In this document: positions 1 to 64,000 of the stretch, one piece after another | Numbering within the stretch: position 1 is the first letter of the stretch | Layout of the letters: the number at the start of each line of letters is the position of its first letter | Source: Muricea muricata | Taxonomy: Eukaryota; Cnidaria; Anthozoa; Malacalcyonacea; Plexauridae | Length of the DNA: 64,000 nt | Assembly: GCA_963855995.1 (NCBI GenBank) | Contig: OY979716.1 | Location: forward strand, 90,444,042-90,508,041 | Direction: 5' to 3' | Notes under the pieces: model-generated | The model's input: only the letters and a program-made list of their open reading frames with translations | What the model was told of the DNA's origin: nothing | Database searches by the model: none | Position numbers and translations under genes: made by a program

Positions 1-549
1 CTTGATAGGCGTTTTGTTACCGGCGATAAACAATTTATAATTTTTTATGCAGCTTCTCAGACCTAACTTTAGCTAAAAATTCGATACTTTTGTGCACTTT
101 GGTTTAAATGCCGATAGTTTCTAAAGAAATCGGTGAATTGCTTCTCCTACTGGTAAACTGTCAGAAAGACATATTGTTTTAATGATTCGATATCAAAGGA
201 CACAAATTCTAAGACACCCCCCCCCCCCTATGGCTTCTGTTCATTGATGTCAAATACATTACACAATTAACTATTTACCCACGGTTTAGTACTAATAATT
301 CTCAAACCACATCACGACGCGCTTACTCATTATGCTGTTCTTTCCATTTATATGTAATTTAATTTTGTTTTGTTTATTTTTTTATTGAAGCAGGGGTCTG
401 GTCGAAAAAGATATATTACTTCACCCTTGTACTGGGGGAGCGTTAGTTGAAGCTGGAATGTCAATGATTTGTCACCCAGCCATTAAATGACAATCCTAGT
501 AGAACCTGCCAATCAAAATTACTTTGAAAATACTTTAAATACTACATAC

Positions 550-678
550 CCACACACTCTGTTCCATTGAAAAATGTAAACCCTTTCAAGCATTTGCATT
601 TACACGAGCCTTTGGTATTCATGCACGTTTTTTTGTCCGTACAGTTGCAGTATGGGAACGCATCGCATTCATTGACGT
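550..678 (-). CDS. Exon 7: calcium-binding EGF module, last exon in window
   Basis: The 129-nt, phase 1-1 exon begins DVNECDAFPYCNCTDKKTC and ends FNGTECVG. Donor GTATGT at 549-544 shows the gene continues to the left. I found no further exon in 1-549. Confidence 0.85.
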
Positions 679-3600
679 CTAAAACACAACACTTTTAAAA
701 ATTATTGGTGGATCAAGAAGACATACGAATGTTCTAACATACGAACGGTAAAACTGCATGTGCATTGATTGTGCAGTTGCCGAAGCAGCGCAATAAACTC
801 ACTGGAGTGGCAAGAGCAAATAATTATATGTATAACTACAGTAGCCAACCAATTCATTGCATTATTTCGATTAGTTTGCACTCAACCAAAATGAAAAAAT
901 GGGGCTGAGAGGACTGTACTGCAATATAAACTAATGGAAAATGTTAATGTGCAAGATACTAAGGAAACTATTTGAACGTCTGAATACGTGGCCGTGAGGC
1001 AAGAAATTAAAAAACTGTCCTATGTCTTTGAATGAAATTGCGCCAAAATGATACCACTACAGATAACTAAAGATTCATTTGCCATTCGTTAATAGAATAA
1101 AGCTTGAAGTAATCCAGCAGCGTCATTATGACATGCATTACTATGACCTGGATTCAAGTACCGCCATTTTAGTGCAACTTTTTTCGCACGTATTGGCACC
1201 TGAGGACATAGTGCAAAAATATGTTAAAATCAGATAGGAACGAATTGCGTTAAGTTGGACATAATTCCGCCACCAAAATTGATAATTGGGATACATTAAA
1301 AAAATTAATGTCCAAAAATGCATACCAAAACATTCCGTTCCATTGAAGAGAGTAAATCCCTTGGGACACATACACTCACAAGATCCATTGGTATTGATAC
1401 ACGTTTGATTGTTGGTACAATTACAGTACGAGGCTAACTCGCATTCATTAACATCTAAAGAGAACGTTCTAAGAGTTACTAAACATTGCAAATTATATTT
1501 TTTGTTAAACAATACCGTATGTGGTTATCGCTTCTAAACTTAGAGGGTAGAGGGAAGGGGGGTGGGGGTGGGGTGGGATAAAAGCATGTGCTAGCATATA
1601 ACGTGAAAGCACTCGTATCAAAACATGTCAATCAAAAATCCGAACTAATAAGCAAAGATTTGCTATATTATATTGAAATTATACAAATTAAAATCTAAAA
1701 ATCCGCACCCAAAGGAGATTTGATAGCATATGCTTTTTAAAAGCAAAAAAGCACGCAGTTCTTGGACTAGTGATATTGAACAAACACATTTACACACAAA
1801 AATTCATACCAACGCAGCCCACTTCGTTGACAAAAATATTTCCTTTCTTGCATCTACACTTGCAAGAACCTTTCACATTCCGGCAAGTATTTTTATCTTC
1901 ACATCCACAATACGGATGTGAGGCACATTCGTCAACATCTAAAGAAAGCATTAATCACAAGGTAAATATTTTTTTAATTATAAACGGTTGCATGCATATT
2001 ATTATCTTGAATAGGATTCTGTTATGTAACTTTAGGCTATCATGTAAGGTGCTGTTTTTAGAATCTCGATCGTGTAAGATAATTCTATACTTTTAGCAGA
2101 TTCCTAACGATATTTCTGGGATCTCTTGTAGCATCCTGCTGCATCAATTAAGATTCTTATAGTTATTTAGTTTCGTCTGTCTAATCTGCTAAGGATTCAG
2201 TTAGCTAAGCAAGAATTAATTTAGGATCCTATACACGATGGAACGCTGCAGCCCTAGACTATGTACCAGGGAAAAATGATGAGTAAAACCATCGTAAGAT
2301 CATATTGTATAATCAGGAAATTTATGTCGGTTTCAGGGCGTTGGGTATATAGCATATTTTAAAAGGTATGTAGTATATTTCTAAGGCTGCATATGATCAT
2401 GTTATGTTGTAGAAATGTTAGAAGAGTCTTTCCCAGGGTCCTTAACATGATTTCCCAGTATAGAAATACACAGACACTACATGATAAGAACATTATTTTG
2501 TGTTTTACCAAATAATAATCTCATAGTTTACCAAATTATGATCTCATAGTTTTTTACAAAATATCATTTATTTGTTACATATTACATTACACAAATTTAC
2601 CTGCACAAGTCTTCCCATCAAAATGAAATCCTTCCTCACACAAACATGAGTAGTTGCCGCTGACGATTGAGCAGTGTCCACGAGAACCGCACGACATATT
2701 GAGACACAATGTTTCTGAAAATATATTTATAAATTTGACATGGAGTCCTGTGTTTTTATTGAATTTTTTTTAATGCCCAAGAACACAGAACAAGTTTCAT
2801 ATTAATTCGACACTGCAGAGAACAACAAAAAATTCGTTATCTTGGGCGGGATTTGAACTCGCATCTTGGGTTTCTAGTCCGCTCTCTCCAATTGAGCTAT
2901 CCAGTCAACTGGGATTGGTAGCCAATCTTATCCAATTCAAGTGCACGAAATACTTTCGTGATGACTTAACGCTTGTCTTTGAGAACGCGCAGGGTCTTCA
3001 CGAAAATATGACATAATCACCATTTTTACCCGAGCTAAAGCGGGAGAAATAATTTCGGTCTGTTTTTTTCGCTTAAGACTTATTCTCACACGCGGCCACT
3101 CTAAACTTTGATCAATCGTGACAAGTCTTCCAGGCCTAAGCTTGTTTAATTGGCAGTTCTTCTAACACATCAATTTCTCATCTATTCGGCTTGCAGTCTG
3201 TGATCAGGACGGGTCTCGCAAGTGGCAACATACATGCTTCCTGTGCGTCTCGATTACGTCGTATTACCTTTAGGTTTAGGTATATTACTCTATTTGTAAA
3301 TAACGTATTTATATGGGCAAGATTGATGTGTGTACCGCATAAGACGTATAAATTTGGGAATTTTGCCACTTTGGCGATTTAAAAACGTTAAACTTCCGTT
3401 CCGCATATTGAGTCCTGTATATCAATTTTTCCATTGTGAAAACAGACAGATAGCGCCCATCTCAATGCCGACATTGCATTTGACTGAGACATTTTCTTAA
3501 AGTTTCCGCGATGAAATGAGTTTTCAGTTGCATAAATGAACAAGTTCATATACAAACAAATATTCACCCAAAGTGATTCTTTTGGCCCACTTTACGCTTC

Positions 3601-6600
3601 GCACATGACTTTCTTTTCAGTGTTGTTTTATATGCAGCATTGCCACTTCGGCCTACTGTGACATCACAACCCGTACTCGTACTCAGCCTCTATTCTCCCG
3701 GCCATGAATTTAAAAAATCCAGTTTTTGGTGCTTTTGAAGCCAAATATTTCTGGAGGTTTTTATCCGTCCCCCGAATTGTATACATCATTCGAACTGTCT
3801 GGCCATTGCGAATTTTTGGAAAAAATGTTGGCTAGTTGCATATACAGGTTAATTCCTTTATATTTTCAAGATCTCGGATGGCTATATATATAATACCTTA
3901 AATTAATCTTCCTATTAAAAGATTACAAACGGATATCACAGCTATATATTGGATTCAATTTTACGTGATTTCACATTAAGAATTTTATTTGTTTACATAC
4001 TGATACAACAGGTGCTGACAAAGGGGAATTTGTGGTCAAAATTAGTTCTCCGTGTTTACGCGAAGTGCAAGTAATACTTATCGAAAGATGGTAGCCTTTA
4101 TAAAAATATTATCTGTGATAAAATTTTATAAAAATATTATCTCTTTTTTCATGCTTGCGCTATTTAACAGCGCTTCCTTTGTCATTATACATTTTTCGTA
4201 CACCCTAAAGTATCCTCCCGGGCCGTGCCTAGCACAAATAATGAATGTCCTCTTGATATATAACCTTACTGCAGGAACGATTAATTTTTTGTATAGTTAG
4301 TCGCTCAGAGTCATGGTCTTAAGCGGATCGGTTAGGCAATATAATTGAACCATAGTTTGTTTTATTACATGTCGATGGTTTTTAAAGTGCACCAGTCAGC
4401 TTAAACACGAAAAACAAGATAGGAGTTTTGTTCCCAAACGTATTCAATATCAGAATATCATTTAGAATACTTAAACAGCATAATTATTATATCTAAATGC
4501 AATTAGTAGTTACTGTATGTTCCAACAGTGAGTACACCTCATACAATTTTTTTATAAATCCATTTTTTTACCACAAGATACACGAAAACTTTAACGACGT
4601 CCGTATCGCAGCAATATTTGATCATTTAAAATTTATTTAGATGTAGAAAATGCAGAAATTTTTTAACGTAATCCCACTATAATATTTTGTTATGAACTGT
4701 CCTCACTTTTACGACATACTGTCTACACCATACTGAAAAACAAAACAAAAGGAAGTAAGCGTAAAATTTACCATTAATTTTCAGAGATGAGACGACGGTA
4801 ACATCACTTGGGTGACTTCCATTTCCAAACGGAATGAAGCGATCAATTTTCCCACTACTGACGTTAAGTTCAACGATTAAATTTGAAATGATGTTGGTGC
4901 AGTACAATAAATTTCCCAATTTCATCAAAGCACGAAGTTCGGTTGTAGCCTCATCGAATATGACCTTCTGGCCCGTACCATCGTAATGCACTGAAACAAT
5001 TTGCCCGTTGAGAGTTATCAAGTAAAGCCGTTGCTTTAGACTATCGAGAGCCATATCCCTTACGTAATCGAAGATGCGGGTTTTTTTTGCCTCTGCCAAA
5101 TGTTTTTTGTACAGGCCATCGTATTCGACCCAAAACAGGTACCTTACGGAAAAAAAAATAAAATGAAAATCATTTTATATTTCAGAGAAATTTAGGACGC
5201 TCAGGAACTGTTCGTTAATCATAAATAGATATATTCTGCAGACTAATAATTTCGAAAAATAAAACTTCAGGCATTCAACTGGTGTATCATTACAATTTCT
5301 ATGATGAATAAGATCAAGTCTTCAATATTCTTTATCGATATTACATAAAATAAACTACATTTTAAAATACATTAGGTTTATCCTGAGTGGTATTAACCAC
5401 GTCCATTCCTCCATGCAGTCACTCAGAAACCATGAACTTCTCTGCTAGTGATGTACCATACTGTATGTGTCATCTACAATCCATACGTTTTTTGATACAT
5501 GTTCTTTGAGGAAGAGATTTTTGAATACATGTTCTTTGGGGAAGAGATTTAATTCATATGTAAGACATTTAATTCATATGTATTCAATGTCAAGGAAATG
5601 ACAAGTGTTTCTCCTGTACGTATATCCAAATATATATTTTGTAACATATATCAAACGTTAGCTAATTCATCCAAATATGTTTTTTCTTACCCAGTTCCCC
5701 ATAGACATTTAAATTTCCAAGGAGTGAAGAGCAAATATTTCTGTGATTTGTCTACTTTTTTGACGAATTTTTAAAGAAATTGGATTTGTCGTGCTTAGTT
5801 TCATCTGGCGAAATACATTTGATTGTCGAATTGTCGATGTGCGAAAACAGTCACTATTTTCGCTTTAATGATTGAAATGGCACATAGCACATTGCACAGT
5901 ATCAAATTTCATGTGGAACATAATTTATTCAGTGTTTGCGTGCACTAGAGCATGGCTTTTAGGAAAAGAAAGTTCTTGATAATGCTACTTTATCACGGAA
6001 CAATGCGTCATAGAATTATCATGCAATCATCATACAATTATTAGAGTATTGGTATACAAATAATGAATGTTTATAGTGCAATGGTAAGAATATTTTCATT
6101 AGATGAAAGATTGATTGTTCCATTCAACAAAGCGATAGCCAAGTTGAATGGAACAATCAATCTTTCACCGAATAAAAACATTCATTATTTGTTTTATATA
6201 ATACCAGACTATTGTTTTTCAAAACCAATTTATTCGACATTCAAAACAACACACATTTGAGTCGTATTATAATATTTGGATTATTTTGCATTCATCTCAA
6301 GACCAAAACCAGCCTAAAGTAAACTGCGAAGACCGTACGAACAGCTTTTTGACGGATGGGAATTGTGAGAGTGAAATAGAAAAAGCTATAATTGTACTCC
6401 TAAGAGTGCAATGGAACGTTTTCCATTGCACTCTTGGAAAATGGAGCCTTTTATTTAATATCACCTGACCATAATCAACGAATTAAACGGCCAGAATTTA
6501 ATGAGGTATTATATAATAATGTATGGAGAAAATTATAAGAGTGCATTAGACCATAGGCGGCCCAATTCAGTGTGTAGTTTCATACAGAGATCAGTTGCGA

Positions 6601-9600
6601 GCGGTAGCGTATTGTTTTACATATATAATATATATATAAGGTTGGTAACTAAATTTGACCTGACGAACATATGACCTTTGTTAAACACAAAATACATCGC
6701 TCGTGAAATTAAAAACAGGTAAAAAATTATAACACATTAATCTCCGATAATTTTATTGCACTTACTCAATGACATTTGTCTTTAATGTTTCCAAATGGAT
6801 GCAAAATTTGAACATATTTTTCATGTATTGACAAAAAGTTTCTTGTCCCAATGTGGGATGCCAGAGGTTGGCGTACACGTCAGCCTTCAAAAAGCATTTA
6901 TAAGCTCCTATTGGTGCACTTTTAACGAAATATTCATTTAAACCAATAGGAGTTTTAAATGCTTTTTAAAGGCTGACGTGTACGCCAACCTCTGGCATCC
7001 CGCATCGGGACAAGAAATTTTTTGTCCATACATGAAAAATATGTTCAAATTTTGCATCCATTCGGAAACATTGAAGACAAATTTCATGGAGTAAGTGTAG
7101 TAAAATTATCGGAGATTAATGTGTTATAATTTTTTACCTGTTTTTAATTTCACGAGCGATGTATTTTGTGTTTAACAAAAGTCATATGTTCGTCAGGTTA
7201 AATTTAGTTGCCAACCTTGTATATATTATATATGTAAAACAATGCGTTACCGTTCGCTACTGATCTCTACATGAAACTAGCTACACACTGAATTGGGCCG
7301 CCTATGATTAGACAAATCATATTCCAATTGCTTGACACACACTGAAAATATATGCCCGTTTTTCAATTACCAACAGCATAGAAGTTGGAAGTATGTCGAA
7401 GCATATGTCTGTCATAGAACAGCTTCCCTGGTAAAGAAGAAGCAAATTTATTTCATATTATAAGACTGTGTTGAGACATTTTCTATCTAAACACACCAGT
7501 ACAATACAGTGTTGCCATATACAAAATTTGACCATCTACTTCATGACCAATTTAATTTAATTTAATTTAATTCTGCTCCTCACTCTTGGGTGAGCGGATT
7601 TACCCAACAGGCTATTGCCCAATTGATAGGGGATCCGAGGTACCTACGGTTTAAGGTCCTTATCCGAGAAGACGCGAAAGTCTTACCATTTACTGATGTT
7701 GATGCAGAGGGAACCCTTTCTCCTCAATTATTTTAAGACCTTGAGCAGTGGTCCGACCAGGGCTTGACCCCTATGGCCTCCCAAAATGTGATTAAAGTTT
7801 TTTATAAGATATACTAAATAAATATACTAGGTGGTTTTGAACATGCTGATAAATTTGGTCATAGTTACTAAAAGTAGATGGTTTGGAAACTGATTAGAAT
7901 AATAATACAATCATTATCTATGTTAGTCGATGTTTATGCAACAATATGGTTCTTCTTCGTCACGTGTGTATTGTGTTTTTGCCAAATCCACCCGAAAAGC
8001 GATTCTTCAATTGCCCTATTGTACAAGTCGCAGATGCCTAACTTTCTTAAACGTTGTTATTGGTTAGTTAGGTAAAAATACAATACGCACGTGACGATAA
8101 AGACCTTATTTCTGCATAAATCAAAACAAAAAGATAGATAATGACTTATGTTTTAGTTCTAATGAGTTTTCAAACCATCTAACTTTATTAACTATGACGT
8201 GGTTTATAAACACAGTAAGTGTACAATCATATGATCCATATAATGAGATGACATATTAGTCACGCGAAGAAAACGTGCTTAGGGCATTGATCGAGTGTGT
8301 TGTAAATCGAAAAAACAGATATGATTCTGATATAGATGTGGGGCCTTTCCAAACCAAGCCTAACAGAAAGGCCTTGGGTATGATGTTGGTTTACTCCCAC
8401 ATGCGTATAATTAACGTGAACATGACTTCACACTTTCCTATGCTCTTATTTACTCGGTTGTAAATATCGGGGTGGAGTTAGTAACTCTCGTTTCGGGCTT
8501 CCACTCGCCCTCGCTCATGCAGCTGGCGCGGGATAATTGTTTTTCGGTTCTTTTTGTATAAGTATTAAGAAAGTACCAGCATGAGTACTTACCCCGCGAA
8601 AGAATCGATTGCAACTCTCATTACATAGCTGCTTTTAGATTTTTCAACAACCTTTCTTTTTGTGCCATCTGAATCCGCTGCAAAAATTTCTTTTCCTGCG
8701 TAATCGTTCCAAAATATACGACTTCCTTTCCAATCAACCGCGATATCATTCACGGAGGTATTTTTGAAAAGAATTTCGGTTTCTGAGCCATCAAGATTGC
8801 TTTTATAAATACGTTTTTCGTTTGCAAAATAGAGCTTCTTTTCCTTGGCATTTAGGTCCAGTCCATATTCGTAGGTGTCCGTCCAATTGAAAACAACTTT
8901 TTGATCAAGAGTAATCAAATCCATAGCAATGATCCCTGTTTTGGTCCTGACAAGTAAGTATGGTTCTGGATATGGACCTGAAAAACATGAATTTAACAAT
9001 GATAAAATAGAACATGATCTCAACAAAACACGTATTTTAACATCTCCAACGAAGTATCTGAATTGCAGGAATTTTCCTACCGCAAAATTATTTCCAAAAA
9101 TATTTTTAAGACGACAAATTCAATAATACCCACGCTACCTATAATAACCACGCAACAGGTATACAACATGCTCTACATAACAAACGTTTCTATGCATTTT
9201 ATTTTGGACAGAAAGGTTAAACTTTTTAAGGTAAAATAATATTGACGATAGTGTGTCTGCAATGCTGAGTATCACTACCTTGCCACATTATCACACACTA
9301 TTCTTTAATAGTACGACTAAAGTGGTCCCATGGATCTTTCTATCCACAAAAATGAAACGTTTAGGCGCTTATTTTTCAACTCTCATGATCAATATATTTT
9401 TCCAAAGAAAAACATACATCTTTTTTCACAGTCAGAAGTAGTATAATGGGACGGCAAAACCCAGACACTGCAAGTTTTGGTATTATTAATGTTCGAAGAG
9501 AGTGTTAAACGAAATATATTATTAGAATGAGAAAAGACTAAGAACGAAATCGTTGCAGAACCTATCCATAGACTGTGAACTATACTACCCTACATCAGTT

Positions 9601-9892
9601 CATTTTAAATCTTTTCACATCTCAAATTACCTGAATAAAAACACATCTCAGTGTGCATACGCATCCTTTCTTTAAAGTAATCTTTTTCTGCCTTGCAACA
9701 TGACGAATCAATCTCCTGACCAGTTTCATTTAAGCATCTTTTTTGCCAATGTTGCACATCTTTCTTGAGTTCGTTCAAATGCTTCTTACACCATGGGATT
9801 TCTTCATTGCCGGTTGTAAGAGTTCCACCAAAATATATCAAGAAGAGTAGGCCAAAGATATATTTAGTTGAAATAGGGTGATAGCTCCTCAT
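550..9892 (-). CDS. LRP/LDLR-like EGF and YWTD receptor gene, 5' part (3' end outside window)
   Basis: Seven minus-strand exons join in frame: 9631-9892, 8593-8977, 4772-5142, 2601-2714, 1810-1938, 1326-1454 and 550-678. All have GT donors and AG acceptors and their phases agree (1, 0-minus-1, 1, 1, 1, 1 style joins checked codon by codon at each boundary). The product starts with a hydrophobic leader, then a Cys-containing linker, LDL-receptor class B (YWTD-type) beta-propeller repeats, then four EGF modules, three of them calcium-binding type. This order resembles one propeller-EGF module of LDLR/LRP or nidogen-like proteins, which act extracellularly in ligand binding or adhesion. No transmembrane segment is in the window and the last visible exon ends at a donor, so the gene continues beyond position 1. 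Only about 0.33 kb of coding sequence precedes the first propeller exon, so ligand-binding LDL-A repeats are absent. The orthologue cannot be named. No stop codon interrupts any exon. Confidence 0.8.
1326..1454 (-). CDS. Exon 6: calcium-binding EGF module
   Basis: The 129-nt, phase 1-1 exon begins DVNECELASYCNCTNNQTC and ends FNGTECFG. It is the same length and phase as exons 5 and 7 and close in sequence, so the three exons come from duplication. Confidence 0.85.
1551..1577 (+). other. G-rich tract with quadruplex potential
   Basis: Within 27 bp on the plus strand there are at least four runs of three or more G (G3, G6, G5, G4, G3). It lies in the intron between exons 5 and 6 of the receptor-like gene and appears as a C-rich tract in the sense transcript. 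Confidence 0.4.
1810..1938 (-). CDS. Exon 5: calcium-binding EGF module
   Basis: The 129-nt, phase 1-1 exon begins DVDECASHPYCGCEDKNTC. The D-V-D-E-C start is the calcium-binding EGF signature. Acceptor AG at 1940-1939, donor GTATGA at 1809-1804. Confidence 0.85.
2601..2714 (-). CDS. Exon 4: EGF-like module
   Basis: This 114-nt exon carries an EGF module with six cysteines: CLNMSCGSRGHC, YSCLCEEGF and FDGKTC. It lacks the calcium-binding D-V-N-E-C start seen in the next three exons. Acceptor CAG at 2717-2715, donor GTAAAT at 2600-2595. An EGF directly after a propeller is the usual arrangement in LDLR-type modules. Confidence 0.8.
2755..2906 (-). repeat. tRNA-derived SINE
   Basis: Read on the minus strand, the head has a box A (TAGCTCAATTGG) and a box B (GAGTTCAAATCCCG) spaced as in a tRNA gene. 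The two acceptor-stem strands do not pair and the anticodon arm is degenerate, so it is not a working tRNA. An unrelated body of about 70 bp follows and ends near AATAAAAAC. It sits in the intron next to EGF exon 4. Confidence 0.65.
4772..5142 (-). CDS. Exon 3: remaining propeller blades
   Basis: The exon starts at an acceptor (AG at 5144-5143) and ends at donor GTAAAT (4771-4766). The translation YLFWVEYDGLYKKHLAEA, DMALDSLKQRLYLITLNGQ and VHYDGTGQKVIF continues the class B repeat pattern with more diverged blades. The 3.4-kb intron before it (5143-8592) holds several foldback elements. Confidence 0.75.
6105..6166. repeat. Perfect 24-bp hairpin in intron
   Basis: GAAAGATTGATTGTTCCATT and its continuation at 6105-6128 recur as the exact reverse complement at 6143-6166 with a 14-nt loop. 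It lies in the large intron of the receptor-like gene. Confidence 0.7.
6402..6435. repeat. Perfect 15-bp hairpin in intron
   Basis: AAGAGTGCAATGGAA (6402-6416) is followed after four bases by its exact reverse complement (6421-6435). No U-rich tail or coding context suggests a terminator. Confidence 0.65.
6552..7306. mobile_element. 755-bp foldback MITE, hAT-like ends
   Basis: The ends CATAGGCGGCCCAATTCAGT and its reverse complement bound a nearly full-length inverted repeat with arms of about 370 bp. The element is flanked by ATTAGAC on both sides (6545-6551 and 7307-7313), a target duplication of 7 bp or a degraded 8 bp. The CA..G-GGCGGCCC style end suggests hAT, but there is no coding sequence. 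Confidence 0.75.
7560..7790 (-). repeat. Possible tRNA-like SINE or repeat unit
   Basis: This GC-richer segment reads on the minus strand with a box-B-like GGGGTCAAGCCC and a tract that looks composed rather than unique. It lies beside a (TTTAA)n run at 7553-7571. I see no second copy in the window, so this is a weak call. Confidence 0.2.
7835..8205. repeat. Degenerate foldback element
   Basis: The stretch around GGTCATAGTTACTAAAAGTA is mirrored by TAACTTTATTAACTATGACG, and the inner parts around CACGTGTGTATTGTG by CAATACGCACGTGACG. The arms are about 110-150 bp with many mismatches. It has no coding potential; the small ORFs across it are by-products of the repeat. Confidence 0.5.
8593..8977 (-). 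CDS. Exon 2: YWTD beta-propeller repeats
   Basis: The acceptor CAG lies at 8980-8978 and the donor GTAAGT at 8592-8587. The translation has the cadence of LDL-receptor class B repeats: GLDLNAKEKKLYFANEKRIY, SNLDGSETEILF, DIAVDWKGSRIFWNDYAGKE and DSDGTKRKVV. The D-W-K-G-S-R-I-F-W and YFAN positions correspond to the YWTD core of propeller blades. This exon covers roughly two to three of the six blades expected. Confidence 0.85.
9631..9892 (-). CDS. Exon 1: signal peptide and Cys linker
   Basis: The ATG at 9892 is followed by a hydrophobic core ending near residue 28 (IFGLLFLIYFGGTLTTG), a good signal peptide. It precedes a charged segment with five cysteines (WCKKH, KRCLNE, SSCCKAE, EMCFY). 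The donor GTAATT follows at 9630-9625, and the split Gly codon joins to 8977. The reading frame stays open further upstream as far as 9947 and encodes a second hydrophobic run, so a longer N-terminus is possible. I chose 9892 because it gives a standard signal peptide. Confidence 0.6.
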
Positions 9893-11600
9893 TTCTTGAA
9901 CCATCTGCATAAATATCAAGAAAACACCCATCAACCCATAAATCAAAAACTGGCTGATTTATTTCTTGACCAACCGTACCCAGACAGTGAAAATTGAATG
10001 TGTTATAATTTTTGAGTATCCATAGAGGTGTAGCCCAGGGTACCGCACTAGGTCCAAAGTGTTTACTATGAGGTAGTGAGTCCATTGAATGTTTTATCTA
10101 AATTTGCTGCATGCGGATGATAGAGCAATAATAGCGCCAGTTTATTATTGTAAAGACTTAATTAGTGATGAACTAGAAAACATGAAAATATGATCCAACA
10201 AGAACAGAATGCTTCTAAACATGAAAAACCTACGTAATGATAGTTTGTGAAAGTGTCTACTCCCTTTTCGGACTTCACGGAGTATAACTAAAGTTGTCTG
10301 ACGAAAGTAAGCAGGCGAGGAATGAGATTTGGTTCAATGCGAGTCAATTGAATAATGTAAATATACAACGTGGAATGAATAAATTATTATATGCGTCAAT
10401 AGCGAACATTCTTACTGGTTGCTTGGTTGTGTGTAAACCCTATACGCATACAGTCAAAATGAACCGGAAACTCGAAACTTGATAGTCCATAACAAAAGCT
10501 AAATTGGATTTAGATCTTACTTTATGTGAGTAGAAAGCAGTATACAAGTGGACCCAGTACCAAACCATCGATCTGAAGGATAATTTATGATTCCAATATG
10601 TGCTACAGTTGCATGGACATGTAAGGTATGATGATATATATATGATAATTACAATTTGGACCATACAGTATTTTGAGTCTGATACAAATCAAGCGCTTAA
10701 CTCACGAGAGAGTTCAGAAGACGGTTGTCATGTTAAATGCCAGCATGAACATTTTGACATGAACAAAGTAAAGCGAAATATTTTATCTCACTGAACTCTT
10801 ACTTGGCGCGGAAAAAACAAACGTGATTAGCGATGCATGCGTGGACTAGGCTTCCGCTTACTTCTTTATTTTGTTCCTGTCAATCAAAATAATGGATCTG
10901 CTTGAAGTAATATAAAAATGCTGACCAATTAAAGCACTCGCACCAAACCATACTCAATTTGGCATGATATTAGTAATAAAAAACACATATGGCTAATGCC
11001 CTGCTAATGCCCGAAAGTTTCCACGTCCTAAGATGTATATATGTAAGATGAATAATCCTGCCAATCTTGACAGCCTTATATATGTAATCCTCACGTTAAT
11101 AACCTCTTGCCTTGAGCCGGAATATCAATGATCGCATGTGTGATGTGAGAAACTCAGTCATATTAGAACCAAAACAACAGCCTGTATTTTATTTTTTACA
11201 CGGCACGTCGGTATTTTTTTCTCACACGGCACCTATTTGGTAAATAAGTTTTTGATTAAAAAACCTACAGTATTTGGTATCATGAAATGATAGAACTTCA
11301 CATCTTACTGAAGTAATAGCGCTAGCGCAAAATATAGTTACTGTAAACTGGCGTATTCTTTAAACTGGCGTAATATTGCATGTGACGGTGTTATTGTGAA
11401 TAATTCGACAAAACGATATTGATACAGGTTCTTTATATTTCAACAGTTATTCATATATATTTGTAAAGCACAGTCGATTAAGCCTACACTACGTTACATA
11501 GAGGCTGCAACTCGCGTTTTTGATATTTTACACCATCAAAAGCCATTTTATGAATCGGAAATGAACGCTAAATAATCTTTTATTCAACTGCGGTTATCTC
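9893..11600. other. Upstream of receptor-like gene; nothing recognised
   Basis: This should hold the promoter and any 5' UTR of the receptor-like gene. I see no further exon, no recognisable RNA gene and no clear TATA element. Short ORFs here lack family resemblance. Confidence 0.5.
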
Positions 11601-11604
11601 TTGC

Positions 11605-11697
11605 GGTCAACCTCAACCTCACCGCACTTTAACCTCAACCGCACCGCACTTTAACCTCAACCGCACCGCATTTTAACCTCAACCGCAGTGTTAGGTT
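11605..11697 (+). repeat. Short minisatellite, about 25-bp unit
   Basis: Three to four copies of a unit reading TTTAACCTCAACCGCACCGC occur in tandem with small length variation. Confidence 0.6.
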
Positions 11698-11829
11698 ATT
11701 TCTGGACAGTACTGTATGTCTTTGATGGTATGGAAAATAGATCAAATTATTAAGTGTATTGATGAAAGAAAATTTGATGAGATGATGACTAAAGCACGTA
11801 AATGAGTGTATATTTTAAGAGTCCGTAAG

Positions 11830-12225
11830 CTCTATAGACTCACTACGCATCAATTAGGCCTTCTTTTCAATAGCCTTTGCAACTCACTCAGGGTTTGAGG
11901 CAGAGGTTAGTAGTAAGTCAAGTACGTAATCAATCATGTATAGAGAAACACTTATACAAGCAACAGATAAGATTTTATAGAAAATTGCTAAGCAAAGACA
12001 AAAAATATTGGTCAAAAATTATTAATAATGGTACAAATGATTCATACAGACTTCTAAACCGTCTATTAAGAAAGAGGTCACGGAGTTTTAATTATAGCAT
12101 TGATGTAAATCATTGTAAAACTCTACTGTACCATTCTCAATGTGTAAATAAAAGGTTTTGCTTTAATCTGAATATAAATATTAATGCCGAGCAAGTAATC
12201 TAAGTATTTGAATAAAGAGTTTTAT
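11830..12225 (+). pseudogene. LINE remnant with 3' tail
   Basis: A short open stretch reads FYRKLLSKDKKYWSKI and SYRLLNRLLRKRS, resembling the basic linker between endonuclease and reverse transcriptase in CR1-like LINEs. It then runs into TTTGAATAAAG followed at once by an ATC-type microsatellite. AATAAAG plus a microsatellite is the 3' end seen on the three LINEs at 36-60 kb, so I read this as an internally deleted LINE copy. Assignment of the linker is tentative. Confidence 0.4.
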
Positions 12226-13200
12226 TATTATCATCATCGCCTTAGTCAACATCATCACTATCATCACTATTATCATCATTATCATCAGCATCATCACCAT
12301 TATCACTATCATCGTCATCATCACCGTCATTAAATTCCTCAATATCAATACCATATCATCTCCACTATCACCACCATGAACCAAAACACCATCATCATCA
12401 CCATCAACACCATCACTATCATCATCATGATCATCATCATCATCATCACCATCATCACCACCACCATCAAACTCATCAACATCACAATCACAATCATCAG
12501 CATCATCAACACCATCACCACCATCATCATATTTCTCAACATCATTACAATCATCACCACAATCACCATAATCACCACCAGCACCATTACCACCATCATC
12601 ACCATCACCACAATCATCACTATCATCATCGTCGTCGTCACTTCGTAGTCGTCGTCACCACAATCATTATCATCACCACAATTTCCACCAACATCATCAT
12701 CATCATCATAATCACCATAAGGAACATCACCATTAAAAGTATCATGACCATTAAAAGTATCATCACCATCATCGTGAGTATCACCTGCATCACCATCATC
12801 ATCACCATCATGATCATCATCATCTTTATCTGGTGATAATCACCATTTTCACCTCTATCACCCTCATCACTATCATCTTCACCATCATCACCAATATCAT
12901 CATAATCACCAACATCATCATCATCATCATCATCATCATCACCACCATCACTACCATTTCCACCATCATTACCACCACGACCACTCTCTCCACCATCATT
13001 ATCATCACCACTATCGTCACCATTATCAACTATTATCTCCATCATCATTATCATCATCAGCATCATCACCAGCACCACCATCATCTCATCATCATCAACC
13101 ATATCGTCACCACCACCACCATCACCACCATCATTACCACCATCATCCTTATCACTGTCATTGCCATCATCGTCATTACTCATCATCATCATCATCATGT
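12225..13200. repeat. ATC/ATT/ACC trinucleotide array, block 1
   Basis: Nearly 1 kb consists of imperfect CAT, CAC and ATT triplets on the plus strand. All long ORFs here encode Met/Ile/Val, His/Thr or Asp/Gly runs in several frames at once and are not genes. Confidence 0.95.
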
Positions 13201-13216
13201 TTCCCGCTAGGCGCAT

Positions 13217-14670
13217 GTCTGGCCTTGGGGCGCTACTGCTGATATCTTCATACCGAAGCGCGTAAATGTTCGGTCATAGATTTCCAGGATCGTCTTCAGT
13301 TCTTCTACGAAGTTGGCGAAAATCACCTCATCGTCAGCATACAGCAGCCCAGTTATCTGGGTTGTCCCACGAGATGGGGCTCTCAGGCGATATTCCCGTG
13401 ATGATACTTCATTTGGGATAGAGTACTCAATCTTAATACCTGAGTCTGGTCGTTTCTTCAGTACTTCATGGCGAGCAACTCGCTCGGACTACAAAATCCA
13501 TATAGATGTTAAAAAGCATTGGAGATTCAAGTGCTCCCTGTCTACATCCTACCAGTGTGTCAAAAAAATGTTTGCTTAGGGGTTGATTCTTGAGAGCCAA
13601 AAGCGCAAATAACTCCGGTATTAATTCTCCTCACGGCAAAAATTACCGAGGATTAAATACCGTCAATCATTGACTGGACTTGGAGAGCTAAAATTGTTTA
13701 TTATTATCCTACTGGGAAAGTGTGTTCTACTTCAAAACAAAACGAAGTTCAGCATTGTGAAAAACTCAAAATTGCTAAACAAATGAGAAAATGTAGGAAA
13801 ATTTGCTCGAAATTACAAAAGTTGCCAATTTGAAAAAAGTTGTCCACAGAACATACAGTTGCCAAAAAGTTGCCGAGCAACTTATGGAAACCCCTATGCT
13901 TGCTTCCTTTTACCTAAGCCTTCGTGTCGGTATAGAGTGCACGTAATATAGACACCAGATTGGATCTCTAGACATTTAAATAAGGCATCCCTCGGTATCC
14001 AAGCATAGGCAGCTTTTAAGTCCACAATTGCTATAAATAGGAATTTCTTTGATCTCTTTGGACCTGAGCACATGTCCATATCAAGCCAACGAGTAGCACA
14101 ATATAGTTTATCAGGCCTATTGACTGCGAGTGCTTCAGTTGTGCCGCATAGATGTTATCTGTCCCTTGACATTTTTCATTCTTCAGCTTCTTTACACTGT
14201 TATTTCTCTATATTCTCGTACTGAGTCATTTATCCTGGGTGTACCATCTGATGGTACTATGTGAGGGTAGCACTCAGATTGTTCTAGTTTGGGTTGCAGC
14301 TCAAATTTCCGGTCACAAAAGTGAGCGGTGAAATGTTCCTCACGTTTTCGAGTTGAGACAAGTGGTCTATTCACTCATTGCATTGAAGTGTGTTGCTTCA
14401 TACGCCGGAATTCATGTTCTGTATCCCTTTGCTCACTTGCAAAATTCAGTTTGTCAGCCTTAGTTTTGAAATGGGCGTTCTTTAGCTCTGTACGCATCTT
14501 TCTTATCTGATAGCATAGCGACGTTCTCTTTATTGGGTACGGTCTTTCTCATGCAGCTGAAAATCTCCGTGAAAGTTCTTGATAGGCTTGACAAGTACAT
14601 GGTTTCTGTAACTCTTCCTTACTACATCATGGTATCGTTCCTTTGGATGCCGCTAGAATCGCATCTGTCA
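13217..14670 (-). pseudogene. Decayed LINE reverse transcriptase fragment
   Basis: Minus-strand pieces in order: a linker (HFTAHFCDRKFELQPKLE, 14374-14192), palm residues LFIAIVDLKAAYAWIPRDAL (14079-13894), then GCRQGALESPMLFNIYMDFV and the catalytic LLYADDEVIFANFVEEL with KTILEIYDRTFTRFGMKIS (13560-13217). Stops and frameshifts separate the pieces. It is a different LINE lineage from those at 36-60 kb, judged by the GCRQGALESP motif. Trinucleotide arrays abut it on both sides. Confidence 0.7.
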
Positions 14671-14679
14671 ACAGTCCCT

Positions 14680-17030
<2,351 letters not shown>

Positions 17031-17279
17031 TTTTGCAACACTTTGAGATCCCTGTAGCTATAAAATTTCCAATAAATTGGCAATAAAGGCTTAGTTTATG
17101 CACCAGTCATGCATTTAAAATCCAGTATCCTGTAGCTTCATTAGAACATAGTGCAACAAATTCCTGTGACTCCAAGCGTGCTCCTAACAATTAGTGCACA
17201 AGACATGTGTGTCAGACTGCTTTTCTGAAAGTCAGGATAAATATATAGAAAACTCAAAATAAGGACTAAGCTCTCTTAT

Positions 17280-18420
17280 TACTCTGCCTGCTGTAGGCGA
17301 GGCGGAGTTTTAAATTCACCCAGTTTCTGTTTTTTTTTTCTTATTTTTTTTTATTTTTTTTTCGATGTCACAAGATGGCGCAGAGCTCATGGGTGATGCT
17401 GCTGGGCGCAGAGCTCATGGGTGATGCTGCTGGGCGCAGAGCTCATGGGTGATGCTGCTGGGCACAAACCGCGTGAGCCAACCTAAACACGGCGTTTAAA
17501 CTCTAGCGGAATTTCTAGCGGAATATGTCAACAAAACTCGCATTTTAACATGTATGCTAGAACATCTAAACCGCAAGAAAGTTTTACGTGCAAAGATTCT
17601 CATCCAAAATGTGTTAAAACGACAAATTCTACCGCGAAACTTTAGCTAAGAGCGATGTATCGCGGTGAAGTTTTGAGAGAGCGTGTTTCCGTCATTTTCT
17701 GTTGTGTTTCCATTTTTAAGAAATTTAGACATTTCTAGACAAGAATCAAACGCAAATTCTACTGAAATATCTAAATACAAAACACAAATCTTAACATGTA
17801 AAAGTGAAAAAAAGGGACAGGAAGGTTCTTTATTAAATCATTGCTCCAGAAATGTTTGAAAAGGGCAAATGTTGATAGACTCTATCATTCCATGATCAAG
17901 GAGTGATGTGTTCCTAATTCTAATCACGAAGTATTCGCTGTGATTCCTTTCCTTAGTTTTCTATTTTCACGTGTGTTGAGATGCTGATATTTCGTGCAAA
18001 ATGATTTATTTCTTGTGGGATCTTATACAATTATAAAAGGTAAAAGACATTTTACATTCCAATTCCAGAAATACATATGTCAGTCCAAAGTTCCCAACAA
18101 ATTATATCGTGGAGACTTCAGGCAGTGTGCTACAGAATTGATTTAAATGATGCTATCAGGTTAATATATTTATGTGTATTGTATAAACTTTTAATAAAAT
18201 TTTCTTTACTCCCAACGACCCTAAAATAAAACAGCCATATGTTGGTGGTATTATAACCAAAGAATCTTGTTTAATATATGTACTACAAAAGTCTTTAATA
18301 AGTGAATATATCCCCCCACCCCCAATGAACGCTCTAATTACAGCCCTGCCTGGCCTTGCGCTCATTTTCGTTTTGGCAGGCGGAGTGAACGCCTTAGCAA
18401 GCGTCTTGTTCCTCCGCCTG
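17280..18420. repeat. Complex repeat, copy 1 (lacks the ORF segment)
   Basis: Starts with AGGCGAGGCGGAGTTTTAAA and poly-T, continues with a Mendel-like GTCACAAGATGGCGCAG segment and ends near CCCAATGAACGCTCTAATTA and CAGCCCTG. Both halves recur at 18410-18830 and 19678-20480, where they flank an extra ORF-bearing segment of about 0.85 kb. Copy 1 therefore looks like an internal-deletion derivative. Its terminal CCCCCAATGAACGC..CAGCCCTG resembles the end of the MITE at 31749-31935. Confidence 0.6.
17379..17462 (+). repeat. Three tandem 28-bp units
   Basis: GCGCAGAGCTCATGGGTGAT plus GCTGCTGG is repeated three times perfectly. The homologous place in copy 2 (near 18505) has one diverged unit. 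Confidence 0.9.
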
Positions 18421-20510
18421 GCGTAGGAGAGGCGGAGTTGTAAATTCTAGCCGTTTCTATTTTTTGATTTTTCTTTTTATTTTTTTTCGGCGTCACCAGT
18501 TGGTGCAGCGCTTATGGGTGATACCGCTGGGCACAAGCAGCGTGAGCCGACCTAAACACAGCGTTTAAACTCAATTTCTAGCAGAATATGTCAACAAAAC
18601 ACGCTAAACCGCAAAAAGGTTTTATGTGCAAAGATTCTCATGCAAAATGTTTTAAAACGACAGATTCCACCGCGAAACTTTACCGAGGAGTGATGCATCG
18701 CAGTAAAGTTTTGAGAGCGCGTTTCCGTCATTTTCTGTTGTGTCTCCACTTTTAAGAAATTCAGAAATTTCTACACAGCAATCAAACGCAAATCTTACTA
18801 AAATATCTATATATAAAACACAATTTTTATCACGTTCTAATTCACTGCCTAAACTCCTGAAATGCTGAAATAAGAGACACAGATAATGGTTGGTTCACTT
18901 GCAGATCCAACCAATGAGTATTACATAGCATCCTACAAGCGTTTGGGGTGGCAACGTACTAACTTTGGTTTATATCTTACCACGAAAAAGCTTTTGCTCT
19001 GGTTCGCCGCTCATCCGTAGCTTCTTTAATCGTTCTTTTCCTTGGGCATTTTCTGATAGTCGCCTTTTCCTACTCGCCGTTTCCTTCGCTTTCTTAATAC
19101 GTTTCTCGTCTTTCGAGTTTGAAGCTAAGTCGCCGGACTCATATTCTTCAACCACCTTCCGCCGTTTGTGCTTATATCCGCGATCTTAATCAACTTTTGC
19201 CGTCGGTGGATAGAAGCCTTTGCTTTGCCAACCAAGGCAGTGATCCGTGGATTTTTGTTATCTCGATCATTCTCTCGGGAAATATCATCGATGATACCTT
19301 CGATATTGGCGTTGATTTCGTATTTCTTTTGGTTGCCTTTGTAATTTAACTGCATGACTTCTTTCTCCATTTTACCCTTTTGCTCGAGTTGCTTGCTTTT
19401 TTTTTCGTCGATTTTGTCTTCCAAATAGCTTTTGAACATTGAGAAGACCTCTTGTGGCATTGGATTCTCCTGTAGTCGTACGGTTTCTTGTGTTGAAGGT
19501 TCTCCAGAGTATTCTGCGTCCGACATTCTGTTAAAGGCACCATCTTACACGTGCTGAGGGATTGCGAGTGAGATACCTGGTTAAGTACGCGACTGCTTAT
19601 TGCTGCAGCGTCAGAATACCTCTTTGTTTCAGAACAATAGCTGGTGGCATTCATGCATACCAGCAAAAAATACATACATGTGATAGTGAAGAAAAAGGGA
19701 AAGGAATGTTCTTTATCAAAACATTGCTCCAGAAATGTTTTAAAACGGCAAATTTTGACAGACTCCATTATTCCACGATCAAGGAGTGAGTCTAGGAAAT
19801 GTGTTTCTAATCACGAAGTATCCGTTTGTGTTCGTTGTGATTTCTTTCCTTGGTTTTCTATTTCTGCCTATGTTGAGATCAATGCTGATATTTCGAGGAA
19901 AATGATTTATTTGCTTGTGGGACCTCATACAAGAGACATTTCACATTCCAATTCCAGAAATACATATGTTAGTTAGTCTAATGTTCCCAACAAATTATGT
20001 CGTGGAGACTTCAGGCAGTGTATTACAGAATTGATTTAAACGATGCTATCAAGTTAACATATTTATGTATTGTATACAATTTTAGTAAATTTTTCTTTAC
20101 TTGCAACTACCCAAAAATAAAACAGTCATATGTTGGTGGTATTATGACAAAAGAATCTTGCTTAATATATGTACTATGAAAGTCTTTAATTTAAATTAAA
20201 TTCTAGAAAATGCAATCTTACTAGCACTCTGGGCAAAGTGCCTGGCAAGTCACTCAGACATTGATTTTTGGTTATATCAGTGATCACGTGCTAGCAATGT
20301 CTTAAAATGCCTTGGAAGGTACCTTAATAATAACATGCAGATTTAAAAAGGAGTTCGTTGGCAGAACAGAAATAAGTGAAGATACTTCCCCCCCAATGAA
20401 CGCTCTATTTACAGCCTTGTGCCCATTTTTGTTTTGGCAGGCGGAGTTAACGCCTTTTCAGGCGTCTTGTTATGCTGCGGAATCAGTATCAAAAACGTTT
20501 GAATACTATA
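18410..20510. repeat. Complex repeat, copy 2 (with ORF segment)
   Basis: The left part matches 17290-17800 and the right part (19678-20480) matches 17805-18420, including the shared tract with GAAATGTTT and CCACGATCAAGGAGTG. Between them lies a segment encoding the broken ORF at 18970-19526. The ends carry the same GGCGGAGT and GGCGTCTTG words, suggesting short inverted ends. Confidence 0.6.
18970..19526 (-). pseudogene. Frameshifted charged protein inside complex repeat
   Basis: The minus-strand ORF from 19526 (MSDAEYSGEPSTQETVRLQE) is acidic, then basic and helical, and reads to KLIKIADI near 19190. A frame change of two bases then continues it as VVEEYESGDLASNSKDEKRI and RKRRLSENAQGKERLKKLR down to 18970. 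It ends at LFRG followed by GTAAGA, a good splice donor. It looks like the N-terminal exon of a repeated mobile-element protein, possibly the first ORF of a tyrosine-recombinase or DIRS-type element. That assignment is tentative and no recombinase is present. Confidence 0.4.
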
Positions 20511-22733
20511 TGTCATGCAGGCAATGACATATGATCACTAACATGTTTGAAACCCACTTTACGCCTCTTATATTTGGGACTATTTTATTTACGCCTCAAG
20601 GAGATAATATTCTAGGTGATTAATGATTAGAGACTCCTGTGTTTATAGTTATATCATAGGCGTGACAAAAGGTCAGTTGTGTTTGCCATTTCCTCCCTCC
20701 CATGCTCTTCTTCATGTTTTATTAGTGCAAGTAAGCAAGATACTAGCTCCTGTTGCTGGCGGTATTTTAGTTTATAACAGTTTACTTTTGTTGATATCAG
20801 CATTGCTGATTCGTTATTAACCTTTCGTGTACTAATAATTACTGCACTACCTGCACTGACGCGTTAATTCCAAATATAAGAACAAATTGGGGGGATTATC
20901 TGAACGTTGTTTTTGGAAATTCTAATATTTGGTGATAAAAAGCGGACCTAAATCTTTTGGCGATTTTCTCATAATACATTTATGAGCAAAATTTCATTTC
21001 TAACAGTCACCTATCTTGTAAACGACTGAAATTAAACAATAAATATGCAGTTATATACATTAGTGCTCTTCTCACTTTGAAATATCATGGTTGAATAAAA
21101 TTAATAGCTAAATATATGGTTATAGGTTTACTGTTTAAACTAACTTCCAACAACTGGTCCCGAAATTGCAATGGGCTCATTAATAACATTGAAACTGAAA
21201 ATCATTACGCCAGGGTAGAGCGGGTGGCTTGAAGAGTTTAAGATTGCTATTTTTTGGTTCACGCATCGAACCACGATGTACAAAGATCCACGCACTTAAT
21301 TAATCACATAACAGCCATGCATTCACGTCTGGCGAAAATTCTTCACATCTTACTGGGCAACATGCATGACTGATTTTGTTCTAGCATGCTGGTTTACCTT
21401 CCTCAAGCTTTCCTTTTTTTGTTAAAAATTTACCTCACGTAATAAATGTTTAATTTTGTTGGCGTGCAATGGCCTTATTTTATTCTTCTACTGTGTATGA
21501 ATAAAAACTAAATCTAATTGCGTATTTTTTTGCTACTTTTAAATAAGAAACACAAAGTTCTTCGTCTCAATTCAAAAGCAATACCAATAGAACTTCCAAT
21601 ATCCAGGTATAAAATGAATAGATATTTTTTTTGCCGAGCTGCAAAGCCGCGCCGCAAACCCTAGAGGATGTGTTGACGAAGACTAAGGCTTTTAGTTTTA
21701 TACGTCGTGTTCATGTTTAACGAGCGAAGCTTACATAAGTACAAACAGGATATGATATTTATAAAATCACCTTGGAATCCTACTCTGTTTTTCGACTGTA
21801 TCTTTTTGTACTGTAAAATATTATTTCTTTTTAAAAAGGCAAAAAAATTTTCTAGCTGCATATGAATAAAAAACAGCTGTATTGAGCCTGAAGATATACT
21901 GTAGCTAGAAAACTAAAGAAGTAGGTGCATTATGCTTTTTGTGACACCTCTAATCCGCTCCAACTCTCAAATGTCCAAAAAAAGGAGAATTTACAGCGTC
22001 CCTTGCATTGTAATAAAGGCTTAGTTTATGCGCCAGTCATCCATTTAAAATCCATGATCCCGTACCTTCACTGGAACAGACTGGGAGACATGTTTGTTTC
22101 TATGTTTCTAAGCGTGCTTGCACAATGACATGTCAGTCAGACTGCCTTTCTTACTGCCGACGGAGCGTCGTGCGGGATAAATACATAAAATACGAAACAA
22201 CGAATTAGCTCTCTCATGCTCATCAAACTGCACCATTTTTGTGTCAAAATCATGCTCTTCTTTATGTATTCTTAGTGGAAGGAAGACACCAGATCGTGTT
22301 ACTGGCGGTATTTTAGTTTATCGCAGTTCACTTTTGTTGATGTCTGAATTGCTTTTTCACTATTAGTGCCGACGGAGCCGCACAAAACTTTGATTTTTAC
22401 CTTACCGTTGCTAGCGGTGAAGGAACCCATATCTTTCGTGTACTAATAATTGCTGCACTACATGCACTGATGCGTTAGTTCGAGAGATCAAAACAAAACG
22501 AAGGGTTTATCTGAAGGTTGTTTTAGGAACTTCCAATATTTGGTGATAAAACGTGGACCTATATTTTTTAGAGATTTTTTCATAAGAACACTATGGGAAA
22601 AATTTCCTTTTAACCGTCACTTATCTTGTAAACCACTGAAATTAAACACTAAATAATTATGCTGCTATATACATTAGCGGTCTTCTCACATTGAAATATC
22701 CTGATTCAATAAAATTAATACATATGGTTATAG

Positions 22734-23591
22734 TGTTATGTATTCTTTATTCAGACTATATCTACGCTGGGTAGGAGATCTTTACAGGTATTAATTCTAC
22801 AGTTCAATAGTCGTCTTCTTCTTCTGAGTTTGTTTTTCCGTCTTGCCTTTTTCTTTCTGTTCGTTTGAGTAGAGTTTTCACTTCTCGGCTACTCAGCAAC
22901 TACTGTCGAGATTCAGCTGGAGCGGCCTTTTGTACTAACGGTCGTAGGAGTTCTTGTGCATGTGAACAGAATGGTGGGCTCATGTGGGCTCAGTCAATCA
23001 GGCTCTAGATTTTGGATTTCTAAAATCTCGCACCAGCTCTTTTCCTTTATTTATTTAAGGCGTTGTCGCACTGTCTCAGTCGGTCATATGCTCCGTCAAT
23101 ATTATTTAAAAAATGTTCAAAACTTAACTTATTTCGTTGATTTCTTTAGTAAGACTTAATATCTCTATATATATGAACTCAACTTCAATGTTTGACTTTT
23201 ACTTTCGTACAGTTTTACAATACTACATTTTTATGACGTAACACTTTTATTACCTGACCGCGCGAAATACCTATACAAATGATTGACGGGAAAGCCTCAA
23301 ACCTGTGCACGTGTAAGTACAAAGTTTGAGTTACATTGGAATTTTCCTTGTTTACAACAAAACAGTATTTCCCTTCTATCAAACATTGACCCGTTCAAGT
23401 ATCCTTACTTATGCTGTGACGCTAACGGAAAAGATAACTGACATGTTTGTGCAAGATACCAATTTAAATTCCTTTATGTACTTGCAAAAACAAACATGCC
23501 CATCATCTTTCCTGCTGACGTATGTATTGTTTATTTTGCCTAGGGGAACTAACTTGAGTATTTTACTACATTAATTTACTGTTTGGTAACA
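22734..23591. mobile_element. Solo LTR, 858 bp
   Basis: The segment starts TGTTATG and ends GGTAACA, with TGTTA/TAACA inverted tips, and is flanked by ATAG on both sides (22730-22733 and 23592-23595). Other copies of the surrounding tandem unit (for example near 25155 and 26755) have the uninterrupted site GGTTATAGGTTCACC, giving a direct empty-site comparison. No internal retroelement sequence remains. Confidence 0.75.
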
Positions 23592-24707
23592 ATAGGTTCA
23601 CCGTTTAAACTAAAATTCCAAACAACTGGAATATACAATGCAATATACTCATTAATAACATTTAAACTCAAAATTATGTCATAAGGGTAAAGCAGGCGGC
23701 TTGGAGAGTTTAAAGTGGCGATTTTTTGATTCACGCATCAAACCACACTGGACCAAATCCACGTATACCTAATTAATCACATAACGGCCACGCACGTCTG
23801 GTGAAAATTCAACACATCTGACCAGGCAACATGCGTGACTGATTTTGTTCCAGCATCTTCCTCAAGCTTTCTTCCTAAAGCTTTACCTTGCGTATTAAAT
23901 GTTTAATCTCGTTGGCGTGAAATGGCCTTATTTTATTCTTCTACTGTATATGAATAAGAACTAAATCTACTGTAGTTGCGTATATTTTGGCTACTTTTAA
24001 ATAAGAAACACAAAGCTTTTCGTCTCCATGCAAAAGCCATGACCAATACAACTTCTAATATCCTGGTATAAAACAAATAGATATTTTTTTGTTGAATTGC
24101 AAAGGTGCGCCGCACACCCTAGAGGATGTGTTGACGAAGAGTAAGGCTTTTAATTTTATACGTCATGTTCATGTTTAACGAGCGAAGCTTACATAAGTAT
24201 AAACAGGGTATGATATTTATAAAATTACCTTGAAATTCTACTCCGTTTTTCGACTGTATCTTTTTGTACTGTAAAATATTATTTCCTTTTAAAAAGGCAA
24301 AAATTTTTCCTCACTGTATATGGATAAAAAACAGCTGTAGTGAGCCTGAACATAGAAAACTAAACAAGCAGGTGCACTGTGCTTTTTGTAACACCTCGAA
24401 TCCGCTGCAACTCTCAAATGTCCAATAAAAAGGCGAGTATATAGCGCCCCGGCATTGTAATGAAGAAACAGTTTATGCACCAGTCATACATTTAAAATCC
24501 ACAATCCTGTAGCTTCATTGGAACAGACTGGGAGACATGCTTCTTTCATGTTTCTAAGCGTGCTTGTATAATGACATGTCAGTCAAACTACCTTTCAAAA
24601 AGTCAGGAATATATATATATATATCAGGAAATCTTCAGGTCTACCACCTGAAGATTCCCTTTGGATGAAACAGACTGTAGTGGTAAGTTTTTGAGGTATT
24701 TTTGCAC

Positions 24708-24710
<3 letters not shown>

Positions 24711-24803
<93 letters not shown>
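24711..24803. repeat. (TA)n microsatellite
   Basis: About 46 perfect TA units inside the 1.6-kb tandem unit, just after a short (TA) run and a hairpin around AATCTTCAGGT/ACCTGAAGATT. Confidence 0.95.
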
Positions 24804-24805
<2 letters not shown>

Positions 24806-27756
24806 TCTTCATTATGTATTCTTAGTGGGAGGAAGACACCAGATCTTGTTACTGGCGGTATTTTAGTTTATCACAGTTCACTTTTGTTGATATCTTAATT
24901 ACTGCACTACCTGCACTGACGCGTTAGTTCGAGATATCAGAACAAAACGGAGGTCTGACCTAAAGGCTCTAATATTTGGTGATAGAACACGGACCTATAT
25001 CTTTTGGCAATTTTCTCATAAGAATACTATGGGCAAAATTTCCTTTTAGCAGTCACTTACCTTGTAAGCCACTGAAATTAAACACTAAACATGCTGCTAT
25101 ATACATTAGTGCTCTTCTCACGTTAAAATATTCTGATTCAATAAAATTAATACATATGGTTATAGGTTCACCGCTTAAACTAAAACTCCAACAACTGGTC
25201 CGGAGTTTGCAATATTCTCATTAATGAGATTTAAACTCATTATTATGTCGCCAGGGTAAAGCGGACGGTTTGGAGAGTTCTAGGTTGCGATATTTTGATT
25301 CACGCATCAACCCACACCAGACAAAGATCCACGTACTTAATTAATCACATAGCAGTCATGCACGTCTGGAGAAAATTCTACACATCTTACTGGGCAACAT
25401 GCATGACTGATTTTGTTCTAGCATGTTTGTTTACCTTCCGCAAGCTTTCCTTTTCCTGTTAAAAGATTATCTCGCGCGCGTATTAAATGTTTAAATTTGT
25501 TTGCTGCAATGGCCTTATTTTATTCTTATATTGTGCATGAATAAGATCTAAATCTATTTGCGTACTTTTTGCTACTTTTAAATAGGAAACACAAAGCTCT
25601 TCGTCTCCATGCAAAAGCCATGACCAATAAAACTTCCAATATCCAGGCATAAAACAAATAGATATTTTTTTGCTGAGCTGCAAAGGCGCGCCACAAACTC
25701 TAGAGGATGTGTTGACGAAGACTAAGGCTTTTAGTTTTATACGTCATGTTCATATTTAACGAGCGAAGCTTACAAGTATATGCAGGATAAGATATTTATA
25801 AAATTACCTTGGAATCCTACTCTGCTTTTTGACTGAATTTTTTTATACTGTAAAATATTATTTCCTTTTAAGGAGGCAAAATTTTTCCTCACTGTATATG
25901 GATAAAAAACAGCTGTAGTGAGCCTGAACATAGAAAACTAAACAAGCAGGTGCATTATGCTTTTTGTGACACCTCTAATCCGCTGCAACTCTCAAATATC
26001 CAATAAAAATGCGAATTTATGGCGCCCCTGCATTGTAATAAAGGAACAGTTTATGCACCAGTCATACATTTAAAATCCACAATCCTGTAGCTTCATTGGA
26101 ACAGACTGGGAGACATGTTTGTTTCTATGTTTCTAAGCGTGCTTGCACAATTATATGTCAGTCAGACTGCCTTTCTTACTGCCGACGGAGCGTCGTGCGG
26201 GATAAATACATAAAACACGAAACAACGAATGAGCTCTCTCATGCTCATCAAACTGCACCATTTTTTGTGTCAAAACCATGCTCTTCTTTATGTATTCTTA
26301 GCGGAAAGAAGACACCAGATCGTGTTATTGGCAGCATTTTAGTTTGTCACAGTTCACTTTTGTTGATGTCTGAATTGCTGATTCACTATTACTACCGACG
26401 GAGCGGCACAAAACGTTGATTTTTACCTTGCCGTTAGAGGCGGTGAAGGAGCCCATACCTTTCGTGTACTAATAATTACTGCACTACATGCACTGACGCG
26501 TTAGTTCGAGACATCAGAACAAAACGAAGGGTTTATCTGAAGGTTGTTTTAGGAACTTCAAATTAATATTTGGTGATAAAACGCGGACCTATATCCTTTA
26601 GAGATTTTCTTATAACAACACTATGGGAAAAATTTCCTTTTAACAGTCACTTATCTTGTAAACCACTAAAATTGAGCACTAAATATGCTGCTATATACAT
26701 TAGTGCTCTTCTAACATTGAAATATCCTGATTCAATAAAATTGATACACATGGTTATAGGTTCACCGTTTAAACTAAAATTCCAACAACTGGAATATACA
26801 ATGCGATGTACTCATTCATAACATTTAAACTCAAAATTATGTCGCAAGGGTAAAACAGGCGGCTTGGAGAGCTCTAAGTGGCGATTTTTTTACTCACGCA
26901 TAACACCACATTGGACCAACCCACGTATACCTAATTAATCACATATCGGCCACCCACATCTGGTGAAAATTCAACACATCTTACCAGGCAACATGCGTGA
27001 CTGATTTTGCTCTAGCATGCAGGTTTATCTTCCTCAAGCTTTCTTTTTTCTGCTAAAGTTTTACCGTGCGTATTAAATGTTTAATTTTGTTGGCGTGAAA
27101 TGGCCTTATTTTATTCTTCTAATGTATATGAATAAGAACTAAACCTACTGTAGTTGCGTACATTTTGGCTACTTTTAAATAAGAAACACAAAGCTCTTCG
27201 TCTCCATGCAAAAGCCATGACCAATACAACTTCTAATATCCAGGTATAAAACAAATAGATATTTTTTGTTGAATTGCAAAGGTGCGCCGCACACCCTAGA
27301 GGATGTGTTGACGAAAACTAAGGCTTTTAGTTTTATACGTCATGTTCATGTTTAACGAGCGAAGCTTACATGAGTATAAACAGGATATGATATTTATGAA
27401 ATTACCTTGGAATGCTACTCTGTTTTTCGATCGTATCTTTTTATACTGTAAAATATTATTTCCTTTTAAAAAGGCAAAAATTTTTCCTCACTGTTTTGGG
27501 ATAAAAAACAGCTGTATTGAGCCTGAACATAGAAAACTAAACAAGCAGGTGCATTATGGCATGTCCAATAAAAATGCGAATTTATAGCGCCCCTGCATTG
27601 TAATAAAGGCTTAGTTTATGCGCAAGTCGTACATTTAAAATCCACAATCCTGTAGCTTCATTGGAACAGACTGGGAGACATGCTTTTTTTTCTATGTTTC
27701 TAAGCGTGCTTGTATAATGACATGTCAGTCAAACTACCTTTTTAAAAGTCAGGAAT

Positions 27757-28196
<440 letters not shown>

Positions 28197-30249
28197 CGAA
28201 ACAACAAATGAGGTCGCTGATGCTCATCAAACTGAACCATTTTTTTTCAAAATGATGCTCTTCATTATGTATTCTTCGTGGAAGGAAGACACCAGATCTT
28301 GTTACTGGCGGTATTTTACTTTATCACAGTTCACTTTTGTTGATATCTGAATTACTGCACTACCTGCACTGACGCGTCAGTTCGAGATATCAGAAAAAAA
28401 CGGAGGTTTTATCTAAAGGTTCTAATATTTGGTGATAAAACGCGGACCTTTATCTTTTAGCAATTTTCTCATAAGAACACTATGGGCAAAATTTCCTTTT
28501 AGACAAAAAACACTGAAATTAAACACTAAATATGCTGCTATATACATTGGTGTTCTTCTCATGCACTTTAAAATATCCTGATTCAATAAAATTAATACAT
28601 ATTTTTATAGGTTCACTGTTTAAACTAGAATTCCAACAACTGGTCCGGAGTTTGCAATATACTCATTAATAAGATTTGAACTCATAATTATGTCGCCAGG
28701 GTAAAGCAGGCGGTTTGGAGAGTCCTAGGTTGCGATTTTTTTATTCACGCATCAACCCACACCAGACAAACATCCACGTACTTAATTAATCACATAACAG
28801 TCATGCACGTCTGGCGAAAATTCTACACATCTTACTGGGCAACATGCGTGACTGATTTTGTTCTAGCATGCTTGTTTACCTTCCCCAAGCTTTCGTTTTC
28901 CTGTTAAAAGATTACCTCGCACGGTTAATAAAATGTTTAAATTTGTTTGCTGCAATGGCCATATTTTATTCTTATGCTGTGTATGAATAAGATCTAAATC
29001 TATTTGCGTACTTTTTGCTACTTTTAAATAAGAAACACAAAGCTCTTCGTCTCCATGCAAAAGCCATGACAAATACAACTTCCAATATCCAGGCATAAAA
29101 CAAATAGATATTTTATGTTGAAATGCAAAGACGCGCCGCAAACTCCACAGGATGTGTTGACGAGGTATGATATTCTGTAAATAAGGTATGATATTCATAA
29201 AATTACCTTGGAATGCTACTCTGTTTTTCGACTGTATATTTATATACTGTTAAATATTATTTCCTTTTAAGAAGGCAAAATTTTTCTTCGCTGTATATGG
29301 ATAAAAACAGCTGTATTGAGCTATAAAATAGAAAACTAAACAAGCAGGTGCATTATGTTTTTTGTTACCGTATAAAATGATGACGTATAAAAACTATATA
29401 CATTAGTGCTCTTCTAACTTTGAAATATATCCCGTTTCAATGAGATTAATAGCTACATATGGCTATACGTTGATCGTCTAAACTAACTTCCAACAACTAG
29501 CCCAGAGTTTGCAATAGACTCATTAATAACATTTAAACTTAGAATTATTTCGCCAGAGTAGAGCGGGCGGCTTGGAGAATTCCAGGTTGCGATTTTTTGG
29601 TTCACGCATCGAACCACGATGTACAAAAGTCCACGTACTTAATTAATAACATAACAGGCATGCATTCACGCCCGGTGAAATTTCAACACACCTTACTAGG
29701 CAACATGCACGACTGATTTTGCTCTAGCATGCCGGTTTACCTTCCTCAAGCTTTCCTTTTCCTGTTAAAAATTTACCTCACGTTTTAAATGTTTAATTTT
29801 GTTGGCATGCTATGGCCTTGTTTTATTCTTCGACTGTATATGAATAATAACCAAAACTTTTTGCGTATTTTTTTGCCACCTTTAAACAAAAAACGTAAAG
29901 GTCTTCAAATCCATGCAAAAGCATACTTCTGAGAAATACAACTTCTAATATCCATGCATAAAAATTTTTAGATAATTTTTGTTAAACTGCAAACGCGCGC
30001 CGCAAACCCGACAGGATGGGTTGACAAAGCCGAAGGCTATTAGTTTTATACTCCCGTTTCATGTTTAACCAGCCGAAGCTTACATAAATACAAGCAGGAT
30101 ATAATATTTATAAAATTACCTTGGAATCCTGGCTGCTCAGTTTTTCCTGTATCTTTTTATACTGTTGGATATTATTTCCTTTTAAAATAGTAAAATATCT
30201 CCACGCTGTATATGGATAAAAGACAGCTGTACCAAGCCTGAATGTGACG

Positions 30250-31470
30250 GAAAGTTTGAAGCTGCTAGATTAGAATAGAAATGGGATATTAAATTGACCG
30301 CCAATCACAATGCAGTTAGACGAATTGAATTAATTGATATGTGACAACATACTTGTATTATTCTTACATTTGACAATGCTCAAAAAGTGTACACGTACAG
30401 TATGTTGACCTCAAATGCGACTTTATGCCAAAAAAAGACAAATGATATTAAAAGACGTTTAATTTTGCTATAACAACACTTTCTGCTGCAAAGGGAAATA
30501 TTCTGTTTAGACAAATTCAGGCATAATTTTATTGCGTCACCGAAAATTCGTAACACTGATACAAAATTTTTTTTTCGAAGCTAAAATGGGAATTTTGAGT
30601 AGATATCTACCAAAAGAAATTGTTGTTGCTATATGAAGTTTTTTTCTTAGTATGTAGCGGCACTTCCTATGCAAACAATAGATTCACATAGCTACAATTG
30701 AAAACATCATGGAACTTCAAATGCAGTGCCAACATTATAAAAATGATATAATACGTTCACTTTCACCTATATATATTTTGGCATTGCTATACTGAGTATT
30801 GCATGCAACGCCAACATTTGACAAATGATAAAATACCTTCACTTTCATCTAGAATATTTTTGCATTGCAAATGCACTGCGTACATTATGCAAACGATATA
30901 TACGTTCACTATTTCGTAAAATATTTGGCAATGTAAAGGCAGCGCGAACATTATGAAATTAATATACAATCCGCTCGGCCAAAAAGGGTGTCAACTGCAC
31001 AAAATTTGTGCAATTAAGCGGATGTAATTACGCCTAATCCCAATTGATCATGAATTAATAGGGAAAGCTGTCATCAATCAGAGTTTGTTCACAGTCGAGG
31101 TATACGAAACAGGCATGTTGCCTTCAGTTAAATATTGGGAAATAAGTTAGCAGTGATGGCATGAAATGAGATAGCACCATGACTGAAGACGCCAGAACAC
31201 GCAGCATGGCAGAAGACCTCAACAGCGACCGGAATTAGTCGAATTAGCGCGAATGCGGCTATGAGCACATCTCATAAACCTGCCAGCAAAACATGACTGC
31301 ATCTTTCTTGTGACATAAACGTTTCCGCTGACATTTCCCTTATATACTTCATCCATACAAAAACACGATGACTATACTAATCTTGTTTTAGTTATACCAT
31401 GCTGCAATACAAAGCGCTGTCTTTATACTGTACTCTGTAGTTGCATGTACACCAGCTGAATGTTGGTGAA
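30250..31470. other. Non-coding stretch; nothing recognised
   Basis: AT-rich sequence with a few short recurrences of a word like GCATTGCAAATGCA near 30790, 30870 and 30940. No gene, RNA or element ends recognised. Confidence 0.5.
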
Positions 31471-31479
31471 ATATATATG

Positions 31480-32560
31480 TCTTATAATGAATTCGTCTAG
31501 CATTGAGTTTCAACTCAGCAAAAGATAACTGCATCTTTCTGACACAAGAGTTTCTGTTAACATTTCGCTTTATAATAAACATTATAACAATAGCTAATAT
31601 GAATAATGCAGTAGTGGTAATACCATAATAGCGAGATAGTGACTGTGTCATGCTTATACAGTGGCATGATGTCCGTGATTCGTGAAATAAATGCGCTTTA
31701 TTATAAAGACTAACATTGAGTTTCGACTGATTAAGCAAAGATGACTACCAGGGCCGAAACTAAAGCGTTAATTGGGGGGGGGGGGGGGGTGCATATTCAT
31801 ATATTCGCGTTCTGCCCGACGAATTTCTTTTGAAATCAACGGTAATGACAACTGATTTCAAAAGAAATTCGTCGGGCAGAACGTGAATATATGAATATAC
31901 ACCCCCCCCCAATTAACGCTTTAGTTTCGGCCCTGATGACTACATCTTCTTAACCTGTCAGCAAAAGATGACTGCATCTTTCTGACACAAGAGTTTCTGC
32001 TAACATTTTGCTTTATAATAAACATTATAACAATAGCTAATATGAATAATGCAGTGGTAATACGATAATAGCTAGATTGTGACTGTGCCATGCTTATATA
32101 CAGTGGCACCTACATTGCATGTCCGTGATTCGTGAAATAAATGCGCTTTATTATAAAGACTAACATTGAGCTTCGACTGGTTAAGTAAAGATGACTACAT
32201 CTTCTTAACCTGTCAGCAAAAGATGACTGCATCTTTCTGACACAAGTGTTTCTGCTAACATTTTGCTTTATAGTAAACATTATAACAATAGCTAATATGA
32301 ATAATGCAGTGGCAATACGATAATAGCTAGATAGTGACTGTGCCATGCTTATACATCCGTGATTCGTGAAATAAATTTGCTTTATTATAAAGACTAACAT
32401 TGAGCTTCGACTGATTAAGCAAAGTCAAAGATGACTACATCTTCTTAACCTGTCAGCAAAAGATGACTGCACCTTTCTGAGACAAGAGTTTCTGCTAACA
32501 TTATGCTTTATAATAAACATTATAACAGAATGAATAATGCAATGCTAGTGAAAATGCGCA
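31480..32560. repeat. Tandem array, unit about 240-255 bp
   Basis: About four copies of a unit containing GACTACATCTTCTTAACCTG, CAGCAAAAGATGACTGCATC and CATTATAACAATAGCTAATA. The word ATGACTACATCTTC falls at 31936, 32191 and 32431. The first two copies are separated by the palindromic MITE. Confidence 0.8.
31749..31935. mobile_element. 187-bp palindromic hAT-type MITE
   Basis: CAGGGCCGAAACTAAAGCGT and its reverse complement form the two ends of an almost perfect inverted repeat containing G-run and C-run tracts. ATGACTAC flanks both ends (31741-31748 and 31936-31943), an exact 8-bp duplication. Neighbouring tandem copies carry the empty site AAAGATGACTACATCTTC. Confidence 0.9.
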
Positions 32561-33530
32561 TTGCATGTTTGACTTATACTAAATATTGTAGCTACACTGC
32601 AGCACCACGGCACCTACGTTGAATGACCGTGAAATAGATGTAAAATGCGCTTTTGAAAGACTAGCATTGAGCATCGAGCCAACCATCGATATGATGTCGC
32701 AAAGACAAAACTACAATTCCAAGCGTAGATATGACAAACACGTCTTGTATGTTCATTTTTCGTCCGGCATAAAAATGCCGCCAAGACACTTGCCTGCCTT
32801 CATCGTCTCGCAATTCATCAAGTTTGACCCTTTTAACCTCGGTCGGAAAACACTTGAATATCTTGCTTGCCTCAGGGTTGCGGTTTTCTTGGTAACCAAG
32901 AAAAGATTTATTGTAAGCATACCAATTTTTGTTCCTGTTTAAGTTGTGCGCATATACTCGTTTGAACATTCCGGAGTTGTCTACCTCGAATCACATATTG
33001 GCACGCATTATTCAAATTTGCCGCGTTGTCTCTGTTTATAATAACTATGTGTGGCGTGTGAAGCAATTATTTGTTAATGTGTAACTGTAAGTTTGGAAAT
33101 TATTAAAAATCAATTAGCAAATTAATATTTAATGCTTAAACAAAGTTCCACTACTGAGATACAATTATATATAATTATAGAAAGCATTGAAAACTACTTG
33201 TTATCAATTTATTAATGTTTGACACATTACTATGGTGACTAGCACTTTCGCCACTAATCCTTTCACACATAGTGCGGATTCTCATATATCTAGAATATTT
33301 TGGCCTTGCAAATGCAACACCAATTAACATACATTAGAAAAATGATCAGAATAAATAGACGAGTCAAAACGATACAAGAACCCACAACAAGTTGCAACAA
33401 AAAGGTTTTATTGCGTTTTGTGCAGCACAATGCAACATGGAAAACATTTAAAAGTCCACTTAAATCGGAGCTGCAGAAATGTTAAAATATGACGTCATAC
33501 AAAGCGGCTTTTAGCAGATATAATTGGAGT
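32560..33530. other. Intergenic; weak ORFs only
   Basis: Overlapping open frames at 32619-32942 (plus) and 32661-32969 (minus) exist. Neither has a recognisable domain, homologous copy or splice context, so I do not call a gene. Confidence 0.4.
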
Positions 33531-33532
33531 CC

Positions 33533-36085
33533 TTATTCAAAATCATGGTCATCGGAAAACACCTTCGCGATCATGTTTTCACAATAGTGTCCACATTCAG
33601 TGGTGCATTGAAGTCCACTTCTTCTACAGCTACACCTCATTGTTATACATGCACCGAGTAGAACAGTTGCATCTAATCATTTTTAGAAGTAATTCTGGTG
33701 CCGGATCTTGGTCTATCATCACTGGAACAAATTTGCCGTCTTTCATTTTCCATCCCCACTTTGTTTCGTTTAACCCAGTATCTTTTCCCATCCATTGCAT
33801 GACCTGCGAATAAGTTCTCAGCGCGTGGAATTTTGCAGAACTTCTTTTTGGTTGAAGCCTTTCTGGTTTAACAAAGCTTTTAGCCATAGCCACTTTGCTT
33901 GAAAGAATAATGCAAAGAAGACATTTCAAATTTGACCCTGTATCACTGAACAGACATGCTAACGCTTTACAGCCTGCCTCCTGAATGGAAACTTGTGTCA
34001 TGTTGGGTGCACAAAATGTCTGAGAGCACGACTGTAACTTGGGACTTCTGTTAAAAATTTTATTGATAACAGTTTTCTTGCCAATTCCAAAGACTCTTGA
34101 AGTTGTGTCACAACCTGTGAACGCATGAGCAAAAAGTAAATCGGTGCAGACATCATTTCCAAACAGCTTCTTTAGAACCTTGATATTATACACACGCGGC
34201 TTTATCTGGTCTTTGTCAGATCGAATTAAGTAAAGGTCCTTACAGTCATCGTTTGCACAATATAGTAGCAGAATCAGCAAATTAGTATCTTTCCCAACAA
34301 GTGTGGTTCACTTATAGGACGACATTGTGACTTCTTTATTTACAATATCAACATCAGCATCTGCTTCAGTATGGATGACACAGCAGCCTCTCTCTTTCAA
34401 GCGACTGCCAATCAAATTTTTCATGGCTTGCTTATTTATATCAATTGCGAGAAAGCCTTCCTTTCTTTCTGAGAGTTTTTTTGCATCTGATATGTCAACT
34501 TCGTTTCCAGCTTACGACTTTCGGCGCTGATGCGTGTTATATTTTGTGCTAGGTCCTCCGCAGTGTCCATCAAAGCCACTGAACTGTTGCATTTCCGCAG
34601 TGATTCATGACAAATGAAGCGTATCTATCAGCAATTGAGCCATACGTGTTTCTCTGTCCATTTTAAGCGATGCAGGAGTGATGATCAGTGTGTGGAATGG
34701 TCTTAAGAACAGCATTTTCGGTTAACGCTGCATGATCTCTTATTGCTTCCTGAAACTGGGCTTTATCTGGCGTCCGTAAAACATACTTGGTTTCAAACAA
34801 AGATGAAGGATATGAGGAAAGTTCGTACTTTAATACGTCATTAAAACCAAGTTTTTCAGACGGGGAGACAATTAAAAGCCTCTGAAATAATAAGGCAGGA
34901 TCAATTGCTTGATATTCTGAGACTTTGATGGCGCATGCAGATGCTAGGGTCTTGATTTTCATTTTACGTTTATATGATTACGAGAAGACACTCTGATTTT
35001 CCATATCTTCAATCGTGTTTTTACCTACAGCTCGAAAACATTTTAAACATTAACATCCTTATCTGCATTTTTTCCGGTTATGACATTTCTTAAATTCCGT
35101 CCCTCTGTGAAGGGAGAATGTTAGACGCTAGCTTTTGCAAGTCAGTACGATCCCTCTCAATCCGTGACGGTGTTGCTTCCCTGTGTTGCTCACTAGATAC
35201 GTAAACAGTGTTGCTGAAGTTGTGCATGGCGTAGTTGTATGTTGATGATTTGGCGCAGAAATTGTCCAAAGTGCTCTTTGATGTTCAGTCATTCCGCTTC
35301 CCCTTGTCAACCCCCCCTTTCCCCGATACTCTTCAAAGAACGAATTAGTGTCTGTTCAATAACTAAATCAAAGCCCAAGCCAACCCAGTAATGATTAGTA
35401 CGCCTTACGACATGAAAGCCGTATATAAACTTCTGATAAATTTCTGGATGTGTAGACTCTAACTCACTCATTTCCTGTAGGTAGAGGTACCCAGACTTTA
35501 GATAATTTCCGTGACCGGTAGCAGCAAATATCGGCAGGCATTCCGACACAGCATGACTAAGGTGCATTTCCCATGAACCTGTGCGATCAGCTTCAATGAG
35601 TTCTTGGGCAACTTCCAACATTCGCTGATAATTCAGCCATAGCTTTCTAGTTTCTGAACACTTGCATAAAGCATCCTTTCTTGTGGCCAATGCTGTAAAA
35701 CAAGTTCCAAGGCAAACAGATGTCATAAAAGTATCCAAGCCTACTTCACCTGACTCAATTTGTGAATAAAGCTTTTCAATCTGTTCAACATTATCCTGAA
35801 ATTCGGGCTAATCGTCGATTATTTTACTCACTATTAGATTTGTTAGGCACTGACTTATAAGATGCTGTCCTAGAAAGGATCGCTGGATAGCTTTCCCACT
35901 CATCATGTGGACAACAGCTTTCTCACCATATATCGTTTCTAGGATGTCTTTAAGCCCACTTCCATCCATTAATGTGCCTGTAAAGCACCCAACAAATTCA
36001 TGAATGTGTGGAAGCCTCCAAGCAATAGTAGAACATCTTGTATTGGATCTTCGTCAGAAACCTCCTGTTGTACCTCTGGTGTATA
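33533..36085 (-). pseudogene. TGCDTTS-family gene, 3' half (nuclease-like), decayed
   Basis: Reading down from 36085, fragments appear in the family order: LLLLGGFHTFMNLLG and GEKAVVHMMSGKAIQRSFLG (about 36050-35880), NHYWVGLGFDLVIEQTLIRS (35400-35310), TRGSGMTEHQRALWTISAP, ALLFQRLLIVSPSEK and YELSSYPSSLFETK (34930-34780). Then come HTEADADVDIVNKEV (about 34375-34330), VGKDTNLLILLLY, and AHAFTGCDTTSRVFGIGKK (about 34140-34080), and finally a Cys-rich tail ending at 33533. Stops and frameshifts break it in at least six places. The family is repeated in aquatic animal genomes and is uncharacterised to my knowledge. The acidic motifs plus GCD resemble FEN1/PIN nucleases (inference). The 5' half is at 60005-61697. 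Confidence 0.75.
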
Positions 36086-36540
36086 TAGCTAGATATTATG
36101 GCGTGTGGACATGCATTCGAGAGCTCCGTTATTATTGAAGATCACGTTGGTTCCTCCCAAAGTATACCTGAACAAACTTTGCTTACAACTTCGACTCCTT
36201 CTAAATTATGGAGTCTTGTTAAACTAGACAATCAATTGGCAGGGAATGGCTCGCTAAAAAATCTAAAACTGTTTGTGCAGTCAGATTTGAGTATTGAAGG
36301 ACAATGGTCGTCTCCTGGTGGAGAAGTGAAGCAGTTCACAAGTAAATATTACACACTAAAATGGTACGGTAAAAAGAAGCAAAAGCTCTCGATTATTCGA
36401 GACGATAATCCTAGAATCGATCCCTGAGGACATCATGGCTGCCACTTTGAGCTATGTGTCTCGCTTTTTAATGCTTGTTCTTTTGCTTACAACTACGTGG
36501 GATTCTAAAAGTTATTCCTTAGTATTTATTCCTTGCCTTT

Positions 36541-36783
36541 AGACTTGATGCTAAAGTATTTTGTGGGCGAAACTCAACCGTTCGACGCGTTTCATGTCAG
36601 GACATACTATCGGTTTCGTCAAAGCTTCGTGCTGGGATTTGCCTTACTAAAGTTGGTTTGTCTGCTGTTTATCTATTAATGCTTGCTGGCGATGTTAGCA
36701 AAAATCCCGGTCCAAGTTGGAATACAAACTTACAAAACTCTACCGATTCAGTAGATGATATTCTAAATGGCGAACCTAATTTT
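36541..36783 (+). pseudogene. ORF leader with 2A-like NPGP motif
   Basis: The open frame reads GRNSTVRRVSCQDILSVSS, then GLSAVYLLMLAGDVSKNPGP at 36655-36714, then SWNTNLQNSTDSVDDILN to a stop near 36783. GDVSKNPGP preceded by a hydrophobic run matches the G-D-V/I-E-x-N-P-G-P ribosome-skipping consensus, except that Ser replaces Glu. Such leaders are known in APE-type non-LTR elements of several animals. The frame does not stay open into the endonuclease. Confidence 0.65.
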
Positions 36784-36889
36784 GACGATATATGTAGCTG
36801 ATGAAATGCATGACTGCATGTTGGAGTAAAATAATGAATATTGTAATCCCGAGGAGTTTTTTTATTTTGGTCTTGGCGCTAAGGGTATA

Positions 36890-38085
36890 CGTTTTGGAAA
36901 TTGGAATATCAACCGCCTTACAATGGAGAAGTTCGACCAACTCAAATTGTTCTTGTGGAATCGGAGTCGACCGCAGGTTGACGTCTTCGCACTAAATGAG
37001 ACGTTCCTGAAACCAGAAGTACCTGACAGTTTGTACTTTATACCTGGGTTTACGTTATATCGGCGAGACAGAGTAGGAAGTAGAAAAGGGGGAGGTGTGA
37101 TGGTTTATGTGAATGATGAACTGAATTTTAAAAGACGAACTGACTTGGAAAATTCAGAGTTGGGAGTAATTTGGTTAGAAGTGTGCCCTTATAAATCTAA
37201 GCGTCCTATACTATTTGGAACCATATATCGTCCTCCTTCGTACAATAAAGACATGAATTTAAAATTACAACGAAACTTGGAAGCTGTCTACCCATTAAAT
37301 AAAGAAACTATCCTGATCGGTGACTTTAACTTGCATTATTTCAAAACAGCCTCCAAGAGAAATATCCTTATGAAAGCATTATCAGGTATGGAATTTAAGC
37401 AGCTAATAAACCGTGTAACACGGCCTATTAGCGGAACTTGTTTGGATCACATCTTTTCAAATCGTCCCGAGAGAATAACAAATGTGAAAACCTTTGAATC
37501 TGGCTTAGCCGACCACTTTCCAGTCCTTGCAGTCCGTTTGTATAAAGCAAAATTCTGTTCCCGCTTGAAAAACAAACTCGTCACTATAAATTATCGAAGC
37601 ATGAAATTTTTCGATGCAAATAGGTTTGTTGAAACCCTTGGAAGTTTACCGTGGGAAACGATTTTTATCTTTGAAGACGTTGAGGACATGTTGAGTGCTT
37701 GGGAAACATTATTTAATCAGGCACTTGACGCTCATTGTCCATGGAGAGAAAAGCGGGTATCGCGGGAGAAGCAAACGCCTTGTATGACAAAAGCAATAAT
37801 CGAAAGGTTGAGATTACGAGACATGCTATTGAAAATTGCTAGACGTTCAAATGCGAAGGCCGATTGGGACTCGTATAAGTTAGCTAGGAACAAATGTGTG
37901 AACATTATTAAACATGAAAAACGTGCTTTCTATAGCAATTGCTTTGAAGAGAACAAAGGAAATTCAAAGGCGATGTGGAAAACAATCAAATCACTAATGA
38001 GTACAAAGAAGTCGGATGTTTGTATGAATTTGGGTGATCATTCAAACGAGCATGAAGCGGAGACGTTTAATGATTATTTCACTTC
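36890..38085 (+). CDS. APE-type endonuclease domain of LINE 1
   Basis: Apparent catalytic positions are all present: WNINRL (Asn), FALNETFL (Glu), GTIYRPP (Tyr-Arg-Pro), LIGDFNLHY (Asp/Asn), CLDHIFSNRPE and SGLADHFPVLA (Asp-His). The domain makes the target nick that primes reverse transcription. An in-frame Met at 36923 starts a 403-codon frame. A basic linker follows (MLLKIARRSNAKADWDSYKL), and the frame is then diverted at 38103 by the duplicated RT block. Confidence 0.85.
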
Positions 38086-38102
38086 AATTGATGCCTCAGC
38101 AA

Positions 38103-38801
38103 GGCCCCCTATTATTCATAATTTACATCAATGACCTCCCTTTACATGTTCTAACGGATGATGTTGACCTTGACCTATATGTTGATGATACCACTATAAT
38201 GACTGCTGCCCCTATTTATTCTATTCAAACTGATCTAGAAAATACGTTAAAGCGAACCTGGCAGGATGTTGAAACTTGGGCAAATGCAAACAAGCTACCG
38301 TTGAATCAATCAAAAACGAAAACTCTTTTGATAACCGGAAAGCGTTTAGCGAAAAAAATTTCAAGCGAAGATACGAAGTTATTCGTTGTCACAAATGAGG
38401 GCATTACTCTGGAACAAGTTGAGACGGCAAAACTCCTAGGACTTGAATTGGACAGTGAACTGTCGTTTTCTTCTCACGTTGATAAGTTATGTCTGAAATT
38501 AGCACAAAGAATAGGCGTTTTAGATAAGATCAAATCATGCCTTCCTGTGAAACAGAGAATCTTATATTATAACGCCTTGATTCGATCATTAATGAGTTAC
38601 GTCAGCGTAGTATGGCATACGTGTAGTAATCAGGATCTGGGGAAAGTCTTACTTTTGCAGGAACGGGTAGGGAGAGTGATCTTGGATGCCAAACCCAGAA
38701 CATCTTCTGTGACATTATTCAATGAACTCGGTTGGATACCATTTTATGAAGAGGCAAAGATTTCTAAGTGTTGTATATTGTATAGACGTATAAAAAATAA
38801 T
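38103..38801 (+). repeat. Duplicated RT block inserted in LINE 1 (copy A)
   Basis: This 699-bp segment is nearly identical to 39524-40256 downstream in the same element, including the catalytic LYVDDTTIMTAAP region. It lies between the endonuclease linker (ending at FTSI) and the true start of the RT (DISKTLILVN onward, 38802). Copy A lacks an insertion of about 31 bp and a 3-bp insertion present in the downstream copy, so copy A keeps the older, open frame here. Confidence 0.9.
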
Positions 38802-38811
38802 ACAGATATTA

Positions 38812-40517
38812 GTAAGACTTTGATATTAGTAAATTAAAAAGTTTTGTCTCCTCGAGAAAGCCCGGCGCCGTAAATTTTTGTATTCCTCCTATTGATGAAA
38901 GCTTTATATTACAGAATCTACATTCCATGAAATGCTCTAAAGCTGCTGGGTTTGATAAGATTAGTGCGAGAATGTTGAAGATAGCTGCACCAGTTATTGT
39001 TCCTTCTTTAGCTAAACTAATGAACATTTCTATAAGCTCAACAGTGTTCCCCCAACGGTGGAAAACAGCAAAAGTTACCCCCATCTATAAATCTGGAGAT
39101 CGTACGGACCCAAGTAATTATCGTCCGATATCGGTTCTCCCAGCACTGTCGAAGATACTTGAACGACATGTACATGTAAATCTTTACAACTATTTTATCC
39201 AAAACAAACTGCTCTATTCTCAGCAGTCTAAGTTCAGGAAATATCATAATACAGAGACAGCGCTTTTAAGGATTGTAGACCAGCTGCTTCGAAACCTAGA
39301 TAAAAACCATGTTAGTGGTCTTCTGTTAATTGATTATTGTAAGGCTTTTGACATGGTAGATCACGAAATCCTGATGCTTAAATTGGGGGCGTATGGCTTA
39401 AGTGCATCTGCCAGTCGATGGTTTGCTTCGTACTTAGAAGGGAGACGACAGGGTGTATCAATTGATGGTAAAGTTTCCAACTGGCTAGATGTTCCGCATG
39501 GTGTCCCACAGGGGAGCATTCTTGGCCCCCTATTATTCATAATTTACATCAATGACCTCCCTTTACATGTTCTAACGGATGATGTTGACCTTGACCTATA
39601 TGTTGATGATACCACTATAATGACTGCTGCCCCTATTTATTCTATTCAAACTGATCTAGAAAATACGTTAAAGCGAACCTGGCAGGATGTTGAAACTTGG
39701 GCAAATGCAAACAAGCTACCGTTCAATCAATCAAAAACGAAAACTCTTTTGATAACCGGAAAGCGTTTAGCGAAAAAAAATTTATTTGTTATATTTAAAT
39801 ATATGTAAGAAAGTTATATATGTAAAAAAGTTATTCGTTGTCACAAATGAGGGCATTACTCTGGAACAAGTTGAGACGGCAAAACTCCTAGGACTTGAAT
39901 TGGACAGTGAACTGTCGTTTTCTTCTCACGTTGATAAGTTATGTCTGAAATTAGCACAAAGAATAGGCGTTTTAGATAAGATCAAATCATGCCTTCCTGT
40001 GAAACAGAGAATCTTATATTATAACGCCTTGATTCGATCATTAATGAGTTACGTCAGCGTAGTATGGCATACGTGTAGTAATCATGAGGATCTGGGGAAA
40101 GTCTTACTTTTGCAGGAACGGGTAGGGAGAGTGATCTTGGATGCCAAACCCAGAACATCTTCTGTGACATTATTCAATGAACTCGGTTGGATACCATTTT
40201 ATGAAGAGGCAAAGATTTCTAAGTGTTGTATATTGTATAGACGTATAAAAAATAATGTTCCGGATTATTTAATTAACACTTTGACACTAAATAGCCAGTT
40301 TCACTCGAGAGAAAATCGGTATTCTAATCTGAACTATATTTGTCCAAAGTACAATCGTGTGACCGAAGGAGGAAGAACGTTTAATGTAACGGCTGTGAAA
40401 CTATGGAATAGCTTGAGTATTGATTTAAGAAAAAAACCAAATCTTTACTCGTTTAAAGATGCAATGTTTAAGGAAACTCTTGAGAATCAGAAATTTATCC
40501 CACATTTTAACTTTTAG
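38812..40517 (+). pseudogene. Reverse transcriptase of LINE 1
   Basis: From 38812 the frame gives CSKAAGFDKISARMLKIAA (38936), RPISVLPALSKILERHVHV, LLIDYCKAFDMVDHEIL, VPQGSILGPLLFIIYINDL and the catalytic DLYVDDTTIM, i.e. F/YVDD rather than YADD. At about 39776 a small AT-rich insertion shifts the frame; the thumb and C-terminus continue from 39826 (FVVTNEGITLEQVETAKLLG) to a stop at 40517. One frameshift separates it from an intact RT. Confidence 0.85.
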
Positions 40518-40624
40518 ATGGTTAGGCCTAGATTGAATGTGTATATATAGTTAATTACTAAATTTTTAACATTATTAGGTATAATAACGTAAATTATATT
40601 TGTATTTTAATTATTATAGTATTG

Positions 40625-40722
40625 GAGGGCTACAAGTTTATTAGTATGTTTACTATTATGTATTACCCTCATGAAATAAAGTCTATCTATCCATCTATCT
40701 ATCTATCTATCTATCTATAAAA
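40625..40722 (+). repeat. LINE 1 3' end: hairpin, AATAAAG and (CTAT)n
   Basis: GGAGGGCTAC and TACCCTC can pair around a loop of about 35 nt just before ATGAAATAAAG and a (CTAT)n run. This is the usual 3' arrangement of CR1-like elements: RT recognition hairpin plus microsatellite tail. Confidence 0.6.
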
Positions 40723-40837
40723 GTCAAAGCCTCCGAGAGAAACTCGTTAAATTTGCTCGAAACTCGTTAATTTCACATTGAATGAAGTCAATCGCCATGA
40801 CGGCAAACAATGGGGGTAAGCAGGAGAGAATTCAAAT

Positions 40838-42162
40838 ATGGTCGAAGTAGCTGAGAATTCATTGTCGGACGACGCCAAACACGATCCTGATCATACTATA
40901 ATAGATCAGGACGATGTAGACAGCTCTAAAATTGACCCATTTGCTGAAAGTGGACATAAGTTTATAAATTCTCAATGTCATTGCCGTGAACTCGCGTTAC
41001 AACTCAAGCATATGAAACACGACATACATCAGCTTAAAAGCCGGACAGAAACTTGCGATGCAAATGAAAATACTTGGGTATGTAAAATAAGCACATGTAG
41101 TAGCGAAAAAGCTCTTTTGAAATCCCAGTTGGAAGAAACTAATGATACAATAAAAGATCTTAACGCCAAAATCGTGCATTTGCAGGAAGAGAAAGACAGT
41201 CTCGTTAGGGCCTTGACGTTACAACAGAAGGACTATCAAACCTGTCTCAATAATTTATATCTACAAAATAATAGATCAGTTGAAACGTCCAACAATTTCC
41301 AAATCGTACATGGAACTAAAAGCAGCAATCAAACGCAGAATGAAAGAAACACGCCAACTATCTACACGCTTAATACAGAAAATCAGTTTCAAACCTTGAG
41401 CGATATCCCAGATACCAAGACACGAACAGAGGCTCAAATCTATAGCCACCCCAAGGGAAACGAGATTAACACTATAAACGATCAAACAGAAAACATGGTT
41501 GAGCCTCTGAACAAACAAAGCTGGAATTCTAAAGTAAGAGATATCGGATCGGACATTCTTATAATAGGCGATTCCATTGTTAAAAATATTCAACCTAGAA
41601 AACTATCAAGAAAGGAGGTCCACAAATACACATTTCCAGGAAAAACCGCAGATCAAATTGAAAAGGAGATCAACTTTGATAATCTAAAAGTAATCCCGTC
41701 CCATATAACTATACACGTAGGTACAAATAATCTCCCCTTGGAAACCGCCACTGAATGTGCCCAAAAGATCGAGAAACTAGCCACGAAAGTAAAGGAACAA
41801 TTTCCCGATTCGAAAATTGACCCTATCTGGTGTAACGGTGCGTCATGATATTGCTATGTCAAAGAAGATTAAATTGGTTAATAAAGAAATTGGACACACT
41901 TGCACGAAATTGGATATCTCGTTCATTGACAACGCCGATTATAAATGATTCATGTCTAAATAACAGTAAATTCTACCTAAATGCGAAAGGCTCGGCCATC
42001 TTAGCGGTTCACTTTATCAATTTTTTCAAGGGCGGCAACGTATCTACTTTGCCATGGAAACGAAGATATGAGGATTTTCAACGATCAGCAATACAGAAAC
42101 TCGGAGAATTGTTGAAGATAATTGTCCCACCAGACAAGAACACTCACAGAAGGAAACATTAG
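40838..42162 (+). pseudogene. LINE 2 ORF1: coiled coil plus GDSL/SGNH-like domain
   Basis: The first frame (40838-41848) has an acidic N-terminus, a heptad-rich segment (about residues 85-130, LKSQLEETNDTIKDLNAKIV) and then DILIIGDSIVKNI, which is block I of SGNH hydrolases with its catalytic Ser. TIHVGTNNL follows as block III. A frameshift at about 41846 moves the C-terminal part to the next frame, ending KFYLNAKGSAILAVHFI. In relatives the last block usually has HLN with the catalytic His; here Tyr replaces it. Esterase-type ORF1 proteins are known in CR1 elements and bind RNA or lipids. Confidence 0.7.
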
Positions 42163-42501
42163 CTGACTTAACGTATGGTACAGCATCAGGTATTTATGAC
42201 AATTTGCTGCGCGTTTTAACTAAATTAAAAGTTTTCAAAATAGCAAGTTTGAATATAAATAGTCTGCTAAAATGCATGGACGGGCTGCGCGTACTATAAG
42301 CCATTCCTCCATAGATATTCTTGCGATAAATGAATTGAAAATTGATGATTCAATTCTTGACATTTAAATTAATATAAATAGAATATAATATTGTCCATAA
42401 AGATTGAAATAGATCTGATGGTAGCGTGGTCTTATATGTCAGAGATACTATATATCTTTTTCTGTAAGAAAAGATCTAGTTCCTAAATCCCTATAAATTA
42501 T

Positions 42502-43898
42502 ATGTACAGGGTTCTTAAAATATCTGCAAATATCATAGCGCCATCCATAACTTGGATTTTCAATCTTTCATTGAAAAAGGGAATCTTTGTAGATGAATGG
42601 AAAAAGGCCTGGGTTTTACCGATTTATAAATCTGGCAATAAACACAATTGTGAAAATTATAGACCAATTTCAATTTTACCTGTTATAAGTAAGATATTGG
42701 AGAGATTAGTTTTCAACCAATTGTACAAATTTTTCAATGACAATTCATTGTTATCAAAACATCAATTTGGATTTCGCCCAAAAAATTCGACCTTAACCGC
42801 TCTGATACACATGTGCGATGAATGGAGTTGTATTCTTAAACATTCGTCAGGCATTTGATTCGGTAGAAAATCAAATATTACTACACAAAAAATAAAAACA
42901 CAATTTGGCCTCAAAAATATTGAATTTGAATGGTTTGTATCATATTTAACGAATAGGGAACAAGTCTGTAATATCAACGGCAGTATTTCGTCCTCAAAAA
43001 AGATTAAAACCGGGGTGCCGCTGGGATCTATTCTTGGGCCACATCTGTTCTTACTTGATATAAATGACCTACCCGAGTGTCTTCAGAGGACGACTCCCTG
43101 TCTATACGCCGATGATACTCAGATATTTGCTTCTTCAGCGGATTACAGAGAACTTATTGATAGCTTAAATCATGACCTAAATAGAATCAGCCATTGGCTT
43201 GCAAAAAATAAACTACAACACCATCCTACTAAAACAAAAGTAATAATAATAAGTTCGAACTACAACCTTAATAATAGAGTTTAGGATATTCCAGTGAGAT
43301 TGAATGGAAAATTGATTTCCTGAACTAATTCCTTTGAGTGTTTGGGAGTTATGCTTGATGAAAGACTAAGATGGGACCCACATGTTGAAAAGACGTTTAA
43401 AAAGGTTGGTGGCGGCATAGCAGTTATGAAACGAATTAAGCCCTTTGTTCCTGATGATACATTGCAAACAATTTATCCAGCCATGATACAGCCATATCTT
43501 GATTACTGCTCCCCTTTATGGGGAAATTGCTCTGCCTATTTAAAAGGAGAACTACAAAGATTTTAAAATCGAGCGGAAAGGATTATTGCTAGTGCAAATT
43601 ATGAAACTAATTCGGCTGACGTTCTCGAATTAATCTCTTGACTGGGAAACTTTGGAGAAAAGACGCTTACGGAATAAATCAGTTTTGATGTACAGAATTT
43701 TAAATAATCGCACAGCACCAAATTTGAAAGACTTGTTTACCAGAAACAATGAGCTACAGGCAAATTATGATCTAAGAAGCAGGTGTACTGACCTAGCTCT
43801 TCCTAACCCGAAAAGAGACTTTCTTAAAAATAGCTTTGGGTATAGTGGTGCTAAACTTTGGAATAATGTTCCTACTGAAGCAAAATTAGCTATATGTT
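42502..43898 (+). pseudogene. LINE 2 reverse transcriptase, broken
   Basis: Pieces in order: VLKISANIIAPSITWIFNLS, NYRPISILPVISKILERL, QFGFRPKNSTLTALIHMCD (to 42858), then VPLGSILGPHLFLLDINDLP and the catalytic CLYADDTQIFASS (43015-43284). The thumb (CLGVMLDERLRWDPHVEK, 43342-43566) and tail (KRDFLKNSFGYSGAKLWNNV, to 43898) follow. YADD is intact, but about five stops or frameshifts interrupt the chain and the palm segment with RQAFDSVENQI is shifted. Confidence 0.8.
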
Positions 43899-44006
43899 AA
43901 AATGTATTTAAATTGAATCTCAATTAGATCTTTAACGTTTGTCTTTTGTATTAACGAGGGTCACACCTATCTTCTTGTATATACCTTGTAAATAGTTTTT
44001 TTATTC

Positions 44007-44054
44007 GACGCCCCTCATGGAAACCATGGAACTCTTTTTGATGAGGCTAGCGTC
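44007..44054 (+). ncRNA. LINE 2 3' UTR hairpin
   Basis: GACGC-CC-CTCAT (44007-44018) pairs with ATGAG-GCTA-GCGTC (44041-44054), giving a two-part stem with an internal loop. It lies just before GAATAAAG. The homologous hairpin of LINE 3 keeps the fold with a compensatory change. CR1-like reverse transcriptases are thought to recognise such 3' structures. Confidence 0.75.
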
Positions 44055-44095
44055 GATTTCTTGTAACTGTTAATTTTTGAATAAAGGATACATAC

Positions 44096-44640
44096 ATACA
44101 GTACTGCCTCGAAGTAACTTAACAGAAAACCGCGGTCAACCGCATGCCAACCGCGGCTTAAACGCGGTTCGGCCGCGTGCTCGACGCGGTCGACACGAGG
44201 GCGGCTCGCTTGCAGGCCAACCGCATTTCGCCCGCGTGCCGCCCTCGTGTCGACCGCGTGCTGCCCGCTGTTACTGAGCACTGTTACTGAGATTGATCTC
44301 AGTTTACGGAAGAATAGGATAATAGCCCGACTTCGGCTTCAGTTCTGTCACTAAACACCCATACTTTGTATTCTGTTCTTCTGTGTGTGTCTGATAAGCT
44401 GCCCTTCGTTTATTAAAGTTGGTTTAGATTTTAATTCAATAATGGGAAAGCTATTGTTATATGCTCGAAGTCGAGTCGTTTCTCTCTCTACGGAAGCGAA
44501 TTTAAGTGTCATTGCTGTCACGAGAATTTTGGCGAAGGAAGGAATAAAAGTCTCTCGCATGTATGGTGGCCCATCAACGCCATAGCACTTTCCAATTTCT
44601 TTGTGAATATTTTTTGATATTTTAGTAGGCATTTTTATGT
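44096..44640 (+). mobile_element. Mariner/pogo-like fragment with GC-rich palindrome
   Basis: After TACATACATA the sequence CAGTACTGCCTCGAAGTAAC looks like a mariner-type terminal repeat. A short frame near 44442-44585 reads SLSTEANLSVIAVTRILAKE followed by GIKVSR, resembling a transposase helix-turn-helix. Between them lies a GC-rich block with a perfect 21-bp inverted repeat (44185-44205 and 44238-44258). No catalytic domain and no second end found. Confidence 0.35.
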
Positions 44641-44973
44641 GTTTATATATTATTCATTATTTTTTTTGGTAATTATTGTTAATATATATTTTTTACTTAA
44701 TTAGGTTTTATTCACTTAAATTGTTTGTCATTTGTTTGTGTTTTCATTTTAGTTACTTTGCTGTCATTAAATTTTACTTTACTTGAATTTAATTGGATTT
44801 AATTTAATTCTACACTGATAAAAACAAATCAAATCAACCTGTATTGCCTAACAACGCCAAAGTGCTTCCAAATTGACTTCCAAGAAAAATTTCGTTTGAA
44901 ACTTCCCTTTCAAGTGGAAACAGTATCACAACACGTGCGAAACCATAGAGACGAAACGTCGTTTGTTTAAAAA

Positions 44974-45505
44974 ATGTCGAAACGTAAAAGAAATCCGAAG
45001 TTGGAAGCGTTTAAAGAACAGCCTTCCATCAAGCGTCATGGAAAAAAGGAAGACGGTAGCAGCGAAAAGCGCGATTACATTACCGTACAGCGCCTTTCGT
45101 CGACAGTCGAGAGAAAATGGCAAAAATACGCGCGAATGGGACCACTTACCATGGTCCATTTGGGATGTGAAACCACTCTTGAAAACATAAAAGTCTGTAA
45201 AAAACACTTCAACGTCACAGATATGGATTGCGATATACTTGCTGGCGAAAGAGGACCATCATTCACTGATGTTTCACAGATTTCTATTTATAGGTATTAC
45301 ATATTCGTTTGGTAGCTAGGTCGAGCGAGAGTTTCACCTCTGTCTCAGACGTTGTTAGGTCCATCCTTGTAAATTGTGAAACAGCAACGTCACTCAGAGC
45401 TCCACAGCCTTCAAAAGTACCTGCATTCGTTCCGTTGAGGGCATTATTAAATATTGGCAGGATAATCTCTCCAAAAATCAGTCAATCTACAGTGGTTGTC
45501 GAAGA
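44974..45505 (+). pseudogene. Unidentified intronless ORF cut by the gypsy LTR
   Basis: A frame from 44974 (MSKRKRNPKLEAFKEQPSIK) continues with TVERKWQKYARMGPLTMVHL and DMDCDILAGERGPSFTDVSQ to about 45285. A second frame (45309-45505) gives SVSDVVRSILVNCETATSLR and LLNIGRIISPKISQSTVVVE and ends at the LTR. The second part faintly resembles the region before an alpha-kinase domain in multi-copy invertebrate proteins, but no kinase follows on the far side of the gypsy element. Function unknown. Confidence 0.35.
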
Positions 45506-45714
45506 TGTAATGAATGAAAGGTCTTATATTTTAAAGAAATAAATGCCTTTATATAAACAAATAGAAAATAAAAACTCTCTTTACATATTGCAATCACAAG
45601 CTACAACGTGTTCTTTTTTCTTTTTCTCTCACGCATGTGCGCTTCGTATCCTCATCTGTACCTCACTGTATATCTGTATCTATGTGCATATGCAAGTATC
45701 CATTGTTTACTACA
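45506..45714 (-). repeat. 3' LTR of gypsy element
   Basis: Bounded by TGTAATGAATG and TTTACTACA on the plus strand and near-identical to 57110-57317. The preceding purine-rich tract on the minus strand (AGATAGGAGGAT, 45726-45715) fits a polypurine tract. Confidence 0.9.
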
Positions 45715-45845
45715 ATCCTCCTATCTTTAGAAACCGAAGTCTAAAAGCTAGACAACATTACAGTCTAATATCAATAAATGTCCTCTGTATAACTGTTTGC
45801 ACTCTGTAATCTCGTTAAACAACTAAGTAAGACTATCTAATACTG

Positions 45846-46403
45846 TCAAGTGTTATTGAATCCGTAGTACTCAGGTTTTTTCCAATTTCTAGTCGGAAAT
45901 CTAGTGTGGTTGGTATTACTTGTGGGTGCTGCTAAACGGTCTTGTTCCATACGTTCACCAACTACAGTTTCTGACGGTGGTACATTTTCTTGTTCTTGCA
46001 AGGGGCCGTGACGAGTCTGAGGATCTGGTAACGATTGTTCTGTGGACTCACGAACCACGTCATCAGCAACTGTCGGCTGAATTTTCGGAACTGGTGGAAA
46101 GCTTTTAAAGAATGACGAATTTCGTGTGACAGTTCGATTATCAGTTGTCCTTTGTGCAGTTATCATTGAACCCTTGATTCTTGTCACATGATATGGTATG
46201 GGTTCAAACGGTGTGGATAACTTATTCCTTTTTTCCTGTCGAACCAACACTGTCTCACCCATCATAAATTTTCTTGATTTAGTACGGCGCCTTGTATCTG
46301 CATATTTCTTCTCCTTTTCCTTTACAGTTTTGTCTCGAACACGTAGTTGTACGTCTTCCTCAGGATGTAATTCTCCAGATACCTTTGGCAATTTGGTGTC
46401 CAT
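45846..46403 (-). CDS. Gypsy integrase C-terminal region
   Basis: The frame continues from the integrase catalytic domain (HATTGRSPFELIFGRPMDTK) into a basic region with GETVLVRQEKRNKLSTPFEP and YHVTRIKGSMITAQ, the usual small beta-barrel after gypsy integrase. A hydrophilic tail follows, ending at 45846. No env-like ORF lies between it and the LTR. Confidence 0.8.
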   Translation of the reverse strand: MDTKLPKVSGELHPEEDVQLRVRDKTVKEKEKKYADTRRRTKSRKFMMGETVLVRQEKRNKLSTPFEPIPYHVTRIKGSMITAQRTTDNRTVTRNSSFFKSFPPVPKIQPTVADDVVRESTEQSLPDPQTRHGPLQEQENVPPSETVVGERMEQDRLAAPTSNTNHTRFPTRNWKKPEYYGFNNT

Positions 46404-46537
46404 TGGTCTTCCGAAGATTAGCTCAAACGGACTTCTTCCAGTAGTGGCGTGCGGTGTAGATCTATAAACTCTTAGAAAATTGTGTATTTCTCTTTTCCAA
46501 TTCTTTCCTTCTGCTACAAACGTGTCTACTGCCTTCT

Positions 46538-48083
46538 TCAGTGTCCGTACAAATCGCTCTGCTTGACCACTCGCTTCCGGATGTAATGGAGTAATTTTTC
46601 GATGTCTAAAGCCAACACATATTCTTTAAATTCTTCTCCTTGAAACGGTGGACCATTGTCACTTTTAATTTCTTCCGGAATACCAAATAACGAAAATATC
46701 TTATCAAGCTTCGAAATAGTAGCAGATGCTGAGGTTGATGTGAGAAATTTCACGACTGGATATCTTGAATAATCGTCAACTACGACAAAACAGTATGTCC
46801 CACACGGGAAGGGACCACAGAAATCAATAGATAATTTCTGCCATGCTCTATCCGGTAACTCAGTCATAACTAGTGGTTCACGATGTTTTGCACTTGTCGC
46901 AGCCTGACAAGGAATACAACCCTTCACTTCTTCTTCAATAGCTTTGTCTAGACCACTGAACCATACTCTAGGTCTGAGATACTGTTTACACCTAACAGTA
47001 CCTTGGTGCCCTTCATGCCCAAGCTTTACGATCCTTTTTTGCAAAGACTTCGGAATCACAATTTTTTTTCCTTTTAAAACAATTCCATCAACGACTGAAA
47101 ACTCGTTCATTACTTTCTTATAACGAGCCATCTTGGGATCATTGTACAGTTCATTCATTTTTCCAGTTTCCACCGCGAGTTTGATCTTTTGCAACTCTTC
47201 GTCTAAACTGGTAGCTTTGTTTACATCTTCTAAGCTTATTGCATCAGGCATACATTCAGTCACGATCAAATTTACTTCTGCTTCTGCTTTTTTACTCTGA
47301 ATTACATCTTCGGAAGCACATTTCAGTGGATGTCTGGATGCGTAATCGCTAGGATTTGTCTCTCCTGGTCTGCGTACGACAGTAAAATCATAACTTTGCA
47401 AGAAGAGTACCCATCGTTCAATTCTAATAGGTGATTTGCTGGATTTTTTATTGAAAATTCCTAGCAATGGTTTATGATCCGTTATAACAGTAAATGCAGC
47501 ACCTGCAAGGTACGAATGCAGCCTTTCGCATGCCCATCATATAGCCAATGCTTCTCTTTCTGTTTGTGAGTACCTTGATTCCACCGATGTAAGGGCTCTA
47601 CTTATGTATGTAACAACTATAAAACACTCACTGTCCTTTTCTTTTTGAGCAAGTATAGCTCCTAGACCAGATGGACTTCCATCAACAATTACCTCTGTCT
47701 CTCTGCCAATCTCGTAATATGTCATGACCGTATCCGATGATAATGCTGACTTCAGCTTTTCAAATGCATTCTGCTCTGTCTGTGTCCATCGCCATGGTGT
47801 ATCTTGTTTTGTAAGTGCTCTTAAAGGAGCAACTATTGAAGCAAAGTTGTTGATAAATCGAGAAGAATAGTTAGCCATAACCAATAACGAACGGAGTTCA
47901 TTAACATTTTGTGGCGTAGGCATGTTGTTCAGATAATCCACTTTCTCAGGATCAGGTTTTAAACCGTCTGCACTGAACACGAAACCAAAGAACTTTACAG
48001 ATGACTGATGAAACAAACATTTCTTTTTGTTCAACGTTAATCCTGCATCCTTATCCTCTCTAACACTTGTCTCAAATTCTTAT
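46538..48083 (-). pseudogene. Gypsy RT thumb, RNase H and integrase core
   Basis: Directly after the nested element the minus strand resumes NKNLRQVLER, then after a one-base frameshift AGLTLNKKKCLFHQSSVKFF (47537-48034). RNase H follows: TEVIVDGSPSGLGAILAQKE, SRALTSVESRYSQTEREALA, a stop near 47537, then VITDHKPLLGIF. Integrase has an HHCC-like segment (GHEGHQGTVRCKQYL, CIPCQAATSAKH) and the core Asp residues in SIDFCGPFPCGTYCFVVVDD and IKSDNGPPFQGEEF. A frameshift near 46600 precedes ASGQAERFVRTLKKAV with the catalytic Glu. Confidence 0.85.
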
Positions 48084-48089
48084 TACACT

Positions 48090-48540
48090 CTAAAAAAAGG
48101 TGTGTTAATTTAACACACATTTTTGTCCAAATATTCACACACCTTAAGTTGGGTTTTAGAACACACCTTAAGGTGTGTTTAACATACCTTAAGTTGGGTT
48201 TTAGAACACACCTTAAGGTGTGTTTAACACACGTTAAGGTGTGTTAAACACACCTTAAGGTGTGTTCTAAAACCCAACTTAAGGTGTGTTTTCAGCTTGT
48301 CCAAATTTTAACACACCTTAAGGTGGGTTTTGTCCAAAGGTGTGTTTTCTAACACACCTTGGTGCATTTTCTAACACACCCTGATGGGTTTTCTAACACA
48401 CCTTGGTGGGTTTTCTAACACACCTTGGTGGGTTTTGTTACACACCTAAAACTGTGCCTTACATCGCACCTTAATAGAAGGTGTGTAATATAACACACCA
48501 ATAGGTATGCTCTTTTACACACCTTTTGAAAAGGACAAAA
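48090..48540. repeat. Left subterminal palindrome array
   Basis: More than a dozen copies of AACACACC or GGTGTGTT occur, many joined as the 20-bp palindrome AACACACCTTAAGGTGTGTT near 48160-48270, others as spaced half-sites with GTTTTCTAACACACCTTGGT-like spacing further in. Such dense sites near an end fit binding by an element-encoded protein. Confidence 0.85.
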
Positions 48541-48812
48541 TAAGTCGAGTTTTACCTTAGAAAAAAACACACCATATAATTATATAAATACAGGCAGAAG
48601 AATTTGTTGAGAATGTATAATTGTACTGTTACTTCGTTAATGACACTTTTAAATGCTATAAGATATAAGATTAAGCACTCTCCAAATATATTAATACCTA
48701 ACCTGGAAGGGAATCAATAATACTTTAAATAAATTTAAAGTGGAATGTGTTTCTACTTATACTTTAAAAAATGTCTGCTAGTAAAGAATTGTAATGGTAG
48801 TGTTAATAATAG

Positions 48813-51800
48813 TTACTTTTTAGCAGCTGCAGACACTCTGCTTCTCACTTCAGTCATTAGTGCGGAATACTTCGTGCCTTTATATGCGTTTTCACACGAT
48901 TGTAACACAATCTCCTGGAGGAAAGATAAGGCCACAATCATACCATCTGGATACGTCACATCAAACACATAATATGCACATATCAGGTCTATTAGCCCAC
49001 TGATGAGACTTTTGCAAAGCTGACAATCAACAAAAACTTTGTTTTCTCCAACGACCATCAGCTGCTGTATATCTTCCGGACACCCAATACACAGCAACTT
49101 AAATTGTACCATTTTATCTTTCACCATACTGTCCATTGTCGATGAGGGCTAAATAAAAAGAAAATTGAGACTGTACAGTGGATATAAGTACGAATAATGA
49201 CCTAAATTCAATAACATGTTCCAGGTCAAACCTTAACATGTTATTTCATTCACCGTAACACAGTGAAATACAATAGAAAAAGCTTTTTTCTGCTGGCAAG
49301 AGATTGCTAATGCTAAATTAATTATGGGATAATCTCTACCTAATTTATCCAAATAACTAATTGTATTCACAAGTCATGATTGTAGTGCATCCATGTGAAC
49401 CAGGGAGGCTAAATTGCATAAAATTAACAAAAAGTATTAAAACTTACATCTTTGAATTTTAGCAAATTTGTTAACCGCTTCTTTCCATTTTTGCTTTCGA
49501 CAATGGATAATGCATCAACGATATCCTTAGATGACAATTCACCATCCTTCACCAACAATGATTTACAGCCAGCAGTCAGTCTTTGTTCCGCCCCTTTTAA
49601 GGTGCCTTTACCCAAAATACGATTCAATTCATTTCTCAGCTAGATGTAAAAAGCAGTAAAAATAATGAGATAATATAATGCAAAAAATTGTTATTTCAAA
49701 CTCTCAGTTCCCGTAATAGCAGCTGTAAAAAATGAAACTATAGTCCTTCAGGCAGCAATGCGATCTACAGTCCTGCAAAAAAGTCCAGTTGTCAAGCTTG
49801 GAATATGAGATACAGGGCATTCAAAACATTCATGTTGTGAAAATTAGACTTGTTGATAAACAACTTGCATCAAGCCTGTGGATAAAAAGTCTTGACAGTC
49901 AACTTGCTATAAAAGCCAATACATATCATGTCACTCACATGTTCTTGTTTGTCAAGATATGGACACATCTCCAACACCTCTGCCGATGATCCTGCTGTCT
50001 TGGTGACAAAGGTTCGTCGTTCAGCAAATGTTTCTTTGTTGAGGCTTACATAGGTTTTTTTCGACATTGTACCAGCTCGAGCATTTTTCAGCAACTCTAG
50101 ATTTCTTTTCTGTGCCTCTGGGATTTCATTGAAAAGCTTAACTCTTTTACACGAGTATACTTTGCTAGAATCAGGACTTCCTGATGCTTCACACTTGGGT
50201 CTACTCTTCCGTCTTGCATTTCTAAAAAACTGGCTTAGTTGCTTCTGCAGTGAAAGCTTAAAAAACAAAATTAAAGAATAGTTGTTAAACCTGTTTAACC
50301 CAGTTTGTGTTGTCAGTGACTATTTCTTTCACTGTGTCACCTGATATGACTATTATTTTCCCTGATAAGTTTCTAAAATAAACACTGGCATCAGTCATAC
50401 AACCTTTCATCAAATGGTGACATTGCAACCACCACCCCTAAAGTTAATAATAAGTTAGATGAATACAATCTTAAAGTGAGAAAAACTTACCAAATAATTT
50501 GAAGGAGTAGAGTCTCTCAATTCAGGAAACTTCTTGCAAACAAGAAGTGCAATGCGTTTATAATCGCCTTGTTGAGGATGGCTGGTCAGTCCCAAATAAA
50601 ATGAACCAATATCATTAACAAGGTGCCGTCGCACAGACAACACAGACCCATTGTCAATTGCCTGTTGAACGACAACAGAAAAGTTGCAGGGAAAAGGTAA
50701 AGGGTCAGGTAGAGGAGAATTGCCATATTTTCGTTTGCCATTGTCTGAACTTAATGGCTCCAATTCTTCTGATTTGACATGATTCACAGGTGGGCTAGGT
50801 TTTTCATCATCATTCATTTCTGCTAAAGGTTTGCTACTAGCAGCACTATTCTTGGTGCTAGTTGGGGTTGATGTAGACACAGTGTGGTTAACTATAATGA
50901 TATCTTCATCACAGATGTTGCCAGTCTGTAACATATAAATTAATATGTTTACTTAGATGTTAGTATGAAATCCCTAGTTTTCCCCACAAAAAGATCGACC
51001 CAGTAACTCCTTGTCAAAAGTCATGCGATTTATCTTGGTGCTCTGACAAGCTGGGATACCCAACATTTATAAGATAGTAATTTATCACAATATTGCTGTA
51101 AGGATAAAATGGTCTAGGCTAAGTATGTAATAGTAATTTCAATGGCAAGGCATGTCTAGAAAGGCTACCACGGATACTTAAGCCTGGTTTCCATATGGTC
51201 GTAAACATGTCGTAACTGTCGTAGAGATAGACTCTTTCTCTATCTATACGACATTTGCAACACAGTTACGACACATTCACGACCATATGGAAACCAGGCT
51301 TTAGCTATACACATAAGCAACTTTAGGGAAGTCCTTACAAGGACCCACTTCCCCATTGAAAAATTCAAAACAGGCAATCTTTTTGATAATGTGAATACCA
51401 ATCACACTGTGAAGAATGTTTTTAATAGCTTGCTTTTCATTTAACCAATTGCATTCCTGCAAGTCATTATTTAGTTAGTGCTCATGAAGTTCACAGGAAA
51501 AAGCATATCATACATTGAAAATTTCCTAGAGCACCCATATAGATCACTGTTTTTGTAGGTACACAGTGACATAAACTTAAATTTTAATGTTTAAATTTTA
51601 TTGCGATATATATCTAATACTACAATGGGCTTATGTTAGTAGAATAAATGAAATACGTATAGTTTTCTTTATATAATTACTTTATGACACACTAAGATAT
51701 AAGAGAAAACTTACCGAGCCTTGCTCGTCTTTGTTCTGAGTGGTATTGTCTGTCGAATCTGCATTTGATGAAATGGCCGAAGCCCCATCGCTTTCTTTAG

Positions 51801-52084
51801 CTTGGTTTACAACTTTTTTTATCTTCAATCGATGTCCTGATTTAGACAAGACGGTCTTAAACTCATCTATGTCATTTGTAAGACCCATTAACGTCGAGCC
51901 GTCAATTTCATTCTCTGTTCATAAACAAGGTAGATCGTATTATTATAAAAGCGTCGGCCATTTTAACACCAAAGCATTCAATTATTAAGTGATTATTAAT
52001 CATTTACTTACCCTCCAATAAAGCACAGATCTCCCACGAGACATCATTTGCCTTCAAAAATTGTATAAGGTCACTGCTGCTCAT
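48813..52084 (-). CDS. SAM-domain protein of the CACT element, six exons, 517 aa
   Basis: Coding exons: 52012-52084, 51715-51914, 50491-50925, 49939-50256, 49448-49639 and 48813-49148. Each intron has a canonical donor (GTAAGT four times, GTGAGT once) and an AG acceptor. The lengths sum to 1554 nt, 518 codons with the stop, and the frame is open throughout. Residues 1-70 form a SAM domain (SSSDLIQFLKANDVSWEICA, EIDGSTLMGLTNDIDEFK, KSGHRLKIKKV), a protein interaction module. A Ser/Asn-rich linker follows, then SVVVQQAIDNGSVLSVRRHL, GDYKRIALLVCKKFPELRDS and QLSQFFRNARRKSRPK, a conserved block typical of SAM proteins repeated in fish and invertebrate genomes. The C-terminal third has no named domain. 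Intron 2 holds a MITE. Function in the element is unknown. Confidence 0.85.
51181..51300. mobile_element. 120-bp PIF/Harbinger-type palindromic MITE
   Basis: AGCCTGGTTTCCATATGGTC and its reverse complement form both ends, with imperfect inner pairing. TTA flanks both sides (51178-51180 and 51301-51303), a TWA-type 3-bp duplication. It lies in the intron between SAM-gene exons 2 and 3, so splicing should remove it. Confidence 0.85.
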
Positions 52085-52433
52085 CTTTAACAAATTCATA
52101 TTAGAATATTTTAATAACAAAAATCCAGCTACAAACAGTTTTGCTATAAAAGTAAGAAAACCACAAGTGCGCACAGCGTATTCTCTGTGAAAAAATTTGT
52201 TTTTAGCAGTGTCACCTAGCACGTTGCTCATTGGTCAGGACGCGTCACGTGTATATAAGAGCCATACCTAGATGAACTAAAACAACCTGTGCTATCCATT
52301 CTTGTCCACAGATCATTGGTTTATCCTGCGTTCAGGCGGTAAATTTTAGCGGGCAAATGATATAACTCAGTGATAAAAACATGGCGAATTTTATACCTCG
52401 AAAGTGATGGTCTTAACATATTTATTGTAAATT
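52085..52433. promoter_or_regulatory. Divergent promoter region of the element
   Basis: About 350 bp separate the start codons of the SAM gene (52084, minus) and the zinc-finger gene (52434, plus). It includes GTCACGTGTATATAAGAGC near 52245, with a CACGTG E-box and TATATAA 13 bp apart, oriented for the plus-strand gene. No AACACACC sites were seen here. Confidence 0.5.
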
Positions 52434-54714
52434 ATGGAAGATTGTGGTGAATTGACCTGTGATTTTTGTAATTTTGTTTGCCGTGAGGGGGAAAGTGACC
52501 TTTTCTTTAAACATCTAATAAAATTTCATTCGAACGAACCGAATTTCATCGTTTACTGTGCTAGTTGTCCTCGATCGTTTCGGAAGGTCAACAGCCTTCA
52601 GAAACATTATTACAGGGAGCACAAGAATGTCGAACAGGAAATAATTTGGGGCGAAGGTGCTTATAGAGAACATGAACCGGGAACCGAGGACACGTATGAC
52701 CATGATGTAGCCCAGAAAGAATTCCAACACCATGTTGCCAAATTTCTTCTTAGTGCAAGGGAACAGGCAAAGTTAACCCAGACAGCATTAAATATGGTGA
52801 AAGACTCGACGAAGAACTTACTATCAGAGTACTTCGATATTGTCAAGAAATACTCTCTGCTAAGCTAACTGAATCTATGGGCGAAGAATTCGAACTTACC
52901 CGTGACATGGATGAATTGTTTTCTGCTGAACGAATCTTTGAAGGGTTGGATTCAGAGTATGAACAGAGAACTTATTATATGGAGAATTTTAACCTGGTTC
53001 TAAGTTTTATAGCTTTATTCTGCATATTTTAACCTTATCTCATGTTCTTTTAGTCTCTTAGGGTCTGTACGTTTGCTAAGTGTGGCTAAATAGTGCCTGC
53101 CTGTATAGATCACCCTTTGCACATGAGGCCAGAGGCCACATTTGGCATCTGAAAGACAAATATATACTGTATAGGTTTTCAAATAGTTTAAATTTTGATA
53201 TATTGTTGACTTATGAGCTATTGACCCTTACTTTGCTGTTTTTAAGCCGCATAGGCATTTTATGCTTCCATATCTATTGTTATTGTGGGGCATGCAATTG
53301 TGGACATTGTGATGTATCAGTATATGGATGCTCTTAAGATTGTATAAAATGCATATCATTCACAGGTTTGGGCCTCCTAGAAATGTTTGGACTATCCGAT
53401 TTGAGGCCTAGCACACGTTCTTCAAAAGAGCAGTGTCCAAGAATTTCAAGAACATCCCAAAGTCACTTGCATTTAGACATCAACGGTATGTTTGCTTCAT
53501 ACAAAAACTGATGAATCTGATTCATTGTGTATAATTATTCATAAAATTTTTAATTGTTTTGCAGAACTATGTGCTGGAATCTTCTAAAGCCACCTGCAAA
53601 GAATACTGGGTATCTTTATCGTGGTGACACTATTGGACCAAGTGTTTCAAAATAAATAACTTGATAGCCTGTTTCTTGTGTTTCAATAGAATGCATGTGG
53701 CCATGTTGATCATGCATTTTTCAGTATTGAGTAGAAATGGTGTGGTAATAACATTATTCTGTCCTATGCACTAGTTTAAGATAAATATAAATTATGGTAC
53801 ATTGTTAACATAGTTGATTTTGTTGTTTTAGGGAGTCATAATATTGATTTGCTGCACCACCCTGCTGCTCCTTTACCGTGCAATGCAGCTGGCTTACTTG
53901 AACTGCCTGAAAACTTTGTGGGAAGCAGGTATATATAACCATGATTAATTCTGATTTGAGTATACTGTGACACTATACTTGATCGAGTAACAGCATCCGC
54001 TATTAACTTGACAAGTAAAATCGTCTGATATTAGATAGAGCAAAATAATTTGGTGGCTTACATGAGAAAGTATTGCCAATGAAGAGGTGTATGTGAAGAC
54101 CTTAAAAGAAGTGTGTGACAGCACACTGTGGGACAGCACTTTTTTCCTAACAAGCATAATCATCTGGCAATATGCAGAGTAAAACAATCAATCATGTGAG
54201 AATTCCTTGCAAGTAAGCCTCTTCTCCCCAATATAAGTCCCCTCTCAGATTACTTTTCTATACTTTACTCTGTATGTGAAGTAATCATTCTCAGGTTCTA
54301 AAATGTTTAATGTATGCCCTGGGGATTGTATAGTAGAAAATGCCTTATAAAACCTTAAGCATTTTTAGTGTTAAATATGTTGAAATCCATGGCATACAGT
54401 ATCGCCTTAGGTGTGTGCTTCGGGTTGCCGACATGGATGACTTTGGTGAAAGGGACTATCCATCATATGGCAAGCCACAGGACATTCTTATATGGGAAGA
54501 TGAAAAATTTTTTGTTTTAATTTTGCTTAAAACAATTGAATTTAACCCACATCTGATGAGTTACAAAGTCTTGCCAACTGACCAGAAGACTGTGATATCC
54601 CCTCAAAGCCTACCTTGGCATGGTGTATTGAATATAATTGTAAAGAATGGAAACCTATTTGTTGTTGAGAAGGAGTCTGCTGCAACTGAGGACACTGAAC
54701 TATATAATGTTTAA
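52434..54714 (+). pseudogene. C2H2 zinc-finger protein of the CACT element, decayed
   Basis: Exon 1 (from 52434) encodes two C2H2-type fingers (CDFCNFVCREGESD..HLIKFH and CASCPRSFRKVNSLQKHYYR) and a helical region. After a frame change near 52846 it continues EILSAKLTESMGEEFELTRD and IFEGLDSEYEQR to a donor near 52996. Later exons by splice sites: 53366-53485 (NVWTIRFEA, TAG stop, HTFFKRAVSKNFKNIPKSL), 53566-53655, 53832-53928 and about 54295-54714 (KYVEIHGIQYRLRCVLRV to a stop). The RFEAKHTFFKR and IPKSLAFRHQ words mark a repeated animal family in which fingers precede a conserved C-terminal domain. One nonsense codon and one frameshift indicate loss, unless RNA processing repairs them. The function is unknown; a DNA-binding or transposition role is possible. 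Confidence 0.65.
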
Positions 54715-54844
54715 TGATGCGTGCATATTTATCATGCCTTGCAAAAACATTTCTCAAAGTTATAATTATAAATAATTCCTTCATAGTCTATATAAATATG
54801 TTATTAATATATCTTAGTAATAGTCAGTACACCAAGTTTAACAT

Positions 54845-55180
54845 ATGTAGGGTGTGTTTTCTGACACACCAAGGTGTGTTGTCTGTCACACCAAAGTGTG
54901 AGGTGCAAGATGTGTTTAACACACCAAGGTGTGTTTTTATTCAAAAGGTGGGTTTTTGAACACACCTATCTCTAGTCAAAGGTGTGCAAGGAAAGGTGTG
55001 TAAACTCTTGGTGTGTTTTCTAGCACACCAGGGTGTGTTTGGTAACACACCAAGGTGTGTTTTGTAAAGATGAATGAAAAGGTGTGTTAAATTTACACAT
55101 CTTGGTGTGTACTAAAACACACCTTTGTGTGTATTGAAACACACCATGGTGTGTAATCTAACACACCTGTTTTTAGAGTG
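54845..55180. repeat. Right subterminal palindrome array
   Basis: About fifteen AACACACC/GGTGTGTT half-sites, mostly as ACACACCAAGGTGTGTT, where the centre is AAGG or AGGG rather than the TTAAGG found in the left array. It starts about 130 bp after the stop codon of the zinc-finger gene. Confidence 0.85.
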
Positions 55181-57077
55181 TATGGTCGGCTGTGTCCTTT
55201 CCGAACACAATTATGTCATCGGAAATGTTTGCAGCTCCTGGTATGCCAGCAATTGTTTTTCGAATACAGTTGTCAAATTCTTCTTGTGCTGAAACAGTCC
55301 CATAATTCAGTCTCTTAAATCTGAATAGGCCTATATGAGTGCTAAAGGTTGTAAAATGTCTGGAGCTCGGATCTAGTTCAAGTTGATGATATGCTATATT
55401 TAAATCAAGCTTGGAGAAAATGGTCGCTCCATTTAGCTCGTGAATTATGTAATCAACAGTTGGGATCTCATATCTAACTCTCTCAATTCCCTTATTTGGT
55501 TCGTGCATATCTATACACATTCTGATTTCTCCGGATTGTTTGGGAACTATAACAACTGGTGACAACCATGTTGTTGGTTCATTTGCAGGCACTTCCTCAA
55601 TTACATCTGCATCTAATAATCTTTTAATCTCCGTCTTTAGTTTCTCTCGATAATGATAAGGGATACGCCTGTTCTTCTGGGCTACGGGTTTTACACTTGT
55701 ATTCTCAAGAAGTCTTGCTTGTGCATGCTTGTGTTTGCCAATTCCATGAAAAATAAAATCATACTCCTTTGTTATATCTTGAACTTCACTGTTAACACAA
55801 GTATCATTTTCATTTTTTGTGATTTCATTCACAATTTTGAGCACTCCTATGTCTATTGCAGTATCACAACCCAGTAATGGACTACTGTCTGTTTTGCCTT
55901 TCACAACAAGGAAAGAAGCCGGCAAATACTTCTCATTAACTTCTAGGACAGCATCAAAAGAACCAAGTACTGTTACAGTAATGGGTTGTTTACTGGCATA
56001 ACCAAACAGTTTTACTTTAGACTTTTTTAATTTCAATTTGGTCTTGGACCTTTCATTATTCAGTCTGAATCTTTCCTCGTCTATTAAATTGACACTGGAA
56101 CCGGAATCAACAGAAAACATGACTTTCACATCATTTAATTTAGTTTTCCCTATTGTTTTTTCTTGCACCTGTTTGACTGTTCCTTTGATGTGATTTATTT
56201 CATATTCTACACTTACTTGCTTTACATATTCACCATCAGATCCACTTCCATCAGATTCTTGCTCAACTTTATTTACACGAGACTTATCCTGTCTGCAGGG
56301 TCTTCTTTGAAACTGTCTTCTACTCTGTCTCTGTTTTGACAAATTACACATGGACTGCAAATTGTTTAACTTACCACAACCATGGCACGTCTTTCCCCAT
56401 GCTGGACAATTTCTAGCTGTATGTTTTCGACCACATCTGTTACAGTCAAAAATGTCTGAAGTGTTACTGTTTCTGTTAGGCCCACTTGTTCCAGGTGCCT
56501 GTGATGTCACCTTGTTTACATTACCACTATCCCCTGCAACAGCTTTCTCCATTTCTTTGGCTTGTCTCTTTGTGGTTTCATCAGCTATGCCGATACGAAT
56601 TATCTCATCATAGGATAACTCTTTCTCCAATGCTTTTTGTCTAACTTTTCTGTTACTGGTCTTCTGAATAATTTGCCTTTTAACTTCAGTATCCAAGTCA
56701 TCAAAGTTACAATGTTTCCCAATTTCTCTCAGTCTATTTACAAACGTGAGAAACGGCTCATGCTCATCTTGAACCACTTCTCTGAACTGATATATTAAGA
56801 AATCCACATTCTTTTTAGGTGCAAAATAGGCAGTTAACTTACTCTTGGCTTTCTTATAGTCGTTTCCGTTCTCTGGGTCTGGTAAGTTGTTATGTATTTT
56901 CCTCAATGCTTACCCGCCATATATCATCAGAGCAGCTTTCTTGTTTTAGGCGTCAGTAACTTTGAAGAATGTAAAGTTAAATTCCAAATTTTCAATCTAT
57001 TCTTCCCATCGCTCAGACACTGTTGTTGGGTAGCCATCGACCTGAAATTCCTTGCAATTTAAGTCCGGTACAGCCAT
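55173..57077 (-). pseudogene. Gypsy gag, protease and first part of RT
   Basis: Gag starts at 57077 (MAVPDLNCKEFQVDGYPTTV) but has stops near 57000, 56950 and 56912. The frame is then open from 56906 to the nested element. It holds two CCHC-like zinc knuckles (CNRCGRKHTARNC and CHGCGKLNNLQSMC, the second incomplete), a retropepsin active site VMFSVDSGSSVNLID, and RT motifs WLSPVVIVPKQSGEIRMCID, ATIFSKLDLNIAYHQLELD and NISDDIIVFGKD. ISDD replaces the usual YxDD. The frame is cut after KDTADH by the CACT-ended element at 55180. Confidence 0.9.
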
Positions 57078-57097
57078 TAGTTTTTTTATGATCCCAT

Positions 57098-57108
57098 CCT
57101 CGTCGCCA
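57098..57108 (-). promoter_or_regulatory. Primer binding site, probably tRNA-Ser
   Basis: One base after the 5' LTR the minus strand reads TGGCGACGAGG. TGG pairs with the tRNA CCA end, and the rest is complementary to an acceptor strand CCUCGUCG, as in animal tRNA-Ser(GCU) genes that start GACGAGG. The tRNA assignment is from memory of tRNA sequences. Confidence 0.65.
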
Positions 57109-57109
57109 T

Positions 57110-57317
57110 TGTAATGAATGAAAGGTCTTATATTTTAAAGAAATAAATGCCTTTGTATAAACAAATAGAAAATACAAACTCTCTTTACATATTACAATCA
57201 CAAGCTACAACGTGTTCTTTTTCTTTCTCCCTCACGCATGCGCGCTTCGTATCCTCATCTGTACCTCACTGTATATCTGTATCTATGTGCATATCGAAGT
57301 ATCCATTGTTTACTACA
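57110..57317 (-). repeat. 5' LTR of gypsy element
   Basis: Same termini as the 3' LTR. It directly precedes the primer binding site on the minus strand. Confidence 0.9.
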
Positions 57318-58099
57318 CCAGAAGTTTAAGAAGATTTAAAGTCTAAAAAGCTACGGGAATGGATAGCCTACCTGCTAAAATACTTAAAATGTCAGCGGAT
57401 ATAATAGCACCATCTTTAACCGCCATCTTCAATTTATCTCTTAATTCCGGTATTAATATTGATGCATGGAAAAAGTCTAGAGTTACACCCATTTTGAAAT
57501 CTGAAAATAGACAAAAATGTGAAAATTATCGATCTATTTCAATTCTACGAATAATAAGTGAGATGCTTGAGAAAGAAGTCTTTGATAAGTTATATGAACA
57601 TTTAAAACATCTCAAAACTTATTGCTTTCTAAATATGAATTAGGATTTCGGCCAAAGCCCTCAACCATGTCAGCACTTATCCATATGTGCGACCAATGGT
57701 TTAGAGAACATGGACAATAGTATGTTAAACGGTGTTGTTTTTCTTGATATTAGAAAAGCTTTTGACTCAATTGATCGCTCTATTCTATTAAAAAAGATGA
57801 ATGAACAATTTGGAATTCATCGGGCTGAACTAAAATGGTTCGAGTCTTACCTAACAAAGAGACAAAAAATAACGGTCATATAATTATCATCACCTGGACA
57901 AATAACATGTGAAGTCCCACATGTACAGGGCTCAATTCTTGGCCCATTATTGTTTCTACTATATATTAATGATATGCCACAGTGTTTAAAATCTACAACC
58001 CCCTGCCTCTATGCTGACAACACAGACATTTTTGCAGCATCGCAATTAAGTTTGAATGATGATCTGAAAAACCTTCACACTTAGCTTGCTAAAAACTAG

Positions 58100-59045
58100 A
58101 AATACATGCATGCAGCAACCCCTGGCCACTAACTAAGAGCATTTATTAAATTTTCGGAATTACATTAAGTACTTCGATAGGTTGTTGTCATAGCAACACG
58201 GCAATTGTTATTCTTTCTGTCTATTTTTTCAAAATGACAAAATATTGAGTTTTTAATCCTTGTTTTATTGACAATTTTTTTAAATGGCACAACCTTTGTC
58301 ATCGGTATGTTATTACACCTAATGTAGGCTTAAATTTGGTATAAAATACGACCTATTAATTGCATTAATAATAAGAAGACAGTCTTGCATTTACAAAACA
58401 TAAACTTACTCTGGAATTTAAGCAATGAATAGACTGGATGAGTATGGCTACGCCGCCCTTTATAAAGCATTAAAACACAAGTATAAATACGCATTATCAA
58501 CAAAATTGCCTTGTGTTTTATGCTATAGTCAATTGTTGGCGCTTCTCTGTATTTTTCTCGAATTAATCTCTCTTCAATCTTCTTCGGCAGTCTCCTCGAG
58601 CCTTTGTTGTCGTCTACGCTCGTTTCGCCTTGTTAAACGTTCTGCTTCCTCGTTTTCGTTTTGCTGCTTGCTTGACTCCATATTTGTTGACCTGATAAAT
58701 GCTTTTTATTCAATTTTTACAACAATAAATTGTTGTTAAAGTTCCCAAACCTTTTTGCAAAAGTACAAAATATTATAGTGCAAAAAGCTAACTAAAGTTA
58801 AATATTTGCTGACAGTTGAATAACTTGAATTCGTGATTAATCAATCAACAATAAATTTTAAATCTGGCCAATCAGTGTTAGCCATTCATGATAGTCCGCC
58901 ATATTGTTAAGATCAGTGAGGATGACGTCATGACATACCATTTTTACTACCTAACTACCACGGGCAACGACTTTGAGCTCCGCTAATACGAATTTAGTAA
59001 CCCTCGCCCCGGGCTTACGTCCGGAACGGCGCTTCCCGCCGTTGG
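58100..59045. mobile_element. About 0.93-kb insertion in LINE 3 RT
   Basis: Comparison with LINE 2 shows the coding sequence LAKN..LEYHPTK split here. The inserted segment has no match elsewhere in the window. A minus-strand frame at 58682 reads MESSKQQNENEEAERLTRRN and ERRRQQRLEETAEED before a stop, an Arg/Glu-rich style seen near some Helitron or transposon proteins. The right end is GC-rich (CCCGGGCTTACGTCCGGAAC). Class not determined. Confidence 0.5.
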
Positions 59046-59871
59046 CTCAGGAATAAGTTAGAATACCATCCAACCAAAATAAGACTGATGTTCATTGGAT
59101 CGCCACACAGTCTTAAAAATAGGATTGGTGAATCAAGACAGTGTATTTTTTGGTGACAAACAAGTGCCTGTTACTCATTCTTCCGAAGACTTAGGTGTAG
59201 AAATTGACGAAAATTTGATCTGGAAAAAACGTACTGCTAAAATGTGCAAAAAGGCAAGTGCTGGTATAGGGGCTATTAAACGTGTTAAACCATACGTTGA
59301 TACTAATACACTACAAATTATATATAAAGCACTAGTTCAGCCATATTTTGACTAGTGCTCCACTTTATGGGGAAACTGTGGGAAATCGCTCCAAGATAAA
59401 TTGTAAAAATTTCAGGCTCGTGCGGCAAGGGTAATAACTGGTGAAACGTATGACATAAGGTCAACTAACATTCTTAATATAGCCAGTCTTGGGAAACACT
59501 TGATTACAGAAGAAAAAGATCCAAGGCGGTATTTATGTGTAAGGTATTAAATGACCACGCCGCCCCGAGTTTATAAGAATTTTTTTATGAAAGAAATGTG
59601 ATGCAAAATAGATATAATCTTAGAATATGATTTAGCAATTTCAAGACTTAGTACAGAATATCTAAGGAGAAGCTTCAAGCACAGCGGCGACATGTTATGG
59701 AATGACCTTTCCTTTGCAGCAAAATCAGCAAGCAGTCTCGATAGTTTCAAAAGAGAGGTAAACCTAAATTAAATGTAAGAGCAAGACTCTGTGCCATGCG
59801 TTCTATACTTTAGGAAATAGTATTTTCAATTTAACTTTTTAAATTAACTGTCTTCTTTGTATTGTTTGTTT

Positions 59872-59916
59872 GACGCCCCTCGTGGAAATCAGCATTATGG
59901 TGACGAGGCTAGCGTG
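59872..59916 (+). ncRNA. LINE 3 3' UTR hairpin
   Basis: GACGC-CC-CTCGT pairs with ACGAG-GCTA-GCGT, the same fold as in LINE 2 with A:T replaced by G:C at one pair. The outermost pair is lost (G opposite G). Confidence 0.75.
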
Positions 59917-59931
59917 TTTGAATAAAGTTTT

Positions 59932-60004
59932 TACCTACCTACCTACCTACCTACCTACCTACCTACCTACCTACCTACCTACCTACCTACCTCCCTACCT
60001 ACCT
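59932..60004 (+). repeat. (TACC)n tail of LINE 3
   Basis: About 17 TACC units with one TCCC variant directly after GAATAAAGTTTT, ending where the TGCDTTS-family coding sequence resumes (CAGATGCTTTCCAG on the plus strand). Confidence 0.9.
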
Positions 60005-61697
60005 CAGATGCTTTCCAGAAGAGCGGCTGATAAAAGGTCACTACAGTTGTGATGTTTTGCTTGTATGCAAGTTTGCAAATATACTCAAGGGTAGATACTA
60101 TGCATGTCTTGTCGCCAGGATACAAGATGTGCATCATTTCTTGTTAACCCGGTGCTGGCTACTTAAAAGGAAGAGAGATCTAGCGCAATATATCAACTTC
60201 TTGGCATGACTTCAAAAATTGTGGCAGCTTCTTAAAGGAGATACCTCTTGCGTGATCTGCAAAGCCATACTCTATGATTTCAGCTGCTGTTTGCTTGTTC
60301 AATTCAGATGAGTTGCGTCGTAGAATTTTACGAACAACTTTATTCGCAGAAGTTATACAGGCCACCAATCCCATACCATGGAAAGTGCTTTTACCATCAA
60401 GGGATATATTATTCAGGTCTACATTATCAGCTGCGAACAACAACATTGATCCAGGCATATTGGTACTTCCTGGGACATCAGGAGAAGCAATAGCGGCAGC
60501 ATTTTCTTTGAACCTTTAAACCTCGGAGAAGGACGAACAGAAACCTAAAGCAAAAAGGTTTGCTATAAGAAACCTTAATCGGAAATGGTGGTGCATTTGA
60601 GCAGCAAGTCCAATCTGCAAAGGTGCTAATACAGTCCGAGGCTAAATAATGGCTTGTCCAATACCAGCTTGTTTCTGACTGGTGTCTTTTTCAACAAACA
60701 AATGCTGAAGCATAAAGCAAAAGCCGGGAAGCAAATATTCAAATGACGATTCGAGAGAAAGCTTGTCAGTCTGGAGATACTCATCCATTGTAGATTTCAC
60801 GTAAGCTTTTATGTCACTCTTGATAAATTTTACTGCAGCAGCTATTATTGCCCTATTATGAGCTACTTCGTCATTCTTATTTGGTCGGTTGAAGTAATCG
60901 CGCAGAATATTACTTATTGTTTCACGAAATGTAATAGTATCGTAAAGTCCTTCACTATTTGCAATATATAATTAATCGCCGTAGCGTTTCACTAGTTGGC
61001 TCTTCAGATAACTGTTTTCATACGGCATTGAAGTTTGATCTTGTAAATACCCTTCATCATCTTCTCTGAAAGTTGAGATATTGTAAATCCTTCCTCGTCA
61101 TTCTCCTCAAAGAAAAAACACATCCTTTCAAATGCTTGCTCCTGGTCATAGTCTTTTGGACGTCCAGGTTTTTTTCCCGCTTATTTGGAGGAGGATTACT
61201 GTAATTCACTGGAACACCTTTTCCTGTGCGGAAATTTATCGCACAGGTAGGATTGTATAAAGCATCGGCTGCATGAAGATCTCGTCCAAAGTGTTCGATA
61301 CGTGATTGGACAGATAAAGCCCATTCGTCGCCCCGTGTTTTGCAGACTGCTAATATCTTGTCAACGAACTCAAATGTCCGAACACGGCTGTATTCTTTAA
61401 AATCTCGACTTTGCTTATTCGTAACTATTTTTTTCGCAAAAATTCAGTCACATTTATTATTAAATTGACCTGAAGAAAGGCGTGTACTAGAAGGAATCAA
61501 CGATGCCTTTTGGTATTCAATATCTTTTTTGTTGACAAATACCTTACGGCAAGATATATGTGTACAACAGTCCCGGGCGGACTCTTGGATTTTTGCCCCT
61601 CTATTGATGCTTGATTTGTCAATTCTTCCAGCCCTCTCTTCTCGAATTATATACTACTTTATCTCCCAATTCTGCTGACAAACATTTGTACCATCAC
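60005..61697 (-). pseudogene. TGCDTTS-family gene, 5' half, decayed
   Basis: Minus-strand fragments in family order: KEYSRVRTFEFVDKILAVCK and LHAADALYNPTCAINFRTGK (about 61400-61230), LAPLQIGLAAQMHHHFRLRF (about 60620-60565), MLLFAADNVDLNNISLDGKS with TFHGMGLVACITSAN (60450-60370), FADHARGISFKKLPQFLKS and LYPGDKTCIVSTLEYICKLA (about 60140-60080), then TTVVTFYQPLFWKASE ending at 60005. At least eight stops or frameshifts break it. The next family segment (PEVQQEVSDEDPIQDVLLLL) is at 36075, so both halves belong to one split copy. Confidence 0.75.
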
Positions 61698-63154
61698 TCA
61701 TATTCACCACTGAAAATCGAACCACATATATCGATTCAATAAAGTTGACTAAAACCGCCAAAAAATTATCCTTTTTATTGATATTGCTGTTAATGAGTCA
61801 AAGATTTTTTTATTGCGTGAATACTCATGTTAAAATCTGCCAGTGATAAACGTATTATCTGCTTCTCAATAACATATATATGAAAATTATGCATAGGAAA
61901 TTTTGATTTACCAATAGCAAGCAGACTGATCTTGACACTTTGTTACTGCAATAACAAGCTTTTTTGGTGACTCACTACAAAACCTTAATATTGTAAAATC
62001 AACTGAAGTAATAACAACAGCACACGATCGGATGCTTTTGTGAGGATTACTTCATTTAAGCCTGAAAATATTTTGTTTCTAACCTAATGCTTCCATAATT
62101 CCTGCACATAATACACACCTTGATTTCAAAAAAATAAAGAACTTGTACATAATGTACACTTGTACACTTGTACACTTGTACTAGTCATAATTGAGCCTAT
62201 TAAACAACTCCGATTTTGGTAAACCTTTGACATGTTTTAGATCCGACCTTTACCAACACTAAAATACAATAATTTTTTTTGTGGCAATTTGTTGTGGGTT
62301 AAGGTATAGTAAAACGCATATATTGACTCGTCAAAAATGTGTGGATAATATCATTACCCAGCGCCAGCATTGCGTCATTCAAGCGCTACATATAGGTCAG
62401 ATAAGTTCACAATATTCCGATATTGCAAACGCGCGTTGCCAGAATTATGAGAACAATATAAGTATACCAATAAAGACTATTTTCGCATTGCAAATGCAGT
62501 GTACAACCTGGAACAACAGTTAACAAAAACACTGTTGGGTTGTGATATAAACTTCACACATTTGGCACTTGGTTTAAATTGAAAACTAATTTGAGTCTAA
62601 CACAAACAAAGTTTGATAAGTATTATCTTTACTTAGTTTATTGGTCTGTTGCCTGCCTTTGTAGATCCAAGGAACCTGTAGAAAAGGAAATCTTGTTCAT
62701 CGCGTGAATCAGTCTTTAGAAAAGCGACTATAGATTTCCTGTATAGCCACTACACAGGCGCTATTAATTATATTCGAATTAAGTTCATAATTTGTGAACA
62801 TATTTTATACCCGAGCTCTTTCTGAAATTGACTGTATACGCTAATTGTGAAAACATTCGCAAATTGACTGACACAGTCTGTTGGAGTGGGCTAGGTTACT
62901 TATTACAAAGAATAAGAATGTGCCATATATAATCCATAGTCTGTTGCTAAGAATATTATTTTAAATATGGAAATTAACAGCAACAATGGTAAGTGAAAAC
63001 ATTGTTTTGATCAAAAAATGAATATAAATGAATATTTATAACAATATTGAACAATTAGCCAATGGTCGACTGGTTTGTGCACTTTTACTGCGCACTTTTG
63101 AATAATGTATTCAGTTCATTTATTGTGATGCATTTTTGCGTATTTGCTCCGTAG
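61698..63154. other. AT-rich non-coding stretch
   Basis: Contains a short TGTACACT tandem near 62155-62180. No gene, RNA or element ends recognised. Confidence 0.5.
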
Positions 63155-63317
63155 TACGGGGTGAGTAAAAAAATACTGATGCCCTTTCAAATTCAAATTA
63201 GCCACGAATTCGTTACGGAACTTGAAGTATTCCCAACGTATACAGAGAACAGGTCGTGACTAAGTACACAGTACAGGATGAGTAAGCATAAGCACAAGAT
63301 AAAACAAAAGACAAATT

Positions 63318-63439
63318 AAAGAAATCCACTGAAGCGTACGACACAAGCATCGACACAAGTATCGACACAAGCCTAAGCACAAGCATAAGACTACGAGCAT
63401 AAGCTATGGCAGAACAAAAGCAAATTCAAAAGAAAATTC
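63318..63439 (+). repeat. 122-bp direct repeat, copy 1
   Basis: Identical to 63617-63738 as far as I can read. Contains short ACAAGCATAAG and GACACAAG iterations. Confidence 0.9.
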
Positions 63440-63616
63440 AAAAGAAAGAACTAAAGTGATTCCAGCTCTTAATTGTTCCATAGAAAAGTTGATGACTTCG
63501 TTGACCAAGGCAAGTTTTCGTTTCTATTTTGTCTGTTGGACTGATGTTTTAGAATAGGTTTTTATCTAAAATAAGAACGATTTGATTAAAGTGTTTGTAG
63601 CGCATAATAGCATGAG

Positions 63617-63738
63617 AAAGAAATCCACTGAAGCGTACGACACAAGCATCGACACAAGTATCGACACAAGCCTAAGCACAAGCATAAGACTACGAGCATA
63701 AGCTATGGCAGAACAAAAGCAAATTCAAAAGAAAATTC
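63617..63738 (+). repeat. 122-bp direct repeat, copy 2
   Basis: Second copy of 63318-63439, 299 bp downstream, within the foldback element. Confidence 0.9.
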
Positions 63739-64000
63739 GTTTTGCGTTGTCTTCGCAAACCTCAAAGGAAAATTTGTCCTTTGTTATTTTGCTTCTGCTT
63801 ATCTCGCTAGTGAGACCAGGCTTCAAAAAACTGATACTAGCGAGCTGGCATCACTAGTTGAATTGGTTTACGTACTGTGTACTAAATGACGATCTGTTCT
63901 CTGTATACCCATGGGAATACACCGTAATGAAATTCGCAGCTAATTTGAATTTGAAAGAGCATCAGTTTTTTTTTACTCACCCTGTATATACTAGTTTAGC

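Follow-up and report, generated by a model that had tools for sequence, protein, structure and literature searches.

A divergent two-gene DNA element of Muricea muricata is probably a core-deleted derivative of a CMCT-group transposon

In the window, which is the whole stretch of 64,000 nucleotides analysed here, we find a 7095-bp unit (48086-55180) that is bounded by CACTCTAAAAA ends, flanked by duplicated TA and occupied by a divergent pair of spliced genes. On the basis of sequence comparison we interpret it, with a probability of roughly nine in ten, as a core-deleted, non-autonomous derivative of a cut-and-paste, two-gene transposon of the CMCT (CACTA/Mirage/Chapaev/Transib) group. An earlier note on this DNA had proposed that the class has no classical transposase and that one of the two proteins, perhaps the zinc-finger protein, takes its part. 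We find instead that the zinc-finger protein is the DDE transposase itself, and that its core is present in relatives, within the stretch that is missing from the window copy.

The element and its insertion site

The bounded unit that the earlier note had described, with inverted ends, a TA duplication, dense subterminal motifs and divergent spliced genes, was confirmed (Table 1). CACTCTAAAAA starts at 48086 and its complement ends at 55180; the termini read CACTCT..AGAGTG with TA on both sides, and the inverted arms, 29 nt long including the TA, are 90% complementary. The motif ACACACC/GGTGTGT occurs 21 times in the left 515 bp and 17 times in the right 350 bp of the element, once in its middle 6,230 bp and three times in the remaining 56,905 bp of the window. 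There was no Rfam match within the window.

Both flanks of the element belong to a single pol reading on the minus strand. One flank matches RVT_1 (E=2.9e-6, just under the Pfam cut-off) and the other matches RT_RNaseH_2 (E=3.9e-22) and the integrase core (E=3.6e-13), an order of domains from which we would read the host retroelement as gypsy-type. The interrupted retroelement is enclosed by LTR-like copies at 45506-45714 and 57110-57317, which are 95.7% alike. When the flanks are joined with one TA, the pol frame stays open through the joint (FGKDTADHNKNLRQVLERI), which is consistent with a TA duplication; an unrelated break lies farther along the joined frame.

Table 1. Features of the element in window coordinates
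Feature	Position	Strand	Remark
Left target-site duplication TA	48084..48085	.	
Left terminal inverted repeat CACTCTAAAAA, A-type end AAAAAAAGG	48086..48096	+	
Left subterminal array, ACACACC/GGTGTGT palindromes	48095..48574	.	
SAM-side exon 6, C-terminal domain	48813..49148	-	weak Pfam PWP3A-B_C match
SAM-side exon 5	49448..49639	-	
SAM-side exon 4	49939..50256	-	
SAM-side exon 3	50491..50925	-	
SAM-side exon 2	51715..51914	-	SAM-like domain, second part (weak match)
SAM-side exon 1, with ATG	52012..52084	-	SAM-like domain, first part (weak match)
Transposase N-terminal exon, first frame	52434..52868	+	two C2H2-like fingers
Remainder of transposase N-terminal exon, other frame	52829..53008	+	frameshift in window copy
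Place of internal deletion	53009..53351	+	approximate breakpoints; sister pair has ~3 kb there with D-D-C2C-HxxxH exons
Transposase exon remnant, last catalytic region (RFE)	53352..53498	+	stop inside
Remnant of transposase exon	53560..53655	+	
Remnant of transposase exon	53828..53938	+	
Transposase C-terminal exon	54358..54711	+	BAH-like domain (tentative)
Right subterminal array, GGTGTGT/ACACACC palindromes	54851..55168	.	
Right terminal inverted repeat, C-type end AAAAACAGG	55170..55180	-	
Right target-site duplication TA	55181..55182	.	

The zinc-finger gene as a broken transposase gene

The zinc-finger gene encodes two C2H2-like fingers, for which all Pfam matches fall under the cut-offs (best E=0.0008), and no recognisable DDE core was found in the window copy. 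This absence, together with the conserved C-terminal domain, would suit a class of transposon that lacks a classical transposase and uses the C-terminal domain as a new nuclease. We regard such a class as very improbable, because a full-length relative with a transposase in the missing segment, the observation that the earlier note had named as fatal to its proposal, is provided both by relatives with a complete core and by a sister pair.

The complete-core relatives are four: one on a foreign contig (L001, an ORF of 831 aa) and three at loci of the same genome (L036, L051 and L052, with frames of 695, 840 and 726 aa, respectively). By alignment and with the residues located by motif patterns, all four have D1 and D2 spaced by 93-94 aa, C(2)C 20-21 aa past D2, a D2-E distance of 251-264 aa and an HxxxH that starts 24 aa ahead of E. 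The D-D-E triad with C(2)C and HxxxH by which the CMCT clade is recognised is thus found in each of the four, as it is in the exons of the sister pair (L054). That divergent pair, at C1:21.95 Mb, is 56, 63 and 50% identical to the window copy in the N-terminal, E-region and C-terminal exons, and its D1, D2, CRNC and HxxxH exons are found in a 2.98-kb gap between the neighbouring exons, a segment missing from the window copy. The window copy also aligns with L001 in the E region (E=5e-13, 51%, 60.8 bits) and, in the same order, at the C-terminus (E=5e-6, 34%, 38.1 bits), the best of 200 shuffled controls scoring 28.9 bits. The zinc-finger gene is both ends of a DDE transposase gene whose core has been deleted in the window copy, where one exon is frameshifted and another contains a stop. 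The full protein begins with C2H2-like fingers and ends with a C-terminal domain, and the DDE core between them contains C(2)C and HxxxH.

Among 20 genomic stretches checked, a transposase match with E<=1e-3 was found only in the overlapping L035 and L036, which represent a 16,026-bp element with CACTCTAAAAA ends, TA/TA flanks and a transposase frame. Transposase_21 matches the L036 frame under the cut-off (E=0.0051) and none of the 57 genome matches of this family (PF02992) lies within 3 kb of a match of the relative P0001; the protein is therefore probably not a classical TNP2. L051 has no match to Transposase_21, Plavaka or DUF4218. DUF4218 is a domain associated with the EnSpm/CACTA transposase. 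We observed 16 genome matches to it, all above the curated cut-off, of which seven overlap matches of the transposase lineage, as expected of EnSpm/CACTA; eight lie within 3 kb of such matches, and three within 3 kb of Transposase_21 matches. In single relatives the domain scores under the cut-off (2.7e-5 in L052, 0.044 in P0001). A finger-like exon can be read by eye in the 16-kb element, where Pfam gives no C2H2 match.

The structure model of the transposase is of low confidence (mean pLDDT 49; an earlier single-sequence model, at 32, was unusable). Searched with Foldseek, this low-confidence model gave 44 PDB matches with E<=1e-3, all of them RAG1, BbRAGL or HzTransib, although its superpositions on RAG1 have a root mean square deviation of at least 10 Å, and the transposase profile found no RAG1 chain when sequence alone was searched. 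The C-terminal domain, which the earlier note had proposed to compare with nuclease folds, tentatively resembles BAH domains in the same low-confidence model, and no nuclease-type match was among those listed for it.

Family ends and target duplications

The exact longer family end occurs 67 + 69 times in the genome and 0 + 0 times in the control; the raw count of CACTSTAAAAA (811 + 760) is uninformative, being lower than that of the reversed control (1385 + 1425). Among the first 100 family ends listed, all 35 neighbouring end pairs join an A-type to a C-type end, and all 19 SAM-side matches inside 13 such pairs read toward the A-type end.

For target duplications we considered 17 end pairs, chosen by eye among the 100 CACTSTAAAAA places that head a list of 1,571. 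Identical 2-bp flanks were found in 12 (TA in eight, CA in two, TG and TT in one each), and the two CA-flanked pairs, L025 and L026, belong to the window's own family. The other five are L012 (TA/AT), L014 (TG/TA), L016, L019 and L028, and in the last three the flanks extend as longer inverted repeats. An unrelated 695-aa frame lies in L016, with which L019 agrees in length and in its ends. The duplications are therefore 2 bp long, and often but not exclusively TA. The earlier expectation that CACTSTAAAAA ends with TA duplications accompany the gene pair was borne out by the window element and L053, a second insertion described below, with the reservation that other dinucleotides occur beside the frequent TA. 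PMC12730594 gives 5'-CA..TG-3' termini and duplications of 2-5 bp for CMCT elements, and we find both in the window element, in L053 and in L035/L036.

A Tc1/mariner-type transposase with a strict TA target, the two genes being captured cargo, might also be held to move the element, since TA is duplicated in the window copy and in 8 of the 17 end pairs. TA is obligatory for that superfamily, however, whereas 4 of the 12 identical flanks are other dinucleotides, the ends are CA..TG and the transposase that the family itself encodes is a CMCT-type enzyme, so that we give this explanation almost no weight.

The SAM-side gene and its pairing with the transposase gene

The SAM-side gene has an open frame of 517 aa, assembled from six exons with GT/AG borders. 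Its SAM-like domain matches SAM_1 under the Pfam cut-off (E=0.065), and the best PDB match of the protein is an Sfmbt protein (E=0.026); a SAM domain is therefore plausible but not established. Of the earlier description of a SAM-domain and a C2H2 protein, the spliced SAM-side gene stands, while Pfam support for both labels stays under cut-off.

Of 12 multi-exon SAM-side clusters, seven have a partner within 15 kb, for which the chance is about 0.8% per cluster, and all seven pairs are divergent; for the other five no partner was detected within that distance. One A-type end adjoins the divergent pair at 42.5 Mb. With the uniform A/C pairing of ends, these counts uphold the earlier proposal that the two genes are a divergent pair of one transposon class. 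L053 is an insertion of 2,531 bp with TA/TA flanks, in which positions 1-1801 of the window element (98%) are joined to 6404-7095 (92.5%). This fusion of left and right parts places the ends of both genes within one element.

The two genes might instead come from separate transposons that are nested or happen to lie side by side, in keeping with the unpartnered clusters and with the 16-kb element, in which both genes were not shown together: a SAM-side exon candidate there scored only E=0.07 and was dropped. Against this, a single pair of ends with duplicated TA encloses parts of both genes in the window element and again in L053, the partnered clusters are without exception divergent, and the ends and the direction of the SAM-side matches are consistent among the first 100 ends listed. 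We therefore consider chance adjacency highly unlikely.

What the SAM-side protein does is a separate question. We put at about even odds that it is an accessory protein of the transposase. Less probable, though deserving consideration, is that the gene is a passenger or a silencing-escape gene, dispensable for transposition: it was not recognised in the 16-kb element that has a transposase frame, and many of its matches in the genome are single 3' exons. A passenger is harder to reconcile with a gene that stays open beside the broken transposase gene of the window copy, and with its divergent recurrence beside the transposase gene at diverged loci (about 39-63% identity), which is as expected of a co-adapted pair.

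Relation to known systems and a possible mechanism

The family resembles EnSpm/CACTA elements in its CA..TG ends starting with CACT, its short duplications, its dense subterminal repeats, which vary between families, its deletion derivatives, and the DUF4218 domain, which some Transposase_21 genes in this genome also have. It differs in that its ends are CACTC/CACTG and not CACTA, that Transposase_21 scores under the cut-off, and that it has a SAM-like partner and a transposase with C2H2-like fingers and a BAH-like tail. According to PMC1636069, EnSpm/CACTA in the strict sense has a CACTA core in the terminal inverted repeat, and among the animal TRC elements 7 of 14 SmTRC1 copies have a 2-bp duplication. 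En/Spm has two element proteins (PMC2613891), TNPD and TNPA; the likeness extends to the number of proteins, whereas the two genes here are divergent and those of En/Spm form one alternatively spliced unit. In an En/Spm-like two-protein system the second protein attaches to the subterminal repeats and excision depends on it; by analogy with TNPA, the subterminal arrays and the open second gene make repeat binding a putative function. ESTA elements are fungal EnSpm-like transposons with TA duplications, and their RAG1-like transposase contains C(2)C and H(3-4)H (PMC12730594); our lineage shares the two motifs and the TA duplications and, tentatively, the likeness to RAG1, but fungal families of this kind carry TET/JBP genes, whereas the animal genome studied here has the SAM-side partner.

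Transib has CACT-type ends and 5-bp duplications, and ProtoRAG has a second gene beside the transposase gene. In the low-confidence model the predicted core matches the structures of RAG1, BbRAGL and HzTransib, but the duplications here are 2 bp and not 5 bp, and the partner is SAM-like and not of RAG2 type. In open-licence literature, Repbase Reports apart, no title or abstract opening among the papers listed deals with a SAM-type partner for an element of this kind; papers that name both a SAM domain and CACTA have unrelated titles, none combines BAH domain, transposase and CACTA, and the letters RFEAKH are absent from the papers listed for them.

An intact transposase would use its fingers and core to recognise the ends, cut, and insert at 2-bp targets that favour TA, and its BAH-like tail may read chromatin. 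The SAM-side protein might self-associate and bridge the many subterminal motifs, a part that TNPA plays alongside TNPD in En/Spm; this scheme presumes that both proteins bind DNA. The window copy would be mobile only in trans, if at all. Tentatively, and with less confidence than in the accessory role itself, we hypothesize an animal lineage of RAG1-like CACTA transposons, whose transposase would read chromatin through its BAH-like tail and act together with a divergently encoded partner of SAM type that self-assembles and binds the subterminal arrays specific to each family. Deletion copies which, like the window copy, retain only an open partner gene might then provide or titrate that partner in trans and thereby regulate the whole family.

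The genomes of fish and invertebrates contain repeated, uncharacterised zinc-finger and SAM-like proteins of this type, which would be explained as the two components of a single mobile element. What looked like a transposase-free element would become a lineage close to RAG1/Transib whose partner gene is defined. It would offer an animal counterpart in which the two-protein logic of plant En/Spm could be tested, and a transposase to which a domain that may read chromatin is fused.

Other copies and relatives

Among the GTDB and viral contigs searched, L001 is the sole relative from outside the genome. In GTDB a first motif had no match and a looser one had a single match, L001; its contig is assigned to an Aquifex MAG, but we infer it to be animal contamination. 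Scans of viral contigs yielded two phage contigs, rejected as chance matches, and nothing else. A DNA search for the window family found no copy with an intact core: the window and L053 loci were the only copies, and the other 17 of the 19 matches were pieces of 39-46 bp. L029 and L030 are represented by right ends only, and shorter copies share the same ends as the window element.

The transposase gene and its missing core

The plus-strand zinc-finger gene of the element in the window (the window copy) opens with two C2H2-like fingers, whose Pfam matches are below cut-off, changes frame inside the opening exon, and picks up again at 53352-53498 in an exon containing a stop, followed by three further exon pieces; as read from these pieces, it cannot encode a whole protein. 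The pieces match better-preserved relatives in the same genome (100 of 227 candidates scored). At a sister divergent pair at C1:21.95 Mb, the N-terminal part, the E region and the C-terminal exon are 56%, 63% and 50% identical to the window copy, respectively, and the N-terminal and E-region exons lie 2,980 bp apart, versus about 340 bp in the window copy. Exons within this gap (L054) carry D1 (YYDDLELANPLGS), D2 (SGDTLAS) and CRNC, together with QDIMH, HxxxH (HYLIH) and an RFE region. Because the core exons lie in the gap, the window copy is best read as an internal-deletion derivative. A second, independent insertion at C1:83.69 Mb (L053), 2,531 bp long with TA on both sides, consists of element positions 1-1801 (98%) fused to 6404-7095 (92.5%).

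Scanning bacterial and archaeal genome contigs for the motifs, we obtained one contig, L001, with an uninterrupted 831-aa frame, which aligns with the window in the E region (51%, E=5e-13, 60.8 bits) and at the C-terminus (34%, E=5e-6, 38.1 bits); 28.9 bits was the highest score among 200 shuffled queries. About 400 residues of L001 have no counterpart in the window. The contig (QNXQ01000014.1) is filed as an Aquifex MAG and its 831-aa frame is that of an animal-type transposase; the public bin is probably contaminated. At least 54 matches to the L001 protein (54 of 532 candidates scored) lie in the window's own assembly (453 Mb), several of them in open frames of 650-860 aa (three open-frame loci read). 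Motif patterns and alignment reveal a D-D-E series with fixed spacing in all four relatives compared: D1-D2 is 93-94, C(2)C follows D2 by 20-21, HxxxH precedes E by 24, and D2-E is 251-264. The earlier note had supposed that one of the two proteins, perhaps the zinc-finger protein, replaces a classical transposase; the transposase is an enzyme of known kind, and the element is not categorically new.

The partner gene and its divergent pairing

The minus-strand SAM-side gene has six exons with GT/AG borders, giving an open 517-aa protein. A SAM-like domain is suggested by a sub-threshold match (E=0.065) and an Sfmbt match (E=0.026), and the last two exons weakly resemble the PWWP3A/B C-terminal family (E=0.002, below the family cut-off). 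Intron 2 contains a 128-bp hairpin-like element (51177-51304; 43-nt arms, 91% complementary), probably a MITE insertion within the transposon.

Matches to the SAM-side protein number at least 83 genome-wide (83 of 160 candidates scored), and those listed form 57 clusters, 12 with two or more matches ("multi-exon") and 45 single-exon. A transposase match lies within 15 kb of 7 of the 12 multi-exon clusters, divergent in 7/7; the seven include the window, source of the queries, and L053, leaving 5/10 among the others. No partner was detected within 15 kb of the remaining 5 of 12. Single-exon clusters have a partner in 3/45 cases, all divergent, one of them with a partner already counted for another cluster. 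If matches were placed uniformly at random, the expectation would be about 0.8% per cluster.

Element boundaries, ends and target sites

Transposon unit and host retroelement in the window
Feature	Position	Details
Transposon unit, 7,095 bp	48086-55180	CACTCTAAAAA at both ends, TA on either side
Host retroelement	45506-57317	minus-strand frames; reverse transcriptase, RNase H, integrase
LTR-like copies of host retroelement	45506-45714 and 57110-57317	95.7% identical

The inverted arms span 29 nt counting TA and are 90% complementary. The insertion site is the pol frame of a retroelement, gypsy-type by domain order, with reverse transcriptase on one side of the transposon and RNase H and integrase on the other; when the flanks are joined over one TA, the frame stays open across the joint. 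Apart from the transposon insertion, the retroelement has one more frame break. Copies of ACACACC/GGTGTGT number 21 in the outer 515 bp on the left and 17 in the outer 350 bp on the right, with 1 in the 6,230 bp between these arrays and 3 in the other 56,905 bp of the window.

The longer family end CACTCTAAAAANAGGTGTGTT occurs 67 + 69 times (reversed control, 0 + 0). The first 100 listed places contain 35 neighbouring +/- pairs, each joining an A-type to a C-type end, the two variants of the family end; 27 of the 35 are 3.45-3.70 kb long, and the window copy ranks second in length, behind one of 16.4 kb. SAM-side matches lie inside 13/35 pairs, oriented towards the A-type end in 19/19, 8 of the 19 being exons of the window copy and L053 themselves. 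CACTSTAAAAA is common to other families with different subterminal motifs, e.g. AATTGGT/AACCAAT, TAACCTA and TGGTTAA. An element of 16,026 bp, bounded by CACTCTAAAAA and flanked by TA at either end, has a 695-aa transposase frame and a finger-like exon (by eye), and contains an inserted LINE with domains for endonuclease and reverse transcriptase; a SAM-side gene was not established within the element. Two elements, L016 (C1:4.79 Mb) and L019 (C1:7.96 Mb), measure 3,992 bp each, their ends starting with CACTGTAAAAA inside a longer inverted repeat; the 695-aa frame of L016 belongs to another class.

Among 17 end pairs chosen by eye, the 2-bp flanks are identical in 12 (TA 8, CA 2, TG 1, TT 1) and not in the other 5; both CA-flanked cases are members of the window's own family. 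Since CA, TG and TT flanks occur, TA is a preferred, not obligatory, target in the examples examined. The animal CACTA element SmTRC1 likewise has reported 2-bp duplications, in 7/14 copies (PMC1636069).

Proposed working of the element

Zinc-finger and SAM-like proteins of such kinds are repeated in fish and invertebrates. Judging from listings of the open-licence literature, we found neither a SAM-like partner nor a BAH-like tail for such elements. We propose that an intact element would express, from one divergent promoter region, a C2H2-DDE-BAH-like transposase and the SAM-like partner. Maize En/Spm requires its transposase TNPD as well as TNPA, which binds the subterminal repeats, and CACTA elements differ from each other in binder and in repeats (PMC2613891). 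Because the arrays vary by family and the partner gene is kept beside the transposase at diverged loci, the simplest reading by analogy would be a similar division of labour, with the transposase fingers no worse a candidate for array binder than the SAM-like partner. The window copy retains its ends and arrays, its partner gene is open and it lacks a working transposase; it would therefore be mobilised at most in trans.

Other repeats in the window

Several kilobase-scale units recur in the same orientation at 20702-30242, with about 75-86% identity. Frames of a non-LTR retrotransposon, with domains for endonuclease and reverse transcriptase, occupy 36830-40517, where about 0.7 kb is internally duplicated (94%). 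Long simple repeats at 14750-15833 produce open frames in several frames, with runs like HRHR, SSSS and DDDD.
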